From assembly GCF_000422845.1 (NCBI RefSeq), contig NZ_AUGV01000009.1:124001-188000 (forward strand): a stretch of DNA of 64,000 nt, read 5' to 3'. Below are positions 1 to 64,000 of this stretch, piece by piece. Each line of letters begins with the position of its first letter. The first letter of the stretch is position 1. Made by a program: the position numbers and the translations under genes. The notes beneath the pieces were generated by a model. The model was not told the origin of the DNA. It made no database searches and was given only the letters and a program-made list of their open reading frames with translations. The DNA comes from Oceanobacter kriegii DSM 6294 (lineage in GTDB: Bacteria; Pseudomonadota; Gammaproteobacteria; Pseudomonadales; Oceanobacteraceae).

Positions 1-1
1 G

Positions 2-238
2 TTTACCGCAGCAGGCACGGCCTTGCTCGAAAAGGTAGAGGCACGTGCTGTCGAAGGCCGTAGCCACTTGCTCGACGGGCTGAGTCCGGATCAACGGCTG
101 GCGTTCCGGGCGGTGTTGCAGCAATTACTTGAAAACGCCCATGTGGCAACGCAGCGGCCAGGCTCTCTTTCCTGTCCGCGTCGTCAGTCGCTACCTGTAC
201 CGGCGACTGCCAGCGATCTTCCTGATACACGCAATTAA
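2..238 (+). CDS. MarR-family regulator, C-terminal fragment
   Basis: Only the C-terminal ~78 residues lie in the window; the gene enters from the left edge in the frame starting at base 2. The text begins FTAAGTALLEKVEARAV and continues LSPDQRLAFRAVLQQLLENA, which is the usual end of the MarR winged-helix domain plus the last dimerisation helix. About 30 Pro/Ser-rich residues follow the helix. It ends 9 bp before an HlyD-type gene that is followed by a DUF2955 gene; MarR repressors commonly control such efflux operons, so autoregulation of the operon is the likely role (inference). The DNA-binding helices are outside the window, so the family call rests on the tail alone. Confidence 0.6.
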   Translation, partial: FTAAGTALLEKVEARAVEGRSHLLDGLSPDQRLAFRAVLQQLLENAHVATQRPGSLSCPRRQSLPVPATASDLPDTRN

Positions 239-247
239 CGAGTTCAC

Positions 248-1315
248 ATGACACCTGATATTCATTTCAACCGCTGGATGAAGCGGGCGGCGATCCTGTT
301 TCTACTGGTTTTGGCTTACCTGCTGTTTATTGATATTGCCTTGCCGCTGACCTCCTATGCCATGGTGCAGCGGCCGGTGGTCACCGTCGCACCACAGGTG
401 TCGGGTGTTGTGACCGACGTGCTGGTGGAAAACAACGCGCAGGTAAACAAGGGCGATGTGCTGTTTCGTATCGATGCCCGCGATTACCGCCTTGCGCTGG
501 AAAAAGCCGAGCTGGCGTTGTCACAGGTGAGTCAGACCAATGCCGCGCTGAAGGCGCAATTGGCACAAGCCGAGGCGGCGGTGCAGGAGGCCGACGTGGC
601 GGTTACCGAAGCGCAGCGCGAGCTGCAACGGGCCGAGTCGTTGCACCAACGCAAGCTGTCGAGCCAGCAGGCACTGGATCAGGCCCAGACCCGGCTGGAT
701 TCTGCCAAGGCCCATTATCAGGCGGCGCTGGAGAGTCGTAATGCCACCCGCGTGCAACTGGGGGACGACGGTGAAGATAACCTGCGGGTACGTCAGGCAC
801 GCAATGCGTTGGCACAAGCGCAACTGAACCTGTCGAGAACCACGGTGGTGGCACCGGAGGCCGGTGTGGTGTCCAACTTGCAACTGCTGCCGGGCACCCA
901 GGCCAATGCTGGCCAGTCGCTGATTTCCCTTGTGGCTGCCGGTAATGGCCGTATTGCGGCGGATTATCGTGAAAAGAGTTTGCTGAACATCGACCCGGAC
1001 GCGGCGGCCTGGGTGGTGTTTGATGCCTTGCCGGGTGAGGTTGTCCACGCCCATCTGGACAGCCGTGACATGGGCGTTGCCAAAGGGCAGCTGCTGGCCA
1101 ATGGTCAATTGGCGCAACTGGACGACAGCGACCGCTGGGTCCGTGATGCCCAGCGAGTACGGGTGTATTTACAAGCCGATGCCGGTGCTCTGCCGAATGC
1201 GCTGGTGAGTGGTTCACGGGCGACGGTGATGATGTCGGCGTCAGACAGCGGACTGCTGGCCTGGTTGGCGGCGGCCCAGATGCACATCATCAGCTGGTTG
1301 CGTTATGTCTACTGA
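248..1315 (+). CDS. HlyD/EmrA-type membrane fusion protein of an efflux pump
   Basis: A 355-residue periplasmic adaptor. One N-terminal membrane anchor (residues ~12-35) is followed by the first half of a barrel-sandwich (lipoyl) domain with VTVAPQVSGVVTDVLVENNAQV. A long Ala/Gln/Glu-rich alpha-helical hairpin spans ~75-195. The second lipoyl half (TTVVAPEAGVVSNLQLLPGT) and a beta-barrel complete it. This order is typical of EmrA and AaeA adaptors, which link an inner-membrane pump to an outer-membrane channel. The start has a plausible upstream purine stretch, and the 3' end overlaps the next gene by 11 bp, indicating translational coupling. The substrate cannot be inferred; aromatic acids or hydrophobic drugs are usual for the family. 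Confidence 0.9.
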   Translation: MTPDIHFNRWMKRAAILFLLVLAYLLFIDIALPLTSYAMVQRPVVTVAPQVSGVVTDVLVENNAQVNKGDVLFRIDARDYRLALEKAELALSQVSQTNAALKAQLAQAEAAVQEADVAVTEAQRELQRAESLHQRKLSSQQALDQAQTRLDSAKAHYQAALESRNATRVQLGDDGEDNLRVRQARNALAQAQLNLSRTTVVAPEAGVVSNLQLLPGTQANAGQSLISLVAAGNGRIAADYREKSLLNIDPDAAAWVVFDALPGEVVHAHLDSRDMGVAKGQLLANGQLAQLDDSDRWVRDAQRVRVYLQADAGALPNALVSGSRATVMMSASDSGLLAWLAAAQMHIISWLRYVY

Positions 1316-2402
1316 GACCTCTCAGCCTGCTCTGACCAGCACTACGGCCAACACGCCAGCCAACACAACTGAGAACAGGCCAGTGAACACGCTGGCGTTA
1401 TCTGACTTCGAACAACGACGCTTGCTGCGTATTGCCTTCAGCGGTGTTGCCGGCTTTGCCATTTGCAAGATCATGGGCTGGCCTTATGGGGTGTTCTTTG
1501 CCGTGTTTCCCATGTTGTTGATGGGCATGGTGCCGGTGTTCAACACCATGATCGCAGCCCAGTTCCTCGGCGGGGTGGTGGTGTCGGCGCTGGAAGTGTG
1601 GCTGCTGCAAACCCTGCTGGTGCCGTATCCGGTACTGATGCTGATGGTGGTGGCGTTTTTCTTTGGCTGCCATTTTCGCTGGATGATCACCACGCCGTAT
1701 TTGCTGCTGTGGGCTTCGAGTCTGGTCACCACCACCACGGTGCTGAATCTGGGCAGCTACCAGCCCGAGAGCATTCACAACATGATGATTGCAACCGCTC
1801 TTGCCAGCATCATTTCGGTGGTGGCGGCGGCGCTGATGTTCTGGCTGATTCCCGAACCGGACAGCCCTGGGCGACCGCCAGAGCAGCACTTGAGCAAGGC
1901 CCAGATCAACCACCGCATGTTGATGGGCGCGATCCTCTGTACGGGCTCTTACGTGGTGTTTCAGCTGTTTGACTTGCAGGACTCGTTGTCGGCACAAGTG
2001 GCGACGGTGCTGGTGTTGTTCCCGATGACCTTGCAAGGCACCCTGCTGAGCGCCTGGAACCGGGCTCGCGGTGTGCTGTATGGCTGCGCCATGGCCATGC
2101 TGGTGCAAGTGCTGATGTACGACCTGATTGATCATCTGGTGCTGGTGGTGCTGGCGATGTTCATGACCATTCTGGTAGCAGCACGGCTGCATCTGGCCGA
2201 GCGCGCAGGTTCGGCAACGGGCTTTGGTGCGCTCACCACCATTGGCATTTTGTTTGGCCAATACATGCAGCCCGGCGGCGATATTCTGTATTCCAGCGTT
2301 TATCGCGTTACCTCAGTGATCTTTGCGCTGGTGATTCTGATGATCTGCGCCCACTTGCTGGATCGACTGCTGAACGGCTTTGCGGCTACCCGCAACGAGT
2401 GA
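1305..2402 (+). CDS. DUF2955 integral membrane protein, likely efflux partner
   Basis: A 365-residue polytopic protein. A Thr/Ser/Asn-rich cytoplasmic N-terminus (~1-35) precedes about ten hydrophobic segments in two blocks, separated by a polar loop near residues 183-205 (PEPDSPGRPPEQHLSKAQ). The pattern fits DUF2955, a family related to the FUSC/aromatic-acid exporters and usually encoded beside an HlyD protein, as here. It overlaps the adaptor gene by 11 bp, so the two probably form one pump. No characterised substrate is evident. The family call is from overall pattern and context rather than a catalytic motif. Confidence 0.8.
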   Translation: MSTETSQPALTSTTANTPANTTENRPVNTLALSDFEQRRLLRIAFSGVAGFAICKIMGWPYGVFFAVFPMLLMGMVPVFNTMIAAQFLGGVVVSALEVWLLQTLLVPYPVLMLMVVAFFFGCHFRWMITTPYLLLWASSLVTTTTVLNLGSYQPESIHNMMIATALASIISVVAAALMFWLIPEPDSPGRPPEQHLSKAQINHRMLMGAILCTGSYVVFQLFDLQDSLSAQVATVLVLFPMTLQGTLLSAWNRARGVLYGCAMAMLVQVLMYDLIDHLVLVVLAMFMTILVAARLHLAERAGSATGFGALTTIGILFGQYMQPGGDILYSSVYRVTSVIFALVILMICAHLLDRLLNGFAATRNE

Positions 2403-2485
2403 AGCGGCGGGGATTTTCATCCCGGCGTTTTGGAATCGTCATGCTGATAAGGCAAGATAGCCGTATGGATTCTGAGGAGTACGGC

Positions 2486-3067
2486 ATGATTTTGCGGCGA
2501 CCATTTGTATACATGCGTCACGGCCAGACCAACTACAACGTTAACGATTGGTACTGCGGCAGCAGCGAAGCGGTGCTGACCCCGGAAGGGGAAGAGCAGG
2601 CCCGCAGTGCGGCAGCGCTGCTGAATCGCGACTGGTCGGTGGTGGTGGCCAGCGGCTTGCAACGCGCCCAGCGTACCGCGCAACTGGCGGTGCCGAATAC
2701 CGACCTGCTGATTGACACGCGCTTCAATGAACGCCACTTTGGCGCCGACGAAGGCCAGCCGATTCAACGGCCGATCAACCATCTGGCAACGCCGCCAGAA
2801 GGCGAGCCCTGGGCTGATTTTCGCAACCGCGTCGCCGACGGCCTGAACGCCATTCTGGAGCAATACACGCTACCGCTGTTTGTTGCCCACGGCGCGGTCT
2901 ACCGTTGTATCTACGATATTTTCTACAACACCACCGAGTGCGAAGCCTTTCCCAACGCCACGCCGGTATTGATTGAACCGGTGGGGGATACGGACGACGA
3001 CAGTCACTGGCGCATTACGCCGTTGGCCGAACTGTCGGCCGATCAGATGGCATCCCTGATTTCCTGA
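2486..3067 (+). CDS. Histidine phosphatase (phosphoglycerate mutase superfamily)
   Basis: A 193-residue protein with the phosphohistidine motif VYMRHGQTNYN near the N-terminus, an internal arginine in ASGLQRAQRTAQ, a glutamate in FNERHFGADEG and the second histidine in FVAHGAVYR. All are hallmarks of the histidine phosphatase branch. Substrate is unknown; members act on phosphosugars, phosphoproteins or small phosphates. The reading frame opens upstream at GTG 2399, but ATG 2486 is chosen because GAGGAG lies 7 bp before it and the motif then sits at the usual distance from the start. It lies between the efflux pair and a CobW gene, with no clear operon partner. Confidence 0.88.
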   Translation: MILRRPFVYMRHGQTNYNVNDWYCGSSEAVLTPEGEEQARSAAALLNRDWSVVVASGLQRAQRTAQLAVPNTDLLIDTRFNERHFGADEGQPIQRPINHLATPPEGEPWADFRNRVADGLNAILEQYTLPLFVAHGAVYRCIYDIFYNTTECEAFPNATPVLIEPVGDTDDDSHWRITPLAELSADQMASLIS

Positions 3068-3094
3068 ACCGCATTCTCTGAACCCGCCGCATTT

Positions 3095-3107
3095 GTTACC
3101 CTGTAAC
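3095..3107. promoter_or_regulatory. Candidate Zur-like operator before the CobW gene
   Basis: GTTAC-CCT-GTAAC is a perfect palindrome 23 bp upstream of the CobW-family start. It has the GTTA-N5-TAAC spacing of gammaproteobacterial Zur boxes (GTTATANTATAAC), though the AT-rich centre is replaced by CCCTG. COG0523 GTPases are often Zur-controlled, which is why the site is listed. The match is partial and unproven. Confidence 0.35.
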
Positions 3108-3130
3108 GGTTTATTTGTGGTGGGTTTTTT

Positions 3131-4159
3131 ATGTCTGATTCTTCCGTTCGTGTGCACCTGATTACCGGCTTTCTCGGAACCGGTAAGACCACCACGATTT
3201 TGCATTTGCTGAAGCACAAGCCTGCCAATGAAAAGTGGGCGGTGCTGGTGAACGAGTTCGGCGAAGTCGGAGTGGATGGCACCATTCTGAAATCGCTGGG
3301 GGACGGCGTGGCGGTGCGTGAAGTGCCGGGCGGTTGCCTGTGCTGTGTGTCCGGCTTGCCATTCCAGATTGGCATGAACAGCCTGATTGCCCGCGAGCGG
3401 CCAGACGTGCTGCTGATTGAACCCACTGGTCTGGGTCATCCTAAGCAAATTCTCGATATCCTGCGACAGGATGGTTACGCCGACGTATTGCATACCGGCG
3501 CGACCGTTACTCTGGTCGACCCGCGTCATCTGTCGCAGTCCCGTTACCGCGAACACGATATCTATCAGGATCAGCTGGCAGTGGCGGATGTGTTGGTTGC
3601 CAACAAAACCGATCTTTGTAATGACGAGGATATGGCGGCGTTTGCCACCTTGGTCGAGTCGCTCAAAGTCAGTAAGCCTGCCTTGCAAACCAGTCAGATT
3701 GTGAATGGCGAGCTCGACACCGCCTTGTTGTCTGTGACGGACAGTGCTTCTGTTGAGACTTCTTCTGGCACTGCCAGCCTGCCGCCGGTACTGGATTTAA
3801 CCCAGCCATTGACGCTGAAAAACGATGAATCGTACCGAGCCTTGCACCAGCAGGCCGACGGTTTCTTTGCCGTTGGCTGGCTGATCACCGACCGCTGGCG
3901 CTTTTCCGCCAGCAAGGTGCGGGATTGGTTGTACGGCCTCGATGTTGAACGCGCCAAGGCGGTGTTGGCCACCGACGAAGGCGTGCTGGCGTTTAACTTC
4001 CGCGAAGGCGCCCTGAGTGAACAATATCTTGGTCAGGCCGATGCCATTGCCTGGGAAAACCGGCTTGAACTGATCGACCTCAAGGCACTGGATGAAGCCA
4101 GCTTGTTACAGGCATGGCAGGCGTGTGTCGGAACGGGTTCGCAGTCTCCGGCTTCTTGA
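3131..4159 (+). CDS. CobW/COG0523-family metallochaperone GTPase
   Basis: A 342-residue G3E GTPase. The N-terminus carries Walker A GFLGTGKTT (residues 13-21), the metal-binding motif GGCLCC (67-72), Walker B-like DVLLIEPTGLGHP and the guanine-specificity motif NKTDL. A CobW C-terminal domain follows from about 225. Such proteins deliver Zn, Co or other metals using GTP hydrolysis. CxCC-bearing members without a cobaltochelatase neighbour, as here, are commonly zinc chaperones (ZigA/YjiA/YeiR group). A Zur-like palindrome lies just upstream. A Ser/Thr-rich stretch (~197-218) is probably a surface loop. No cobalamin genes are nearby, so a role in B12 synthesis is unlikely. Confidence 0.88.
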   Translation: MSDSSVRVHLITGFLGTGKTTTILHLLKHKPANEKWAVLVNEFGEVGVDGTILKSLGDGVAVREVPGGCLCCVSGLPFQIGMNSLIARERPDVLLIEPTGLGHPKQILDILRQDGYADVLHTGATVTLVDPRHLSQSRYREHDIYQDQLAVADVLVANKTDLCNDEDMAAFATLVESLKVSKPALQTSQIVNGELDTALLSVTDSASVETSSGTASLPPVLDLTQPLTLKNDESYRALHQQADGFFAVGWLITDRWRFSASKVRDWLYGLDVERAKAVLATDEGVLAFNFREGALSEQYLGQADAIAWENRLELIDLKALDEASLLQAWQACVGTGSQSPAS

Positions 4160-4285
4160 TCAATCTGTCATCGAATTCCTACAGAAATGCCACACTCACT
4201 ATCCACACTGCTGCGTTCCGCGCTGATGACCCGCTTTGGGGGAAGACCATCAGCGTTCATTTTGACGACTCAGCAGGTATCCAAA

Positions 4286-6361
4286 ATGCGCATGATCATG
4301 TCTGTTCTCGGTATGGCCGTTGTGGTCAATGCCTGTCACGCGGCCAGCAATGCCGACGTGGCGGCGTGTGGCGACAGCAGCGGCATCACCCTGATCAGTT
4401 CGATACAGGGCAACGGCAGTGCCAGCCCGATGACCGGCACCATCGTGGTGGTGGATGCCATTGTCACCCGGGTGTCCAATGACGGCTCTGACAGTGCTTT
4501 TGACGGTTTCTGGTTGCAGGAGCAAAGCGCCGATTCAGACAACGACGCCAGCACCTCGGAAGGCATCTTTGTATACGACCGCAATCTTGAAGTGGCGGTG
4601 GGCGACCAGGTTCGGTTGGCCGCCACCGTGGCGGAGTACAACACCCTTACGGAACTGAAAACCGTCACCGACATGACCGTGTGCAGCAGTGGCAACGAGC
4701 TGCCCGAAGCGCAACCACTGGTGCTACCAGTCAGCGAGGAACTGGCGTTTGAAGCTCTCGAAGGCATGCGCATTGTTGCCTCGGAGTCGCTGCTGGTATC
4801 CGACTTTTATGGCACTGGCTACGGCTTTGGTAATTACGGCCAACTGGTGGTGTCGTCTGCCTTGCAGTTCCAACCAACCGAATTGGCCGCTCCGGGTAGT
4901 GATCAAGCCGCAGCTCTGAGCGCTGGTTATGCGTTTGACCGTTTGCTGGTGGACGATGGCAGCGCCGAGACTTACCCGGCGTTTATTCCTTTCCCGGATG
5001 CTGTGAACGGCTACGGTGTGGATAACCCGGTACGCATTGGCGACACCGTCGATGAGCTCAGTGGCGTGATGCACGTGCTGGGGCGCCACTACGCGGTGAT
5101 TCCTGCCACTTACACCATTACCGCAACGCATCCGCGCAGCAGTGAGCCAAGCGTGAGCGAAGACGCCAATCTGCGCATCGCCAGCATGAACGTACTGAAT
5201 TACTTCAATGGAGATGGCGAAGGGGGCGGTTTCCCGACGGCTCGGGGTGCCAAAACGCAGGCTGCCTTCCAGATGCAAAGCGACAAGATTGTCGCGGCCA
5301 TCGACGCCATGGACGCCGGCGTGGTTGGCCTGATGGAAATCGAGAACGACGGCTTTACCGCCGACAGTGCCATTCAGTATCTGGTGGATGAGCTGAACGC
5401 GCTGCAAGCCGAAGGCGATGAGTACCAGTTTGTGAATCCGCAAACCGCCAGCGGCGTGATTGGCACCGACGCCATTGCGGTGGGGCTGCTGTATCGTCCG
5501 GCAGTGGTAACGGCCACGGGCACCACCGTGGTGCTGGATAGCAGCAATTCGCCAACCGATGATGATGGCGTGCTGTTTAGGGATGACAAGAACCGGCCGT
5601 CACTGATTCAGTCTTTCAGTTTCAACGACCAGACTTTCACGGTGTCGGTCAATCATCTGAAGTCGAAAGGTTCGGCCTGCGATGAAGCCAGCGAAGGCGA
5701 GGACGGTCAGGGCAATTGCAACCAGACCCGCACCCGCGCCGCCAGCGGCTTGCTGCAATTCCTGCAACAGCGTCCGACCGGTGTTGAATCTGATGCCAAC
5801 CTGATCATGGGTGACCTCAATGCCTATCGTATGGAAGATCCGGTACAGACGCTGCTGGATGGTGGCTATGTGAACCTGAAAACCTCGCAAGCGGCGACCG
5901 AAGCGCAGCCGTATTCCTACAGCTACAGCGGTTTGCTGGGTTCACTGGACCATGCGCTGGCAACGCAAACCCTGGCGGATTGGGTGGTCAGTGCCGGAGC
6001 CTGGCACATTAATTCGGTGGAAGATTCGCTGATGGATTATGAAACCGAAACCAACGGTCAAAGCTACCGCTCGGTGGACAACTACGCCAATGCCGATCCT
6101 TACCGCTCTTCCGACCACGATCCAGTGGTGATTGGTCTGCGTATTGAAGCGGCTGCGGCTGAAACTCCGGTGGATGAAGATGATTCAGACACGGGCTCTG
6201 ATGGTTCGGCGGATGATGTGACAGACGATGTGACCGAGGATACGGCTGACAATGACAGCACTGCTGAACAAGCCAGTGATTCGGATTCTTCGGCGGGGGC
6301 GTCCGGCTGGGTACTGCTGTTGTTGGCCGCCGCGGCTCTGCGTGCCCGTCGTCGTGCTTGA
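4286..6361 (+). CDS. ExeM/NucH-family secreted endonuclease with GlyGly-CTERM-like tail
   Basis: A 691-residue extracellular nuclease. The start at 4286 gives a signal peptide (MRMIMSVLGMAVVVNACHA), better than the longer frame from 4187. An N-terminal OB-like region (~40-290) is followed by an EEP nuclease domain with IASMNVLNYF, VVGLMEIEND, MGDLNAYRMEDP, SYSGLLGSLDHAL and SSDHDPVVIG, the Asn/Glu/Asp/His active-site set. The C-terminus is an acidic Asp/Ser/Thr-rich linker, then SAGASGWVLLLLAAAALRARRR: small residues, a hydrophobic helix and arginines, as in GlyGly-CTERM sorting tails removed by rhombosortase. This suggests type II secretion with surface anchoring or release. ExeM enzymes degrade extracellular DNA for nutrients or biofilm dispersal. 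Confidence 0.9.
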   Translation: MRMIMSVLGMAVVVNACHAASNADVAACGDSSGITLISSIQGNGSASPMTGTIVVVDAIVTRVSNDGSDSAFDGFWLQEQSADSDNDASTSEGIFVYDRNLEVAVGDQVRLAATVAEYNTLTELKTVTDMTVCSSGNELPEAQPLVLPVSEELAFEALEGMRIVASESLLVSDFYGTGYGFGNYGQLVVSSALQFQPTELAAPGSDQAAALSAGYAFDRLLVDDGSAETYPAFIPFPDAVNGYGVDNPVRIGDTVDELSGVMHVLGRHYAVIPATYTITATHPRSSEPSVSEDANLRIASMNVLNYFNGDGEGGGFPTARGAKTQAAFQMQSDKIVAAIDAMDAGVVGLMEIENDGFTADSAIQYLVDELNALQAEGDEYQFVNPQTASGVIGTDAIAVGLLYRPAVVTATGTTVVLDSSNSPTDDDGVLFRDDKNRPSLIQSFSFNDQTFTVSVNHLKSKGSACDEASEGEDGQGNCNQTRTRAASGLLQFLQQRPTGVESDANLIMGDLNAYRMEDPVQTLLDGGYVNLKTSQAATEAQPYSYSYSGLLGSLDHALATQTLADWVVSAGAWHINSVEDSLMDYETETNGQSYRSVDNYANADPYRSSDHDPVVIGLRIEAAAAETPVDEDDSDTGSDGSADDVTDDVTEDTADNDSTAEQASDSDSSAGASGWVLLLLAAAALRARRRA

Positions 6362-6366
6362 TCGCA

Positions 6367-6437
6367 GGGGTTAGTTCTTCTGTCTAACCCCAATACTTAA
6401 GCTTTACCGGGCAAGCAGCACGACTGACTTGCCCGGT
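6367..6437. terminator. Paired hairpins between convergent genes
   Basis: Two perfect stem-loops sit between the nuclease (+) and the flavodoxin-like gene (-). The first is GGGGTTAG/CTAACCCC (6367-6374, 6384-6391) and the second ACCGGGCAAG/CTTGCCCGGT (6406-6415, 6428-6437). There is no strong T-tract, but the position suggests bidirectional termination. Confidence 0.5.
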
Positions 6438-6440
6438 CTG

Positions 6441-7025
6441 TTAATGAAAGCCGGGCTGTTTGGCTTGCTCAACCAGCGCGCCAGCGCCCTGATGGGCAAG
6501 TCGAATCCGCTCGCTCAATTGGCGCAGTTCGCCATCGTTCATGGGCTGTTGACGGGTAGAGCAGGCGTGTTGCTGGTTTTCGGAATAGATCAGCCGGGTT
6601 TGCTGCCAGCGGCAGCGATTGCCTTTTTGCATCCATTCATTCAACAGCGGCATTGGCATATCGGCCAATCCTTCGACCAGCTCGGCACCGTAGCCTTGCA
6701 GGGTCAGGCTCAGCGCCGCCAGGGCTGCCAGCCGGTCGTCATCGAAACAAAAGTCACTGCCGGTGCCACACAACACCACCCGTTTGCCCTGATAACTGAC
6801 GTCTTCCAGAATCGGCCAGGCATCCGCCCAAGGTTGCTCCGGGGTGCCGAAGGCATGGATCGGCAGCGCCAGAATCAGGGTGTTGTAGGGCTGGATGTCT
6901 TCCGGCAGGCAGCTCAGCAGATTGCACAGTGCCACATCGGTCCAGTCCAGATAATGTTCCAGAGCACACGCCGTTGCGGTAGAGCAACGACAGCTGCTGT
7001 CATAAAGAATGGCGACTTCAGGCAT
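6441..7025 (-). CDS. Flavodoxin-like protein, probably iron-regulated
   Basis: A 194-residue protein. The N-terminus (MPEVAILYDSSCRCSTATACALEHYL) has the strand-loop-helix of a flavodoxin, but the FMN-phosphate loop T/SxTGxT is replaced by the Cys-containing DSSCRCSTA. Later segments fit the fold: NTLILALPIHAFG (first flavin loop), KRVVLCGTGSDFCFDD (second loop) and YGAELVEGLAD. The last ~60 residues are polar. It follows the 145-residue gene at 7041-7478 by 15 bp, downstream of a Fur-box-like site. Flavodoxins replacing ferredoxin under iron limitation are well known; whether this one still binds FMN is uncertain because of the altered loop. The start at 7025 is preferred to 7040 because it matches the fold start. 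Confidence 0.65.
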   Translation of the reverse strand: MPEVAILYDSSCRCSTATACALEHYLDWTDVALCNLLSCLPEDIQPYNTLILALPIHAFGTPEQPWADAWPILEDVSYQGKRVVLCGTGSDFCFDDDRLAALAALSLTLQGYGAELVEGLADMPMPLLNEWMQKGNRCRWQQTRLIYSENQQHACSTRQQPMNDGELRQLSERIRLAHQGAGALVEQAKQPGFH

Positions 7026-7040
7026 GGTGATTACTCGCAA

Positions 7041-7478
7041 TCAAAACAGGTATTGGGCAGTGACCGCCATATCCCGCGACAAGTTCTTCAAACAGGCCCG
7101 ACGGTCCGGTTGGGCACTGTATAAGTGGCGCAGGGCAAAATACGGCTGGTAAAGGTTTTCGAGGCACAGGGTGCGGTTAACGGCACGGCTGTGATTGAGG
7201 AAGGCGGCATCGCGCAGCAGGTTGTACATGCGTCGCAGCCAGCTTTCCTGCAAGCAGGGCAGCTTGTTCAGAGCGGCGTGGGATGCCAGCTCCAGCCCCA
7301 TGTCCAGATAACTGTCGATCCACATCGCCAGCCGGGTTTCATTTTGCTCGCTGCGGATGCGGTGCTCCAGCAGCTCCAGGCGGCAGGTTTCGGCTTCAAA
7401 GCGGGCACTGGCAAGTGGGCCAGCAGCGTCCTGAGCACTGGTTTGGGGAGTGGGAAACTTCAGCAGGGTGGCGGACAT
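7041..7478 (-). CDS. Unrecognised 145-residue protein, first gene of a Fur-box operon
   Basis: I do not recognise this family with certainty. It is mostly helical and rich in Leu, Arg and Asn (LELLEHRIRSEQNETRLAMW, LRRMYNLLRDAAFLNHSRAVN), with three cysteines, no signal peptide and no membrane segment. It begins 35 bp downstream (on the minus strand) of a good Fur box and is followed after 15 bp by the flavodoxin-like gene, so both are probably derepressed by iron starvation. Small FagA-type proteins encoded in Pseudomonas Fur-regulated operons are of similar size, and this could be a relative. That link is a guess from context, not from a motif. Confidence 0.6.
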   Translation of the reverse strand: MSATLLKFPTPQTSAQDAAGPLASARFEAETCRLELLEHRIRSEQNETRLAMWIDSYLDMGLELASHAALNKLPCLQESWLRRMYNLLRDAAFLNHSRAVNRTLCLENLYQPYFALRHLYSAQPDRRACLKNLSRDMAVTAQYLF

Positions 7479-7512
7479 AGTTGTGGCCTCCGATAAACGT
7501 CAAGACCACATT

Positions 7513-7531
7513 AATAATAATTATTCTCATT
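7513..7531 (-). promoter_or_regulatory. Fur box upstream of the 7478-6441 operon
   Basis: Read on the minus strand, AATGAGAATAATTATTATT matches the 19-bp Fur consensus GATAATGATAATCATTATC at 13 of 19 positions. It lies in a strongly AT-rich patch 35 bp upstream of the first gene, where repressor binding would cover the promoter. This is the best metal-regulator site in the window. Confidence 0.65.
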
Positions 7532-7691
7532 TGCAATAGGCGGAATTGATTTGAATCCCGCTTTTCGTGAGATTCAGGTCATGATTTGCAAATGATGTGT
7601 TACAGAAAGAAATCAGCGCCCCGTGGCGTGAGTGCTCGGGGCATATAACGGGGCATATAGAAGAGCAGGCACCGAGTTGTTCTGAGGGTCC

Positions 7692-8060
7692 TTAGTCCCA
7701 GTCGAAAGGCTTTTCGACGCCTCGGGTGATCTTCACCCAGCCCGGTTGTTCATCGGCTTTGGACTCGCTCCATTCGCTGGCGGCGCAACGGACTTCGCGT
7801 TCAAGCGCGGCGTGAGCTGAGCGGGCGCAGTCGAGGTCGGTTGCCCATTGGGTGTTGTTTTGTTTGATCCAGAGGCAGCCAAAGTTGGCTTCGGCATTGG
7901 GGGTGAACACGATGTTCATGCCGTTGATGGTCCACAGATGGCTGTCGCCTTTCTGCTGTTGTTGCTCGACATCGCCCAGCTCGTTGGCCAGCCATTCCAG
8001 AATGGCGCTTGGCTCGGCTTTGAGCAGGTAGATTTCAATATCGGATGAGCTAGAGGTCAT
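7692..8060 (-). CDS. Conserved-looking small protein, function unknown
   Basis: A 122-residue soluble acidic protein with no signal peptide or membrane segment. The sequence looks like a compact alpha/beta domain: IEIYLLKAEPSAILEWLANELG, LWTINGMNIVFTPNAEANFGCLWIKQNNTQWATDLDCARSAHAAL. Trp is unusually frequent (eight). I do not recognise the family. It overlaps the next minus-strand gene (8050-8319) by 11 bp; that membrane protein is upstream, so the two are translationally coupled. Codon use resembles its neighbours, supporting a real gene. Confidence 0.6.
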   Translation of the reverse strand: MTSSSSDIEIYLLKAEPSAILEWLANELGDVEQQQQKGDSHLWTINGMNIVFTPNAEANFGCLWIKQNNTQWATDLDCARSAHAALEREVRCAASEWSESKADEQPGWVKITRGVEKPFDWD

Positions 8061-8319
8061 GTTTGCGGCTGTGCCTTATGATTCGGAAAACGCTCAGCGC
8101 AATATACCCCATGGCTGCGGTGATTGCTCCGCCTATCGCGGTTAGCAAGCCGGTCAGTGCCACCAGTTCCTGTAACAGTGATGGCGACATGCGCAAATTG
8201 GCAACATAGATCAAACCGCCACCGGCAAAAAACACCACGGCACCGGCGACAAACAAGCCCAGATTACCGCGGTCGTCTTCTGCACGCTTCAGTATCCAGA
8301 AATAGAATCGTCGCCACAT
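8050..8319 (-). CDS. Small two-helix membrane protein
   Basis: An 89-residue protein with a basic N-terminus (MWRRFYFWILKRAEDDRGN), two membrane helices (~20-42 and ~52-78) and a basic tail (RIIRHSRKHDL). It is probably in the inner membrane with both ends in the cytoplasm. It is the first gene of a two-gene unit, overlapping the 122-residue gene by 11 bp. No family was recognised. The reading frame is kept mainly because of the overlap and the well-formed topology. Confidence 0.55.
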   Translation of the reverse strand: MWRRFYFWILKRAEDDRGNLGLFVAGAVVFFAGGGLIYVANLRMSPSLLQELVALTGLLTAIGGAITAAMGYIALSVFRIIRHSRKHDL

Positions 8320-8374
8320 TGCCTAACCCCAGGGTCGCTTGAATGGATTAAGTCTAGTTCAGGATTGGCTTGGT

Positions 8375-8507
8375 GTCTGGAGTCGGGAGTCGGGAGTCGG
8401 GAGTCGGGAGTTGGGTGTCGGGAGTTGGGTGTCGGGAGTTGGGTGTCGGGAGTTGGGTGTCGGGAGTTGGGTGTCGGGTGTCGGGTGTCGGGTGTCGGGT
8501 GTCGGGA
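8375..8507 (+). repeat. 19 tandem 7-bp G-rich units (GTCGGGA / GTTGGGT / GTCGGGT)
   Basis: Nineteen contiguous heptamers without indels. The first five are GTCGGGA-like (the first is GTCTGGA). Then GTTGGGT and GTCGGGA alternate from 8410 to 8472 (a 14-bp higher-order unit), followed by four GTCGGGT and a final GTCGGGA. GGG recurs every 7 nt with 4-nt loops on the plus strand, so the tract could form G-quadruplexes. It is non-coding in context, between the small membrane gene and the rpsF region; open frames across it are low-complexity and not credible proteins. Confidence 0.95.
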
Positions 8508-8560
8508 GTGAGCGGGGCGCGCAGCCGCGGGAGTCGGGTGCTCACGTTCAGATGGATATT

Positions 8561-8600
8561 CGTAGGTCAGATAAAGACGCGCAGCGGCTGCCATCTGACA
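8561..8600. repeat. REP-like dispersed palindrome, copy A
   Basis: A stem-loop bounded by GTCAGAT/ATCTGAC with an inner GC-rich CGCAGCGGCTG core. Near-identical copies occur at 20843-20882 and 45872-45912, the latter in the opposite orientation. All three are intergenic. The inverted-repeat form and dispersed copies fit a REP-type element. Confidence 0.75.
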
Positions 8601-8649
8601 TTATCTGGTTGGGTATGAGTGGCTGGGTATGACTGGCTTTATCGCATGC

Positions 8650-8790
8650 AAAAAAATCCCGCTGTTAGCCAATCTCTGACGGGGACTGGCAAACAGCGGG
8701 CTAATCGCTCTGCACCCAACGTGGAATCCTTCGTTGGGTAGGTGAAAGAACCACCCTCATGGTTCATGTTTTCACCTTACGCCCGGCTAT
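8650..8790 (-). ncRNA. Candidate structured small RNA with terminator
   Basis: On the minus strand three stem-loops follow one another. An imperfect AGGTGAAA..TTTCACCT stem (8740-8777) has an inner GAACCA/TGGTTC. ACCCAACG/CGTTGGGT (8714-8739) has an AAGGATTCCA loop. CCCGCTGTT/AACAGCGGG (8658-8700) is followed by seven T, a textbook intrinsic terminator. No minus-strand gene leads into this terminator, so it probably ends a short RNA. A 42-codon frame from the ATG at ~8768 runs through the terminator and is judged less likely. No promoter was recognised and the family is unknown; the GGA in a hairpin loop recalls CsrA/RsmA-binding RNAs, but that is speculative. Confidence 0.45.
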
Positions 8791-8913
8791 GACGCCAAAC
8801 CATGTGGCAAGTTGCCGCAATACCCGAGTAATTGTGTAAAGAATTGATAGGCCGTGAATTCCCGGGTTGGCGGCGTTTAAAAACTGTACGATAACAGCCG
8901 GGACAGCCACTGG

Positions 8914-8942
8914 TTGAATGATGAACAACCTTCGGGTATAGT
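8914..8942 (+). promoter_or_regulatory. Sigma-70 promoter of the rpsF operon with GC-rich discriminator
   Basis: TTGAAT (8914-8919), a 17-bp spacer and TATAGT (8937-8942) give a good sigma-70 match. The -10 is followed at once by CCGCGC, the GC-rich discriminator usual at stringently controlled ribosomal promoters. The next gene is rpsF, 118 bp downstream. Confidence 0.7.
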
Positions 8943-9012
8943 CCGCGCTCCTTTTTATCCGTGTTCCTGGCAAAGGTGCCTGCACCCCAGCCCGGAACAA
9001 TGCGGACTCCTT

Positions 9013-9036
9013 GCCTTACCGGATGGGCCGGAAGGC
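9013..9036 (+). promoter_or_regulatory. Candidate S6:S18-type leader hairpin before rpsF
   Basis: GCCTT-A-CCGG and CCGG-AAGGC form a bulged hairpin with an ATGGG loop, ending about 24 bp before the rpsF start. Many rpsF operons carry a leader element bound by the S6:S18 complex for feedback control. The position and CCG-containing bulged stem are consistent, but covariation was not checked. Confidence 0.45.
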
Positions 9037-9060
9037 TTTGAAACCCATAAGGAGCTGACA

Positions 9061-9489
9061 ATGCGTCACTACGAAATCGTTTTTCTGGTACACCCAGATC
9101 AAAGCGAACAGGTTCCTGCCATGGTTGAGCGTTACACCTCTACCATCGAAGGTACCGGCGGTGCTATCCACCGTTTTGAAGACTGGGGTCGTCGCCACCT
9201 GGCATACCCAATCAACGATGTTCACAAAGCTCACTACATCCTGATGAACGTTGAATGTTCCCAGGAAGCTCTGGAAGAACTGACCACCAACTTCCGTTAC
9301 AACGACGCTGTTCTGCGTAACCTGGTGATCCGTCGCGACGAAGCTGTGACTGAAATGTCCCCAATCAAAGCGGCTGAAAGCCGTGAAGATCGTCGTCGTT
9401 CCGACAATCGTGAAGAGCGTAAGCCTCAGAACGAAGAAGCAACTACTGAAGCACCTGCTGAAGAAGCAGCTGCAGCAGAAGAAGAGTAA
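9061..9489 (+). CDS. rpsF: 30S ribosomal protein S6
   Basis: A 142-residue protein starting [25 protein letters not shown]. It has the S6 signature block [25 protein letters not shown] and [12 protein letters not shown], then a disordered Glu/Ala-rich tail (~105-142) longer than the minimal S6 fold. S6 binds S18 on the 16S central domain platform. AAGGAGCTGACA before ATG 9061 is a strong ribosome binding site. It is followed after 14 bp by rpsR; the S. enterica/E. coli priB gene usually found between them is absent. Its codon use (GAA, CGT, CTG, GTT) is that of a highly expressed gene. Confidence 0.98.
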
Positions 9490-9503
9490 TAGGGAGCTTT
9501 CCA

Positions 9504-9734
9504 ATGGCACGTTTTTTCCGTCGTCGCAAGTTCTGCCGTTTCACTGCTGAAGGCGTATCCGAGATCGATTACAAAGATCTGGACACTCTGAAAGGCTACA
9601 TCACTGAAACTGGCAAAATCGTACCAAGCCGTATCACTGGTACCCGCGCCAAGTATCAGCGTCAGCTGTCTACTGCAATCAAGCGCGCGCGCTACATTGC
9701 ACTGCTGCCGTACTCTGACGCACACGACAATTGA
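9504..9734 (+). CDS. rpsR: 30S ribosomal protein S18
   Basis: A 76-residue basic protein, [18 protein letters not shown].., with the S18 core [25 protein letters not shown] and [21 protein letters not shown]. The length and ends are normal for gammaproteobacterial S18. It pairs with S6 in the small subunit. GGGAGCTTTCC precedes the start. It is followed after 57 bp by the DUF2232 membrane gene rather than directly by rplI. Confidence 0.98.
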
Positions 9735-9791
9735 TCGGTTCGGAACGCTAACCCCGGCCTCGCCGAACGGTTACTGTTCCGGAGTTGAATC

Positions 9792-10649
9792 ATGAAGTCT
9801 TTGGCTCAATGGGCCATGCAAAGTCGGCTGCAAGTAACCCTTGCAGCCGCTGCGTTTCTGGCGGTTCCACTGCTGTTTTGGGTGGGATCGGCATTGCTGG
9901 CACTGGTTATCCTGCGCCAGCAACGCAGGGATGCCACATCCGTTGTGATGTGGGCGGTGTTACCGGCGCTGGCCTGGCTGGCCGCGGGTGACCCGACACC
10001 ATTCCTGGTAGCAACCAGCACGGTGCTGGTGGCTCTGGTACTGCGCTCTACCGTTCGGCTCTCATGGGCCTTGCTGGCAGCGGTGGTACTGGGCGAAATC
10101 ATTTATCTCTGTTTGCCGTTGCTGTTGGCGGATCTATTGCCAACGGTGGTCGAGCAGGGCGAAACCCTTGTAAGCGAGGCGCTCAAAGCCAGTCCTGAAG
10201 CTCAGGCTCGGCTCCAACCTCTGGTTGGCCCCATGATTCATGGTGTGTTGGCGGCTTTGCATACGCTGGTAATTTGTTTGTGTCTGTTATTGGGACGCTA
10301 TTGGCAAGGAGCCTTGTACAACCCTGGTGGGTTTGGCAAGGAATTCCGGCAGTTGCGATTGCCTCTGGCATACGCGGCGCCTGCCTTGCTGGCCGTCTTT
10401 GTTGCGGCTCAGCTGAGTCCGGCCATTGCAGGCATGGCTCCGGTATTAACCGTGGTCATGGTGCTGGCGGGTCTTGCGGTGTTTCATGGTGTGGTGTTCA
10501 ACACCAACGCCAGTCCGAACTGGTTGATGCCTGTCTATATGGCACTGCTGATGTTCGGTCCTTACATGTACACATTACTAATTTTCGTAGCGGCTCTGGA
10601 TAGCCTGTTGGACATCCGGTCGCGACTAAAAGACACGGCGGACAAATAA
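9792..10649 (+). CDS. DUF2232 (YybS-like) membrane protein in the S6-L9 operon
   Basis: A 285-residue hydrophobic protein with about eight membrane segments, among them [21 protein letters not shown], an [24 protein letters not shown] stretch and a C-terminal [28 protein letters not shown]. This pattern and its position between rpsR and rplI match the DUF2232 protein found at the same place in Pseudomonas and relatives. The biochemical role is not established. CCGGAG precedes ATG 9792. Spacing to rplI is 25 bp, so it is probably cotranscribed with the ribosomal genes. Confidence 0.8.
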
Positions 10650-10674
10650 CCCGCCCTGTAATGAGGAATTCAAG

Positions 10675-11121
10675 ATGCAAGTTATTCTGCTGGAAAAAGT
10701 AGCAAACCTGGGCGAACTGGGTGATCAGGTAAACGTTAAGCCAGGTTACGCTCGTAACTTCCTGGTACCACAGGGCAAAGCTGTTCCTGCGACCAAGGCT
10801 AACGTTGAGCACTTCGAAACTCGTCGCGCTGAACTGGAAGCTGCTGCTACTGCCAAGCTGGCTGAAGCTCAGTCCCGTAAAGAGAAAATCGAAGAAATCG
10901 AACTGTCTGTTGCTGTTCGCGCTGGCGACGAAGGCAAGCTGTTCGGTTCTCTGGGCAACCGTGACATCGCTGAACTGGCTACCCAGGCTGGCGTTGAACT
11001 GGCCAAGTCTGAAGTTCGTCTGCCTACCGGTCCTATCCGCGTAGTTGGCGAATTCGACGTTGCCATCCACCTGCACGCTGAAGTTGAAGCAGTTCTGAAA
11101 CTGCACGTTGTTGCTGAATAA
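10675..11121 (+). CDS. rplI: 50S ribosomal protein L9
   Basis: A 148-residue protein with the invariant L9 N-terminus [36 protein letters not shown], the long central helix ([29 protein letters not shown]) and a C-terminal domain ending [10 protein letters not shown]9 binds 23S rRNA domain V near the L1 stalk and supports frame maintenance. The ribosome binding site is TGAGGAATTC. Codon bias is strong. It is followed by an inverted repeat and then an intrinsic terminator that close the operon. Confidence 0.98.
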
Positions 11122-11147
11122 TCGCAACTGACGTTCTTCACGCAGGT

Positions 11148-11218
11148 GTCGATGTCTGAATTGCAGACATCGACATTTAAGAAAAAAGCACTATTGGTTA
11201 TCCTGTAGTGCTTTTTTT
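11148..11218. terminator. Inverted repeat plus bidirectional terminator after rplI
   Basis: GTCGATGTCTG/CAGACATCGAC (11148-11158, 11164-11174) is a perfect 11-bp stem. A second hairpin AGCACTA/TAGTGCT (11187-11193, 11206-11212) has six A before it and a T-run after it, the form of a bidirectional intrinsic terminator. It separates the ribosomal operon from dnaB. Confidence 0.85.
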
Positions 11219-11269
11219 ATGGCTGCTGTTTTTCACGGCGCCTGCTTTCCAGCTTTCGGGACCGACTTC

Positions 11270-12664
11270 ATGAACGACGACTATCAGTCAGACTATCAGT
11301 CCGATGATCAGCCCTCCAGTTCGCGCACACCGCCACATTCGGTTGAAGCCGAACAGTCGGTGCTGGGTGCGCTGATGCTGGACGAACGAGCCTGGGAAAC
11401 CGTCAGTGAATCCTTGCTCGACACCGACTTCTACCGTCAGGACCACCGGCTGATTTTCCGCGCCATCGGCCATTTGTCATCGGTCGAACAAGCCATCGAC
11501 GTGGTCACCGTGGCGGAAGAGCTGGAAGAGCGTGGCCAGCTGGACAAGGCCGGCGGGGCATCGTACCTGGCCCGTCTGGTCGACATGACGCCATCGATCG
11601 ACAACTGCACCGCCTACGCCGAAATCGTCCGTGAGCGTTCGCAGCAGCGTCGTCTGATTGAAGCCGCCACCGAGATTATGGAAAAGGCTTACGAGCCAGG
11701 TGGCGACGACGCCCTGACGCTGGTATCCGACGCCGAAAAGGCCATTGCTGAAATTGCCGAAGGCAACCGCAAGGACGGTGGCCCGGTGCAAGTGGCACCG
11801 ATTCTGAAGAAGACGCTGGATCAGCTCGACCAGATGTTCAACCAGCCAGAAGGCCTGACCGGTGTCACCTCCGGCTTCGACAACATCGACCAGCGTACCT
11901 CCGGCTGGCAGAAGGCCGACCTGGTGATCATCGCCGCCCGTCCTTCCATGGGTAAGACCACCTACGCGATGAACCTGATTGAAAACGCGTTGCTGGCCAC
12001 CAAGCGGCCGTGTCTGGTGTTCTCGCTGGAAATGCCGTCCGAATCCATCGTGATGCGTATGCTGTCGTCGCTCGGCAAGATCGACCAGAGCCGCATTCGT
12101 AGCGGCAAGCTGATCGACGAAGACTGGCCCAAGCTGTCGGCCGCCGTCACCATGCTGAAAGACCTGCCGCTGTACATCGACGATACGCCAGCCATTACCC
12201 CGCAGGAAATGCGGGCCCGAGCCCGTCAGGTTTACCGTGAAGCCGGTGATCTCGGTTTGATCATGGTCGACTATTTGCAGCTGATGCGGGTTACCGGTAA
12301 GTCCGAAGGCCGTACCCAGGAGATTTCCGAAATCTCCCGCACCCTGAAGGTGATTGCGAAAGAATTTGAATGCCCGATGATCGCGCTGTCGCAGCTTAAC
12401 CGCTCGTTGGAGCAGCGTCCTAACAAGCGTCCGGTGAACTCCGACCTGCGTGAATCCGGCGCCATCGAGCAGGACGCCGATATCATTCAGTTTATCTACC
12501 GCGACGAAGTGTATAACGAAGACAGCCCGGAAAAGGGCGTCGCCGAAATCATCACCGGTAAACACCGTAACGGTCCAATTGGTACCGACCGACTGGCGTT
12601 TATCGGCAAGCACACCCGCTTTGAAAATCTGGCCCATGGCTACGGCGATTACGACGACGAGTAA
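11270..12664 (+). CDS. dnaB: Replicative DNA helicase DnaB
   Basis: A 464-residue hexameric helicase that unwinds DNA at the fork. The N-terminal domain (PPHSVEAEQSVLGALMLDERAW..) is followed by a linker and the RecA-like core. Walker A is ARPSMGKTTYAMN, Walker B is LGLIMVDYLQLM, motif H4 is ECPMIALSQLNRSLEQRP and the arginine-finger region is KHRNGPIGT. ATG 11270 (MNDDYQSDYQ) is chosen over the in-frame ATG at 11219, which lies at the terminator T-run. The first ~20 residues are a polar repeat-like stretch (DYQSDYQSDD). A DnaT-like/lambda-P-like pair elsewhere in this window (49815-51654) could relate to its loading. Confidence 0.97.
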   Translation: MNDDYQSDYQSDDQPSSSRTPPHSVEAEQSVLGALMLDERAWETVSESLLDTDFYRQDHRLIFRAIGHLSSVEQAIDVVTVAEELEERGQLDKAGGASYLARLVDMTPSIDNCTAYAEIVRERSQQRRLIEAATEIMEKAYEPGGDDALTLVSDAEKAIAEIAEGNRKDGGPVQVAPILKKTLDQLDQMFNQPEGLTGVTSGFDNIDQRTSGWQKADLVIIAARPSMGKTTYAMNLIENALLATKRPCLVFSLEMPSESIVMRMLSSLGKIDQSRIRSGKLIDEDWPKLSAAVTMLKDLPLYIDDTPAITPQEMRARARQVYREAGDLGLIMVDYLQLMRVTGKSEGRTQEISEISRTLKVIAKEFECPMIALSQLNRSLEQRPNKRPVNSDLRESGAIEQDADIIQFIYRDEVYNEDSPEKGVAEIITGKHRNGPIGTDRLAFIGKHTRFENLAHGYGDYDDE

Positions 12665-12804
12665 CCGCTGTGATGCGGATGAGCGATTGATTTGACCACC
12701 TCAAGCGTCGAGCAGATGAGCACCCTTCGGGGAGGGAAGTTCTCCCCAGGAGGTTGGCTCCGGATCATCTCTTTGCGCTTTGAGTTTAACGACCGAGGAA
12801 AAGC

Positions 12805-13371
12805 ATGAAGTTTACGCCAGCATTGTCCTTTGACGGTGGCCGTGTACGGCCGTTAGAGGCCGACGACCGCGATGCCCTGTTTCAGGTATATCAACAACCG
12901 GAACTGCCGGGTCAACGCCCTCTGGAAAAGCCGGAGCAGCTCGATCGTATGATCGAACTGAGCGTGCAAATGGCAGCGACCCAGCGCGGCATGATGTGGG
13001 CGCTGGAAATTGGCAACGATAGAGACGGCTACCAGCTGGTTGGTCAGGTCAGTGCCTTCGACTGGCAGCCATCCCACCTGAAAGTCATGCTGCGCGTGGA
13101 TGCCCTGCCAGCTGCCACCATGGCAACCCGGGCCGTAGCCTTGCAACAGTGCATGGCGTTTATGGCCGAGAAATACCACCTGCGTAACTTTGGTTACCAG
13201 TGGATTGCCGGTCAGAATGAGGCCATCAAAACCATGCTGAGCGACGCCGGTTTTGAGCTGGCAGCGACGCTGCGGGGTGCCTGGCGCATTGGTCAGAACG
13301 AATGGCTGGATGTCAGCCAGTATCACAAGGTATTGCTGGCAACCGAACAGGCAGAAGGGGATCAGGCATGA
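12805..13371 (+). CDS. GNAT-like acetyltransferase protein 1
   Basis: A 188-residue protein resembling GNAT acetyltransferases. It has an N-terminal VRPLEADDRDALFQVYQQPEL, a central beta region GYQLVGQVSAFDWQPSHLKVMLRVDALP, and C-terminal NEAIKTMLSDAGFELAATLRGAWRIGQNEWLDVSQYHKV. This recalls RimJ/RimL proteins, where a residue clash helix precedes GF..EG. The acetyl-CoA P-loop Q/RxxGxG/A is not clear, so enzymatic activity is uncertain. It overlaps the next gene by ATGA (13368-13371), and the two look like divergent paralogues in one operon. The start is supported by GAGGAAAAGC just upstream. Confidence 0.65.
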   Translation: MKFTPALSFDGGRVRPLEADDRDALFQVYQQPELPGQRPLEKPEQLDRMIELSVQMAATQRGMMWALEIGNDRDGYQLVGQVSAFDWQPSHLKVMLRVDALPAATMATRAVALQQCMAFMAEKYHLRNFGYQWIAGQNEAIKTMLSDAGFELAATLRGAWRIGQNEWLDVSQYHKVLLATEQAEGDQA

Positions 13372-13913
13372 ACTGGAATTTTGAAACCGACAACTTCCTG
13401 ATTCGACTGCCGATCACCGATCAGGACGAAGAGTCGCTCTACGGCCTGCTGCAAAACCCGACGGTTGGGGCGCACTTGCCGAAATCCAAGCTGTACGCCA
13501 ACGTGCAGGTCCTGGATGAACTGCGCCGTGCCACCATGACTTTCCAGGCCCGTGAAGCAGCGACCTGGGTGGTTGAACGCCTGACCGGCACGCTGGAAGA
13601 ACGCGCCAAGCTGGCTGCCCGGGTGGTGATCAAGGACATCAACTGGATGCAGGCTTCGGCCCGTTTGCAGTGGGAGCTGGACGATTCCGTCAACGCCGAA
13701 CAACTGGCGGAGTTTATTGGTGCCATTGAACAGTTCTGCTTCAGCGAGCTGGAACTGCACCGTATTGAACTGCGCATGTTGCCGAGCGCCACCAAGCACA
13801 CCGAACTGGCCGAAGCACTGGGTTACCAGCGCGAAGGGGTTTTGCCAGCCCAGCTGGAGTTTGAAGGCAACTGGATTGATCAGGTGCTGTATTCGCGCCT
13901 GTCGTCAGACTGA
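13368..13913 (+). CDS. GNAT-like acetyltransferase protein 2
   Basis: A 181-residue protein starting at ATG 13368, which shares bases with the TGA of the preceding gene. It has FLIRLPITDQDEESLYGLLQNPTVGAHLPKSK near the start and SATKHTELAEALGYQREGVLPAQLEFEGNWIDQVLYSRL at the end. The latter matches the RimJ/RimL-type C-terminus (LGY.REG.L......W.D..LYSRL). The central cofactor-binding glycines are poorly conserved, as in its partner. Together they may act as a heterodimer or be non-catalytic GNAT folds. Substrate is unknown. Confidence 0.7.
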   Translation: MNWNFETDNFLIRLPITDQDEESLYGLLQNPTVGAHLPKSKLYANVQVLDELRRATMTFQAREAATWVVERLTGTLEERAKLAARVVIKDINWMQASARLQWELDDSVNAEQLAEFIGAIEQFCFSELELHRIELRMLPSATKHTELAEALGYQREGVLPAQLEFEGNWIDQVLYSRLSSD

Positions 13914-13959
13914 CCGACTTATATGCCGCGGCTGGCTCACTGCGTGTGAGCCAGCTCTG

Positions 13960-14325
13960 TCAGGCGTTATCAATCAGGGTCGCCAGCCAGCAAAGGGTGC
14001 AAATGGCGATGGTCACGGTGACCGCTGCCGATCCCAGATCTTTCGCCAATCCCGCCATCGGGTTGTATTCCAGCCCACCTCGGTCCACCACGGCTTCAAT
14101 CGCGGTGTTGACCAATTCCATCACCAGAATCAGTAAATAGCTGCACAGCAGCAGTGCCCATTGGCTGGCACTGGTGGCCACCACAAAGCTGGCAGGCAGC
14201 AGCACCGCACCAGCCCAGACTTCGTAGCGAAACGCCGGTTCATTGCAGTAGGCGGCTTTGATGCCTTGCCAGGAATACCGAGAGGCGTAGTAAAAGCGTT
14301 TAAACCCGGTGGTTTTCGTTTGCAT
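13960..14325 (-). CDS. dgkA: Diacylglycerol kinase
   Basis: A 121-residue integral membrane enzyme. An N-terminal amphipathic stretch (GFKRFYYASRYSWQGIKAAYCNEPAFRYEV) is followed by three membrane helices. The DGKA signature is LVMELVNTAIEAVVDRGGLEYNPMAGLAKDLGSAAV, containing catalytic Glu, Asn and Asp. It phosphorylates diacylglycerol to phosphatidic acid in lipid recycling. The length equals E. coli DgkA. It is a single gene, convergent with the GNAT-like pair, on the minus strand. Confidence 0.96.
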   Translation of the reverse strand: MQTKTTGFKRFYYASRYSWQGIKAAYCNEPAFRYEVWAGAVLLPASFVVATSASQWALLLCSYLLILVMELVNTAIEAVVDRGGLEYNPMAGLAKDLGSAAVTVTIAICTLCWLATLIDNA

Positions 14326-14730
14326 GGTGCGCGGTTCCAGAATCGGGAAAGGTTCAGGGGACGTCTATGCTATTGGAAAAGCTTGTCAGATTTTTTGCAG
14401 TGACTTGTGTAGAGCTTTTGATGCTATTTGTGCCAACGCCCGCTGGGCTGCTCTGGGGCTTTGGTCGGGTTGCACAAACGACGTTTCCGGTGCTGCTATT
14501 TGAGACATTTGCCATAGGAGCCAACAACACCACTATGGCACACTGGATCGTCAGTTTTCCGGCGCAGTAGCACCGTCTGCAGCTGATGCTGGTGTTCTCT
14601 CTGTTGTGTTCTGTCTGTAGCGTTTGCGCTGTTGGCTTTGATATTTGACCAAAATTCAGCCAGTGGTAAGAAACGAAGTGCGTGGCCGACAGTCAATACC
14701 AGCAATAACTACTCATTATGGATAACGATC
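14326..14730. other. Intergenic region between dgkA and the sigma factor gene
   Basis: About 400 bp between divergent genes. A 67-codon frame at 14367-14570 (MLLEKLVRFFAVTCVELLML..) is hydrophobic but has weak support and no recognisable family. It should contain the dgkA and sigma-factor promoters; none is clear enough to mark. Confidence 0.5.
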
Positions 14731-15360
14731 GTGACCACCGTTGAACCCACATCCTCGACGACGGCAGCCGCTGCCTTGCTGGACCCTGAGTTCCTCAAAT
14801 CCCTGCGCAGCCAGATGCTGTCGTTTGCACGCTTGCAGCTGAACGATGACCAGCAAGCCGAAGACGCGGTACAGGAGGCGCTGGCTGGCGCGCTCAAGAA
14901 CGCGGCGTCGTTTAACCGTCAGGCGGCCTTGAAGACCTGGGTCTTCTCAATTCTGAAGAACAAGATTACCGATAGCCTGCGCAGCAAGTACCGCGAGCAA
15001 GAGCACATGCTGGCCGAAGCAGACGCTTGTAAGAATGGCGAGGAGTTGGACGACCAACTCTTTAATCAAACCGGCCATTGGCACGCTGAAGAGCGGCCCG
15101 TGGAATGGAATGCCCCCACGCGATTGGTGCACGAGCGCCAGTTCTGGGCGGTGTTCGACGCCTGTTTGAATCATTTGCCAGCCAAACAAGCGAGGGTATT
15201 CATGATGCGGGAATTTCTGGAACTGACGTCGGAAGAGATCTGCGATGCGGCCTCGCTGACGGTCAGCAACCTGCATGTGCTCTTGTACCGGGCTCGTGTG
15301 CAGTTGCGTGAATGTCTGGAAAATAACTGGTTCACCGGACCGATGGGAGCGTCGTCATGA
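14731..15360 (+). CDS. ECF-like sigma-70 factor (TIGR02943-like) paired with a zinc-finger anti-sigma
   Basis: A 209-residue sigma factor counted from GTG 14731; the frame is open further upstream to 14632 and the start is not fixed by a ribosome site. Region 2 is LRSQMLSFARLQLNDDQQAEDAVQEALAGALKNAASFNRQAALKTWVFSILKNKITDSLR. Region 4 is WAVFDACLNHLPAKQARVFMMREFLELTSEEICDAASLTVSNLHVLLYRARVQLRECLE. An acidic insert lies between. It overlaps by ATGA a small zinc-finger protein, the usual anti-sigma arrangement. The extracytoplasmic signal and regulon are unknown. Confidence 0.85.
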   Translation: MTTVEPTSSTTAAAALLDPEFLKSLRSQMLSFARLQLNDDQQAEDAVQEALAGALKNAASFNRQAALKTWVFSILKNKITDSLRSKYREQEHMLAEADACKNGEELDDQLFNQTGHWHAEERPVEWNAPTRLVHERQFWAVFDACLNHLPAKQARVFMMREFLELTSEEICDAASLTVSNLHVLLYRARVQLRECLENNWFTGPMGASS

Positions 15361-15584
15361 TGAATTGCCGCGAAGCGACCCGGCTGCTGTCAGAAGCGCA
15401 GGATCGAAAATTAACCCTGGCGGAAAACGTCGAGCTCAAGTTTCACACCATGATGTGCAGCGGTTGTCGAAACTTCGGCAAACAGATGTCGTCGTTGCGC
15501 TCGTTTATGTCGGACTATGCCCGTCCGGAGCAAGATGATCTGCGCAAGCCGTCCGATCCGGACGCTGATAAGTCAGAGCGCTAG
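15357..15584 (+). CDS. Small zinc-finger anti-sigma factor
   Basis: A 75-residue cytoplasmic protein starting MMNCREATRLLSEAQDRKLTLAE. The zinc motif H-x3-C-x2-C (FHTMMCSGCRNF) together with the upstream Cys is the ZAS signature. The C-terminus is charged and has no membrane helix, so it is a soluble ZAS protein. The ATG overlaps the sigma-factor stop (ATGA), so production is coupled. It should bind and hold the preceding sigma factor until released by a signal such as redox change at the zinc site (known for some ZAS proteins; inferred here). Confidence 0.8.
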   Translation: MMNCREATRLLSEAQDRKLTLAENVELKFHTMMCSGCRNFGKQMSSLRSFMSDYARPEQDDLRKPSDPDADKSER

Positions 15585-15600
15585 CGAGGGGCCCTAGGAG

Positions 15601-15641
15601 AAAAGCTCCCGGGCTGAGTTCGGTCAGCCACAGCCCGGGAG
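15601..15641 (-). terminator. Intrinsic terminator of hupE
   Basis: CTCCCGGGCTG/CAGCCCGGGAG (15606-15616, 15631-15641) is an 11-bp stem. Read on the minus strand it is followed by CTTTTCTCC, so it ends hupE transcription; it may also stop the sigma/anti-sigma transcript from the other side. Confidence 0.7.
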
Positions 15642-15724
15642 AAAGGGTGGCCGGAACAGGTACCGGCCGAGGCAAGGTGAGCGCATCACATCGAGTCGAT
15701 GCACTCCGATCAAAACATTGTTAA

Positions 15725-16297
15725 TCAGCCGCGAATCAGTACCAGACCGGATACCGATACCAGCAGACCCAGCGCCGTCATGGCAGGCTTGGCTTCTGCT
15801 TTCAGCCATTGGCCGATGTTGGCGCCCAGCGCCACCAGCAGGGTCGACGTCACCATCAAACCCAACACAAAACCAACGGCGTGGCCCATTTGCGCTTCGG
15901 TGTGGGCAATGCCGTGTACCGTGACAAAAGAAGCTGCCAGCAGCAGTGCTGGAATCTGTCCCAAACCCAGTTTATGGGTGGCGATCAGGCCGCCCAGTAA
16001 GACCAGCGACAGGGCGATGGCCTGGTCGGCGGTCGCCACCAGATTGCCCAACCCGGTCAGGGCACCGAGGGCAAAACCGGCGGCCAGTACCAGTGGCAGG
16101 CCGGTAATCAGGCGCTGGCGGTTGGTGCTGGTCATGTTGGCGCTCCACAAACCAATCGCCAGCATGGCGATCATGTGGTCGATGCCGGTCAGGGCGTGCA
16201 GCAAACCGGCACCGATGCCGGAACCGTGCGCAGGGTGCGCCATCGCCATTGGCGAGGCCAGCAACAAAGCGCCAGCGATAAACACAGTGCGAGACAT
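15725..16297 (-). CDS. hupE: HupE/UreJ-family nickel permease
   Basis: A 190-residue membrane protein from ATG 16297 (MSRTVFIAGALLLASPMAMA, an N-terminal signal-like helix). It has the metal-binding signature HPAHGSGIGAGLLHALTGIDHM directly after the first helix and VHGIAHTEAQMGHAVGFVLG later. These His-rich motifs define HupE/UreJ transporters, thought to import Ni2+ for hydrogenase or urease. About six membrane helices. It lies 585 bp from hupT in divergent orientation, so it most likely supplies nickel for the hydrogenase encoded to its right. No cobalamin or nickel riboswitch was recognised upstream. Confidence 0.9.
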   Translation of the reverse strand: MSRTVFIAGALLLASPMAMAHPAHGSGIGAGLLHALTGIDHMIAMLAIGLWSANMTSTNRQRLITGLPLVLAAGFALGALTGLGNLVATADQAIALSLVLLGGLIATHKLGLGQIPALLLAASFVTVHGIAHTEAQMGHAVGFVLGLMVTSTLLVALGANIGQWLKAEAKPAMTALGLLVSVSGLVLIRG

Positions 16298-16882
16298 GGT
16301 AATTCCTTCATTATTGTTGTGTGGGCCGTCGACCGTAACGATCACGGCAGGCGCCTTTTGTATTTGAGACTCTTATATTTGAGACTTCGAGTATCGAGGC
16401 TCAGAGTTTCTGAAGCCTGAGACTCTGGACTCATGGCGAGAACGTTTGGGCCGTGCTCCTGATCAGGGTGTTAGCAAGGCTAATGCCAGCTTTGTTGTTC
16501 GCCCGTTGGATTCAGCAGCCTGTGGACAGTTGGAGGCTGTTAGAGGCAGGCCAGTGACGCCGCTGACCGCGCGTCTGACCGTGTTTCGGCCGCTGCTCTG
16601 GTAGATGTTCGGGTAGATGTTCAGACAGCTGGCTTATGTATCAACAGGTAACCACACACGGAGCTGGGTGGCGTCGCACGTCGATACGAGCCGGAAGCTC
16701 AGTGGAAAGTAGCCTTGCTGGTACGTCTGGTAACTGAAAAGTTGATTTCCACAGCCATGACTCACACACTCGTCAATGGCCGACCCAATGGCCGACCCAA
16801 TGGCCGACATTGACGGGCATGTCGTCGGTTCTGCTCCGGTTTGGCAGAAGTTGGCCCCACACTGGCATAGCAATGGATCGGA
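16298..16882. other. Divergent intergenic region hupE-hupT with direct repeats
   Basis: It holds two direct repeats TATTTGAGACT (16361-16371, 16376-16386), a 12-bp unit CAATGGCCGACC repeated three times (16774-16809, last unit ending A), and a repeated GGTAGATGTTC (about 16601-16625). No sigma-54 site with TGG-N8-TTGC spacing was found in front of hupT, unlike the two other hup promoters. Confidence 0.6.
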
Positions 16883-18298
16883 ATGGTTATGGCTCGATTG
16901 AGCACAGACGTTATGACGAAAACAGATCAGGTGACAGACGCTGCGCTTCCTCGTACCGGTGAGGATGCCTGGCTCAGTGTGATCCAGAAAATGGACGAAG
17001 CCTACGCCGACCTGGTGGACTACCAGGTGCAGGTGGAAGAACAGAACGTTGAGCTGGAAGAGTCGCGCACCTTCTTCGATGGTGTGTTGGCGGCCATGAG
17101 CGACGTATTGATTGCCTGTGACCACGAAGGTCGTATCCAGCAAGTCAACCGGGCCTGTGAAGAACTGACTGGTAAAACCGGCGCCATGCTGGCCGGAGAG
17201 TCGATTGTTACGCTGGTTGCGGAAGTAAGCCGACCGGTGCTGAAAGATTGCATGAACCGGGTTCGTCACGAAGCCATTCGGGATCAGGAACTGATGCTGA
17301 CCGGCGCCGATGGCCCGGTGCCGATGGCATTGAATTGCTCGCCGCGTTTTAACAAGCGCGGTCGACTGATTGGCGTTGTGGTCGCCGGACGACCGTTAGG
17401 TGAATTGCAAAAAGCCTTCAAGGAATTGAACGAAGCCCACGCTGAGCTCAAGGTCGCTCAGGAGCGGCTGGTGCAGGCCGAAAAAATGGCATCGCTGGGC
17501 CGACTGGTGGCGGGGGTTGCCCATGAACTCAACAATCCGATCAGCTTTGTGTACGGCAATATGCACGCCCTGCAACGTTACACCCGTCGTCTGGTGCAGT
17601 ATTTCGACACGGTACAAAGCGGTGCCAGCCGCGATGCCTTGCGGCAAATGCGTGAAGAGCTGCGCATCGACAAGGCCATTGCCGATCTTGATTCTCTGGT
17701 AGAAGGCACGCTGGAAGGCGCGGATCGGGTGCGGGAAATCGTCAACGACCTGAAGCAGTTTTCTTCGACCCAGCGCAGCGAAAAACTGCCCTACGACCTG
17801 GTGCATGTGGCGCAGTCTGCATTGCACTGGATTCTGAAAGAACATCCCAAGGTACAGGTAGAGCGCGATTTACCCGATCAGTTAATGGGGCAGGGCCATG
17901 CTGGTCAGATTCATCAGGTGGTGGTGAATCTGGTACAGAATGCGGTCGACGCCATTCGCTATCAGGATGACGCCCGGCTGACGATTCGGGCAGGCAGCTT
18001 GCCTGCCTCGGCGGCCTCACCGGAGCAATGCGATATGCTCTGGCTGGAAGTGGCCGACAACGGCGCGGGTATTTCTGAACAGGATCAGGCTCATGTTTTT
18101 GACCCTTTCTTCACCACCAAACCGCCGGGGCAGGGAACTGGTCTGGGGCTGTCGATCAGTTACGGCATTGTGCGTGAGCACGGCGGTACTCTGACCATCC
18201 AAAACGGTGAACAGGGCGGTGCAATTGCCCGGCTGGAACTGCCGGTGCAGCCGGTAGCCAGCGACGCCGAATCACGAGGTATTTATGGCCAGAGCTAA
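16883..18298 (+). CDS. hupT: H2-signalling sensor histidine kinase HupT/HoxJ
   Basis: A 471-residue cytoplasmic kinase without membrane helices. After a coiled segment comes a PAS domain (~60-170, FFDGVLAAMSDVLIACDHEGRIQQVNRACEELTG), then the H-box SLGRLVAGVAHELNNPISF with His214. The ATP-binding domain has QVVVNLVQNAVDAIR (N box), LEVADNGAGIS (G1), FDPFFTTKPPGQGTGLGLSI. Its gene overlaps hupU by 14 bp, the hupTUV order of Rhodobacter. In known systems the regulatory hydrogenase HupUV binds the kinase and H2 stops its action on HupR/HoxA. An ATG at 16889 is an alternative start. Confidence 0.9.
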   Translation: MVMARLSTDVMTKTDQVTDAALPRTGEDAWLSVIQKMDEAYADLVDYQVQVEEQNVELEESRTFFDGVLAAMSDVLIACDHEGRIQQVNRACEELTGKTGAMLAGESIVTLVAEVSRPVLKDCMNRVRHEAIRDQELMLTGADGPVPMALNCSPRFNKRGRLIGVVVAGRPLGELQKAFKELNEAHAELKVAQERLVQAEKMASLGRLVAGVAHELNNPISFVYGNMHALQRYTRRLVQYFDTVQSGASRDALRQMREELRIDKAIADLDSLVEGTLEGADRVREIVNDLKQFSSTQRSEKLPYDLVHVAQSALHWILKEHPKVQVERDLPDQLMGQGHAGQIHQVVVNLVQNAVDAIRYQDDARLTIRAGSLPASAASPEQCDMLWLEVADNGAGISEQDQAHVFDPFFTTKPPGQGTGLGLSISYGIVREHGGTLTIQNGEQGGAIARLELPVQPVASDAESRGIYGQS

Positions 18299-19289
18299 TT
18301 TACTGTGGCTGCAATCCGGTGGTTGTGGCGGTTGTACCATGTCGTTGCTGAACGCCGAACGCCCGGATCTGGTGTCGACGCTGGAAAACGCCGGTATTGA
18401 TATCCTCTGGCACCCCTCACTCAGCGAGCAAACCGGTGCCGAAGTGCAGGCTTTGCTGGAAAGCGTGATTGCCGGTGAAACCCCGTTGGATTTTCTCTGC
18501 ATTGAAGGTTCGATGCTGCGTGGCCCAGCCGGTACTGGCCGTTTTCACCTGCTGGGTGGCACCGGCATTCCAATGATCCAGTGGGTCAGTAAACTGGCCG
18601 AAAAAGCCCGCTACACCCTGGCCATTGGTTCCTGTGCGGCCTTTGGTGGTATCAGCTCCTCCTCCGATAACATTACCGACGCCACCGGTTTGCAGTTTGA
18701 AGGCGAACTGCGCGGCGGTTTGTTGGGCAGTGATTACAAAGCCAGTGGCGGCTTGCCGGTGGTGAACGTATCGGGCTGCCCAACGCACCCGGACTGGGTC
18801 ACCGAAACCCTGATGCAGCTGGTATTGGACGAAGGTCATGAAGACGACTTTGACGCCTTCTTCCGGCCGCGGTTATACACCGACCAACTGGTGCACCACG
18901 GCTGCAATCGCAACGAATATTACGAATACAAGGCCAGCGCCGAAGAGCCGGGGGACTTGGGCTGCATGATGGAGCACATGGGCTGCCTTGGTACTCAGGC
19001 CCATGCCGACTGCAACAGCCGCTTGTGGAATGGCGGAGGTTCCTGCACCCGGGCCGGACACGCGTGCATCAACTGCACCGCACCGGAGTTTGAAGAACCT
19101 CGGCAGTCGTTTGTCGAAACCCCGAAAATCGCCGGTATTCCGGTGGGCTTGCCGACTGATATGCCCAAGGCCTGGTTTGTGGCGTTGGCGTCGCTGTCGA
19201 AAGCCGCTACCCCGGAGCGTCTGAAAGAAAATGCCCGCTCCGACCACCTGATTTATCCGCCCACTCTGCATAAGAAGAATCACAAATGA
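18285..19289 (+). CDS. hupU: Regulatory [NiFe]-hydrogenase (H2 sensor) small subunit
   Basis: A 334-residue FeS-cluster subunit. LWLQSGGCGGCTMSLLNAERPD carries the CxxC of the proximal cluster; IGSCAAFGG, VNVSGCPTHPDW and later HHGCNRNEYYEY, LGCMMEHMGC, CTRAGHACINCTAPEF supply the other cluster ligands. There is no twin-arginine signal peptide, so it stays in the cytoplasm, a defining feature of HupU/HoxB sensors against energy-converting uptake subunits. Overlaps at both ends (14 bp with hupT, 4 bp with hupV) indicate one translationally coupled unit. The proximal motif has two Cys where hupS has three. Confidence 0.95.
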   Translation: MARANLLWLQSGGCGGCTMSLLNAERPDLVSTLENAGIDILWHPSLSEQTGAEVQALLESVIAGETPLDFLCIEGSMLRGPAGTGRFHLLGGTGIPMIQWVSKLAEKARYTLAIGSCAAFGGISSSSDNITDATGLQFEGELRGGLLGSDYKASGGLPVVNVSGCPTHPDWVTETLMQLVLDEGHEDDFDAFFRPRLYTDQLVHHGCNRNEYYEYKASAEEPGDLGCMMEHMGCLGTQAHADCNSRLWNGGGSCTRAGHACINCTAPEFEEPRQSFVETPKIAGIPVGLPTDMPKAWFVALASLSKAATPERLKENARSDHLIYPPTLHKKNHK

Positions 19290-20821
19290 GCGACAACACT
19301 CGCCGCTTACAGGTTGGTCCGTTCAACCGGGTTGAAGGTGACCTCGATATTCGACTGGATATCGCTACAGACACCAGCGATGCCAGTGGCAAGGGCAACG
19401 GCAAGGGTACGGGAACGGTAAACAGCGCCCGGGTGAACTCGACCCTGTTTCGGGGTTTTGAACAAATGCTGGTGGGCAAACCCGCCATGGATGCGCTGGT
19501 GTACACCCCACGTATTTGCGGCATTTGCTCGGTGGCGCAGTCCGTTGCCTGTGCCAATGCACTGGCCAACGCGGGCGGCGTGCAACCAACGGCCAACGGC
19601 ATTCGCAGCCAAAACCTGTTGCTGGCGAATGAATCCCTGACCGATTTGCTGACCCACTTCTATCTGTTTTTTATGCCCGATATGGCGCGGCCGGTTTACC
19701 AGCAGCAGAGCTGGTATGAACCAGTGGCCGAGCGCTTTCAGGCCATCAAGGGCAACGCCACCAAACAGGTGTTACCCGCTCGCGCCCAGTTTCTGCATCT
19801 GATGGGACTGATGGCCGGACATTGGCCGCACTCCATGGCCATTCAGCCCGGTGGCAGCAGCAAGGCCGTGACCCGTCAGGAACGGCTGCGGGTGATCTCG
19901 ATTCTGGCGGAGTTTCGCCGCTTTTTGGAAACCACTCTATTTGGTGCCGACCTCGATGCCATCAACGAGCTGGACTCGGTATCGGCATTGACCAACTGGG
20001 CGGCGCAAGACAGCTGGCAGTCTTCCGACCTGCGAACCTTCCTGCATCTGTCGGATCAGCTGACCTTCAGTCAGCTGGGACGCGCCACCGACAAACTGAT
20101 GAGCATGGGCAATTATCCACAGCCGGATCTTGCCGGTAGCAGCCTGTCGTTGCAGGTGAGCCGGGGGCTATGGCTGCCGACGGCAGGATTGCAGCCGCTT
20201 AATACCGACGCCATCAAGGAAGACGTCTCCCACAGCTGGGTGGAAGACGGTAGCGGTGCCGAGCATCCGGCCCAGGGCCATACCGAAGTGTCACTGGCCT
20301 CCAGCGAAAAGCCCCATGCCTACAGCTGGTGCAAGGCACCGCGTTTGAATGGCGAGGTCGTGGAAACCGGCGCACTGGCCCGGGCGGTGGTCAGTCAGCG
20401 ACCGCTGATGACCGAACTGATGCAGCAACAAGGCGCGACCGTACACACCCGCATGCTGGCGCGTTTGCTGGAGCTGGCGTGGATGCTGCCCCAAATGCAG
20501 CAATGGGCCAAAGACCTGCAAGTTGATCAGCCCTACTGCAACAACACAGCACTGGCCAAAGAGGGCGAAGGCGCGGCCATGATGGAAGCCGCCCGGGGCT
20601 CGCTGGGCCATTGGATTCGGCTAAAAAACGGTCGTATCAGCCACTACCAGATTGTCGCGCCCACCACCTGGAATTTCTCCCCTCGCGATGAACAAGGCCA
20701 ACCCGGCCCGCTGGAGCAGGCGTTAGAAGGTGCCCCCGTGATGGCCGCTGAAAAAGACCCTATTGCCGTTCAGCACATCGTCCGCAGCTTCGACCCGTGC
20801 ATGGTGTGTACGGTGCATTGA
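19286..20821 (+). CDS. hupV: Regulatory [NiFe]-hydrogenase (H2 sensor) large subunit
   Basis: A 511-residue subunit that binds the NiFe site through RICGIC (C78, C81) and DPCMVC (C505, C508). It ends exactly at ..CMVCTVH, with no residues after the terminal His. Large subunits of working hydrogenases carry a C-terminal extension removed by a protease; its absence is typical of sensor hydrogenases (HupV/HoxC), which therefore mature without HupD. A Gly/Lys-rich insertion (DASGKGNGKGTGT, ~32-44) lies in an early loop. It overlaps hupU by 4 bp. Sensor activity is inferred from family, context and these features. Confidence 0.95.
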   Translation: MSDNTRRLQVGPFNRVEGDLDIRLDIATDTSDASGKGNGKGTGTVNSARVNSTLFRGFEQMLVGKPAMDALVYTPRICGICSVAQSVACANALANAGGVQPTANGIRSQNLLLANESLTDLLTHFYLFFMPDMARPVYQQQSWYEPVAERFQAIKGNATKQVLPARAQFLHLMGLMAGHWPHSMAIQPGGSSKAVTRQERLRVISILAEFRRFLETTLFGADLDAINELDSVSALTNWAAQDSWQSSDLRTFLHLSDQLTFSQLGRATDKLMSMGNYPQPDLAGSSLSLQVSRGLWLPTAGLQPLNTDAIKEDVSHSWVEDGSGAEHPAQGHTEVSLASSEKPHAYSWCKAPRLNGEVVETGALARAVVSQRPLMTELMQQQGATVHTRMLARLLELAWMLPQMQQWAKDLQVDQPYCNNTALAKEGEGAAMMEAARGSLGHWIRLKNGRISHYQIVAPTTWNFSPRDEQGQPGPLEQALEGAPVMAAEKDPIAVQHIVRSFDPCMVCTVH

Positions 20822-20842
20822 GGCATGGTGTATCAAGGCGCG

Positions 20843-20882
20843 CGTCAGATGGCACCCGCTTCGCGGGTTTGTCTGACCTACG
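20843..20882. repeat. REP-like dispersed palindrome, copy B
   Basis: CGTCAGAT..GTCTGACCTACG with an inner ACCCGCTTCGCGGGT stem. Its ends match copies A (8561-8600) and C (45872-45912), while the inner loop differs. It lies 22 bp after hupV, between the sensor and structural hydrogenase operons. Confidence 0.7.
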
Positions 20883-21071
20883 TGACTCAGCTACATCACT
20901 TATCTCGCTGACTGCTCTGGAAAGCTTCGTTTTTTGAGCCGCTCTGGAAAGCGGCTATCCACATGCCGTTCCGGGTCGCTATTTCGTGCTGGCTTGACTG
21001 CTTCTTCTGCTGCAAATCAACTTTCCGGTTTGTGTCTTAACTGTCTTTTTGTTTTTGAATTATCCCCGGTT

Positions 21072-21095
21072 CTGTTTTCTCCAAATCCTGTAACC
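21072..21095 (+). promoter_or_regulatory. Shared upstream element before hupS (probable HupR site)
   Basis: The blocks CTGTTT, CTCCAAA and CCTGTAACC recur almost unchanged at 33667-33688 before hupD and were not noticed elsewhere. The element ends 26 bp before a sigma-54 -24 box, close for an enhancer but in the right place to mark the hup regulon. Binding by HupR is inferred; the published R. capsulatus site TTG-N5-CAA is not exactly present. Confidence 0.55.
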
Positions 21096-21121
21096 ATCTG
21101 ATTTTATTGAATAAATGTTCT

Positions 21122-21137
21122 TGGTTCGGTTCTTGCT
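21122..21137 (+). promoter_or_regulatory. Sigma-54 promoter of hupSLC
   Basis: TGGTTC-GGTTC-TTGCT keeps the GG and GC of the -24/-12 consensus (TGGCAC-N5-TTGCA) at exact spacing. It lies 100 bp upstream of the hupS start. The gene for a suitable activator, HupR with a GAFTGA motif, is in the same locus. Confidence 0.7.
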
Positions 21138-21236
21138 GAGGCAAGCGGTGCAACGCATATAACGATAACAACCACCCTGGAAGGTTTCTTTTCAGCCCTT
21201 CTTACCGTGAGTGGTTCGGACGCCAGAGGACACCGC

Positions 21237-22349
21237 ATGTCTCAGATTGAAACCTTCTATGAAGTAATGCGGCGACAGGGGATTACCCGACGCAGCTTTC
21301 TCAAGTATTGCAGCCTGACCGCTGCTGCTCTGGGCCTTGGCCCAAGCTTTGTTCCGCAGATTGCCAACGCCATGGAAAACAAACCGCGCACACCGGTGCT
21401 GTGGTTGCATGGTCTGGAATGTACCTGCTGTTCAGAGTCCTTTATTCGATCCGCACACCCGTTAGTTAAAGACGTGGTGCTGTCGATGATCTCACTGGAC
21501 TACGACGACACCTTGATGGCGGCTGCCGGTCATCAGGCTGAAGCCGCCCTCGAAGAAACCATGAAAAAGTACAAGGGCGAATACATTCTGGCGGTGGAAG
21601 GTAACCCGCCGCTGAACGAAGACGGCATGTTCTGCATCGTTGGCGGTAAGCCATTCCTCGATCAGCTTAAGCACGCCGCCAAAGATGCCAAGGCGATCAT
21701 TGCCTGGGGTTCCTGCGCCAGCTGGGGCTGTGTGCAAGCCGCTCGTCCGAACCCGACCCAGGCAGTGCCGATTCACAAGGTGATCACCGACAAGCCAATC
21801 ATCAAGGTGCCGGGTTGCCCGCCAATCGCCGAGGTGATGACTGGCGTAATCACTTATATGCTGACCTTTGGCAAGCTGCCGGAACTCGACCGTCAGGGCC
21901 GTCCGAAGATGTTTTACGGCCAGCGTATTCACGACAAATGTTACCGCCGTCCGCATTTCGATGCTGGCCAGTTTGTGGAGCAGTGGGACGACGAAGCCGC
22001 TCGCAAGGGCTACTGCCTGTACAAGGTCGGCTGCAAAGGCCCAACCACCTATAACGCCTGTTCGACCATTCGCTGGAACGAAGGGGTGTCGTTCCCAATT
22101 CAGGCCGGTCACGGTTGTATTGGCTGCTCTGAAGACGGTTTCTGGGACAAGGGTTCCTTCTACGACCGTCTGAGCAATATTCCGCAGTTTGGCATTGAGA
22201 AAAACGCCGACGAAATCGGTACCGCCGTTGCTGGTGGTGTGGGGGCGGCCATTGCTGCCCACGCGGCTGTCAGCGCCCTGAAGCAGGCCTCTCGCAAAGA
22301 CACCAAACCCCAGGATTCCACCAAGAAAGAACATGAGGATCACGCATGA
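21237..22349 (+). CDS. hupS: Uptake [NiFe]-hydrogenase small subunit, O2-tolerant type
   Basis: A 370-residue FeS subunit of a membrane-bound group 1d-type enzyme. The start at 21237 gives a Tat signal ([26 protein letters not shown] at 18-23). The proximal-cluster region has LECTCCSES (C62, C64, C65), WGSCASWGC (C160, C165) and VPGCPP (C194): six cysteines instead of the usual four, the signature of the 4Fe-3S cluster of O2-tolerant enzymes. [10 protein letters not shown] and [16 protein letters not shown] bind the other clusters. The C-terminus has a hydrophobic anchor (~320-345), then a Lys/Asp/Glu/His tail. It overlaps hupL by 4 bp. Confidence 0.97.
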
Positions 22350-24157
22350 ACACACCACTGAACGCCAGTCAGCTGGATAACAGCGGCCGCCGGGTGGTGG
22401 TCGATCCGGTGACCCGCATTGAAGGTCACATGCGTTGCGAAGTGAACGTTGACGAGAACAACATCATTCGTAACGCCGTTTCTACCGGCACCATGTGGCG
22501 TGGTCTGGAAGTGATTCTGAAAGGCCGTGACCCACGCGATGCCTGGGCTTTTGTTGAACGTATCTGTGGTGTGTGTACCGGTTGTCACGCGCTGACGTCC
22601 GTACGCGCGGTAGAAGATGCGTTGGGCATCGACATTCCGCTCAACGCTCACATTATCCGTCACCTGATGGACAAGGCGCTGAACATCCATGATCACGTGG
22701 TGCACTTCTATCACCTGCACGCGCTGGACTGGATCAACCCGGTAAACGCGCTGAAGGCCGACCCCAAAGCTACCTCTGAACTGCAAAAAATGGTCTCTCC
22801 GGCCCACGCCAAGTCTTCGCCGGGCTACTTCCGTGACATTCAGAACCGCATCAAGAAGTTTGTGCAGTCCGGCCAGTTGGGTCTGTTTGCCAACGGTTAC
22901 TGGGATAACCCGGCGTACAAGTGTCCACCGGAAGCCGATCTGATGGCGGTGGCGCATTACCTTGAAGCGCTGGATATGCAGAAAGAGATCGTCAAGGTAC
23001 ACACCATTTTTGGTGGCAAGAACCCGCACCCGAACTATCTGGTGGGCGGTGTGGCCTGTGCCATTAACCTCGATGACGTTGGTGCTGCCGGTGCGCCAGT
23101 GAACATGGTGAGCCTGAACTTCGTGCTGGCACGTATTCAGGAAGCGCAGGAGTTCATCAAGAACGTCTACATTCCTGACGTCATGGCCATTGCCGGTATC
23201 TACAAGGATTGGTTGTACGGTGGCGGTCTGGCGGCTGAAAACGTGATGTCCTACGGTACCCATACCGTGGTGCCAGGCGACAAGTCCACCGACTTACTGC
23301 CAGCCGGTGCCATCATCGGCGGTAACTGGAACGAGATCCACGAAGTGGATGTGCGTGACCCATCACAGGTACAGGAATTTGTTGACCACTCCTGGTACAC
23401 CTACGCCGATGGCGCAAAAGGGTTGCACCCATGGGATGGCCAGACCGACCAGCCAAGCTTCGAGCTGGGGCCAAACACCAAGGGCACCAAAACCGACATT
23501 AAAGAGCTGGACGAAGCCCACAAGTACAGCTGGATCAAGGCACCACGCTGGAAGGGTCATGCGATGGAAGTGGGGCCACTGCCTCGCTACATCATCGCCT
23601 ACATTGCTGGTAAGGATTACGTCCGCGACCAGGTGGATCGCTCGCTGGCGGCCTTCAACCAGAACAACGGCCTAGACCTGAACCTGAAGCAGTTCCTGCC
23701 GACCACACTGGGTCGTACCCTGGCCCGTGCGCTGGACGCCGAGCTGTGCGCCGACTCCATGATTGATGACTGGAACCAGCTGGTTCAGAACATCAAGGCC
23801 GGTGACTCTTCCACAGCCAACGTTGAAAAATGGGACCCATCCACCTGGCCAAAAGAAGCCAAAGGTGTGGGCATCAACGAAGCGCCGCGTGGTGCGCTGG
23901 GCCACTGGATCAAGATCAAGGACGGCAAGATCGAGAACTATCAGGCCGTGGTGCCGACCACCTGGAATGGTTCTCCTCGTGACTCCGAAGGCAACATCGG
24001 TGCGTTTGAAGCCTCGCTGCTGAACACCCCGATGGAGCGCCCGGACGAACCGGTTGAAATCCTCCGTACCCTGCACAGCTTTGACCCTTGCCTGGCGTGT
24101 TCTACCCACGTGATGGCACCGGACGGTCAGGAGCTGAGCAAGGTGAAAATCCGCTGA
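22346..24157 (+). CDS. hupL: Uptake [NiFe]-hydrogenase large subunit
   Basis: A 603-residue catalytic subunit that splits H2 at a NiFe(CN)2CO site. Ligands are in RICGVCTGC (C74, C77) and [10 protein letters not shown] (C582, C585). Fifteen residues follow His588 ([15 protein letters not shown]), the extension that the HupD protease removes after nickel insertion. The N-terminal [17 protein letters not shown] block is typical. The sequence resembles R. eutropha HoxG throughout. It is exported folded, riding on the HupS Tat signal. The gene is coupled to hupS and followed after 64 bp by hupC. Confidence 0.98.
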
Positions 24158-24221
24158 AACCGGAGTCGGTAACACCCGTTAGCTTTTGGCTTGCGGGTGT
24201 ACCACTGACAGGAGAAAGGTT

Positions 24222-24998
24222 ATGTCTGAACAAAGCATAAAAACCAACGACGTACCGGCTGCAGCAGTGTCCGCTTCCACCACAACCCAGGTCGAAGACC
24301 CGACCGTTCAGGGAGAACAGGTACGCCGTCAAACCGCCGTGTTCGTTTACGAATGGCCGCTGCGGTTGTGGCACTGGGTGACGGTGCTGTGCATCATCGT
24401 GCTGTGCGTGACCGGCTATTTCATCGGCTCGCCACTGCCCACCATGCCGGGCGAAGCCATGGATAACTACCTGATGGGCTACATCCGCTTTGCCCATTTT
24501 GCCGCAGGCTACGTCTTTGCCATTGCCTTCGTTGGCCGAGTGTACTGGGCCTTCGTGGGTAACCATCATGCTCGTGAACTGTTTATTGTGCCGATCCACA
24601 AGAAGAAGTGGTGGGGCGAGCTGTTTCACGAACTACGCTGGTACATGTTCATCGAGAAAACCCCGAAGAAATACATCGGCCACAACCCGATGGGCCAGCT
24701 GGCGATGTTCAGCTTCTTCGTGATTGGCACCATCTTCATGATCGTCACCGGCTTTGCGCTGTACGGTGAAGGTTTGGGTGTGGGCAGCTGGGCCGACCGC
24801 TGGTTTGGCTGGGTGATCCCGCTGATGGGCCAAAGCCAGGATGTGCACACATGGCACCACCTGGGCATGTGGTACATCATCGTCTTCGTCATGACCCACG
24901 TGTACGTGGCGATTCGTGAAGACATCATGTCGCGCCAGTCGCTGATTTCCACCATGGTAGGTGGATGGAGAATGTTCAAGGACGACAAGCCAGACTGA
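24222..24998 (+). CDS. hupC: Hydrogenase cytochrome b subunit
   Basis: A 258-residue b-type cytochrome that passes electrons from the hydrogenase to quinone. An extended polar N-terminus (~1-37) precedes four membrane helices; His residues in PLRLWHWVTVLCI, YIRFAHFAAGYVFA and TWHHLGMWYIIVFVMTHVYVAIRED fit the two haem b sites of HupC/HoxZ/HyaC. AGGAGAAAGG precedes ATG 24222, so this start is preferred to upstream in-frame ATG 24186. In related clusters hupD follows directly; here 8.8 kb of unrelated DNA intervenes. Confidence 0.95.
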   Translation: MSEQSIKTNDVPAAAVSASTTTQVEDPTVQGEQVRRQTAVFVYEWPLRLWHWVTVLCIIVLCVTGYFIGSPLPTMPGEAMDNYLMGYIRFAHFAAGYVFAIAFVGRVYWAFVGNHHARELFIVPIHKKKWWGELFHELRWYMFIEKTPKKYIGHNPMGQLAMFSFFVIGTIFMIVTGFALYGEGLGVGSWADRWFGWVIPLMGQSQDVHTWHHLGMWYIIVFVMTHVYVAIREDIMSRQSLISTMVGGWRMFKDDKPD

Positions 24999-25022
24999 GC
25001 GTTCGTAGCTACTGCTTGTCTT

Positions 25023-25060
25023 GTAGGAGCGAATTTATTCGCGAATGAATTCGCTCCTAC
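25023..25060. repeat. REP-like palindrome (GTAGGAGCGAATT type)
   Basis: GTAGGAGCGAATT and AATTCGCTCCTAC form a 13-bp perfect stem around TATTCGCGAATG, 24 bp after hupC. A half copy (TCGCGAATAAATTCGCTCCTACA) lies at 45927-45949. Similar GTAGGAGCGA elements are well-known REPs of pseudomonads. Confidence 0.8.
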
Positions 25061-25148
25061 TTGAGCCGCCTGGAGCATGCGACCGCTTTATTCTGGCGCC
25101 GGGAGCGCGGGCCGCTGGCCCGCCTTTCCCAAATCACACGGTGCTCTC

Positions 25149-25502
25149 GTGACAACCAACAAGGTAACAGCCATCAATACCGCAACGGCCATCAAACCGC
25201 TGACTTCCGCCATTCGCAAACCTGCCGCTTTCCCGATGCGCAAACCCGAGCATCCCGGCGTCTTCCTGCAGCGTTGTTACCTGACCCCGCTGGGTATTTC
25301 CCAATCCGACCTTGCCCGCATCCTCGGCGTTTCCCGCCGTCGGGTGAACGAAATCGTCAACGGCCAGCGCGCCATCAGCGCCGATACCGCCCTCAAACTG
25401 GCTGCCCACTTCAACACTACGCCCATGTTCTGGCTGGAAAAACAGCAGTTGTGGGAGCTGTACCGGGCGCTGCACTCGAACCCGCCTGTTAATCTGCGCT
25501 AG
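25149..25502 (+). CDS. HigA-type antitoxin/XRE regulator without a visible toxin
   Basis: About 117 residues from GTG 25149; ATG 25232 is an alternative, and neither has a good ribosome site. The core HPGVFLQRCYLTPLGISQSDLARILGVSRRRVNEIVNGQRAISADTALKLAAHFNTTPMFWLEKQQLWELYRA matches the HigA/VapI addiction-module antidote family. It is an XRE helix-turn-helix followed by the FW..LQ..Y/WDL segment. A HigB toxin would normally precede it, but the upstream DNA holds only a REP element and no RelE-like frame. It may be an orphan or a plain regulator. Its TAG stop forms the left edge of a MITE. Confidence 0.75.
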   Translation: MTTNKVTAINTATAIKPLTSAIRKPAAFPMRKPEHPGVFLQRCYLTPLGISQSDLARILGVSRRRVNEIVNGQRAISADTALKLAAHFNTTPMFWLEKQQLWELYRALHSNPPVNLR

Positions 25503-25767
25503 GGACCCTCTGAAAAACTCGGTGCCCGCTCTGGATGACATGGCGAAGCTGAATCACGAAGCTGATTTGCAGTCCTGACGGGTCAAGTCAAAAATCAGCG
25601 ACACAGAGTCAGCAATGCCCCGCCATCCCCGTAGGGCGCGGCCTGCAGCCCGCCAGAACGGTGTTGGCGAATTTGAAAAGGACCCGTCATTTCGCTGCAT
25701 TCGCCGCCTTGTTCTGACAACCTGCAGGACACGCGCAGAGCTGTGCAGAGTTTTTCAGAGGGTCCCT
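25501..25767. mobile_element. 267-bp MITE, copy 1
   Basis: Perfect 20-bp terminal inverted repeats AGGGACCCTCTGAAAAACTC (25501-25520, complement at 25748-25767) enclose non-coding DNA. The flanks read CTAG on both sides (25499-25502 and 25766-25769), so a CTAG target duplication of the YTAR type used by the IS5 group is likely. The interior is clearly homologous to copy 2 at 36544-36810, with shared blocks such as CCTGACGGGTCAAGTCAAAA, GCGACACAGAGTC and CGTCATTTCGCTGCATTCG, but the TIRs differ. It carries no transposase, so it is non-autonomous. Confidence 0.9.
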
Positions 25768-25937
25768 AGTAACACACTGCGCCAATACTGCTTTGGTACA
25801 CATTTCAGCGTTTTATCAACAACGATGGTGGCATAGGAGCGACTTGTTACCGCTGGCTATACTCAACTGACGGGGCGCGTCAGTGGCGAGCCCTTGCCTA
25901 TACAACCAATGCAGCCAATAACAACAACGAAGCGCCT

Positions 25938-27014
25938 ATGGTTACATCACGTTTTTCTCCATCTTTGGTCCGGCCGCTCAGTTTGCATTTGTTTTCCCGG
26001 GCTTTGCGTCTTATGGCACTGCTTGCGAGCTTGCTGCTGACCTTTTCTACTGCGAACGCCCAGTCCGCGCTACCAAGCGTAAAAGTGGCTGTGCTGCAAT
26101 TCGGCACGCTGAACTGGGAAATGGACGTTATTCGCCAGCACCAGCTGGATCGCAAGCACGGCTTCCAGCTGGATGTGACGCCCGTCGGCGGTAAAAACGC
26201 CAGCTCGGTGGCGCTTCAAAGCGGTGCCGTGGATCTTATTTACAGCGATTGGGTGTGGGTGAACCGTCAGCGTCATGCCCGTCGTATGTACAGTTTTTCG
26301 CCGGTGTCGGCGGCAGCGGGTGGGGTGTATTTACAGCCCGATCTGAACGTCGGTTCGCTGAAGGGTTTTGATGGCCAGCGATTGGGCATTGCCGGTGGCG
26401 CTGTGGATAAAAGCTGGCTGCTGCTGCAAGCCTACGCCAAACAACAGGGCATTGAATTGCAGCAAACCGTGCAGCCGGTTTTCGCCGCGCCCCCTTTGCT
26501 GAACAAGCTGATGTTCGACAACAAGCTCGATGCCTCGCTGAACTTCTGGCATTACAGCGCCCGTTTGAAAGCCCGTGGCTACCGGCCCTTGATCACTGTT
26601 CAGCAGGTGTTGGAAGGTTTGGGTATTCGCTCGCAGGTGCCTTTGGTTGGCTGGGTGGTGAGTGATGATTGGGCGCAAGACAACAGTACGCTGCTGAACC
26701 GTTTTCTGTTGGCATCGAGTGAAGCCCGGCAGATTCTGTTGACCTCCGACGCCGAATGGCAGCGCATCAAGCCGCTGACCAAAAGCGAGGACTACGCCAT
26801 CTTTAATACCTTGCGTGATGAATATCGCAAAGGTGTTCTGACCACTTTCAACGCCGATAACGTCAAGGCGCTGCATGCCCTCTACGATATTTTTGCCCGC
26901 GAAGGCGGCAAGCAATTGACCGGTGGCGCGAATACGCTTGATGACCGCATGTTCCTGATGCCGGTTGAATGTCAGCCAGCTAGCCGTTGTGAGGTTCAGC
27001 GGGTTTCGCCATGA
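25938..27014 (+). CDS. ABC transporter substrate-binding protein, NitT/TauT type
   Basis: A 358-residue periplasmic protein. A basic N-terminus and hydrophobic helix (LMALLASLLLTFSTANAQS) form a signal peptide ending near residue 42. The mature part has the NMT1/SsuA-like pattern VKVAVLQFGTLNWEMDVIRQHQLDRKHGFQLDVTPVGGKNASSVALQSGAVDLIYSDWVWVNRQRHA. The family brings in nitrate, taurine, alkanesulfonates or pyrimidines; this one cannot be assigned a ligand. It overlaps the permease gene by 4 bp. Its position between hupC and hupD could be chance or indicate import of something needed by the hydrogenase; nothing in the sequence shows the latter. Confidence 0.85.
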   Translation: MVTSRFSPSLVRPLSLHLFSRALRLMALLASLLLTFSTANAQSALPSVKVAVLQFGTLNWEMDVIRQHQLDRKHGFQLDVTPVGGKNASSVALQSGAVDLIYSDWVWVNRQRHARRMYSFSPVSAAAGGVYLQPDLNVGSLKGFDGQRLGIAGGAVDKSWLLLQAYAKQQGIELQQTVQPVFAAPPLLNKLMFDNKLDASLNFWHYSARLKARGYRPLITVQQVLEGLGIRSQVPLVGWVVSDDWAQDNSTLLNRFLLASSEARQILLTSDAEWQRIKPLTKSEDYAIFNTLRDEYRKGVLTTFNADNVKALHALYDIFAREGGKQLTGGANTLDDRMFLMPVECQPASRCEVQRVSP

Positions 27015-27790
27015 GCCAGCACGGTAATCCTCCCGCTATTTGGTCATCCCTGCTGTGGTCATCAGTGCCACTGCTGCTGGTACTGGCTGGCTGGGAAATT
27101 GCCGCCCGTTGGGCCGACAGCAGCAATTTACCCGGCCTGTTTGCCGTGCTGGGGAGTTTGTACGAACACCTGTTAGAAGGCGACATGCTGCATCATTTGT
27201 CGGTAACCCTGCTTCGCGTCGCCGTCAGTTTTGCCATCGCCATGCTATTGGGCGTGGTAATCGGCATTGTGATGGGCGCTTATCGACGTCTGAATCTGGC
27301 CGGTGATGCCTTGCTGGTGATCGCCTTGAACGTACCTGCGTTGGTGACGATTCTGCTGTGTTACATCTGGTTTGGTTTGACCGAAGCTGCGGCCGTGACG
27401 GCGGTGGCGGTGAACAAGATTCCAACCGTGGTGGTGATGGTGCGAGAAGGTGCCCGCATTGTGGATCGTCAGCTGCTGGAGGTGGCGCAGGTGTATCGGG
27501 TATCGCGCTGGAAGACTTTCTTCCATGTGTATTTGCCGCAGCTCTACCCATTCATTATGGCGGCGGCGCGGTCGGGTCTGTCGTTAATCTGGAAGATTGT
27601 GCTGGTGGTGGAATTGCTCGGTCGCAGCGACGGCGTTGGCTTTCAGCTGGGTACCTTTTTCCACTTCTTCGATATTGCCAGCATCCTCGCTTACACCCTG
27701 GCGTTTGCCATTGTGATCCTGCTGATTGAAGCCGTTATTATGCGGCCTATCGACCGCTATATTGCGCGGGGTGGCTATGGTCAGGCTTGA
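27011..27790 (+). CDS. ABC transporter permease, NitT/TauT type
   Basis: A 259-residue permease of the SsuC/TauC class with about six membrane helices. The EAA loop that contacts the ATPase appears as LLEVAQVYRVSRWKTFFHVYLPQLYPFIMAAARSGLSLIWKIVLVVELLG. It overlaps the binding-protein gene by ATGA and the ATPase gene by 14 bp, so all three are one translationally coupled operon. No substrate information. Confidence 0.92.
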   Translation: MSQHGNPPAIWSSLLWSSVPLLLVLAGWEIAARWADSSNLPGLFAVLGSLYEHLLEGDMLHHLSVTLLRVAVSFAIAMLLGVVIGIVMGAYRRLNLAGDALLVIALNVPALVTILLCYIWFGLTEAAAVTAVAVNKIPTVVVMVREGARIVDRQLLEVAQVYRVSRWKTFFHVYLPQLYPFIMAAARSGLSLIWKIVLVVELLGRSDGVGFQLGTFFHFFDIASILAYTLAFAIVILLIEAVIMRPIDRYIARGGYGQA

Positions 27791-28505
27791 TCTCGATCTG
27801 AAACAAAAATACTACGCCAGCGCCCAGCAGGCGGCCTTGGGAGAAATCAACGCCAGTATTCCCGAAAGCCAGTTTGTGGCGTTGGTCGGCCCTTCCGGTA
27901 CCGGTAAAACCACGTTGCTGAATATGATCGCCGGGCTGGAGCCCAGCGAACCGGGCACCATCAAGGTGAACGGCCAAAGCCAGGCTCAAACTCCCTGCCA
28001 GCTGGGCTACATCTTTCAACAGCCACGGCTAATGCCGTGGATGACGGTTGAAGAAAATCTGCGACTGACGGCTCCGGAGATCGGTCAAGCTGACATCGAA
28101 GCCATGCTGGACATTGTTGGCCTGCAAGGAAAGGGCGCTGAGTATCCACGTAAACTCTCTGGCGGCATGCAAAAGCGGGTGAGCATTGCCCGCGCGTTTT
28201 TGGCCAAACCGGATTTGTTATTGCTCGACGAGCCGTTTGTATCCCTTGATCAGCCAACCGCGCAACACCTGCGGGGCATGCTGGAAAACCTTTGGCAGCA
28301 GCAAAAGCCCACCGTTATTTTCGTTACCCACGACCTCGACGAAGCCATACAACTGGCCGACCGCGTGCTGTTTTTATCGGCAGCGCCGGGGCGTTTGATT
28401 CTGGACAAAGCGGTTGAGTTGCCGCGTCCGAGGGGAGCGATTGAGGTGGAAGAGTGGAAGCAAGGGTTGCTGGCGGAGCATCCCGGGGTGCTGGCGGGTA
28501 GGTAG
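27777..28505 (+). CDS. ABC transporter ATP-binding protein, NitT/TauT type
   Basis: A 242-residue ATPase with Walker A GPSGTGKTTL, Q-loop YIFQQPRLMPWMTVEENL, signature KLSGGMQKRVSIARAF (LSGGM), Walker B LLLLDEPFVSLD and H-loop VIFVTHDLDEA. The PRLMPW after the Q-loop is typical of SsuB/TauB-type importers. The start at 27777 lies inside the end of the permease gene and gives a normal N-terminus; the open frame from 27726 would overlap the permease further. It completes the transporter. A REP element begins 11 bp after the stop. Confidence 0.93.
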   Translation: MVRLDLDLKQKYYASAQQAALGEINASIPESQFVALVGPSGTGKTTLLNMIAGLEPSEPGTIKVNGQSQAQTPCQLGYIFQQPRLMPWMTVEENLRLTAPEIGQADIEAMLDIVGLQGKGAEYPRKLSGGMQKRVSIARAFLAKPDLLLLDEPFVSLDQPTAQHLRGMLENLWQQQKPTVIFVTHDLDEAIQLADRVLFLSAAPGRLILDKAVELPRPRGAIEVEEWKQGLLAEHPGVLAGR

Positions 28506-28515
28506 CTTCTCGCTC

Positions 28516-28541
28516 GTAGGAGGACGCTTGCGTCCGAATGA
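28516..28541. repeat. REP element flanking the RAYT gene, left copy
   Basis: GTAGGAGGACGCTTGCGTCC is the reverse complement of the REP units at 29026-29216 and has the same orientation as the last unit at 29260-29280. It ends 5 bp before the stop codon of the RAYT gene. Confidence 0.9.
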
Positions 28542-28545
28542 CGGC

Positions 28546-29004
28546 TTACAGCCAAATGGCATCCCAGAATGGGTAGTTTCCCGGTGTATTAACCAAGCCC
28601 GCGCGTAATGGATTCGCGACGATATAGCGAGATGTTTCCTTCAGGTCTTCTTCCTGCCTCAAGGCATGATCATGAAAAGCATGCTGCCAGAGCTGCTCTG
28701 ATATTCCTCTTTGCTGGTTAACTGCTCGGGCTGACAAAGACTTCATCCGCATCACGGTTTTTGAAAGCGTGTCCTCTCCCAGTTGAATCAACCAATGTGC
28801 GTGCTCGGGCATCAGCACCCAGCAGATCAGGGTTGCGTCTTTTAAGGCTCGCTCGGATGTGAATGCCTTGATGGCAGACCTGGCTACATTGAAGTCAAGG
28901 AATACGGCCGTACGATTCAGTGTGGTTGTTGTGACGAGATAGATTCGTCCTGCTTCGGAGAAACGGCCGATACGCAGGTTTCTGTGTCCTTTCGCTGGAT
29001 TCAT
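28546..29004 (-). CDS. REP-associated tyrosine transposase (RAYT)
   Basis: A 152-residue Y1-transposase-like protein from ATG 29004 (MNPAKGHRNLRIGRFSEAGRIYLVTTTT). The HUH motif appears as LMPEHAHWLIQL (H-A-H variant) and the catalytic tyrosine as LKETSRYIVANPLRAGLV, both typical of the TnpA-REP family related to IS200/IS605. It is bordered by six REP palindromes: one just beyond its 3' end and five beyond its 5' end. Such domesticated transposases are thought to cut and spread REP sequences. The longer frame to 29094 would run into the REP array and is not preferred. Confidence 0.9.
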   Translation of the reverse strand: MNPAKGHRNLRIGRFSEAGRIYLVTTTTLNRTAVFLDFNVARSAIKAFTSERALKDATLICWVLMPEHAHWLIQLGEDTLSKTVMRMKSLSARAVNQQRGISEQLWQHAFHDHALRQEEDLKETSRYIVANPLRAGLVNTPGNYPFWDAIWL

Positions 29005-29025
29005 GGTCTGTGTCCTTACAGATCT

Positions 29026-29280
29026 GAATTCGGACGCAAGCGTCTTTCTACAAGGTGTGGTAATTAATCTGACGCTGGAGTCATTCGGACGCAAGCGTCC
29101 TCCTACAAAGCTTGGTCATTAATCTGACGTTGGCGTCATTCGGACGCAATCGTCCTCCTACGAGGCTTGGCGATTAATCTGACGTTGACGTCATTCGGAC
29201 GCAAGCGTCCTCCTACGAGGCTTGGCGATTGATCTGGCGTTTGATCGTTTGGCTCATTCGTAGGAGGACGCTTGCGTCCG
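29026..29280. repeat. REP array beside the RAYT gene
   Basis: Four direct units of CGGACGCAAGCGTCCTCCTAC type start at about 29026, 29081, 29136 and 29191, exactly 55 bp apart; the first has a TTTCTAC end and the third a GCAATCG change. The spacers are also similar (GGCTTGGCGATTAATCTGACG). A fifth unit at 29260-29280 is inverted and abuts the viaA stop. GGACGCAAGCGTCC folds into a hairpin. Confidence 0.92.
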
Positions 29281-29281
29281 A

Positions 29282-30889
29282 TTATCTTTCTTCAACCACC
29301 CGCTTTTTAAACGTTACCAATTCCTTGATTTCACTCCTGTGCGGGTCGTAGACCCATTCCTGGTCGAACAGGTGTTTCATGCGGTCGAGCATGTAGGTTT
29401 CGCCGATGACCAGTGAGTGGAAGTGGTTGCCGCGCTGTTTGGTGGTTTCGATTTTTTCCGGTAGTGGTTCCGGCAGTTCGGCCATCAGGAAGTCGGAGAT
29501 CACCAGCAGGTCGGCGCGGCGGTATTGGTCGGTTTGCATCAGTTCCAGCGAGCGCTCGAGCGCTGGGGTGATGTCGGTGCCACCTTCGAAGCTGCGGGTG
29601 AGGAAGGCCATCAGGTTGTTGCGGTTTTGTTCGGGGTCTTGCTCATCCGACAGTGACAGTTCTTCCACGCTGGTGGAGTAGCTGATCAGCAGGCAGGGGC
29701 GGTTTTCTTCGCGGGCCTGGCTGGCGAGGAACAGGGTGACGGCTTTGGCGACGGTCATCGGTGGGCCGCTCATGGAGCCACTGGTGTCGACGCAGATGAT
29801 CATCGGGCCGCGCACGGCACGGCTGATGTCGGTTGGATCGCCGTCTTCGTCTTCTTCGGGCTGATGATCAAGGCTTTGCACGTCGAAACACATCAGCCGT
29901 GATTCAATAAATTTAAGATCAAACAACAGCTCGGTATCGGGATCGGACAGCAGTGCCAGTTCGCTGGGTAACACGTGTTCGAGGTCACGCCCCAGTCGCA
30001 GGCCGACCAGTTCGTCGCGGGCGTGGTTGTCGTGCCAGTTACCGGTGTTGAGGTCGCGGGCGTTGACTTGTTCCAGTTGCTGCGACAGTTCCAGTTGGCG
30101 CAGTTTGCCGAGCAATTCACTAATGGCTTTGACGCCGTCGTCGTTGTTGAGGTAGTTGCTCCAGCGTTGCAGTTCGCGCAGGTCGTCGGCTTTGATGTCG
30201 GTAGCAGAAAGGTCGAACAGCAGGCCGCTGCTCATGCCCAGCGGTTCCAGCTGATGGTGCAGTTGTCCGAGCAACAACAGCAGTTCGTCGATGTCGGCAA
30301 GAAACTGCTGGCGGCATTCGCTGATGCGTTGCAGTTCCCATTCGCTGCGGGCGTGGTCGAGGGTTTTCTGCCATTCGGCCAGCAGCATTTCGAGGTGGAA
30401 AATCGGGTTTTCATCGACTTCGACGACTTCACCGGAATCGACCACGATGTCTTCGTCCAGATGCAGCCAGTAGTCTTCGTCGAGCGGACGGCTGAGCACC
30501 TGACAGAACTGGCGGAATTCCTTGAATATCTGCTCGAACAGTTTACGGATCGCTGTTTTCGCTGACGTGTCGTCGGTGGCTTGATAGTTATTCTGGTCGT
30601 CCGTTTGCGCTTGGCTTGCCCCCAGTTCAGCGGCCATAGCTACCACCCGGCTTTCCCAGCGGCGCAGGCGCTGTAGCTGTGGCTTGAATGGAAATTCACG
30701 CATCATGATGACGCGGGTGTCTTCGTCCCAGCGTTGTAGCTTGCGCTTGATCAGGTCTTCCGCTTGCGGATTGGAGCGCAGCCAGTGGTCGTGCTGTTGG
30801 CTTAGCTGTTGTTTGATGCTGTGGCCTGCAATACGAACCTTGTCGGCGTCCGGCTGGCTGGATTGAAAGCCAGAATTTGTCATCGACAC
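29282..30889 (-). CDS. viaA: ViaA-like VWA-domain protein
   Basis: A 535-residue cytoplasmic protein. The long helical N-terminal part (1-360) is followed by a von Willebrand factor A domain with the MIDAS motif DTSGS (D368, S370, S372), then GTDITPALERSLE and DLLVISDFLMAELPE. It is cotranscribed with and overlaps the MoxR-type ATPase gene by 10 bp, the ravA-viaA arrangement. In E. coli the pair affects respiratory complexes (Nuo, fumarate reductase) and aminoglycoside sensitivity. The start is probably a GTG with an ATG two codons later. An insert rich in Asp/Glu (EEDEDGDPTD) precedes the VWA domain. Confidence 0.88.
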   Translation of the reverse strand: MSMTNSGFQSSQPDADKVRIAGHSIKQQLSQQHDHWLRSNPQAEDLIKRKLQRWDEDTRVIMMREFPFKPQLQRLRRWESRVVAMAAELGASQAQTDDQNNYQATDDTSAKTAIRKLFEQIFKEFRQFCQVLSRPLDEDYWLHLDEDIVVDSGEVVEVDENPIFHLEMLLAEWQKTLDHARSEWELQRISECRQQFLADIDELLLLLGQLHHQLEPLGMSSGLLFDLSATDIKADDLRELQRWSNYLNNDDGVKAISELLGKLRQLELSQQLEQVNARDLNTGNWHDNHARDELVGLRLGRDLEHVLPSELALLSDPDTELLFDLKFIESRLMCFDVQSLDHQPEEDEDGDPTDISRAVRGPMIICVDTSGSMSGPPMTVAKAVTLFLASQAREENRPCLLISYSTSVEELSLSDEQDPEQNRNNLMAFLTRSFEGGTDITPALERSLELMQTDQYRRADLLVISDFLMAELPEPLPEKIETTKQRGNHFHSLVIGETYMLDRMKHLFDQEWVYDPHRSEIKELVTFKKRVVEER

Positions 30890-32457
30890 AAGGCTTCCAG
30901 TCGTTCGCAGTCCTTGATGCGTAAACGCAGGCTGTTCATTTGTTGTTCGACGCCAACTAACGCCTGATCGGTCAATTCAACGGGTACAAACAGCGAGCGC
31001 AGTTGTTGGCGGTATTCGGCCTGACTGGCTTCAGCACGGGCCACCAGTTCGCTGAGCTCGGCTTTTAATTCCCGTACCGATTGCGCCAGTGAGCTCACCA
31101 GTCGACGGTTCACATCCGGCTTGCGGTCGCCGCGGTAGAACAGCACTTCCGGCTGGAAAATCAGCTCTTCGTAGCGATAGGAATAGTCGCGGTATTCCAT
31201 CCGGCAGCTGCCCTGGCCTTCGAACTGGGCGGTGACTTCGCTGATCTCATTGCCGCGGTCGTCCAGCGGCGAGAAAACATCGCGGGTGCGCAGTTTTTCC
31301 ACCGGAATATAAAGCTCGACTTCTTTCACGTCGCGGTAGTTCACCAGCTCGAACTGGGCGTCGAGGAAGAAGAATTCACGGTCTTCAATGCGTTCGGTTT
31401 TGTAGACGTCCTGGGAGTAAAACAGCTCGTCGTTGATTTCGCGGTCAAGGCGATCCTTGGCCTGATCCAGCGTCGACAGCTGCATACCGGCTTCAAAGCC
31501 AACCGATTGCACCGCTTCCAGCACAATCAGTCCAACGGCGTCGCGGTTGCCTTCCTGAGTCCAGAGGCAGTGGCGCAGCAGCAGGGCGTCGCTGTGGTTG
31601 GTGTTGTTGCGGCCGTGGAAAAATGCTGAGGCTTTCATCAGACGTGCAGCGCGCTGCCAGCGGCGGTCGGAAACGTACACGCCCAGTTCTTCACGTTGTT
31701 GCTCCAGCTGGCTGCGAATCAGGTGAATGATGGTGAAGCAGTCGTTGCTGATAGCAACCTGATCGATCTCGCTTTGCCACTGCAGCCATTCATCTGAGCT
31801 GACCGCCAGTCCGTCGGGCATGTCGACCTTATCGGCAGAGGGGGCGCTATTCAGCAGCTGGTCGAAGTGATGGTTGTGCAGAATCGGAGACACTAGCAGG
31901 CGTACGATAAAACGATCGTAAAGGGCTTCGAGGCCCTGATCCGGCTGTGGCGTTTCGTTGGAAGCGGCGATCAGGGCTTTTAACGGTGCCTGCTCCAGCC
32001 GTTCGCCGTTGCGGAACACCCGCTCGTTCATCAGCGTCAGCAGGGTGTTCAGAATCGCCGGGCTGGATTTCCAGATTTCGTCCAGAAAGGCGAACTCGGC
32101 TTTCGGCAGGTAATGCTTGGTCTTGCGCAGGTACTGGTCCTGTTTCAATGCCTTGATGGATACTGGCCCAAACACTTCTTCCGGCGTACTGAAACGGTTC
32201 ATCAGGTATTCGAAGTAGCTTGGCTCGGTGAACGCTGAGGCAATCCGACGGGAGATCAGGCTCTTGGCGGTACCCGGTGGGCCAAACAGAAAACAGTTCT
32301 GGCCACACAGCGCGCTCAGCAGGGCAACGGCGATGACTTCTTCACGCTCGAACATGCCGGCGCTGATGTGTTCAACCAGTGACTGGATACGGCTCTGAAG
32401 ATCGGTCTGGCTCGAGTTTGGTTGCGGCTGTGGCTGGGCTGATTGTGACTGGCTCAC
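30880..32457 (-). CDS. ravA: RavA-like MoxR AAA+ ATPase
   Basis: A 525-residue ATPase. After a Gln/Ser/Pro-rich start it has Walker A GPPGTAKS (59-66), the RavA-type EYLMNRFSTPEEVFGPVSIKALK and Walker B EFAFLDEIWKSSPAILNTLL (~121-140), then NERVFRNG and ALIAASNETP. The C-terminal third contains the discoidal-domain-like region and a long helix typical of RavA. It forms hexamers in E. coli and works with ViaA. GTG 32457 is the start. It is encoded between hupC and hupD together with viaA; MoxR/VWA pairs often assist metalloenzyme assembly, so a link to respiration or hydrogenase is possible but unproven. Confidence 0.9.
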   Translation of the reverse strand: MSQSQSAQPQPQPNSSQTDLQSRIQSLVEHISAGMFEREEVIAVALLSALCGQNCFLFGPPGTAKSLISRRIASAFTEPSYFEYLMNRFSTPEEVFGPVSIKALKQDQYLRKTKHYLPKAEFAFLDEIWKSSPAILNTLLTLMNERVFRNGERLEQAPLKALIAASNETPQPDQGLEALYDRFIVRLLVSPILHNHHFDQLLNSAPSADKVDMPDGLAVSSDEWLQWQSEIDQVAISNDCFTIIHLIRSQLEQQREELGVYVSDRRWQRAARLMKASAFFHGRNNTNHSDALLLRHCLWTQEGNRDAVGLIVLEAVQSVGFEAGMQLSTLDQAKDRLDREINDELFYSQDVYKTERIEDREFFFLDAQFELVNYRDVKEVELYIPVEKLRTRDVFSPLDDRGNEISEVTAQFEGQGSCRMEYRDYSYRYEELIFQPEVLFYRGDRKPDVNRRLVSSLAQSVRELKAELSELVARAEASQAEYRQQLRSLFVPVELTDQALVGVEQQMNSLRLRIKDCERLEALCR

Positions 32458-32576
32458 GCGGACTCCGTGCGGTGATGGGCAAAAACGGGCTTTGCCATCA
32501 TAGCCTGACCCGCTGCGGGTTTCGATGAGCGTCTCTTGATCGTTTTATTAGGGAAACGAATCTTTTATATTTGCGC

Positions 32577-32592
32577 TTGATAATCTTTATCA
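32577..32592. promoter_or_regulatory. Inverted repeat TGATAA-TCT-TTATCA before the PepSY gene
   Basis: A perfect 6-bp inverted repeat with a 3-bp centre, in an AT-rich stretch between divergent ravA and the PepSY gene, 76 bp before the latter. It could be an operator for a response regulator or an iron/redox regulator; it does not fit FNR (TTGAT-N4-ATCAA). Confidence 0.4.
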
Positions 32593-32667
32593 CATTCCAC
32601 CTGGGCGGTTCGACGCAGAGGAATTCGCCCAATCACTACATTGATAATCAAAAAAAGGGGATGAAAC

Positions 32668-32949
32668 ATGCGTAAGGTTTTGATGGCGGCAGCGATGATG
32701 GCAGCGTCGTCCGTAGCAATGGCTGGGGCTGACTGTCAGGAGCACTCGGAAGCCGAGCAAATGCACATTCTGGATATGCAGAAAAAAATCGTTAATGAAT
32801 ACGGTTTTGCGATCAAGAAGTTCCTGCGCTCCGGCGATTGCTATGAAATCTACGGTTGGGGATTGAGCGACGATGGCAGCAAGTTTGAGCGTATTGAGGT
32901 GTACTTCGATACCAAAACCGGCGCCATCGTGAAGAAAGAAATCGACTGA
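32668..32949 (+). CDS. Periplasmic PepSY-domain protein
   Basis: A 93-residue protein with a cleavable signal peptide (MRKVLMAAAMMAASSVAMA) and a mature PepSY-like domain: MHILDMQKKIVNEYGFAIKKFLRSGDCYEIYGWGLSDDGSKFERIEVYFDTKTGAIVKKEID. The final VYFD.KTG.IVK is the usual PepSY end. Two cysteines (in GADCQEH and SGDCYE) may form a disulfide. AAGGGGATG precedes the start. It is followed after 2 bp by a cytochrome b561-type gene, a pairing common in gammaproteobacteria and often under a two-component system. Function of the pair is not defined. Confidence 0.85.
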   Translation: MRKVLMAAAMMAASSVAMAGADCQEHSEAEQMHILDMQKKIVNEYGFAIKKFLRSGDCYEIYGWGLSDDGSKFERIEVYFDTKTGAIVKKEID

Positions 32950-32951
32950 TC

Positions 32952-33467
32952 ATGGCGGCTAACTCCCACGCCAGCCGCTGGGATTTGCTGGTGCGACTCA
33001 CCCATTGGTGGGTCGCCGCCGTTTTCCTGTGGAATTACCTTTGGCCAGACGACGGTGACGACTGGCACCAGTGGCTGGGCTACAGCTTGTTGGCAGTGCT
33101 GGTGATTCGTTGGGGCTGGGGCTTTGTTGGCCCTGCCAATGCCCGCTGGCGGGATTTCTTTCCGACGCCAGCGCGGGTGCGCCACAGCATTCGCCATTTC
33201 GACGCTGAACATCAGCCGCAAGGCTACCGTCCTCACCATACGCCATTGGCGGGTGTGATGGTGGTCGGGCTTTGGCTGGGGTTGGCGCTGGTGGGCTTCT
33301 CGGGTTGGTTGCAGGAAACCGACCGCTATTGGGGCGAACAGTGGGTGCAGCTGTTGCACGAGTGGAGCGCCAATCTGGTGATGGCTGCTGTGGTCGTGCA
33401 TGTGTCGGCGGTGTTGTGGATTCAGCACAAGTTCCGCTTGCCGCTGGTGCGGTCAATGATTCGTTAA
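32952..33467 (+). CDS. Cytochrome b561-type membrane protein
   Basis: A 171-residue di-haem-type membrane cytochrome b with four helices. Candidate haem ligands are in RLTHWWVAAVFLWNYL, DWHQWLGYSLLAVLVIRWGWGF, HTPLAGVMVVGLWLGLAL and LLHEWSANLVMAAVVVHVSAVLW. The Tyr/His pattern matches Ni/Fe-hydrogenase-like cytochrome b domain proteins, but it is shorter than HupC and not part of the structural operon. It probably accepts or donates electrons at the inner membrane with the PepSY protein as a periplasmic partner. It lies immediately upstream of the hupD promoter region. Confidence 0.85.
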   Translation: MAANSHASRWDLLVRLTHWWVAAVFLWNYLWPDDGDDWHQWLGYSLLAVLVIRWGWGFVGPANARWRDFFPTPARVRHSIRHFDAEHQPQGYRPHHTPLAGVMVVGLWLGLALVGFSGWLQETDRYWGEQWVQLLHEWSANLVMAAVVVHVSAVLWIQHKFRLPLVRSMIR

Positions 33468-33666
33468 AAGCTCCGTTGAGAGCTCTTTTAAGGACTTCGC
33501 TGATTACTTGGTGGGTTCCTTAAACGCGAAGCGGCAGATAACCATCCGCAGGTGGTTATCTGTCTGCCGGGCAGTTCAGCCCCAGAAGGTCGATACAGGC
33601 ACCTCTTGCCTGTAGTGGTAATTAATCTTTCGGTTTTCTTATTTTTTGAAATATAACTTTCCACTC

Positions 33667-33742
33667 CTGTTTCTCCAAACCTGTAACCCCTGCCGTTACA
33701 GTGGCGTTTGCGCGGTTTTTTCCGTTTGGCACAGCTCTTGAT
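33667..33742 (+). promoter_or_regulatory. Shared upstream element and sigma-54 promoter of hupD operon
   Basis: At 33667-33688 the blocks CTGTTT, CTCCAAA and CCTGTAACC repeat the hupS upstream element. The last block is part of a perfect inverted repeat CTGTAAC-N7-GTTACAG (33681-33701) that is only a half-site before hupS. TGGCAC-AGCTC-TTGAT (33727-33742) is a sigma-54 promoter with exact spacing, 76 bp before hupD. The element-to-promoter distance is 12 bp longer than before hupS, about one helix turn. Confidence 0.7.
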
Positions 33743-33817
33743 TAACACTCGATAACATAAAAAAACTCACCGGCCGTGTTTGTTTGAACCTGCCCGAGTG
33801 AGAGATCGAGGCTAACC

Positions 33818-34447
33818 GTGAAGCAACACATTCTGATTTTGGGCATTGGCAACGTGCTGTGGGCCGACGAAGGCTTTGGTGTGCGTTGCGTCGAACACAT
33901 CAATCAACACTTTGAACTCCCCGACAACGTCGAGATTCTGGACGGTGGTACCCAGGGGCTGTATCTGGTTCAGCACGTCCAAAACTGCGACATTCTGGTG
34001 GTGTTTGATGCCGTCGATTACGGCCTTGAACCTGGTACGCTGAAAATCGTGGAAGGTGACGAGGTGCCCAAATTCATGGGTGCCAAGAAGATGAGCCTGC
34101 ACCAGACCGGTTTTCAGGAGGTGTTGGCGCTGGCGGAGTTTGCTGGTGGCTACCCCGATGAACTGCTGTTGTTGGGCGTGCAGCCGGAAGCGCTGGAAGA
34201 CTTCGGCGGCAGCCTGCGTGATGTGGTGAAAGACCAGATTGCACCGGCGGTTCAGATAGCCGTGGACTACCTGGCCGAACGCGACACTTTGCTGGTGCCG
34301 CGCCCGCAAGCCGAGGCCTCAGTAGCCGAAGACCTGTCCCCCAACCAATTAGCCATTCACGTATACGAATCCGGCCGCCCGGACGAAGACGACGCCTGCC
34401 GCATTGGCGATAGCCGCTTTATGCCCAAAACCGAGGCCAGCCACTGA
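33818..34447 (+). CDS. hupD: Hydrogenase maturation endopeptidase HupD
   Basis: A 209-residue nickel-dependent protease that trims the HupL C-terminus. The motif GIGNVLWADEGFGVRCVEHI, the Asp in VVFDAVDYGLEPG and the His in KMSLHQTGFQEVLAL are the three conserved nickel-contacting positions of the HupD/HybD/HoxM family. A C-terminal extension (~165-209) is longer than in HybD. The start is GTG 33818 with GAGG upstream. This is the first gene of a tightly packed maturation operon served by its own sigma-54 promoter. It overlaps hupF by one base (TGATG). Confidence 0.96.
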   Translation: MKQHILILGIGNVLWADEGFGVRCVEHINQHFELPDNVEILDGGTQGLYLVQHVQNCDILVVFDAVDYGLEPGTLKIVEGDEVPKFMGAKKMSLHQTGFQEVLALAEFAGGYPDELLLLGVQPEALEDFGGSLRDVVKDQIAPAVQIAVDYLAERDTLLVPRPQAEASVAEDLSPNQLAIHVYESGRPDEDDACRIGDSRFMPKTEASH

Positions 34448-34803
34448 TGTGTATTGGCATTCCAATGCAAGTGACTCGCCTGCACGGCGATGGCAGCACG
34501 CTGGAGCGTGCCGAATGCCTGCCGTGGGGAGCAATGCCCGGACAAGCCCTGGCTATGGTGGACATCGCACTGGTGGGCGAGGTGGCCGTTGGCCAGTGGT
34601 TGCTGGTGTTTTTGGGTGCTGCCCGTGAATGCCTGACGCCACAGCGGGCTGAACAGGTTGGGCTGGCTTTGCGGGCCTTGCAGCAAGCCGAACTCGGTGA
34701 GCTGGATGGCTTTGATGAATTGTTTGCCGACCTTGACCGAGAGCCACAGCTACCGCCACACCTGCAAGCGCAGTTAAAGAATAATTCCAAGGAAAACGCC
34801 TGA
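34447..34803 (+). CDS. hupF: HypC-family hydrogenase chaperone HupF
   Basis: A 118-residue member of the HypC/HupF family with the invariant N-terminus MCIGIPMQV, whose Cys2 takes part in handling the Fe(CN)2CO unit. It is longer than HypC: a C-terminal helical extension (RAEQVGLALRALQQAELGELDGFDELFADL) is usual for HupF/HoxL. These proteins protect the large subunit in the presence of O2 in R. leguminosarum. The true HypC is encoded at 44137. It shares a base with the ends of both neighbouring genes. Confidence 0.92.
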   Translation: MCIGIPMQVTRLHGDGSTLERAECLPWGAMPGQALAMVDIALVGEVAVGQWLLVFLGAARECLTPQRAEQVGLALRALQQAELGELDGFDELFADLDREPQLPPHLQAQLKNNSKENA

Positions 34804-35207
34804 TGTCTGTTCATCCCCTGATCCAGCGACTGACCGACGAATTCGGTTATCCCATGCTGACCACCGAATCCGTTGATGCCTTTGCCGACGGCCATGAATA
34901 CAGCGTGCTGTTTTTCAGTGAAGACCCAAACAAGGTGAAAGAAGCTCTCGACGTGGCGGTGGTGTTGCCCGAGCTGGTGGCGGCTTTTCCACAGCTGCAC
35001 GCGGCTGTGATTGACCGTCAGCACGAGAAACAGCTGCAAGGCCGCTACCACTTTGTGACCTGGCCGGCGCTGGTGTTTCTGAAGCGCGGTGAGTTTCTCG
35101 GCAGCATGATCAAAATCCAGAATTGGGACGACTACATGCAGCAGATTCCCCAAATCCTGAACCGCCAGCCGCAGCCAGTAGAACCGCTGGCCAGCACCGA
35201 CGCCTGA
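34803..35207 (+). CDS. hupG: HupG/HyaE-family chaperone (thioredoxin fold)
   Basis: A 134-residue protein matching HupG/HoxO/HyaE: HPLIQRLTDEFGYPMLTTESVDAFADGHEYSVLFFSEDPNKVKEALDVAVVLPELVAAFP. It continues with TWPALVFLKRGEFLGSMIKIQNWDDYMQQI. The fold is thioredoxin-like, but the CxxC is missing, as is usual for this family. It is thought to guard the Tat-signal-bearing small subunit during assembly. The gene begins at the stop of hupF and is followed 16 bp later by hupH. Confidence 0.92.
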   Translation: MSVHPLIQRLTDEFGYPMLTTESVDAFADGHEYSVLFFSEDPNKVKEALDVAVVLPELVAAFPQLHAAVIDRQHEKQLQGRYHFVTWPALVFLKRGEFLGSMIKIQNWDDYMQQIPQILNRQPQPVEPLASTDA

Positions 35208-35223
35208 TTTCCGGAGTGACATT

Positions 35224-36255
35224 ATGAAAGGTGATATTCCACTGTTTGATCTGGGCACCAGTCTTGGCACGGACATTGGCTCGAAAACCAACGAAGCCGA
35301 TGCGCTGGGCATTAACTCCGGCATGTCCAGTTTTGCCAATCCACTGTCTGGGGCTGGGCTGGTTGGCCCGGGTTCCCATCAGGAAGAACTGGTTCTGAAC
35401 TACATGGAAATGCCGAAGGAAATGGACACCTTCGACATTCCGTTGCTGCCAGAGTCCGATGAGCTCAGCGAGCATCCGCAAGCAGCGGCTGCGCTGCAAC
35501 AATTGCAGCTGCTGCTTGATGTTACCGCCGACCGTATGGCGGTTGCGCAAGACGGTGTGACGGAAGGCGGAGCTCCTTTAGAAGGTACCCAAAAGCTGTC
35601 GCTGGATGGCATAGAACCGGGCGCTTGTTCATTGCTGTACCAAACCCTTGGCGAAGGCGAAGTGGCCTTAATGGTTCTGAACGACCAGCTGACCACCCGT
35701 CTGCGAGTGCAGGAAACGGTACTGGCCGGGGTGTGGTGGATTCAGCAACTGGACGACCAGCAACAGCTGCAATCCCAGTGGCTGGAAGTGGGTGCCATTC
35801 CGGAAGCTGTGCTGGATGAGGCTTTCCCGCCTCAAACACCGAATACCTTCGAGCTGGGTCCTCTGCCGGGCAACTTGCTGAACGGGGCTTCCGTGGTGCT
35901 GGAGCTGCTGGAAAAAGCCGCCGAGCATGCGCGCACGCCGTTGCAGCAGCCCCATGTGGTGAACCTCAGTTTGCTGCCGTTTTCCCCGGAAGATCAGAAC
36001 TTCCTGCATCTGCGTTTGGGCGGTGGTCGGGTGGCCATTCTGTCGCGCGGCTACGGCAACTGCCGCATCCACAGCACCGCCGTGGCCGGAGTTTGGAGCG
36101 TGCAGTACTTCAACAGCACCGACCAGTTGATTTTGGACACTCTGGAAGTGATTGCGGTGCCGCAAGTTGCCTGCGCCGCCCGTGAAGACCTGGAAGATTC
36201 CGCTGAACGTCTGCGCGAAATCTTCGATGCCCTGATGCCTGCTGAGGAAGCCTGA
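35224..36255 (+). CDS. hupH: HupH/HoxQ/HyaF-family maturation protein
   Basis: A 343-residue protein of the HupH family. Two related halves can be seen: GACSLLYQTLGEGEVALMVLN..TRLRVQETVLAGVWWIQQLDDQ near the middle and NFLHLRLGGGRVAILSRGYGNCRIHSTAVAGVWSVQYFNSTDQLILDTLEV near the end. The repeat of the VQET/IHSTA-VW pattern is typical. In R. leguminosarum HupH and HupG act on the small-subunit precursor. No signal peptide. It is followed 2 bp later by hupI. Confidence 0.92.
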   Translation: MKGDIPLFDLGTSLGTDIGSKTNEADALGINSGMSSFANPLSGAGLVGPGSHQEELVLNYMEMPKEMDTFDIPLLPESDELSEHPQAAAALQQLQLLLDVTADRMAVAQDGVTEGGAPLEGTQKLSLDGIEPGACSLLYQTLGEGEVALMVLNDQLTTRLRVQETVLAGVWWIQQLDDQQQLQSQWLEVGAIPEAVLDEAFPPQTPNTFELGPLPGNLLNGASVVLELLEKAAEHARTPLQQPHVVNLSLLPFSPEDQNFLHLRLGGGRVAILSRGYGNCRIHSTAVAGVWSVQYFNSTDQLILDTLEVIAVPQVACAAREDLEDSAERLREIFDALMPAEEA

Positions 36256-36257
36256 CC

Positions 36258-36545
36258 ATGACGGACAATACGATCGGCTCCCAGACACAGGCCCAGTCCC
36301 AGACCCAGACTCATCCCCGGGCCCAAACAACCAAGGGTTTTGAAGGCAGCTACCTCGGCGACGAAAGCCAGTTGGACGACAGCACTGTGCTGGAATGCAA
36401 GATTTGCTGGTATCAGTACCAACCAAGTGAAGGCGACGAATACCGCCAGATTGCCGCCCATACGCCCTTCAGCCAATTGCCGGATGACTGGCGCTGCCCA
36501 CAATGTGACGGTGATAAGGACCAATTTATGGTGGTCGATCTCTAG
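36258..36545 (+). CDS. hupI: Rubredoxin-like hydrogenase assembly protein HupI
   Basis: A 95-residue protein. A Gln/Thr-rich N-terminus (~1-35, with SQTQAQSQTQTHPRAQTT) precedes a rubredoxin domain with LECKICWYQYQPSEG and LPDDWRCPQCDGDKDQFMVV, i.e. CxxC and CPxC iron ligands. HupI/HoxR is used with O2-tolerant enzymes, where it is linked to correct FeS cluster formation in the small subunit; this agrees with the six-cysteine HupS. The TAG stop is the left border of MITE copy 2. Confidence 0.93.
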   Translation: MTDNTIGSQTQAQSQTQTHPRAQTTKGFEGSYLGDESQLDDSTVLECKICWYQYQPSEGDEYRQIAAHTPFSQLPDDWRCPQCDGDKDQFMVVDL

Positions 36546-36810
36546 GGGACATCTATTTAATCCGGTGCTCGCTCTGGGCTACCGGATGGGTTCGAATCAC
36601 GAAGCCGATTTGCAGGCCTGACGGGTCAAGTCAAAAGTCGGCGACACAGAGTCGAGATCATCCGGTAGCCCCCTCAGGGCGCGGGTTGCCGCCGCCCAGT
36701 GCTGTGTTGACGAATTTGAAAAGGACTCGTCATTTCGCTGCATTCGTCGCCTTGCCCTGAACAACGGCAACGCTCGCGCAGAGTCGTGCAGGATTAAATA
36801 GATGTCCCCT
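36544..36810. mobile_element. 267-bp MITE, copy 2, between hupI and hupJ
   Basis: The 20-bp perfect TIRs AGGGGACATCTATTTAATCC lie at 36544-36563 and, as complement, at 36791-36810. The interior is homologous along its length to copy 1 (25501-25767) and the total length is identical. It has no coding capacity. It starts at the stop codon of hupI and separates hupI from hupJ by 300 bp in an otherwise close-packed operon. An exact target duplication is not clear (TCTA left, TGTA right). Confidence 0.9.
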
Positions 36811-36845
36811 GTAGGTCATCAGCAGGGTAAGAGGGGCGATAGCAC

Positions 36846-37544
36846 GTGGTTAGCGGGAACCAGATCGGCGGCAAAGAGCTAAGCCGAACAGAGCTGGGTC
36901 AGGAACAGCTGGGCCAGGAAGAACTCAGTAAGGAAAACATTGAAGCCGTATACCAACAGGCCGCCAGCGCCATGCAATCGCTGCCGCTGTATCACCCGCC
37001 ATTAACGGTGGAGTTGCTGGGATGGCAACCGGTGGCGGCTGACCGGCCAGAGTGGGCTGGGGTGCTGATTACGCCCTGGTGCATGAACCTGATGGCCAGT
37101 GGCATGGCCGCTGGTGAACCCGGCAGCCAGTGGTTGCTGGAAGTTAACGACCACTGCTTTGAACTGACCCGAGCCCACAGTGACGCTCTGGGCCATTATG
37201 CTTCTGGTTCGCTGCTGTCGTTGATGCAGCAGTTCGACAACATGGAAGCCGCCCGTGCCTTTGCCAACGAGGTGTTGTTGCTGATCCATAGCACCGATGC
37301 CGAGTTGCCAGACACTGGTCCAAGTGAGCTGGAGCAACTGGCTGCCGAGCGACAGCGACTGGAAGCGCTTGAGGCTGAACGGCTTGAAGCAGAAAAACCG
37401 AAAATAGAAAAACAACCGGCAAAAGAAACCCAAGCAAAAGAAACCGAAGCAGAAGCGCCAACATCGAACGCAGAAGACCGTAGCAACACACAACAAAAAA
37501 CGCTGAGCCGACGCGGGTTATTACGCTCTCTGGCTGGACGCTGA
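36846..37544 (+). CDS. hupJ: HybE-family hydrogenase assembly chaperone HupJ
   Basis: A 232-residue protein from GTG 36846. The HybE domain runs from ~28 to 160: NIEAVYQQAASAMQSLPLYHPPLTVELLGWQP, WAGVLITPWCMNLMASG, GSQWLLEVNDHCFELTRAHSDALGHYASGSLLSLMQQF. It matches HupJ/HoxT, a chaperone of the Tat-exported small subunit. The N-terminus has a Glu/Gly repeat (LGQEQLGQEEL) and the C-terminus a Lys/Glu-rich tail ending SRRGLLRSLAGR. The start follows the MITE by 35 bp; the first ~25 residues could be an artefact of a shifted start. Confidence 0.9.
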   Translation: MVSGNQIGGKELSRTELGQEQLGQEELSKENIEAVYQQAASAMQSLPLYHPPLTVELLGWQPVAADRPEWAGVLITPWCMNLMASGMAAGEPGSQWLLEVNDHCFELTRAHSDALGHYASGSLLSLMQQFDNMEAARAFANEVLLLIHSTDAELPDTGPSELEQLAAERQRLEALEAERLEAEKPKIEKQPAKETQAKETEAEAPTSNAEDRSNTQQKTLSRRGLLRSLAGR

Positions 37545-37606
37545 AACAGCACCAGAACCAGAAAAAGCAGCAACCCGGGCGGTCAATCAGAGCAGGAGTA
37601 CGCAGT

Positions 37607-38773
37607 ATGTTGAACTCGACGGAAAATCGCGCTGCCGGTGCCTTGAATATTCAGGTTCAGGTCGATCGGCAACAGGTGGTTGCAGCATCCAGCGAGCTGA
37701 CCCGACCGTTGCAAAGCATGCAGCGATTGTTGCTCAAGCAAGGTCCTGTCCAGGCCTGCCAAATGCTGCCGTTGTTGTTCGCGGTGTGTGGTGAAGCCCA
37801 TGCGCTGGCAGGCAAGTTGGCCTGCGGTCTGTTTGAAGACGATGCGGTTATCGATGGGTGTGGTAACAGCAACGGCGGCACGCCGGAAGGATCATCCCGG
37901 CGGAACCCTTCTATACAACGGGCGTTAGCAGGCGTATTGCGAGAAAATCTACGCGAGCATCTGATGCAGTTGCGGCAGTTCTGGCATTTGCCATTGCCGA
38001 CCCAGGCCTTTGCCGAGGCCATGAAAGAAATCAGTTTTGCCATGGAGCGCGGCGACGACGTTGCCCGCTCGCTGGCGGTGGAAGCCTTGCTGATGCAGTT
38101 AGAGCGCAATATCCACCAGCAGCAATGGCTGCCGCAACTGCAAGACAGCTTGCAACAGCAACTGGCCGGGGTGGTATTACCCGACAGCGAAGTGGATAGC
38201 TGGCAAGCCTGCCAGCCGGGGCTTATGCCGGAATCCGGCCGGGTGTTCAGTGGTGCCGGAGCCGACGCCCTGTTGCATCATGCCGGCCAGCCGCTGGCGC
38301 AGGCCCTGTTGGCCGTGGCGCAGCAGCAATGGCAGGCAACTCTGCGAGTGATGGAAGCCCTGATGCAGGCCGCCAATCCCCATGATTGGGTGCGCTGCCA
38401 TCGTACTCTGGATGCTGCGGGTCAGTCCGTACAACAGGGCTGGGTGCGCACGGCGCGGGGCTGGCTGTTGCATCAGGTACAGCAGCATGGCGTGGCGGAA
38501 GGTGTAGTCACGGATAATGCAGGCTGGATGATTCAGGCTCCTACGGATGTGAATTTTCAGGGTCCGCTGGTGACGCAATGCCTGACGGGGATGAGCGTCC
38601 CCAACGGCACGGTCGACAAGGCCTTGCGCTGGATCGTGCGGGCGCTGGACCCTTGCGTCGGGTTTGATATCGAAATTCGTGAGCTTGAAATCAGAGAGCC
38701 CGAAACGGATAAGCCAACCACATCAGCGCAGGCAAACGTCAGCGCCGATTCAGGAGCCAAACACAATGCATGA
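37607..38773 (+). CDS. hupK: HupK/HoxV-family maturation scaffold
   Basis: A 388-residue protein of the HupK family, distantly related to hydrogenase large subunits. The C-terminal WIVRALDPCVGFDIEIRE recalls the DPCxxC region but keeps one Cys only; the central part is helical and Gln-rich. HupK/HoxV is proposed to hold the Fe(CN)2CO group with HypC before transfer to HupL. The tail after ~360 is polar. It overlaps hypA by 8 bp. The upstream sequence has GGAG before ATG 37607. Confidence 0.88.
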   Translation: MLNSTENRAAGALNIQVQVDRQQVVAASSELTRPLQSMQRLLLKQGPVQACQMLPLLFAVCGEAHALAGKLACGLFEDDAVIDGCGNSNGGTPEGSSRRNPSIQRALAGVLRENLREHLMQLRQFWHLPLPTQAFAEAMKEISFAMERGDDVARSLAVEALLMQLERNIHQQQWLPQLQDSLQQQLAGVVLPDSEVDSWQACQPGLMPESGRVFSGAGADALLHHAGQPLAQALLAVAQQQWQATLRVMEALMQAANPHDWVRCHRTLDAAGQSVQQGWVRTARGWLLHQVQQHGVAEGVVTDNAGWMIQAPTDVNFQGPLVTQCLTGMSVPNGTVDKALRWIVRALDPCVGFDIEIRELEIREPETDKPTTSAQANVSADSGAKHNA

Positions 38774-39107
38774 AATGTCGATCGCCGAAGGCATTATTCA
38801 GGTGATTGAAGATCAGGCCAAAGCCCAGGATTTTCAACGGGTGAAAGCCGTGTGGCTGGAAATCGGCCCGCTGGCCGCCATCGAGCAGGATGCGCTGGTG
38901 TTTTGTTTCGATGCCGTGACCCGCTCGACTCTGGCCGAAGGAGCGACACTTGAAATCATCCGTTTGCCCGGTCAGGCCTGGTGTTTGGGGTGTGCTCAAA
39001 CAGTCGAAATCAATCAGCGTTACGATCAGTGCCCGCATTGCGGCAGCTATCAGCTACAGGTCACCTCGGGTGACGAGTTACGAATCAAAGAATTGGAGGT
39101 GGTTTGA
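38766..39107 (+). CDS. hypA: Hydrogenase nickel chaperone HypA
   Basis: A 113-residue nickel/zinc protein. MHEMSIAEGIIQ holds the N-terminal nickel-binding His2 and Glu3. WCLGCAQTVEINQRYDQCPHCGSYQLQVTSGDELRIKELEV contains the zinc site CxxC-x(n)-CxxC. It delivers nickel with HypB to the large subunit. ATG 38766 gives the exact family N-terminus; it overlaps hupK by 8 bp and abuts hypB with no gap. Confidence 0.97.
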   Translation: MHEMSIAEGIIQVIEDQAKAQDFQRVKAVWLEIGPLAAIEQDALVFCFDAVTRSTLAEGATLEIIRLPGQAWCLGCAQTVEINQRYDQCPHCGSYQLQVTSGDELRIKELEVV

Positions 39108-40082
39108 ATGTGTACGGTATGCGGTTGCAGTGAAGGCGAGGTCCAGATTGAAGGACACGCACATACTCACGATCACTCACATAGCCACTCTCATGGTCAT
39201 TCTCATGATCATCAGCACGATCACAGCCATGCGCACGATCACAGCCATGATCATCAACACAGCCACAGTCATGAGCAGGAAAACGTGGTCGAGACCGCCA
39301 GCAACGGCGACCTGCATTATGGCAAAGGCGCTGCCCATGCCCATGCGCCGGGTCTGACCCAGGCGCGCATGGTGCAGATCGAGCAGGACATTCTTGGCAA
39401 GAACGACCGCTATGCGGCCGTTAACCGCATTCGCTTCGAGCAGCTGAATCTGCTGGCATTGAATCTGGTATCTAGCCCGGGCTCCGGTAAAACCACCTTG
39501 CTGACTGAAACCATCACGCGCTTGGGTCAGGCTCAATCGCCATGGCCGATGGCGGTCATCGAAGGCGACCAGCAAACCAGCAACGACGCTGACCGTATCC
39601 GTGCAACGGGTGTTCAGGCCATTCAGGTGAACACCGGCAAGGGCTGTCATTTGGATGCCCATATGGTGGGTCATGCGCTGGAAGGTTTACACGAACTGCA
39701 AGGCGGCGCGCTGTTTATCGAAAACGTTGGCAATCTGGTGTGCCCGGCGGCGTTTGATCTGGGCGAAGCCCACAAGGTGGCGATCCTGTCGGTCACCGAA
39801 GGCGAAGACAAGCCGTTGAAATACCCGGACATGTTCCACGCCGCTGATCTGATGATTCTCAATAAAGTTGATCTGCTGCCGTATCTCGATTTTGATGTTG
39901 AAGCCTGTATCGAGGCCGCCCGCCGGGTGAACCCGGACATTCAGGTGATCCAGTGCTCCGCCCGCAGCGGCGAAGGCATGGACCAATGGCTGGGCTGGAT
40001 AGCCGAGCGTCGTGCCGCACGTATTCAACAACGGATTCAGGCACTCAAAAGTCAGATGAAACAGCTGGAGGCTTTGCTCTGA
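39108..40082 (+). CDS. hypB: Hydrogenase nickel-incorporation GTPase HypB
   Basis: A 324-residue G3E GTPase. The start [10 protein letters not shown] has the high-affinity nickel CxxCGC motif. A His/Asp/Ser-rich block (~17-55) with more than 20 histidines can store nickel, as in rhizobial HypB. The GTPase part has [15 protein letters not shown] (P-loop), [27 protein letters not shown] and [12 protein letters not shown]. It hydrolyses GTP during nickel insertion. The gene starts directly after hypA, and its TGA shares a base with the ATG of hupR. Confidence 0.97.
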
Positions 40083-41557
40083 TGAATGCCATGCGTCGTC
40101 ATACCGTGTTGTGCGTCGATGACGAACTGCGCTCGCTGGAAACCCTGGAGCGGACGCTGGACGAAGAGTTCGACGTCATTACCGCCAACAGCGCCGAACA
40201 GGCGTTGCAAATCCTCGAGCGCCAGCCGGTCTCTGCGGTGGTGTGTGACCAGCGCATGCCCGGCACCACCGGGGTTGAACTGCTGATTCAGGTGCGGGCG
40301 CAATGGCCCAATACTGCCCGGCTGATTCTGTCCGGTTATACCGATTCCGAAGACATTATCCGTGGCCTTAATGAGGCGGGTATTTTCCAGTACATCACCA
40401 AGCCGTGGCACCCGGACCATTTGTTGCTGTCGCTGCGCAATGCCTGTCGGCTGGTGTCGCTGGAAAGCGAGAATGCTCTGCTGGCCACCGAAATCCGGCT
40501 CACGGCCAACCAGGCCGAAACCCGCATTGAAGAAAAGAAAGCCCGTTTGCGTCAGCAGTTTGCACTGGACGAAATCGTGCGCTCCGAATCCAGCCCGCTG
40601 AACAACATTTGTGAGCGGGTGCAGCAAATTGCCCCCTACGATATTTCGGTGCTGATCAGCGGCCCGTCCGGCACCGGTAAGGAACTGTTTGCGCGGGCAT
40701 TGCACTACAACAGTCTGCGTGCGGACCAACCGTTTGTGGTGGAAAACTGCGGTGCCATGCCCGACGACCTGCTGGCCTCCGAGCTGTTTGGCCACCGCAA
40801 GGGCGCTTTTACCGGTGCCATGACCGACCACGCCGGTCTGTTTGAACAGGCCGATGGCGGCACCCTGTTTCTGGACGAAATTGGCGATGTTTCACCGGCG
40901 TTTCAGGTCATGCTGTTACGGGTATTGCAGGAACGCGAAGTGCGCCGCGTTGGCGATAACAAACGTCGCCCGGTGGATGTGCGCATCATCGCCGCCACCA
41001 ACCGCGATCTGGAAGCCGAAGTGGCCGCCGGACGATTCCGGGAAGACCTCTATTACCGACTGGCAGAAATGACGCTGCTGTTGCCAGCGTTGGCAGCCCG
41101 TCGAATGGACGTACCGACGTTGGCCAATCATTTCCTGCGCCAGGCCAGCCGTGATTACGACAAACCTGCCGCGGGCTTCAGCGATGGTGCGATTGAAGCT
41201 CTCAGCCAATGGCATTGGCCGGGTAACGTCCGTGAGATGCAAAACGAGATTCGCCGCATGCTGGTACTGGCCGAAGGCGACGTGCTGGGAGCTGAGCTGA
41301 TCAGCCCAAGGCTGCTGCGCAACCTGCCTGAACACACCGAGCCGGAACCGATTCTGGAAGCCGTGCTGCGTCGTCAGGAAGGCTGGAGCGAAGGCAGTAC
41401 CCTGAAGGACAAAACCGAGCTGCTGGAAAAACAACTGCTGCGTGAAACCATGATCCGCCACAAATGGAACAAGAGCCGCGCCGCTGATGAACTGGGGCTG
41501 TCGCGGGTTGGTTTGCGCGCCAAGCTCGACCGCTACGGACTGGAGCCGCTGGCCTGA
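40082..41557 (+). CDS. hupR: Hydrogenase response regulator HupR/HoxA, NtrC family
   Basis: A 491-residue sigma-54 activator. The receiver domain has D13/D14 and the phospho-acceptor D56 in [16 protein letters not shown], with K107 in ITKPWHP. The AAA+ domain has GPSGTGKE (194-201), GAFTGA (241-246), [12 protein letters not shown] and the C-terminal [15 protein letters not shown] Fis-type helix-turn-helix closes the protein ([28 protein letters not shown]). An intact GAFTGA fits the two sigma-54 promoters of the locus. In known systems the unphosphorylated form activates, and HupT phosphorylates it when H2 is absent. It shares bases with both hypB and hypF. Confidence 0.95.
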
Positions 41558-44079
41558 TGGCAACGGCTGCGATCCCGCTACCAGCCCATGCCCACCGGAT
41601 TCATATTCAGGGGCAGGTGCAAGGCGTTGGCTTTCGGCCGTTCGTTTATCGCATGGCCATCGAGCTGGAGCTGGTTGGACGGGTGTTCAACCGTGGCGCC
41701 GATGTGATCATTGAAGCCGGAGGCAGCTGGACGGCCTTGCAGCAATTCGAGCAGCGCCTGCAACAGCAAGCGCCATCGTTGTCGCATATTCAGCGCTTCG
41801 ACAGTCAGTCGTTCGAGCCGTCGCAGCTGACGGAAATCAGCGAATTCTTTATCGACCACAGTGACCGCTCGGACGACGCCGGTTTGTCGATCACCGTCGA
41901 CACCGCGCCTTGTGCCGACTGTCTGGCGGAAATGGCCGACCGCCACAACCGCCGCTATCACTATCCCTTTACCAACTGCACCCAGTGCGGCCCCAGATAC
42001 ACCCTGATTCGAGAGCTGCCATACGACCGCCCTAACACCTCGATGGCAGAGTTCCAGCTTTGTGACGCTTGCAGTGCCGAGTATCAGGACCCGGCTGATC
42101 GTCGCTTTCATGCGCAACCTAACGCCTGTCCGGCGTGTGGGCCATCGTTGTCTCTGGTCGTGACTGAATCGGGTGGTGAACAACGTCAACTGACGGGTTC
42201 AGACAGTGAACTTTTAGCGCAAGTTATTCACCGACTTTGGCAGGGCGATATTGTTGCTATCAAAGGCGTGGGTGGTTTCCATTTGGTGTGCGATGCCACC
42301 AACGCCGCCGCGGTTGCCAATCTACGCCAGCGCAAACATCGGCCGTCCAAGCCGTTTGCCGTGATGGTCGCCAATCATGATCAGGCGCGGGTGTGGGGCA
42401 AACTCAGTGGTTATGCGGGCAAGCAGCTAATGGCACCGGGGGCTCCGGTGGTGCTGGTACCCCAGGGCGGCGCAGCCCGCACCTTCCACAACGACAGCCT
42501 GCAACAGTTGGCCCCTGGGCTGGATGCCATTGGCCTGATGTTGCCGCAAAGCCCGTTGCATTGGCTGTTGTTCGAAATTGCCCGCACCGAGTTGGATTGC
42601 CCTGAACTGGCGTTAGTGATGACCAGTGCCAATCTGTCTGGGGAACCACTGATTACCGACAACCAGCAATCGCTGGGTCAGCTGGCCGGTGTCGCCGATG
42701 CCTGGCTGCTGCACAACCGCGATATCGAAACCCGCAACGACGACAGTGTGGTGGCTTGCCTGACCGAGCGTGCGCCGCTGGTGCAACGCATTGGCCGGGG
42801 CTTTGCACCGCTGTCGTTGTCGCTGCTGCCGGCTCGCAACATAGAAGGTGAAGAGCGACCGTTGCCGTCGGTGCTGGCGCTGGGCAGCTTTCTGAAAAAT
42901 ACCATCGCCTTGAACAGTCAGCAGCAGGTGGCGATTTCCCAGCACATTGGCGACCTCGACCACCCCGACAACTGCGCCTTGCTGGAACACACGGCACGGC
43001 GCTGGTTACAACTGATGAAAGTCACTCCAGATGCCATTGCCTGTGATCTGCATCCGGAAGGCTTCGGGGCGGTACTGGGCCGCAAGCTGGCCGCTGAACT
43101 GGATATACCACTGCTGGAAATTCCTCACCATCAGGCCCACATCGCCTCGGTGCTTGCTGACCGTGGTTGGCGACCAGAACGACCGATCATGGGGCTGGCG
43201 CTGGATGGTTTTGGCTTGGGCTGGGATGGCCAAGCCCGTGGTGGTGAATGTTTGTTGATTAACGGCGCTGAATTCCAGCATCTGGGCTCGTTATCCGCGT
43301 TGGCACTGCCCGGTGGCGATGCTGCCAGCCGCGAACCGTGGCGGTTAACCGCAGCCGTACTGTTTGAGCTGGGTTTGAGCACTGAAGAGGTACTGGCAAC
43401 CGGTCTGAATGTACCGTCAGAGCAGGCGCTGGCCATGCTGAAGCTGCAAGTGCAGAAGAACATCAATTGCCCACGCAGCACCAGCGCTGGTCGCTGGTTT
43501 GATGCTGTAGCCGGGCTGCTGGGTATCGGCGCGGAGCTGATTGACCGTGACGGCAACCCGCTGCGTCAGAGTTACGAAGGCGAAGCCGCGATGCGACTGG
43601 AGGCTCTGGCCCGGGAAGGACTGGAAGCGCGGGGTCAGCAAGGACTGGAAGCGCGCGGGCAGCAAGGTCTGGAAACTGCTTCTGAGTATGAATTTGGAGA
43701 CGAATGTCACGCCGCTGCATCGTCCTCTGGTACCACTGATCTGAACCTCTACCCATTGTTCAGCCAATTGCTGGATGGCCTGAAAACAGGTGCTTGCCGC
43801 GCCCAATTGGCGGCCCGGTTCCACCTGCAACTAGCGGCCATGTTGGCAGACTGGCTGGTGCAGCAGCTTGATACACAGCGGGCCAATGGTGCGGACTTGC
43901 CGCGTGCGGTGGTGTTGTCGGGTGGCTGTTTTCAGAACGCCTTGCTGCGCCATCAGCTACAAACCCGGCTGGAACAGCAGGGCATCAAGGTATTGCTGCC
44001 CACCCGGGTGCCGTTGAACGATGCCGGGTTGTCGCTGGGGCAGTTGTGGCTGGCGACTCAGCAGCTATCAGATCAATAA
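41557..44079 (+). CDS. hypF: Carbamoyltransferase HypF
   Basis: An 840-residue enzyme that makes the cyanide ligands from carbamoyl phosphate. Domains in order: acylphosphatase (IHIQGQVQGVGFRPFVYRMA), two zinc fingers (CADCLAEM..CTQCGPRYT and CDACSAEY..CPACGPSL), YrdC-like (DIVAIKGVGGFHLVCDATN, KHRPSKPFAVM) and a Kae1-like carbamoyltransferase (VACDLHPEGFG, IPHHQAHIASVLAD, VVLSGGCFQNALL). A short direct repeat (GLEARGQQ twice, then GLE) near residues 689-708 and an acidic stretch after it look like a strain-specific loop insertion. It is longer than the ~750-residue norm partly for that reason. Confidence 0.97.
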   Translation: MATAAIPLPAHAHRIHIQGQVQGVGFRPFVYRMAIELELVGRVFNRGADVIIEAGGSWTALQQFEQRLQQQAPSLSHIQRFDSQSFEPSQLTEISEFFIDHSDRSDDAGLSITVDTAPCADCLAEMADRHNRRYHYPFTNCTQCGPRYTLIRELPYDRPNTSMAEFQLCDACSAEYQDPADRRFHAQPNACPACGPSLSLVVTESGGEQRQLTGSDSELLAQVIHRLWQGDIVAIKGVGGFHLVCDATNAAAVANLRQRKHRPSKPFAVMVANHDQARVWGKLSGYAGKQLMAPGAPVVLVPQGGAARTFHNDSLQQLAPGLDAIGLMLPQSPLHWLLFEIARTELDCPELALVMTSANLSGEPLITDNQQSLGQLAGVADAWLLHNRDIETRNDDSVVACLTERAPLVQRIGRGFAPLSLSLLPARNIEGEERPLPSVLALGSFLKNTIALNSQQQVAISQHIGDLDHPDNCALLEHTARRWLQLMKVTPDAIACDLHPEGFGAVLGRKLAAELDIPLLEIPHHQAHIASVLADRGWRPERPIMGLALDGFGLGWDGQARGGECLLINGAEFQHLGSLSALALPGGDAASREPWRLTAAVLFELGLSTEEVLATGLNVPSEQALAMLKLQVQKNINCPRSTSAGRWFDAVAGLLGIGAELIDRDGNPLRQSYEGEAAMRLEALAREGLEARGQQGLEARGQQGLETASEYEFGDECHAAASSSGTTDLNLYPLFSQLLDGLKTGACRAQLAARFHLQLAAMLADWLVQQLDTQRANGADLPRAVVLSGGCFQNALLRHQLQTRLEQQGIKVLLPTRVPLNDAGLSLGQLWLATQQLSDQ

Positions 44080-44136
44080 CGACCAATAAGAACACTGAGA
44101 CCAAACGCAACCGATTTGCTCAACCAGGAGATCTCC

Positions 44137-44418
44137 ATGTGCCTTGCCATACCGGTACAAATTGAATCCATCACCGACGACTTCAACGCCGTCGCCAATA
44201 TTGGCGGTTTGAAAAAGTCGATCAATATCTCGCTGGTGGACGACCTGCAAGTGGGCGAATACGTGATCCTGCACGTTGGCTTTGCGCTCAAGAAACTCGA
44301 CGAAGCCGAGGCGCTGAAAACCCTCGCGATGTTTGCCGAAATGGGCATCGACGTCACCGAAGAGCTGGAAAGTGATCTTGTCGATTCTGAAAACGCGTTA
44401 GCAGGAGCCAGCGAATGA
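44137..44418 (+). CDS. hypC: Hydrogenase assembly chaperone HypC
   Basis: A 93-residue protein with the canonical [12 protein letters not shown] start (Cys2 binds the Fe(CN)2CO intermediate with HypD) and the beta-barrel segment [41 protein letters not shown]. The start at 44137 has AGGAG 6 bp upstream; the longer frame from 44116 is rejected. The acidic C-terminus is normal. It overlaps hypD by 4 bp. Confidence 0.97.
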
Positions 44419-45557
44419 AATACGTTGACGAATTCCGCGACGGTGAGCTGGCCCGTCAGCTGGCCGATGCCATTAACAATGAAGTAAATTCGGATCGTCA
44501 GTACCGCTTGATGGAGTTTTGTGGCGGCCATACCCACGCGATTTTTCGCTACGGCCTGCCGGATTTGCTGCCAAGCAACATCAAGCTGATTCACGGCCCG
44601 GGCTGCCCGGTGTGTGTACTGCCGATTGCTCGTCTGGATATGGCGATGGCGTTGGCCAAACAGCCGGACGTGATTCTGTGTACCTATGGCGACATGCTGC
44701 GGGTGCCGGGCTCTGGTCGCACCAGTTTGCTGAAAATCCGTGCCGAAGGTAACGACGTGCGCATGGTGTATTCACCGGCCGACACCATCGCGCTGGCACA
44801 GCAAAACCCGGACAAGCAGGTGGTGTTTTTTGCCATTGGTTTTGAAACCACCACACCACCAACCGCGGTGGTTATCGAACAGGCGTCCAGACTGGGGCTG
44901 CAAAACCTTACGGTGTTCTGCAACCACGTCCTGACCCCGGCGGCCATGCACGGCATTTTGCACACCGAAGAAGGTGAGCAGGGCGTCGAGCTGGACGGTT
45001 TTATTGGCCCAGCTCATGTCAGCACCGTGATTGGCTCACAGCCGTATGAACCCTTTCCGAAGCAATACGGCAAACCGGTGGTGATTGCCGGGTTTGAACC
45101 ACTGGACGTGCTGCAAGCCATCCTGATGCTGGTGAAGCAACTCAATGAAGGCCGCTGTGTGGTGGAAAACCAGTTCACCCGAGCGGTCACCGCCACAGGC
45201 AACGAAAAAGCCAAACGCATCACCGACCAGGTGCTGGAACTGCGCGATAGCTTTGAATGGCGTGGCCTGGGTTTTGTGCCCAGCAGTGCATTGCAAATTC
45301 GTGAGCAGTACCGCGAGTTCGACGCCGAAGTACGCTTTGCCGAGCGCCTGAAAGCCCACGCCGAACAGATCAAACTGGTGCCGAAAGACGTCAAAGCCTG
45401 CGAATGCCCACAGATATTGCGCGGCGTGAAAAACCCGCGCGACTGCAAGCTGTTCGATAAACCCTGTACCCCGGACAACCCGCTGGGTTCCTGCATGGTG
45501 TCGAGTGAGGGGGCGTGTGCGGCCTACTATCAGTACGGCCGGGCGCTGGAGGCCTGA
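44415..45557 (+). CDS. hypD: Hydrogenase Fe-ligand assembly protein HypD
   Basis: A 380-residue FeS protein on which Fe(CN)2CO is built. Conserved blocks: [38 protein letters not shown], and [20 protein letters not shown]. The 4Fe-4S cysteines lie in [48 protein letters not shown] at the end. The length and all key cysteines are as expected. It overlaps hypC by ATGA. An inverted repeat 59 bp downstream probably ends transcription. Confidence 0.97.
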
Positions 45558-45616
45558 ATCTGAAGCTACTGAACCCATGTCGCGGCGCATTGCTGCGTTG
45601 GTAATACTGCATTAAG

Positions 45617-45669
45617 AATGGCCGGAACTTACTCATTTATAACTTATAAACTCCGTCGTTCCGGCCATT
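45617..45669. terminator. 12-bp inverted repeat after hypD
   Basis: AATGGCCGGAAC (45617-45628) and GTTCCGGCCATT (45658-45669) form a perfect stem with a 29-nt AT-rich loop, followed by TTATG. Position after hypD suggests a terminator, though the T-tract is short and the loop long. Confidence 0.5.
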
Positions 45670-45826
45670 TTATGCCTTGTCTTACCATCGCTCGTAACGC
45701 TTCAGAGCGGCTTGGTGAGCGCGTTGTGTCCTCGCTCGTCCCTGCGCCTACCAATCCGGTATGTCTTGGGTACTCGCTGCGGGACGCCTTGCACTGCATC
45801 CACTGACTGGGCTCAGGCATTCTCCT

Positions 45827-45974
45827 GTAGGTTGGATAAATGAGCGAAGCGAAAGCCATCCAACAGCGGTGGCGTCAGATGGCAGCCGCTGCGCGTCTTT
45901 ATCTGACCTGCGGGGCTGACGTTGTGTCGCGAATAAATTCGCTCCTACAGACGGTAGGTTGGGCCTTGCCCAAC
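45827..45974. repeat. Stacked REP-like elements between hypD and hypE
   Basis: Four palindromic units follow one another: TGTAGGTTGGATAAATGAGC..GCCATCCAACA (45827-45865), copy C of the GTCAGAT..ATCTGAC element (45872-45912), a TCGCGAATAAATTCGCTCCTAC half element (45927-45949), and GTTGGGC-CTT-GCCCAAC (45958-45974). They fill most of the 483-bp gap that separates hypE from hypD. No gene is seen in the gap. Confidence 0.8.
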
Positions 45975-46040
45975 TATGACGGTTGATTGAATAAACATTG
46001 CGTCTGGCTTTTGCCCGGACGTTCGACGGATGAATAAACC

Positions 46041-47072
46041 ATGGCACGTATAGACTGGAACAAGGGCAGGGTTGAGATGATTCATGGCAGCGGTGGTCGC
46101 GCCATGCAACAGTTGATTTCGGAGTTGTTTGCCGCCGAGTTCAGCAACGATTATCTCAACCAGGGAAACGACGGTGCGGTACTGCCGCAGCCGCCTGCCA
46201 ACAGTCGGTTGGTGATGGCGACCGACGCTCATGTGATCTCGCCGTTGTTTTTCCCGGGTGGGGATATTGGCTGTTTGTCGGTGCATGGCACGGTCAACGA
46301 TGTGGCCATGAACGGCGCGGTACCGCTGTATCTGTCGGCAGCGTTTGTGTTGGAGGAAGGTTATCCACTGGCTGACCTGAAGCGCATTGTGCAGTCTATG
46401 GCCACGGCTGCCAAAGACGCTGGAGTGGCGATTGTCACCGGCGATACCAAAGTGGTCGAGCAGGGCAAGGGCGACGGTGTCTTTATAACCACCACCGGCC
46501 TGGGGTATGTGGCTGAGGGCATTGAGCTTTCTGGTGCCAATGCCAAACCGGGTGACAAGATTCTGGTTTCCGGTTTCATGGGCGATCATGGTGTGACGAT
46601 TCTGTCGATGCGTGAGAGCCTCGGTTTTGAATCCGAATTGCAGTCTGATACCCAAGCGCTACATGACCTGACTGCCGCTATGCTGGAGGCGGTGCCAACC
46701 CTTAAATGCCTGCGTGATCCGACTCGAGGCGGCCTGGCTAACACCCTCAACGAAATTGCTCATCAGAGCGGCGTGGGTGTGCATTTGCAGGAAGCGCAGA
46801 TTCCGGTCAAACCCGTGGTGGCATCGGCCTGTGAGTTTCTGGGGCTTGATCCCCTGTACGTTGCCAATGAAGGCAAGCTGTTGGCGATTTGCCCGGCTGG
46901 ACAGGCCGAACAGCTGTTAGCTGTGATGCGTGCACATCCAAAAGGCGCAGATGCTGCCATCGTGGGTGAAATCACCGAAGACCCGAATCACTTCGTGCAG
47001 ATGACCACCAAATTCGGTGGCCGTCGTATGGTGGATTGGCTCAACGGCGAGCAGCTGCCGCGTATTTGCTGA
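46041..47072 (+). CDS. hypE: Hydrogenase maturation protein HypE
   Basis: A 343-residue ATPase of the PurM/AIR-synthase fold that dehydrates the thiocarboxamide on its C-terminal Cys to cyanide. N-terminal IHGSGGRAMQQLISELF and GNDGAVLPQ, then MATDAHVISPLFFPGGDIGCLSVHGTVNDVAMNGA, DTKVV and RDPTRGGLANTLNEIA are hallmark blocks. The protein ends LPRIC, with the essential terminal Cys exposed. It is set apart from hypD by a repeat-filled gap, so it may have its own promoter. Confidence 0.97.
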   Translation: MARIDWNKGRVEMIHGSGGRAMQQLISELFAAEFSNDYLNQGNDGAVLPQPPANSRLVMATDAHVISPLFFPGGDIGCLSVHGTVNDVAMNGAVPLYLSAAFVLEEGYPLADLKRIVQSMATAAKDAGVAIVTGDTKVVEQGKGDGVFITTTGLGYVAEGIELSGANAKPGDKILVSGFMGDHGVTILSMRESLGFESELQSDTQALHDLTAAMLEAVPTLKCLRDPTRGGLANTLNEIAHQSGVGVHLQEAQIPVKPVVASACEFLGLDPLYVANEGKLLAICPAGQAEQLLAVMRAHPKGADAAIVGEITEDPNHFVQMTTKFGGRRMVDWLNGEQLPRIC

Positions 47073-47171
47073 TGTTTTCTGCTGTTCTCTGCTCAGGCAA
47101 AAATACTTTGTAAGAATCAGGCTGCTCCAGCGACTGTGTAGAAAACAAGACACAGGTTTGCGGAGCCAGCC

Positions 47172-47780
47172 ATGAAATCCCTGATTGATTTATACCGTCC
47201 TGCCCATCAGGCACTGAATTCCACCCGCTTTGCTGACTGCCTGGCTCCCTTGCTGTTACGGCTGTATCTGGCACCGGTGCTGATGCAGGCCGGCTGGAAC
47301 AAGCTGGTAGCCTTTGACGATACGGTGGCCTGGTTTGGGAATCCGGATTGGGGACTGGGGTTGCCATTCCCCGAGCTGATGGTGGCGCTGGCGGCGGGCA
47401 CCGAGTTTTTCGGCGCCTGGTTGCTGGTGTTTGGTTTGGCGGTGCGCTGGATCAGCATCCCGCTGATGATCACCATGCTGGTGGCGGCGTTGACGGTGCA
47501 TTGGCAAAACGGCTGGCTGGCGATTGCCGATGCCTCCAGCTGGCTGGCTAACGACCGTGTGATGGAAGCGGCGGATCGCTTGCAGGCAGGACGCAGTCTG
47601 TTGCAGCAACATGGCCATTACGATTGGCTGACTGGCCGTGGCTCTTTTGTGATTCTGAACAACGGCATTGAGTTTGCCGCGACCTATTTTGTGATGTTGC
47701 TGAGCCTGTTTTTCACCGGCGCTGGCCGTTATGTGAGTGTGGATTACTGGCTGGCGCGTCGCTTTATCAAAGCGGACTGA
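47172..47780 (+). CDS. DoxX-family membrane protein
   Basis: A 202-residue protein with four membrane helices and the DoxX-like pattern LLLRLYLAPVLMQAGWNKLVAFDDTVAWFGNPDWGLGLPFPELMVALAAGTEFFGAWLLVFGLAVRWISIPLMITMLVAALTVHW. A soluble loop (~115-160) splits the helices. DoxX proteins have diverse, mostly undefined roles in membrane redox and sulfur metabolism. It starts 99 bp after hypE on the same strand and could be transcribed with it, but no functional link to the hydrogenase is established. Confidence 0.8.
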   Translation: MKSLIDLYRPAHQALNSTRFADCLAPLLLRLYLAPVLMQAGWNKLVAFDDTVAWFGNPDWGLGLPFPELMVALAAGTEFFGAWLLVFGLAVRWISIPLMITMLVAALTVHWQNGWLAIADASSWLANDRVMEAADRLQAGRSLLQQHGHYDWLTGRGSFVILNNGIEFAATYFVMLLSLFFTGAGRYVSVDYWLARRFIKAD

Positions 47781-48001
47781 TCAGAGAGCAGCTTAGGTAA
47801 AGCTTCTGGGGAGAAAGCACAGCCCATTGTTCTTTCTCCTTCCTCTTCGACACCTTCAAGCTATTCTCGCCAAATTACCCTGTCCCCTTTTATCCCTTCG
47901 GCACGTCTTATCTTGAAAGCGCTGAGCATGCGTGTTTTTAACTTCAATAAACTGTCACTTTGACGTGTTCTCATGGCGACCACTCGTCTGTGAAAACCGG
48001 A

Positions 48002-48565
48002 ATGGCAATGAAAATGATCCGCCAGTCTTGTGATCGCCAGCTGGACGACCCGGCGCTAGCGCCCGATGGTCCGGATAGCCATTACGAGCAACAACTGACC
48101 AGTGAGATACCACGCATTCGTGGCTATATCCGCAGTCAGATTTCCAACCCCAGCGACGTTGAAGACCTGCTGCAAGACACCATGGTGCGGTCACTGCAAA
48201 CGACCGCGCGGGAGCGAGTCAGCAACCCGTTGGCCTATGGCCTGCAAGTGGCTCGCTCGGTGGTGCTGGACCACTGGCGTCGCAGCAAGCGTCAGCCGGA
48301 TTACGTGGCTGAGCTGCCAGAGCAGGAGAGCGCGCCGCTGGACCAACAGCACATGGAGCGACGCAAGCTGGAAGCACTGTCGGAGACCTTGACGGCAATG
48401 CCGCCGCTGCGACGACAGGTGTTTTTAATGCGTCGAATGGATGGCCTGTCCCGTGATGCCATTGCTGCACAGTTGGGCCTCAGTGAGGCGTCGGTGAAAA
48501 AACACATTACCCGGGCGATGCTGGATATCGCCCGCACGGTGGAAAAACATGAACGTGACGATTGA
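48002..48565 (+). CDS. FecI-type ECF sigma factor
   Basis: A 187-residue sigma factor from ATG 48002 (MAMKMIRQSC); in-frame starts at 48008, 48014 or TTG 47960 are possible. Region 2 reads IRGYIRSQISNPSDVEDLLQDTMVRSLQTTARERVSNPLAYGLQVARSVVLDHWRR, and region 4 LSETLTAMPPLRRQVFLMRRMDGLSRDAIAAQLGLSEASVKKHITRAMLDIARTV. It is followed 39 bp later by a FecR-type regulator. FecI/FecR pairs normally go with a TonB-dependent receptor, but none follows in this window. No Fur box was found upstream. Confidence 0.88.
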   Translation: MAMKMIRQSCDRQLDDPALAPDGPDSHYEQQLTSEIPRIRGYIRSQISNPSDVEDLLQDTMVRSLQTTARERVSNPLAYGLQVARSVVLDHWRRSKRQPDYVAELPEQESAPLDQQHMERRKLEALSETLTAMPPLRRQVFLMRRMDGLSRDAIAAQLGLSEASVKKHITRAMLDIARTVEKHERDD

Positions 48566-48604
48566 GTCATGCGCTGCCATCAAGCGGAGGCGCAGTAACG
48601 GCCT

Positions 48605-49759
48605 ATGAACCTGAAGTTCTTTTCAGATGAAATTCTTGAGCAGGCTGCCGACTGGTACGACCGTCTGGATGAGCTGAATGACGCCCAGCGCAGTGACTAC
48701 CATCATTGGCTGGCCGAAGACGAGCGCCATCGGGCAGCGGCGGAATACATCGCGCATTATTTTGGCGACAGCGAAGCCTTGCTGTTGGCGCTTGCACAAC
48801 CGCGCAGCGACACCCGGTCAGATAGCAATGAATCGGATAGCACAGTCACGAATAGAAAAGTCACGGATATTCGCACCGCCCGTCAGCGGCTGTTGGCCGA
48901 CGGTTCAGATACTGCTTGGAGTTCAGCTTCTGTACCTTCTTCTGCCTATGTACCTGTTACTGTCTCGGAGCTTGAGCCAGAGACCGAAACCGGGGCTAAA
49001 CGTGATACCAGTACATCCAACCGCTTTGATTGGGGTCTTGGTTGGGCAGCCGCCGCCAGTCTGCTGTTGCTGGCGCCACTGCTGTGGTTCGTGCTGGGTA
49101 CTGGCCTGAACAGTTCCGCCTCGAATGAGGTCAGCCAAGCTGTGGCCGTCGATTACGCAACCGATACCGCAGAGCAACAACAACTGACCCTGGCAGACGG
49201 TTCCGACCTGGCGATTAACGCCAACAGCCAGCTCTCGGTGGCACTGTCCGACACCGAACGCCGGGTGCAGCTACAGCAAGGGGAAGTGTTTTTCTCGGTG
49301 GCCAGAGATACCCAGCGGCCGTTTGTTATCAGCACGGATCGCGGTCAAATCCGGGTATTGGGCACGGCGTTTAACGTCGATACATCCGGCGACGGTCTGG
49401 TGGTGAGCGTTGAGCACGGCGTTGTGGAAGTCACTCACGAGGGCCAGAGCTGGCGCTTGTACGCTGGCGAGGGTGTGCGACTGGACGGTGATCAGGCTCA
49501 GCCTTTCAAGGATCAGCAAGCGGGCAGTTGGCGAACCGGCTGGCGCAAGGTCAGTGGCGAGCCGTTAAGCGATCTGGTGGCCCATTTGCAAAGCCACACC
49601 CATAAGCAAATTCAGTTGCGCGATATTGATGGGACGCAGACGTTTTCTGGCAAATACCGGCAGCAGGATGTAGAAGGGACGCTGGAGCTGGTGACGGACC
49701 TGTTCGGGTTGGATTTGCAGGTGAGCGAACAGCAGATTGTGATATCTGCAGGCCGATAA
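48605..49759 (+). CDS. FecR-type transmembrane anti-sigma regulator
   Basis: A 384-residue protein. The cytoplasmic N-terminus has the FecR/DUF4880 block ILEQAADWYDRLDELNDAQRSDYHHWLAEDERHRAAAEYI. A long Ser/Thr-rich linker leads to one membrane helix (~142-162, AAAASLLLLAPLLWFVLG). The periplasmic FecR domain follows (QLTLADGSDLAINANSQLSVALSDTERRVQLQQGEVFFSVARDTQRPFVIST..VRVLGTAFNV type) and a secretin/TonB short N-terminal-like end (HTHKQIQLRDIDGTQTFSGKYRQQDVEGTLELV). It controls the sigma factor encoded upstream in response to a receptor not present here. Confidence 0.9.
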   Translation: MNLKFFSDEILEQAADWYDRLDELNDAQRSDYHHWLAEDERHRAAAEYIAHYFGDSEALLLALAQPRSDTRSDSNESDSTVTNRKVTDIRTARQRLLADGSDTAWSSASVPSSAYVPVTVSELEPETETGAKRDTSTSNRFDWGLGWAAAASLLLLAPLLWFVLGTGLNSSASNEVSQAVAVDYATDTAEQQQLTLADGSDLAINANSQLSVALSDTERRVQLQQGEVFFSVARDTQRPFVISTDRGQIRVLGTAFNVDTSGDGLVVSVEHGVVEVTHEGQSWRLYAGEGVRLDGDQAQPFKDQQAGSWRTGWRKVSGEPLSDLVAHLQSHTHKQIQLRDIDGTQTFSGKYRQQDVEGTLELVTDLFGLDLQVSEQQIVISAGR

Positions 49760-49814
49760 ATCAGAGGCTCTTTGGTTCGTTCGCTCGCTTGTCGAATGCA
49801 TGAAAGTTGGCTGT

Positions 49815-50480
49815 TTATAACAACGACTTCAAATCCTGCAAACGCTGCTGCTGTTCTTTACGAGGCAGCGGCGTGATCACTTCTTCCGGCAGCGCCTTCT
49901 GGATTTCCATCTGAATATCTTCGCCTGCTTGCAGTCGTTGCAGCAGCAGTTCGTAATTGTGTTTGAACACCGGGAACGCCTGTTCTTCCGGTGTATTGGC
50001 CAGATAGAACCAGTCACTGGCACGCCCGGCGTAGTACACAATCGGGTGGCTCCAGTTGAAGTCTTTCTTCGGCGACGGTGCCCGGCAGGCTTCCATGTAG
50101 GCGCGGTGAGTGCCAGGCACACCGAGGGTGCCGGCAATATCACAGCGCGATACCACTTCATGCACGTTTGGCAGCCAGCCGTTTTCTTTCACCGCCTGCT
50201 CGGCAGCACGCATGATGACGTCGCCACGGTAATCTACCAGCAGCCGTGACCACAGCCGTTTGGCCATGATCAGGGTGTCGTGATCCGGGAAGGCTTTCAG
50301 AAACTGGTTGTGGTAGTTAAAACGGAACAGCTCGAAAATCTGGTTGATGGCTTCTTTCTGTTCCACCGTCGCCTGCTTCTGGGCGTCGGTATTACCAACT
50401 GGTGTCGTTGAGTCGCTGGACGCTGGCTTCAGCTGTTGTGTAACCCGGTTGAGCAGCTGATTGGTTGCTTGCGGTTCCAT
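49815..50480 (-). CDS. Lambda-P-like replication protein (putative helicase loader)
   Basis: A 221-residue protein from ATG 50480, which has AGGAG 6 bp upstream on the minus strand. The central part NQIFELFRFNYHNQFLKAFPDHDTLIMAKRLWSRLLVDYRGDVIMRAAEQAVKENGWLPNVHEVVSRC resembles the replication protein P family of lambdoid phages, which bind DnaB and bring it to origins. No AAA+ motifs, so it is not DnaC. Its start lies inside the 3' end of the DnaT-like gene, an 89-bp overlap in different frames. It probably works with that protein in helicase loading or restart (inference from family and pairing). Confidence 0.7.
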   Translation of the reverse strand: MEPQATNQLLNRVTQQLKPASSDSTTPVGNTDAQKQATVEQKEAINQIFELFRFNYHNQFLKAFPDHDTLIMAKRLWSRLLVDYRGDVIMRAAEQAVKENGWLPNVHEVVSRCDIAGTLGVPGTHRAYMEACRAPSPKKDFNWSHPIVYYAGRASDWFYLANTPEEQAFPVFKHNYELLLQRLQAGEDIQMEIQKALPEEVITPLPRKEQQQRLQDLKSLL

Positions 50481-51654
50481 GAGCATCTCCTGACTGGGCC
50501 AAACGTTTGCCCCATTGCTGTTTTACGTATTGCAGAAAGCGGCTGTTCCAGCTGTTGTGCACCTGACCGGAATCGCGCCAGTAGAGCACAAATTCCGCCA
50601 CCCGTTCACGGGCGAACTGGGTGTCGATGTGGGCCATCGCCAGAATATCGTAGCAGTCGCTGGACGGCTGCCAGTTACGATCAATTGGCATCGGCACATT
50701 GGAATGCTCCATCGAGGCCGAGTAGCGAGCCCACTGCGAGCGCACGTGTTGCAGGAACTTGGTGTTCCAGGTTTTTACCGCGTCGCCGCGTTCGCTCCAG
50801 TAGAGTACAAATTCCGGAATGGCGTCTTCAATAAACTGCTGGTCGATGTCGGCACGTTGCAAAATTTGCAGGGCATCGGCGCTGGGACGCCAGCTTGGCT
50901 GAATAGGAGCCGCTTCGTCCTGAGCGACCTTGAAACCACTGCGATTCAGCTGCTGTTCTTCGCGCTCCTGCTGGAACTGCTTTTGCCGCTCGGCATCGTT
51001 CTGGGCGTACACCCACTGATTTTTCACGTGATTAAAAAAGCGCGCGTTCCAGTCGTTACGATTGGGGCCGGCTTCCTGCGCGTGGAGGATAAAACTGTCG
51101 AGCTGGGCCCACACAAAACTCTGGCCAATACCGCGCTGTTGCAGTCGCGTCAGGGTGTCTTGCGACGGTTTCCAGTCGGTGCCAATGGATGAATAACGCG
51201 GTGTATTGTGCTGGCTTGGCTGCTGGCTGCCATGTTGAGGGCTGCCGTGTTGGGGACTGTGAGCAACTGGTTGGCCACTGTGATGGTTCTGGCTATTACC
51301 TTGTGGCGGGTAAGCGGCACGCACATCGCTGGGCAGCGGCTGGCTGCTGGTGTTCTGGCTGTCAAAGCCCAACAGCATTTCGGCACTTTCCGGGTACATG
51401 GGGCCATGCAATTGCACCATGCCTTTCTCGATCAGGCTGGCGAGGGTACGGCGAATGGTCACGTCGTCCCAGAAAGGCAATTGCTGACGCAGGCATTCGC
51501 GGCTGATGCGAATGCCATTGCGCTGGCTTTGGGGTTGCAGTTGCGCTGCCTGATTGAAAATGGTCAGCAGCAAGGCTTCCTCCAACCCAATGGTGGCCGC
51601 CAGCGTCACCGACAAGGGAATGGTGGTGTCTGTAAACAACGGGTGATTACTCAT
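50392..51654 (-). CDS. DnaT-like primosomal protein with three DnaT domains
   Basis: A 420-residue protein from ATG 51654 (MSNHPLFTD). Residues 1-95 look like a winged-helix region (SRECLRQQLPFWDDVTIRRTLASLIEKGMVQL). A His/Gln/Ser/Pro linker follows (~100-158). Then come three copies of the DnaT ssDNA-binding unit: 160-216, 254-310 and 327-383, each with W.PS/W.PSAD..L.., .I...F......F......... W...F..HV..QW. E. coli DnaT has one. Copies 2 and 3 share EFVLYW. It heads a two-gene unit with the lambda-P-like gene, resembling dnaT-dnaC order. The open frame extends to 51765 but the extra residues look non-native. Confidence 0.8.
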   Translation of the reverse strand: MSNHPLFTDTTIPLSVTLAATIGLEEALLLTIFNQAAQLQPQSQRNGIRISRECLRQQLPFWDDVTIRRTLASLIEKGMVQLHGPMYPESAEMLLGFDSQNTSSQPLPSDVRAAYPPQGNSQNHHSGQPVAHSPQHGSPQHGSQQPSQHNTPRYSSIGTDWKPSQDTLTRLQQRGIGQSFVWAQLDSFILHAQEAGPNRNDWNARFFNHVKNQWVYAQNDAERQKQFQQEREEQQLNRSGFKVAQDEAAPIQPSWRPSADALQILQRADIDQQFIEDAIPEFVLYWSERGDAVKTWNTKFLQHVRSQWARYSASMEHSNVPMPIDRNWQPSSDCYDILAMAHIDTQFARERVAEFVLYWRDSGQVHNSWNSRFLQYVKQQWGKRLAQSGDAHGTASNQSAAQPGYTTAEASVQRLNDTSW

Positions 51655-51868
51655 ACTGCCTGCCAAAACCGCCGCCGACGCACAGGATGTCAGGACGGCT
51701 GAATAGAAAAGTGGAAACCCCCAAGTGTAACCCGAACACCGTGCCGGTGGCATCGCTGAATGCATTGTTCATTCTGTGAGTCAGGCTGTTGTTGGACCCT
51801 TGCACGGTTTGTGGCAGTGACCGCGGTATAGTCGGGGGATTGTTTGATTCGACGATAGCGGAGCGTGT

Positions 51869-52441
51869 ATGTCGACTGATGTGTCTCATTCCTCGACCGG
51901 GGCTTTGGCCGAGAACCCAACCGGGCAGCCAGCAGAATTGTGGCAAGCCTTGCCGACGGTTGATCCTCATTGTTTTGCGTGTGGTGCCCATAACGATCAG
52001 GGCCTGCACATGACGTTCGCCACCAATGGCAAGCAAATACGTTCGCAAGTGGTGATCCCGGAGCATGTGCGCGGTTGGAGCAATCTGGCCCACGGTGGTG
52101 TGACCACCACCATTCTGGATGAAACCATGGCCTGGGCCTGTATCTACTTCCTGCATCAGTTTCCACTGACGCGAGACATTCAGGTGCGTTTTAAAAAGCC
52201 GGTGTATGTGGGCGATCAGTTGTACGCGATTACCACGCTGGAAAGCCTGGATGAACGCCGTCGCAAATTGATCATTCAGGGGCAGCTGTTTAACCAGAAG
52301 GATGAGTTGGTAGCGACTGCTACCGGGGATTTTGCGCCTTTCACGCCAGAGCAGTTCGCTACCATGGATCTGGTGCCGCAAGCCGATCTGGATCAGCTGA
52401 CGGCGATGTTCTCGGGGGCGGCCCCGGGCATGCCTGAGTGA
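51869..52441 (+). CDS. PaaI/hotdog-fold thioesterase
   Basis: A 190-residue protein. The hotdog domain (~30-160) contains DPHCFACGAHNDQGLHMTFA and WSNLAHGGVTTTILDETMAWACIYF, the HGG..T..DE active-site region of PaaI-type acyl-CoA thioesterases. It continues with FKKPVYVGDQLYAITTLESLDERRRKLIIQGQLFNQKDELVATATGDF. Substrate is unknown. The N-terminus before ~25 is disordered. It is divergent from the DnaT-like gene and appears to be a single gene. Confidence 0.85.
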   Translation: MSTDVSHSSTGALAENPTGQPAELWQALPTVDPHCFACGAHNDQGLHMTFATNGKQIRSQVVIPEHVRGWSNLAHGGVTTTILDETMAWACIYFLHQFPLTRDIQVRFKKPVYVGDQLYAITTLESLDERRRKLIIQGQLFNQKDELVATATGDFAPFTPEQFATMDLVPQADLDQLTAMFSGAAPGMPE

Positions 52442-52486
52442 TTTAGAAAGTATCAGACCGCACCGCCGGTCTCGGTCTTATGAGGC

Positions 52487-52528
52487 AAACCCAGTAAGAG
52501 AAGCCCAGTAAGGGAAGCTCAGCAAGGG
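52487..52528 (+). repeat. Three tandem 14-bp units after the thioesterase gene
   Basis: AAACCCAGTAAGAG, AAGCCCAGTAAGGG and AAGCTCAGCAAGGG are contiguous, in the gap between the thioesterase and the minus-strand paralogue. No function is evident. Confidence 0.75.
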
Positions 52529-52607
52529 AAACCCGGGCCAGGACCGGCGAGTGTTCAAATTGGCTGGCTGTTTGGATACTGTCCACTAATCAAAACAGCC
52601 AGAATAA

Positions 52608-53024
52608 TCAGAACAAGCGGCCCAACAGGCTGGTTTGTTTCTTCAGTTGTAACTTCAGCTTGCCGGTGGAGTGGTGGCTCAGCTCGTCAAAGTGGTCGCG
52701 AATAAAGTCGCTGCTGCCGGACATTTTGATGGTACGTTCCTGCAAGCTACGGAACGACGCTGACCACAAACACTTGGGATGCCATTCGGTGTCTTCTTCA
52801 CCAAAACTCAACGGCCCCATGTTGGCTTCGTCCATAAATTCGATGTGCAATGAAATGCGTGGTTTGAACGAATTCACCACCGAGCTCACCCGGCTTTCTA
52901 CTTGCCAGTGGCCGTCGTCGTGAATGGTCAGATCGGTATGGTGGTGAATGGCACCACGAATGCTGAATTGTTCGAATACAAAAACGTGTTGGTGCGGTTG
53001 CACCAAAGCCTGGGGTGAATTCAT
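52608..53024 (-). CDS. Unknown 138-residue protein, paralogue 1
   Basis: A soluble protein starting MNSPQALVQPHQHVFVFEQFSIRGAIHHHTDLTIHDDGHWQVESRVSSVVNSFKPRISLHIEFMDEANMGPLSFGEEDTEWHPKCLWSASFRSLQERTIKMSG; I do not recognise the family. A His-rich N-terminal region, a predicted beta-rich middle and a basic end (KLKLQLKKQTSLLGRLF) are visible. It is clearly homologous along its full length to the gene at 53481-53897; both have the same length and start. The frame is open to 53123, but ATG 53024 is supported by the paralogue and by GGAGCGCAGCA just upstream of both. Confidence 0.7.
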   Translation of the reverse strand: MNSPQALVQPHQHVFVFEQFSIRGAIHHHTDLTIHDDGHWQVESRVSSVVNSFKPRISLHIEFMDEANMGPLSFGEEDTEWHPKCLWSASFRSLQERTIKMSGSSDFIRDHFDELSHHSTGKLKLQLKKQTSLLGRLF

Positions 53025-53480
53025 TGCTGCGCTCCTGCTTGCCTGTCGTCCGCTGATGGCGGATGTTCCTGTGAAAATAGACGGGATTAAACCCCGATTG
53101 GTTTCAGCCAGCTTTCGAACCACGTCTCAGATTCGGACGGTTTTCTTAATGATCTGTAAAACTGCGCCGATTGTCACGAACCCGTGATCCGGTTTCTGTG
53201 CCCCGTCAGGCCCGAAAATAACTTTCTGATTCATAAGTGAGCAGTTATCTGAGGCAAGCGCCGGATTGTTGAAAAGCACTCCAAAAGAATAGCGCCGTGC
53301 AGGTGTAACAGGAAGGTGGCGAGTGTAGGGAATGACGGATCTGTCAGGTTGAAATTTTTCAGATCGTCAAACAGAAGTATGCTTGGTTCTTGAACGGGAT
53401 ATGGCAGGAACGCTGATACTGTTCTGAGAGGAGGGGAAAGCAGTATCAGCGTTGGGCCGAACCAGGGGTCTTCAGAGGGT
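53025..53480. other. Spacer between tandem paralogues, with inverted repeat
   Basis: About 456 bp without a gene. AACGCTGATACTG (53409-53421) and CAGTATCAGCGTT (53441-53453) form a perfect 13-bp stem just beyond the 3' end of paralogue 2, probably its terminator. The rest should hold the promoter of paralogue 1. Confidence 0.6.
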
Positions 53481-53897
53481 TTAGAACAGACGGGCCAGCA
53501 AGCCGGGCTGTTTTCTGAGCTTCAGCTTCAGTTTTCCGGTTGAGCGTTGGCTCAGTTCATCAAAGTGGTCACGAATAAAGTCGCTGCAGCCCGACATCTT
53601 GATGGTGCGATCCTGAAGCTTGCGGAAAGCAGAAGACCACAGGCACTTGGGATGCCACTCTATGTCATCGCCGCCAAACTCCAGCGGGTCCATATTAAAT
53701 TCGTCCATAAACTCCACATGAACGGAGATGCGCGGTTTGAAAGAACGCACGACGGATGTGATGTGACTTTCAACCTGCCATTGGCCGTCCGGGTGAAGTG
53801 TCAGGTCGGTGTGGTGGTGGATAGCCCCACGAATACTGAATCGATTGAAAACCAACACATGCTGGTGCGGTTGTTCCAGCGCTTGAGGTGAGTTCAT
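53481..53897 (-). CDS. Unknown 138-residue protein, paralogue 2
   Basis: A tandem duplicate of the gene at 52608-53024: HVLVFNRFSIRGAIHHHTDLTLHPDGQWQVESHITSVVRSFKPRISVHVEFMDEFNMDPLEFGGDDIEWHPKCLWSSAFRKLQDRTIKMSGCSDFIRDHFDEL. Roughly 70 to 75 percent of residues agree by eye, with conserved IHHHTDL, WHPKCLWS and RTIKMSG. No signal peptide or membrane segment. The two are separate transcription units to judge by the spacer and the hairpin between them. Function unknown; the conserved His, Cys and Trp could form a metal or ligand site. Confidence 0.7.
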   Translation of the reverse strand: MNSPQALEQPHQHVLVFNRFSIRGAIHHHTDLTLHPDGQWQVESHITSVVRSFKPRISVHVEFMDEFNMDPLEFGGDDIEWHPKCLWSSAFRKLQDRTIKMSGCSDFIRDHFDELSQRSTGKLKLKLRKQPGLLARLF

Positions 53898-54521
53898 TGC
53901 TGCGCTCCTTGCTGTTTTTAATCGTGTTACCCATGTTTCTGAATAACCAGTCGGGCTGGCTGTGACGGGCTTCGGAACCTTCTTTTGGCGGCTCTGAGCC
54001 TGGCTTCAGGAACGTCTTTCGAGGCCGGGATTGAGCGTCTCCTGAAGCGATGAAAAATATTCTAGGTTTTTCGCAAAGCCGATGTAACGGACCTGAAAAG
54101 AATCATTTACTGTTTTGTCTGACGAAATAAATTTCGTTAAAAAGGCGGGTTTTCTGAGCGCTGAAAATGGCAAATAGCGGGTTTTTGCGGCTGTTTTTAC
54201 ATGACATGCAGTCGTATTGGTCCACCCACCTTAACGATCACCCGTTTAATTTATTGCTGGCTTAATTTGTCATTTTTTGAGCCGAATTTTATTTTGCATT
54301 TCAGTGGGGTAATCAGGCTCTAAAGCGGTGGATTGTCACCATTGCGATAGCCTAAGTTGCGGCTCCAAAGTGATGGTGTTTCAAGCCTGGGGTAAGGGGG
54401 AATCGGACAGGACAAAGGTTCACGAGAAGACAACTATCAGGCCGTGAGATAAATAAATAGCGAGAGAGTAGGTAGAAGGCGCAGGCCGCGAGAGGGTAAG
54501 ACGCAGGGCTTTTCAGAGGCA
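53898..54521. other. Long AT-richer intergenic region before the tkt terminator
   Basis: More than 600 bp with no credible gene. ACGAAAT-AA-ATTTCGT (near 54123-54138) is a short hairpin followed by TAAAA. The segment 54060-54300 is richer in A and T than the surroundings and may hold the paralogue 2 promoter. Nothing else was recognised. Confidence 0.5.
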
Positions 54522-54549
54522 CAAAAAAACCGGGCGAATGTGCCCGGCT
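54522..54549 (-). terminator. Intrinsic terminator of tkt
   Basis: On the minus strand GCCGGGCA..TTCGCCCGGTTTTTTT is a GC-rich hairpin followed by seven T. It lies about 95 bp beyond the transketolase stop. Confidence 0.9.
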
Positions 54550-54644
54550 CTTTTAAATCACGCTGACAGCAGCGACTGCTGCCATGTGTCTTTCCCGCAC
54601 AGATCCGTGTAAGACAGGCCTGTGCAGGACATAGCTCTGAATGA

Positions 54645-56633
54645 TCAGGCTACGCTGTTGACCGCGGCAACCACGTTTTCAACAGTGAAGCCGAATTCCT
54701 TGAACAGGTCAGCGGCAGGTGCAGACTCACCAAAGGTTTCCATACCCACGATGGCGCCGTTCAGGCCAACGAACTTGTACCAGTAGTCCTTGTGCAGGGC
54801 TTCAACCGCCACACGGGCCGTTACGGAAGCTGGCAGTACGGATTCGATGTAAGCGGCGTCCTGCTTGCAGAACACTTCGGCACACGGCATGGAAACCACG
54901 CGCACTTGCTTGTCGGTGATGGCCGCAGCGGCGTCCATGGCCAGACCCACTTCGGAACCGGTGGCGATGATGATGGCGTCCGGAGTACCTTCACAGTCTT
55001 TCAGGATGTAAGCACCCTTGGCTACGTTGGCCAGCTGTTCGGCGTCACGTGCCTGGTGAGGCAGACCCTGACGGGAGAAGATCAGCGCAGACGGGCCATC
55101 GGCACGTTCAACAGAAGACTTCCAGGCAACCGCAGATTCCACGGTGTCACATGGACGCCAGGTTTCCAGGTTTGGCGTGTTACGCAGGCTCGCTACTTGC
55201 TCAACCGGCTGGTGAGTCGGGCCGTCTTCGCCCAGACCGATGGAGTCGTGGGTGTAAACGAAGATAGCGCGCTGCTTCATCAGGGAAGCCATACGTACGG
55301 CGTTACGGGCGTATTCCATGAACATCAGGAAGGTGGCACCGTAAGGTACGAAGCCCTTGTGCAGTGCAATACCGTTCATCATGGCGCTCATACCGAATTC
55401 ACGTACGCCGTAGAACAGGTAGTTGCCGGATGCGTCGTCAGCGCTAACGCCCTTGGCACCGGACCACAGGGTCAGGTTGGAGCCAGCCAGGTCGGCAGAG
55501 CCGCCCAGGAATTCTGGCAGCAGTGGGCCGAAAGCATTCAGGGTGTTCTGGGATGCCTTACGGGAAGCCACCACGTCGCCCTTGGCCTGACACTCTTCGA
55601 TGTAAGCTTGTGCCTTGGCAGCGAAGTCGGCAGGCAGGTCGCCTTTCATACGACGTTCGAATTCAGCGGCCAGCTCTGGGTAAGCAGCGGCATAAGCGGC
55701 GAACTTGTCGTTCCAGCTCTGCTCGGCAGCGGCACCCTTGTCCTTTGCGCTCCAGCCTTCGTAAACGTTGGCTGGTACTTCGAATGGACCGTGTTCCCAA
55801 CCCAGACGCTCGCGGGTCAGTTTGATTTCGTCGTCACCCAGTGGTGCACCGTGACAGTCTTCCTTGCCTTCCTTGTTCGGAGAGCCAAAACCAATGATGG
55901 TCTTGCAGCAAATCAGGGTCGGCTGGGTGGTGTTTTCACGGGCGGTTTCGATGGCCATCTTGATCTCTTCAGAGTCGTGACCATTCACATTGCGGATAAC
56001 CTGCCAGCCGTAGGATTCAAAACGTGCTGGGGTATCGTCGGTGAACCAGCCTTCTACTTCACCGTCGATGGAGATGCCGTTGTCATCGTAGAACGCAACC
56101 AGCTTACCCAGACCCAGAGTACCGGCCAGAGAGCAGGCTTCGTGGGAAACACCTTCCATCATGCAGCCGTCGCCCATGAATACGTAGGTGTAGTGGTCAA
56201 CGATGTCGTGACCGTCGCGGTTGAACTGGGCAGCCAGTACTTTTTCAGCCGCCGCCATACCGACACCGTTGGCGATGCCCTGACCCAGAGGACCGGTAGT
56301 GGTCTCAATGCCTGGGGCATAACCGTACTCAGGGTGGCCCGGTGTCTTGCTGTGCAGCTGACGGAAGTTTTTCAGGTCGTCGATGGACAGCTCGTAGCCG
56401 CTCAGGTGCAGCAGTGAGTAGATCAGCATGGAGCCGTGACCGTTGGACAGGATGAAGCGGTCGCGGTCAGCCCATTCCGGGTTGTTCGGGTTGTGCTTCA
56501 GAAAGTCGTTCCACAGCACCTCGGCAATATCTGCCATGCCCATTGGGGCGCCTGGGTGGCCGGATTTTGCTTTCTGGACAGCGTCCATGCTCAAGGCGCG
56601 GATAGCGTTCGCCAGTTCGGTACGAGAGGTCAT
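54645..56633 (-). CDS. tkt: Transketolase
   Basis: A 662-residue thiamine-diphosphate enzyme of the pentose phosphate and Calvin cycles, moving two-carbon ketol units. Key blocks: [48 protein letters not shown], the ThDP motif [60 protein letters not shown], and [19 protein letters not shown]. The length equals E. coli TktA. Codon bias is strong. No epd, pgk or other glycolytic gene adjoins it here, though such neighbours may lie outside; the next gene on the left is unknown and on the right a divergent kinase. Confidence 0.98.
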
Positions 56634-56979
56634 TTTTGACTCCTGAATGTCGGATTATTTAAGCAGGCTTCAGAGTAGTAGACGGGGTAGTGGAATGCGG
56701 GCTTTTGGCCGGAGCACATTGCACTGCCTGAAAGGCTGCGCATTGTCGCTCAGAGCCGCACTCAGGGCAATGCCCAAAGTACCGCCCAGCTAACCTGTAT
56801 TTCCTGCGTGTTCTGATTGTTTTGCATACATGCTAGCGCACTGTGCACTGCCACGCCGATGCAATGGCGCAGATCTTCTATACTCAAATCACAAAGCAGC
56901 AACACCCCGCAGGTAAATTCCGCAGCGTTCATTGGTTCTGTGGGATAAATGCTGCCTAATTTCCAACACCGGAGACGCT
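56634..56979. other. Divergent region between tkt and the hybrid kinase gene
   Basis: About 346 bp. GGAGTCAAAA immediately before the tkt start (minus strand) is its ribosome site. GGAGACGCT precedes GTG 56980 of the kinase. No clear sigma-70 boxes or operators were marked; an 89-codon minus-strand frame (56762-57031) runs into the kinase gene and is not credible. Confidence 0.5.
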
Positions 56980-58551
56980 GTGCCCGATTACGACAGCTTG
57001 CTGAAGCGCTACGAGCGCGAAAAATCTGCACGATTAAAAGCAGAGTCGATTCTGGCGGAGAAAAGCCGTGAGCTTTACGACCGCTCGGAAGAGTTGCGCA
57101 AGCTTACGGTGAACCTGGAAGAAAAAGTCGTTGAACGCACTACTGAGCTCTCCATCGCACGGGACGAAGCCCTGCGAGCCGCACGCGCCAAGGCCGACTT
57201 TCTGGCTCATATGAGCCATGAAATACGCACCCCTCTGAACGGCGTACTGGGCATGTTAACCATGCTGTCGGAAACCCGCCTCGACAACCAGCAACAGCAA
57301 CTGTTAATGACTGCCTCGCAGTCGGGCGAGCACCTGCTTGGCATCATTAACGACATCCTCGATTTCAGCAAAATCGAAGCGGGCATGATGACACTGGAGC
57401 ATGCGGCGGTGCCGTTGCGCGGCATGCTGGAAGACATTGTCTCTTCAATGAAAGGTATGGCCGATCAGAAACAGCTGGCGCTGACGCTCGATATAGACAC
57501 CGACTTGCCTACCGCGCTGATGCTGGATGCCCTGCGGGTTCGACAGGTGCTGCTGAACCTGATTTCCAACGCCATCAAGTTTACCCAACGAGGGTCCGTC
57601 AGACTGCACGCCAGCCGTCGTAAGCAATGGCTGGATATTGAGGTTGCCGACACCGGCATGGGCATACCGGACGCCGTCAAGGACAGCATTTTTGATGCCT
57701 TCAATCAGGCCGACTCGACCATCAGCCGACGCTTTGGCGGCACCGGTCTGGGCCTGAGCATTACCCATAAACTGGTGCGCATGATGGGGGGCACGGTGTC
57801 GGTTCGTAGCGAGATGGGCAGCGGCTCAACCTTTACCGTGTCATTGCCGATCGAAGAAGCCATCGCCAGACAGTCCAGTAAAGGCAGCCCCCACAGCAAC
57901 GCCAGCCTGAAAGGGTTTCGGGTGATGCTGGTAGAAGACAACGAGGTAAATCAGGTAATTGCCCGTCATATGCTGGAAAAGCTTGGGGTAAAAACCTTTG
58001 TGTGCAGCGGTGGCCAGCAGGCGATTACCGCCCTGATCAACGATGGCGTCAGCGTTGATCTGATTCTGATGGATTTACAAATGCCCGGCATGAACGGCTA
58101 TGAAACCACCCACCGAATCCGCCAGATCAGCCCGGAATTTGAAAACCTGCCAATCATTGCCATGACTGCTCATGCCACCGATGGGCACCGCCAGGAAAGC
58201 ATGGTGCAAGGCATGGACGAGCACATATCCAAGCCGATCAAACTCGACCGGTTGGGGAGTATCCTGCGTGACTTCCTGATTACCGATCCCGCGGCTCCGA
58301 CGCCACCGCAAGACTCAACAGACACCATGACATCCGCCCAGGTCAACCAGCAGCTCACCGCCATGCTGCAATGGTTGGGCAAGGATTTATTAAGAGTGGA
58401 AGACATTGCCCGTCAGTTGCAGCAGGCCAAGGTGCCTGAGTCTGAGCGCAAGGACGTCGCAACCATATGCGAACTGGCACTCGACTTTGACCTTGATGGG
58501 CTGGAGCTGGAATTGACTCGCAAGTTACAAACAGGAAGAACCCATGACTGA
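56980..58551 (+). CDS. Hybrid sensor histidine kinase/response regulator
   Basis: A 523-residue cytoplasmic hybrid kinase from GTG 56980 (GGAG 5 bp upstream). The N-terminal coiled coil (~1-60) is followed by the H-box FLAHMSHEIRTPLNGVLGMLTML, N box VLLNLISNAIKFTQRG, G boxes IEVADTGMGIP and GGTGLGLSITHKLVRMMGG. A receiver domain follows with VMLVEDNEVNQVIARHML, phospho-acceptor in DLILMDLQMPGMNGYE, T in IAMTAHA and K in HISKPIK. No sensor or membrane domain, so it likely takes signals from a partner through the coiled coil. It overlaps by 8 bp a degenerate receiver protein. Confidence 0.93.
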   Translation: MPDYDSLLKRYEREKSARLKAESILAEKSRELYDRSEELRKLTVNLEEKVVERTTELSIARDEALRAARAKADFLAHMSHEIRTPLNGVLGMLTMLSETRLDNQQQQLLMTASQSGEHLLGIINDILDFSKIEAGMMTLEHAAVPLRGMLEDIVSSMKGMADQKQLALTLDIDTDLPTALMLDALRVRQVLLNLISNAIKFTQRGSVRLHASRRKQWLDIEVADTGMGIPDAVKDSIFDAFNQADSTISRRFGGTGLGLSITHKLVRMMGGTVSVRSEMGSGSTFTVSLPIEEAIARQSSKGSPHSNASLKGFRVMLVEDNEVNQVIARHMLEKLGVKTFVCSGGQQAITALINDGVSVDLILMDLQMPGMNGYETTHRIRQISPEFENLPIIAMTAHATDGHRQESMVQGMDEHISKPIKLDRLGSILRDFLITDPAAPTPPQDSTDTMTSAQVNQQLTAMLQWLGKDLLRVEDIARQLQQAKVPESERKDVATICELALDFDLDGLELELTRKLQTGRTHD

Positions 58552-59668
58552 CATCACCCGGCTACTCATGATCGGCGACAGCAGCGATATTCAACGGCTG
58601 CTATCGCACCTGCCTGACGACCGATTTTCCTTGCAGTTGTGCCAGCCGGATGCGCCGCTGCAGCCTCAACTGGCCGACGCCGACCTGGTGGTGATCGCCC
58701 TTGACCCAGGCCCGGAAAGTGGCTTTGCCAAATGTCGCGAGGTGAAAGCGGAACAGGCCGATGTACCGGTGGTGTTTATGTCCAACCACTGCAGCACCGA
58801 TGACATACTGCAAGGTTATGACGCCGGCGGTCAGGACTTTATCAAGTTACCCGTTGAAAAAGCGCTGCTGGCCAAGCGGTTGGACACCACCCGCCAGCAG
58901 GCATCAGAGCTGAAAAACCTGCGTACCGGCTATCAGGAAGTCTCGCAAATGGCGATGTCGGCACTCAGCAACGCGGCAGATATTGGCATCATTCTGAACT
59001 TTGTACGGGAAGGCGTGAAAGCACCCAATCAGCAAGTGCTGGTGGAGCGCATGACCAAAACCATCGCCCAGTATGGCCTCAGTGGCATGGCCCAGGTGCG
59101 TTCCGGTGGCGAGTGTTGGAATGCTTCCACCAGCGAGCAGTTGGCACCCATGGAAGAACAGCTGCTGGAACGGGTGCACATGATGGAACAGCGCATTATT
59201 CAGCTGGAATCCCGCATGATCATCAACTACGACTACGTCACCATCTTTGTGAAAAACCAGCCCATCAGTAACCCCGGCCGGGAAGGGGAACTGCGCGACT
59301 ATTTAACGATTCTGGCTGAAAACGCCAACGACCTGATCCAGAAAATTCGTGATGACCTCGCCATCGCCGAACAGCGTTTATGCCTGGTGATGGATGCCCT
59401 GAAAGACGGCCAGAAAGCTATGGGCGATATTCAGAAGTATCAGGAAAAATACAAAAACGACAGCATGCAATTGATGAACACGCTGGTGCATGAAATCGAA
59501 GAAGAATTCAATCGTCAGGACCTGACCCAGGAGCAGGAAGCCGCGCTGACCGAAATCGTTCAACGTAAGCTCAACGAAGCGCTGGAACTGGCCGAAAGCG
59601 GCCTTAACCTGGACCAACAGCTGGGCCGAATCACCAGCAACCTCGACGAGCTGACGCGGTCGTTTTAA
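58544..59668 (+). CDS. Receiver-like protein lacking the phospho-acceptor, with coiled-coil output
   Basis: A 374-residue protein. The first ~115 residues have a CheY-like pattern (TRLLMIGDSSDIQRLLSHL, ADADLVVIALDPGPESGFAKCREVKAEQADVPVVFMSNHCSTDDILQGYDAGGQDFIKLPVEK) with the Lys retained. The residue five after DL, normally the phosphorylated Asp, is Ala by alignment, and the acidic pair near the N-terminus is reduced to GD. The rest is largely helical (EEQLLERVHMMEQRIIQLES, HEIEEEFNRQDLTQEQEAALTEIVQRKLNEAL). It overlaps the hybrid kinase gene by 8 bp. It may act as an unphosphorylated partner or scaffold (inference). Confidence 0.8.
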   Translation: MTDITRLLMIGDSSDIQRLLSHLPDDRFSLQLCQPDAPLQPQLADADLVVIALDPGPESGFAKCREVKAEQADVPVVFMSNHCSTDDILQGYDAGGQDFIKLPVEKALLAKRLDTTRQQASELKNLRTGYQEVSQMAMSALSNAADIGIILNFVREGVKAPNQQVLVERMTKTIAQYGLSGMAQVRSGGECWNASTSEQLAPMEEQLLERVHMMEQRIIQLESRMIINYDYVTIFVKNQPISNPGREGELRDYLTILAENANDLIQKIRDDLAIAEQRLCLVMDALKDGQKAMGDIQKYQEKYKNDSMQLMNTLVHEIEEEFNRQDLTQEQEAALTEIVQRKLNEALELAESGLNLDQQLGRITSNLDELTRSF

Positions 59669-59685
59669 CTCTGGCGGCAAGGCTG

Positions 59686-61137
59686 TTATCTGTGGCTCCG
59701 TACTATCACTGCCAGCACCACCAGAAACAGCAGTGTGGTCGACACTGGCAGCACCAGCCAGACTCCGGTGACCCCAAGCCATTGCGGCAATACCAGAAAG
59801 AAAGGGATTTGCACGGCGATGTTACCCACCGAAATCAGCAGCGAGCGTCGGCCCTGATCCACCGCCTGAAAGTACACCGAAGCAAGCACCAGCAGGCCAT
59901 CAAACAGCATCGCGAACAGGTGCAGGTACATGCCGTTGCGAGCGACTTCGGTCAACTCCGGGTTGTGTTCGGAAAACAGGCTGATCAGCCATTCCGGCGC
60001 GGCGTACACCAGCGCGGTCCAGCCAATGCCACTGATTACCAGCACCCGAATTGCCATATCGCGCATGCGGTTCTGCAACTGCAGCAGACGGCTGCCGTGG
60101 TAGTAGCTCACCAGTGGTTGCATACCATTGGCGACCCCCTCAGAGAGAAAGTAAAACAGCATCATGATGTAACCGGCAATCGCCAGGGCGGCGACGTCGA
60201 TGGCGCTGCCGTAATGCATCAGCAGGGCGTTATGCACGCTGATATCGACACCGGCGTAAATGTACATCACAAAGGTGGAGGCTCCCAAAGCGCAGATGCG
60301 GCGGCTGAATTCGAGGTCGGGTTTCATTAGTGACAGCTGCAATTGCAGGCGCTGGCTGTGACGTAAAAAGTAATACCCGGCGCCCGCCAGTGCAGCGGCC
60401 TTGGCAAAGATGCTGGCCAGCGCGGCACCGGCAACGCCCTGGTCGAGCACCGCAACAAACAACCAGTCGAACAGCAGGTTTACCAGCGCACTGATCCCCA
60501 TGATCAGGGTCGAGATCATCGGGCTGTTGTCGTTGCGCACCATCATGGCCAATGCGATGGCAATCAGGTTGATCACACATCCAGCGGCAAAAACCTCCGA
60601 ATACAGCAGTGCCATATCGGCCACTGCGCCGCTGGCTCCTTGCCATTGCAGTACGGTCTGGTCGATAGCGATCACCAGCACGCCGCACAATGGCCCCAGT
60701 AACAGCGCCAGTCCGGCGCTGCGGTTAAGGATACGGTTGCATTGCTGCCAGTCGCGGCGACCACGGGCAATCGACATCAGGCTGCCACCGGCAGCGCCAA
60801 TCATCAGGCCAATACCAATCACCAGACAGATCACCGGCCAGGTCAGTGTGATGGCCGCCAGCCCTTCATAGCCGACATGACTGCCAACAAAGGCGGCATC
60901 GACCAGCTCGTTGACGCCATTGACCAGCAAGGCGCCAATCGACGGGATGGTGTAACGCCAGAACTCCCGCCGCAACTCGGCATCACTGGCATCTGCACCA
61001 GGGTGATGTTCGCCCGGATGATGTTGTGCATCGGCGGCGCTATTTTCTGTGCCAGCAACATACACAGCAGCGCCGCTGACGGGGTCAACGGCGCTGCTGG
61101 TTGCGGTGTGCTGGTTTAAATGGGTTGGTGGCGTCAT
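59686..61137 (-). CDS. MATE-family efflux transporter
   Basis: A 483-residue exporter with twelve membrane helices in two related halves. Blocks such as EFWRYTIPSIGALLVNGVNELVDAAFVGSHVGYEGLAAITLTWPVICLVIGIGLMIGAAGGSLMSIARGRRDWQQCNRI fit the MATE/NorM family, using Na+ or H+ to expel cationic compounds. A polar N-terminus (~1-55, His/Ala-rich) is unusually long. Its start overlaps the stop of the potI-type permease by 4 bp (61134-61137), so it is translated as the last gene of the polyamine transporter operon. Confidence 0.9.
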   Translation of the reverse strand: MTPPTHLNQHTATSSAVDPVSGAAVYVAGTENSAADAQHHPGEHHPGADASDAELRREFWRYTIPSIGALLVNGVNELVDAAFVGSHVGYEGLAAITLTWPVICLVIGIGLMIGAAGGSLMSIARGRRDWQQCNRILNRSAGLALLLGPLCGVLVIAIDQTVLQWQGASGAVADMALLYSEVFAAGCVINLIAIALAMMVRNDNSPMISTLIMGISALVNLLFDWLFVAVLDQGVAGAALASIFAKAAALAGAGYYFLRHSQRLQLQLSLMKPDLEFSRRICALGASTFVMYIYAGVDISVHNALLMHYGSAIDVAALAIAGYIMMLFYFLSEGVANGMQPLVSYYHGSRLLQLQNRMRDMAIRVLVISGIGWTALVYAAPEWLISLFSEHNPELTEVARNGMYLHLFAMLFDGLLVLASVYFQAVDQGRRSLLISVGNIAVQIPFFLVLPQWLGVTGVWLVLPVSTTLLFLVVLAVIVRSHR

Positions 61138-61970
61138 GCGCTGGCCAACTGTGAGGTTGCTGGCGGCGAATCGGCTGCCGCTACCCGTTTGGCGGCCGAA
61201 CGCTTGGTCAGTAGCGAGCTGGTGATGGCCACGCAGGTCACCAACAGGATCACCATGGTCGATAGCGCGTTGATTTCCGGTTTAACGCCCGTTCGAATCT
61301 CCGAGAACACCCGCATCGGCAACGTGGTAATGCCGGGTCCGGTGGTGAAGGTGGTGACCACCAGATTATCGAGCGACAGCGCAAAGGCGAGCAGGAAGGC
61401 CGCCACAATGGCGGGTAAAATAGCCGGCAGCGTGGCGTGGAAAAACGCCATGACCGGACCGCAGCCAAGGTCGCGGGCGGCTTCTTCGGTGGACATATCA
61501 AACTCGGCCATACGGGCCGTCACAATCACCGACACAAAACACATGGCAAAGGTGGTGTGGGCAATGATCACGGTCATAAAGCCCCGCTCAACGCCCATGG
61601 CAATAAACAGCAGCAACAGCGCGAGTCCGGTAATCACCTCTGGCAGCACCAGCGGTGCGATGGTCATACCCACAAACAGCGAACGTCCCTTGAACTTGCG
61701 CATGCGGGTCACCACCAGGCTGATCATCACGCCCAGAATGGTGGCCAGCACCGACGACACCAGCGAGATGCGCAAGGTGGTCCAGGCCGGGCCCCAGTAG
61801 TTGCCGTCGGTAAACAGCTTTTCGTACCAGCGCAGCGACGGATGTGACCACAGGGTGATCATTTCGGAATCGTTGAAGCTGTAAATCACCAGTACCAGAA
61901 TCGGCAGGTACATAAAGGCCAGCCCCAGGGTCAGCGAGGTGATGCCAAACCAGCTCAGGTGTCGGTTCAT
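61134..61970 (-). CDS. potI: Polyamine-type ABC permease (PotI/PotC-like)
   Basis: A 278-residue permease with six helices and the EAA motif MSTEEAARDLGCGPVMAFFHATLPAILPAIVAAFLLAFALSLDNLVVTTFTTGPG. The N-terminal LTLGLAFMYLPILVLVIYSFNDSEMITLWSHPSLRWYEKLF is characteristic of PotC/PotI. It pairs with the PotH-type permease encoded 1 bp upstream. The tail is Ala/Pro/Ser-rich. The putrescine versus spermidine preference cannot be told without the binding protein, which is not in the window. Confidence 0.9.
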   Translation of the reverse strand: MNRHLSWFGITSLTLGLAFMYLPILVLVIYSFNDSEMITLWSHPSLRWYEKLFTDGNYWGPAWTTLRISLVSSVLATILGVMISLVVTRMRKFKGRSLFVGMTIAPLVLPEVITGLALLLLFIAMGVERGFMTVIIAHTTFAMCFVSVIVTARMAEFDMSTEEAARDLGCGPVMAFFHATLPAILPAIVAAFLLAFALSLDNLVVTTFTTGPGITTLPMRVFSEIRTGVKPEINALSTMVILLVTCVAITSSLLTKRSAAKRVAAADSPPATSQLASA

Positions 61971-61971
61971 G

Positions 61972-62871
61972 TTATTTCTCCTCGTTGCGGTTGCTGAAGA
62001 ACTGGTACAGCACGATGGGTAACACCAGTACCAGCATCAGCAATACCGAAATAGACGCCGCCAGCGGCCAGTCGCCATTGGAGAAAAACTCGTTCCATAA
62101 CACCCGTCCAATCACCGGCGTCGAGGCGTTGCCCAACAGGCTCGGCACAATGTATTCACCGGTTACCGGCACAAACACCAGAAAGGCACCAGCCAGCATA
62201 CCCGGTCTGCTAAGTGGCAGAGTGACTCGGAAGAAGGATTCTATGTGACTGCAGCCCAGATCACGGGAGGCTTCGTAGACACTGTTATCGAGCTTCTCTA
62301 ACGTGGCGTAGACAGGGAAAATCATCAGTGGCAGGTAGGCATACACCAGTCCCAGATACACCGCAAAGTCGGTATTGAGCATCTGAATCGGGGAGTCGAT
62401 GACCCCCAGTGACAAGAGGATGTTATTCACTACGCCCTGATTTCCCAGCAGCACGATCCAGGCGTAGATACGAATCAGGAATGAGCACCAGAAGGTCAGG
62501 TTGATGGCCATGATAAAGCGTGTTTTCCAGTGCATCGGTGATGAGGCAATGGCATAGGCGATCGGGTAGCCCAGCAGCAAACACAGCAGCGTGGTGGTCA
62601 GCGCCATTTGCACGCTGTTGAGGTAGGACGACAGATAAACGTCGTCTTCCAGCACTATGGCGAAGTTTTCAAAGTCGAGCTGGGTCAGGTAATTCCAGAC
62701 TCCAGCCAGCCCATCATTGGTGCTCAGCACCGGGCTGTAGGGTGGGATAGCAATGACCGGATCGGACAGCGAGATGCTCATCACGATCACGAACGGAATC
62801 AGGAAAAACAGCATCAGCCAGGTATAGGGAATACCGATCAGCAGGTTGCGTCGAGAGATGGGTAAGTTCAT
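61972..62871 (-). CDS. potH: Polyamine-type ABC permease (PotH/PotB-like)
   Basis: A 299-residue permease from ATG 62871 (MNLPISRRNLLIGIPYTWLMLFFLIPFVIVMSISLSD); the longer frame to 62964 runs back into potG and is rejected. Features of the PotB/PotH type are NLTFWCSFLIRIYAWIVLLGNQGVVNNILLSLG and the EAA loop VYEASRDLGCSHIESFFRVTLPLSRPGMLAGAFLVFVPVTGEYIVPSLLG. Six helices. One base separates it from potI. Confidence 0.92.
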   Translation of the reverse strand: MNLPISRRNLLIGIPYTWLMLFFLIPFVIVMSISLSDPVIAIPPYSPVLSTNDGLAGVWNYLTQLDFENFAIVLEDDVYLSSYLNSVQMALTTTLLCLLLGYPIAYAIASSPMHWKTRFIMAINLTFWCSFLIRIYAWIVLLGNQGVVNNILLSLGVIDSPIQMLNTDFAVYLGLVYAYLPLMIFPVYATLEKLDNSVYEASRDLGCSHIESFFRVTLPLSRPGMLAGAFLVFVPVTGEYIVPSLLGNASTPVIGRVLWNEFFSNGDWPLAASISVLLMLVLVLPIVLYQFFSNRNEEK

Positions 62872-62884
62872 AACAAGTCTCCGC

Positions 62885-64000
62885 TTAGCGATCCAGCAAC
62901 TGGCCGTCTTGCGGATACCAGGACACCCAGACATTATCGTCTTCGGCAAACCGTTCGCTGCCAAAGCGCTGGCTGTTGGTCATCTGCACCAGCACCCGCT
63001 GATCCAGACCGACATCGACGTAGTAGGTCGACAGGTTGCCCAGATAGGCAACTTCGTCGATGCGGCCGCGCAGGTAGTTGGAGCCATCGTCGACCCGATC
63101 CTTGCTGACCGCCATTTTCTCGGGCCGCACGTTCAGGTATCTGGCATCAGGGGCGGCAATGCCAGGTTGTGGTAAGGCATTGAGTGATTGGCCGGAGACT
63201 TCTAGGGTGAAGTCCAGTGCGCTGGAACCTGCGGCGGTGACGGAGCCGGTGAAGATATTGGTGTCGCCGACAAATTCAGCGACATAACGACTGGCCGGAG
63301 TCTCATAGGTGTCGATTGGAGGGGCCACCTGCATCAGCTTGCCGTGATCCATGATGGCAATGCGGCTGGCGACGGTCATGGCTTCTTCCTGATCGTGGGT
63401 CACAATCACAAAGGTGGTGCCCAGACGGTGCTGGATATCCATCAGTTCCAGCTGGGTTTCGCGGCGCAGCTTTTTGTCGAGTGCGCCCATGGGTTCGTCC
63501 AGTAACAGCATTTTCGGGCGGCGGGCCAGTGATCTGGCCAGGGCGATACGCTGGCGCTGGCCACCGGAGATCTGGTGCGGCTTGCGCTTGGCCTGGGTGG
63601 TCATTTGCACCAGCTGCAGCATTTCTTCCACGCGGCTGTCGATCTCACCTTTCGGCAGCTTCATGCGTTTCAGCCCAAAGGCAATGTTCTGCTCCAGTGT
63701 CAGGTGCGGAAACAGCGCATAGGACTGGAACATCATATTCACCGGGCGCTTTTCCGGCGGCATTGGCACCATGTCCTCGCCATTCAGCAGAATTTCGCCG
63801 GCGGTTGGGGTTTCGAACCCGGCCAGCATGCGCAGCAGGGTGCTCTTGCCGCAGCCGGAAGGGCCCAGCAGGGCGAAAAATTCACCCGGATAGATTTTCA
63901 GGGACAAATCGCCAATGGCCGTGAAATCACCGTATTGCTTGGATACCGAGCGGATTTCAACCAGTGGGGTCGCCTGTGCATTGGTCCACGGTGTGGATGT
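62885..64000 (-). CDS. potG: Polyamine-type ABC ATPase (PotG/PotA-like), 5' end outside window
   Basis: At least 371 residues; the frame is open to the right edge, so the start codon is missing. It begins [36 protein letters not shown]. Walker A is [17 protein letters not shown]-loop [17 protein letters not shown], signature [16 protein letters not shown], Walker [16 protein letters not shown] and H-loop [16 protein letters not shown] domain follows (VRPEKMAVS). The pattern [19 protein letters not shown] is that of PotA/PotG. It is the upstream member of the potGHI-MATE unit, 13 bp before potH. Confidence 0.93.

Follow-up and report, generated by a model that had tools for sequence, protein, structure and literature searches.

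The window, a stretch of 64,000 nucleotides from Oceanobacter kriegii DSM 6294, carries an uptake [NiFe]-hydrogenase locus in the order hupTUV, hupSLC, a HigA-type gene, an insert of 8 kb, and hupDFGHIJK-hypAB-hupR-hypF:

16883-18298, 18285-19289 and 19286-20821, plus strand: hupT, hupU and hupV, H2 sensor kinase and regulatory hydrogenase (NCBIfam/Pfam; T, U and V named by order and similarity)
21237-22349, 22346-24157 and 24186-24998, plus strand: hupS, hupL and hupC (NCBIfam; start of hupC uncertain)
25236-25502, plus strand: HigA-type regulator of 88 aa (TIGR02607; start set by comparison with G004, a longer ORF opening at 25077)
25938-33467: inserted block, with an ABC transporter (25938-28505), a REP-associated transposase (28546-29094, minus strand), a ViaA- and RavA-like pair (29282-32457, minus strand), a PepSY protein and cytochrome b561
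33818-39107, plus strand: maturation genes hupD, F, G, H, I (rubredoxin), J, K and hypA (hupK named by order and weak similarity)
39108-40082, about 40082-41557 and 41557-44079, plus strand: hypB, hupR and hypF

The locus is split as originally predicted, with 8.8 kb between the end of hupC (24998) and the start of hupD (33818). ABC, RavA- and ViaA-like genes lie at the same place in a genome of the same genus (G004, also L029); Oceanobacter mangrovi (L026) has no part of the insert, and its hupD follows hupC after 664 bp. Among 22 gammaproteobacterial genomes with a higA-like gene, hupD lies at most 0.7 kb behind hupC in 8 and the two halves are split in 14, of which 4 have a separation of 4-10 kb and 10 have hupD elsewhere in the genome, outside the fetched downstream DNA (the split cases include L046, whose contig ends 2.2 kb further on). 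In Neptuniibacter sp. PT1 the distance from hupS to hupD is ~0.86 Mb, inferred from contig positions. An Rfam scan of 14000-46000 gave zero matches.

HupR of the window has receiver, sigma-54 activation and Fis-type helix domains and carries GAFTGA, the sigma-54 contact, as do the HupR proteins of gammaproteobacterial loci of its genus; six Alteromonas-type loci have GSFTGA. The layout had been set against Rhodobacter-type clusters, in which both halves are contiguous, a comparison that is weak, as GAFTGA is missing from HupR in all four Rhodobacterales examined. HupR of R. capsulatus works with sigma-70, in line with that missing motif.

Upstream of both operons, the original prediction had placed one shared composite of three blocks, followed at exact spacing by a sigma-54 box, and had read it as a candidate HupR operator:

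21072-21095, plus strand: composite at hupS (CTGTTT 21072-21077, CTCCAAA 21079-21085, CCTGTAACC 21087-21095)
21121-21137, plus strand: sigma-54 box of hupS, TTGGTTCGGTTCTTGCT, the best box in 350 bp
33667-33688, plus strand: composite at hupD (CTGTTT 33667-33672, CTCCAAA 33673-33679, CCTGTAACC 33680-33688)
33726-33742, plus strand: sigma-54 box of hupD, TTGGCACAGCTCTTGAT, the best box in 350 bp, kept in relatives 25-37 bp after the dyad described below

All blocks are found at these positions before both genes, and both boxes match TGG-N8-TTG, so that the -24/-12 box expected of a HupR-controlled hydrogenase promoter is present; before hupT no clear sigma-54 box was found. The spacing is exact within the boxes, but not between the blocks, where one base is inserted in two places. 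The composite-to-box distance is indeed 12 bp longer at hupD, the extra half-site in CTGTAAC-N7-GTTACAG is there, and the hupD half does have a sigma-54-type promoter of its own. The two promoters share the composite beyond chance: the pattern CTCCAAAN{0,1}CCTGTAACC matches twice in the window (never in 100 shuffles) and twice in the whole 4.5-Mb genome, both times at this locus (reversed control pattern 0), and the local alignment of the 300-bp hupS and hupD upstreams, ending at 21095/33688, scores 35, against a mean of 18.5 (sd 2.1, maximum 24) in 60 shuffled pairs.

As a conserved operator, however, the composite was ruled out by the relatives. It is missing before hupS in the two nearest hup-bearing genomes, O. 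mangrovi and G004, and CTCCAAA-CTGTAAC occurs in none of the other hupS promoters compared; in the sister genomes hupS/hupD local alignments score 19-27 and are located away from the composite, and the lone half-site CCTGTAACC at hupS has no counterpart there. At hupD, CCTGTAACC forms the left half of a dyad of 19 bp, TGTAAC-N7-GTDACA, whose presence tracks the HigA-type gene and not HupR. Judged by these comparisons, the composite at hupD consists of the left dyad arm and of sequence peculiar to this genome. Its closest counterpart elsewhere is CTGTTT-N7-ATGTAACCC before hupS in L046 (Marinobacterium arenosum); four Alteromonas-type loci have a dyad with 1 mismatch at -34 of hupS.

A different, 17-bp dyad is common to gamma- and alphaproteobacterial hupS promoters. 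De novo motif search found this recurrent putative HupR operator, TGGAAAGTnACTTTCCA, independently in the two classes. Palindrome EM on 23 gammaproteobacterial hupS upstreams gave TGgaAAgt.acTTtcCA (log-likelihood 135 vs 26-31 in 4 shuffled sets), and on 22 alphaproteobacterial ones cGGaAAGc.gCTTtCCg (142 vs 27-33 in 3 shuffled sets); although the shuffled controls were run with fewer starts and little repetition, they fall far below the real sets. Both sets were hand-chosen from the fetched loci, leaving out several gammaproteobacterial loci (e.g. L030, L032, L039, L042, L047, L055, L084, L092, L105), the near-duplicates L061 and L065, and the alphaproteobacterial L080, L109 and L113. TTG-N5-CAA, the published HupR site from which the composite had been said to differ, did not emerge from EM on the 22 alphaproteobacterial upstreams, and we found no mention of it in open-licence literature.

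A PWM built from 19 of the 23 gammaproteobacterial hupS sites, with the window excluded from training, reaches at least 10 bits in 20/21 hupD upstreams, vs 9/426 coding segments and 21/420 shuffled upstreams (n = 21 after leaving out L030, L039, L044, L047 (no own hupD promoter), L053 (same genome as L134) and L065). In O. mangrovi the match of at least 10 bits lies downstream of the hupD box, and the upstream site at the expected place scores 9.5 bits. The sites are often paired: a partner above 3 bits is found in 16 hupD upstreams, at 31 bp in 13 of them, and 16 hupS upstreams have a partner, at 31-32 bp in 8 and at 20 bp in 4. In the window the putative HupR sites are:

16703-16719: before hupT, TGGAAAGTAGCCTTGCT, 10.8 bits, 32 bp from the next site
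16735-16751: before hupT, TGAAAAGTTGATTTCCA, 14.9 bits
20945-20961: before hupS, TGGAAAGCGGCTATCCA, 17.4 bits, the highest in the window
21011-21027: before hupS, TGCAAATCAACTTTCCG, 13.8 bits, 110 bp upstream of the -24 box, as in relatives
33616-33632: before hupD, weak, TGGTAATTAATCTTTCG, 7.3 bits, 31 bp from the next site
33647-33663: before hupD, TGAAATATAACTTTCCA, 13.2 bits

Pairs spaced by 32 bp before hupT also occur in L026 and L029. Across the window there is no excess of matches at 8 bits or more (14 vs 18.8 expected), and at 12 bits or more there are 6 vs 2.2 expected; two further matches above 12 bits lie downstream of the hupS box, at 21178, and outside the cluster, at 58713. The DNA-binding helix of HupR is nearly identical between alpha- and gammaproteobacteria. 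From the conservation of these sites we infer that HupR activates both the hupS and hupD operons through TGGAAAG-N3-CTTTCCA dyads.

The longer dyad lies between these sites and the hupD box:

33682-33700: dyad TGTAACCCCTGCCGTTACA, putative operator of the HigA-type protein, conserved; the sole perfect TGTAAC-N7-GTTACA in the genome

Its form in relatives is TGTAAC-N7-GT(T/A/G)ACA, with the sigma-54 box following after either 25-26 bp (5 rows) or 35-37 bp (17 rows), spacings one helical turn apart; the 22 rows include one genome twice (L053 and L134). Dyad plus box was matched in five of the order's 390 genomes, with a single match in each; two of these are the window and G004, and by contig coordinates the other three are hupD promoters already in the comparison. 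Among 369 genomes of the class the pattern was found in the window's own genome only, once. With up to 2 mismatches, TGTAAC-N7-GTTACA shows no genome-wide excess (82 per strand; reversed control, 267). Of 21 hupD promoters, 3 carry a second dyad, located at -14 or +11 (shuffled mean 0.02).

Presence of the dyad goes with the HigA-type gene. At up to 1 mismatch, TGTHAC-N7-GTDACA is found near hupD in 33/33 loci with a HigA-type gene behind hupC and in 0/38 without (Fisher 5e-21, before kinship correction); these are related loci of two broad lineages, gamma and beta, and not 33 independent events. The count has one row per genome, omits L032 and duplicate loci, and covers loci with hupC and hupD in order or with hupD fetched separately. 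Searches of 13 HigA-less genomes returned at most remote relatives, 28-46% identical. Another 120 genomes, counted apart from the 33, yielded five strong HigA-type matches (116-139 bits, vs at most 92 for the rest); four lie between hupC and hupD, with dyads of 0, 0, 1 and 2 mismatches (the last two in L164 and L165), and the fifth, L166, lacks the dyad and has no hupC or hupD nearby. One locus of this sample, L162, resembles the species of L089.

Betaproteobacteria have the HigA-type gene and the dyad as TGTCAC-N7-GTGACA or TGTAAC-N7-GTGACA; in the stretches displayed, no sigma-54 box was seen by eye. Their dyad lies in frame in the N-terminus of hupD, where Cys is encoded by TGT in 11/11 loci, a codon used for 23/333 Cys elsewhere in those loci. 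In Curvibacter L096, which has no HigA-type gene beside hupC, HPAGD is retained but the dyad is not. In L040, HupR is present, as are HupR-type sites that score and a sigma-54 box before hupD, yet both the HigA-type gene and the dyad are missing; the dyad thus follows the HigA-type gene rather than HupR or the promoter. The same locus weighs against the shared composite as HupR operator, a reading that we regard as very improbable given its absence from the sister hupS promoters and the better fit of the recurrent 17-bp motif.

The HigA-type protein scores 89 bits against TIGR02607 (cut-off 47.7), and its closest PDB relatives are PaHigA and GraA. Thr40, Asp43 and Arg49 of PaHigA, shown by mutation to be needed for DNA binding (PMC6987408), correspond to R36, E39 and R45, which are invariant in 23/23 aligned sequences. 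The GraA operator AAATTAACGAATAACGTTAAGCATTCAGCTCAT holds TAAC-N7-GTTA (PMC6393540, Table 1), a pair with the same N7 as the hupD dyad that would be read by one dimer; the authors name the half-sites differently, and describe the single GraA dimer as not binding alone and the distal half-sites as nearly non-specific (PMC6393540). The protein thus shares family, contact positions and TAAC/GTTA half-sites with PaHigA, GraA and MtHigA3, and differs from them in its hydrogenase operon context and in a putative target that is not its own promoter but a sigma-54 promoter belonging to other genes. A HigBA toxin-antitoxin module was rejected because a search of its own genome for a HigB toxin gene returned 0 matches to PF05015. 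Residue 38, an N or H in the recognition helix, varies with the half-site: 13/15 H-type loci and 2/17 N-type loci carry a TGTCAC arm, as read by eye and before kinship correction. In open-licence literature we found no link between a HigA-type regulator and hydrogenase or hupD.

The hupSL promoter of Rhizobium leguminosarum is sigma-54 dependent. There NifA acts with IHF bending the DNA between enhancer and promoter (cited in PMC2661322), an arrangement of enhancer, intervening factor and sigma-54-type promoter like that before hupD, although here the protein in between would be HigA-type, tied to a strict dyad and specific to hupD. The HigA-type protein could accordingly bind the dyad and help activation, as an architectural or contact co-activator that is phase-locked between enhancer and promoter, in the position that IHF takes at other sigma-54 promoters. 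The position of the dyad and its one-turn phasing between enhancer and box would suit such a role, the gene lies in the hupSLC operon and so would be expressed when maturation is needed, and MtHigA3 bends its DNA by 46.5 degrees (PMC7340258). The nearer relatives GraA and PaHigA, however, require two dimers on each operator and do not bend the DNA (PMC6393540, PMC6987408), and the HigA proteins described in the sources consulted are repressors. Repression is also the better fit to dyads over the start site and inside betaproteobacterial hupD, and co-activation is in our view possible but rather unlikely. Because of these second dyads at -14/+11 and the betaproteobacterial dyads, we think that the sign of HigA-type control is probably negative, and hold a positive sign to be doubtful.

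Co-occurrence alone cannot name the binding protein, and another regulator, inherited with the HigA-type gene, could occupy the dyad; we consider this improbable, as the half-site spacing and the AAC/GTT core resemble HigA-family operators, the contact residues of the HigA-type protein are invariant, and its residue 38 varies with the half-site. As the dyad is a perfect inverted repeat in numerous genomes and is transcribed in betaproteobacteria, it could also act as an RNA hairpin (attenuator) instead of a protein site. The gammaproteobacterial dyad, however, lies upstream of the start site, and many copies have TGTAAC and GTAACA as arms, so that the middle pair is broken; an attenuator is thus scarcely credible.

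The reading that we prefer, at a probability of roughly 0.7, is that HupR drives both operons while a dimer of the HigA-type protein binds the hupD dyad and gates the maturation genes. HupR would bind TGGAAAG-N3-CTTTCCA dyads, often two at 31 bp, upstream of hupS and hupD and drive both sigma-54 promoters, and the hupSLC operon would also supply the small HigA-type protein. Its dimer would bind TGTAAC-N7-GTDACA between the HupR sites and the hupD sigma-54 box, centred near -62 or -72, and gate hupDFGHIJK. Two operons would then answer to one H2-sensing activator, each with a different second control, in a feed-forward loop that would place structural subunits and maturation factors under a common H2 signal with separate thresholds. 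Such a circuit would share with the HupT-HupUV-HupR (HoxJ-HoxBC-HoxA) control of uptake [NiFe]-hydrogenase its hupTUV and hupR genes, the domains of HupR and the sigma-54 boxes, and would differ from it in the second sigma-54 promoter before hupD, with HupR-type sites of its own, and in the extra regulator with its own putative operator.

The second promoter as a product of the split was ruled out, as it is present in genomes with contiguous hupSLC-higA-hupD. The six contiguous loci whose hupD upstreams were compared (L026, L052, L059, L060, L070 and L073), and also L065, have both the sigma-54 box and the dyad upstream of hupD, and the hupD promoter therefore probably predates the split. Having a complete control region of its own, the hupD half could be moved and still be regulated, a property that would account for the frequent breaks of the locus at this junction. 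On balance we lean towards a wider scenario, in which a toxin-less HigA antitoxin, recruited to uptake-hydrogenase operons, regulates the maturation genes in a dedicated and operator-specific way, is kept in a feed-forward loop with HupR in gamma- and betaproteobacteria, and acts in trans even where hupD has relocated. If true, it would add an extra regulator to the well-studied H2-sensing circuit and offer a concrete case of an antitoxin turned metabolic regulator. It would also define a HupR operator consensus that is testable in many genera, and would account for breakage at one junction by the complete control region carried on the maturation half.

The insert between the two parts of the hydrogenase cluster holds the following genes, together with which we list a site pair upstream of the H2 sensor genes:

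16703-16751, putative HupR-type site pair before hupT, spacing 32 bp
25938-27014, first gene of an ABC transporter, 358 aa
28546-29094, gene for a REP-associated tyrosine transposase
29282-32457, RavA/ViaA-like MoxR-VWA pair, inside the hydrogenase cluster

The MoxR-VWA pair is common to the window and to G004, a genome of the same genus, and the first ABC-transporter gene had no match in Pfam or NCBIfam at 0.001.

Upstream of hupD in Curvibacter (L096), the HigA-type gene is missing and the dyad appears decayed, with the amino acids HPAGD retained. The hupD promoters of the relatives' loci L045 and L134/L053 carry an additional perfect dyad that begins near -14 and lies across the start region of the sigma-54 promoter.

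A further genome of the genus (G001, ~90% complete) encodes hupTUV (L033, positions 5549-10400), yet HupL had no match in it, and these genes are possibly an orphan H2 sensor.

HupR-type sites paired at a spacing of 32 bp likewise precede hupT in Oceanobacter mangrovi (L026) and in G004 (L029), and no clear sigma-54 box was found before hupT. The paired sites may provide feedback on the sensor genes.
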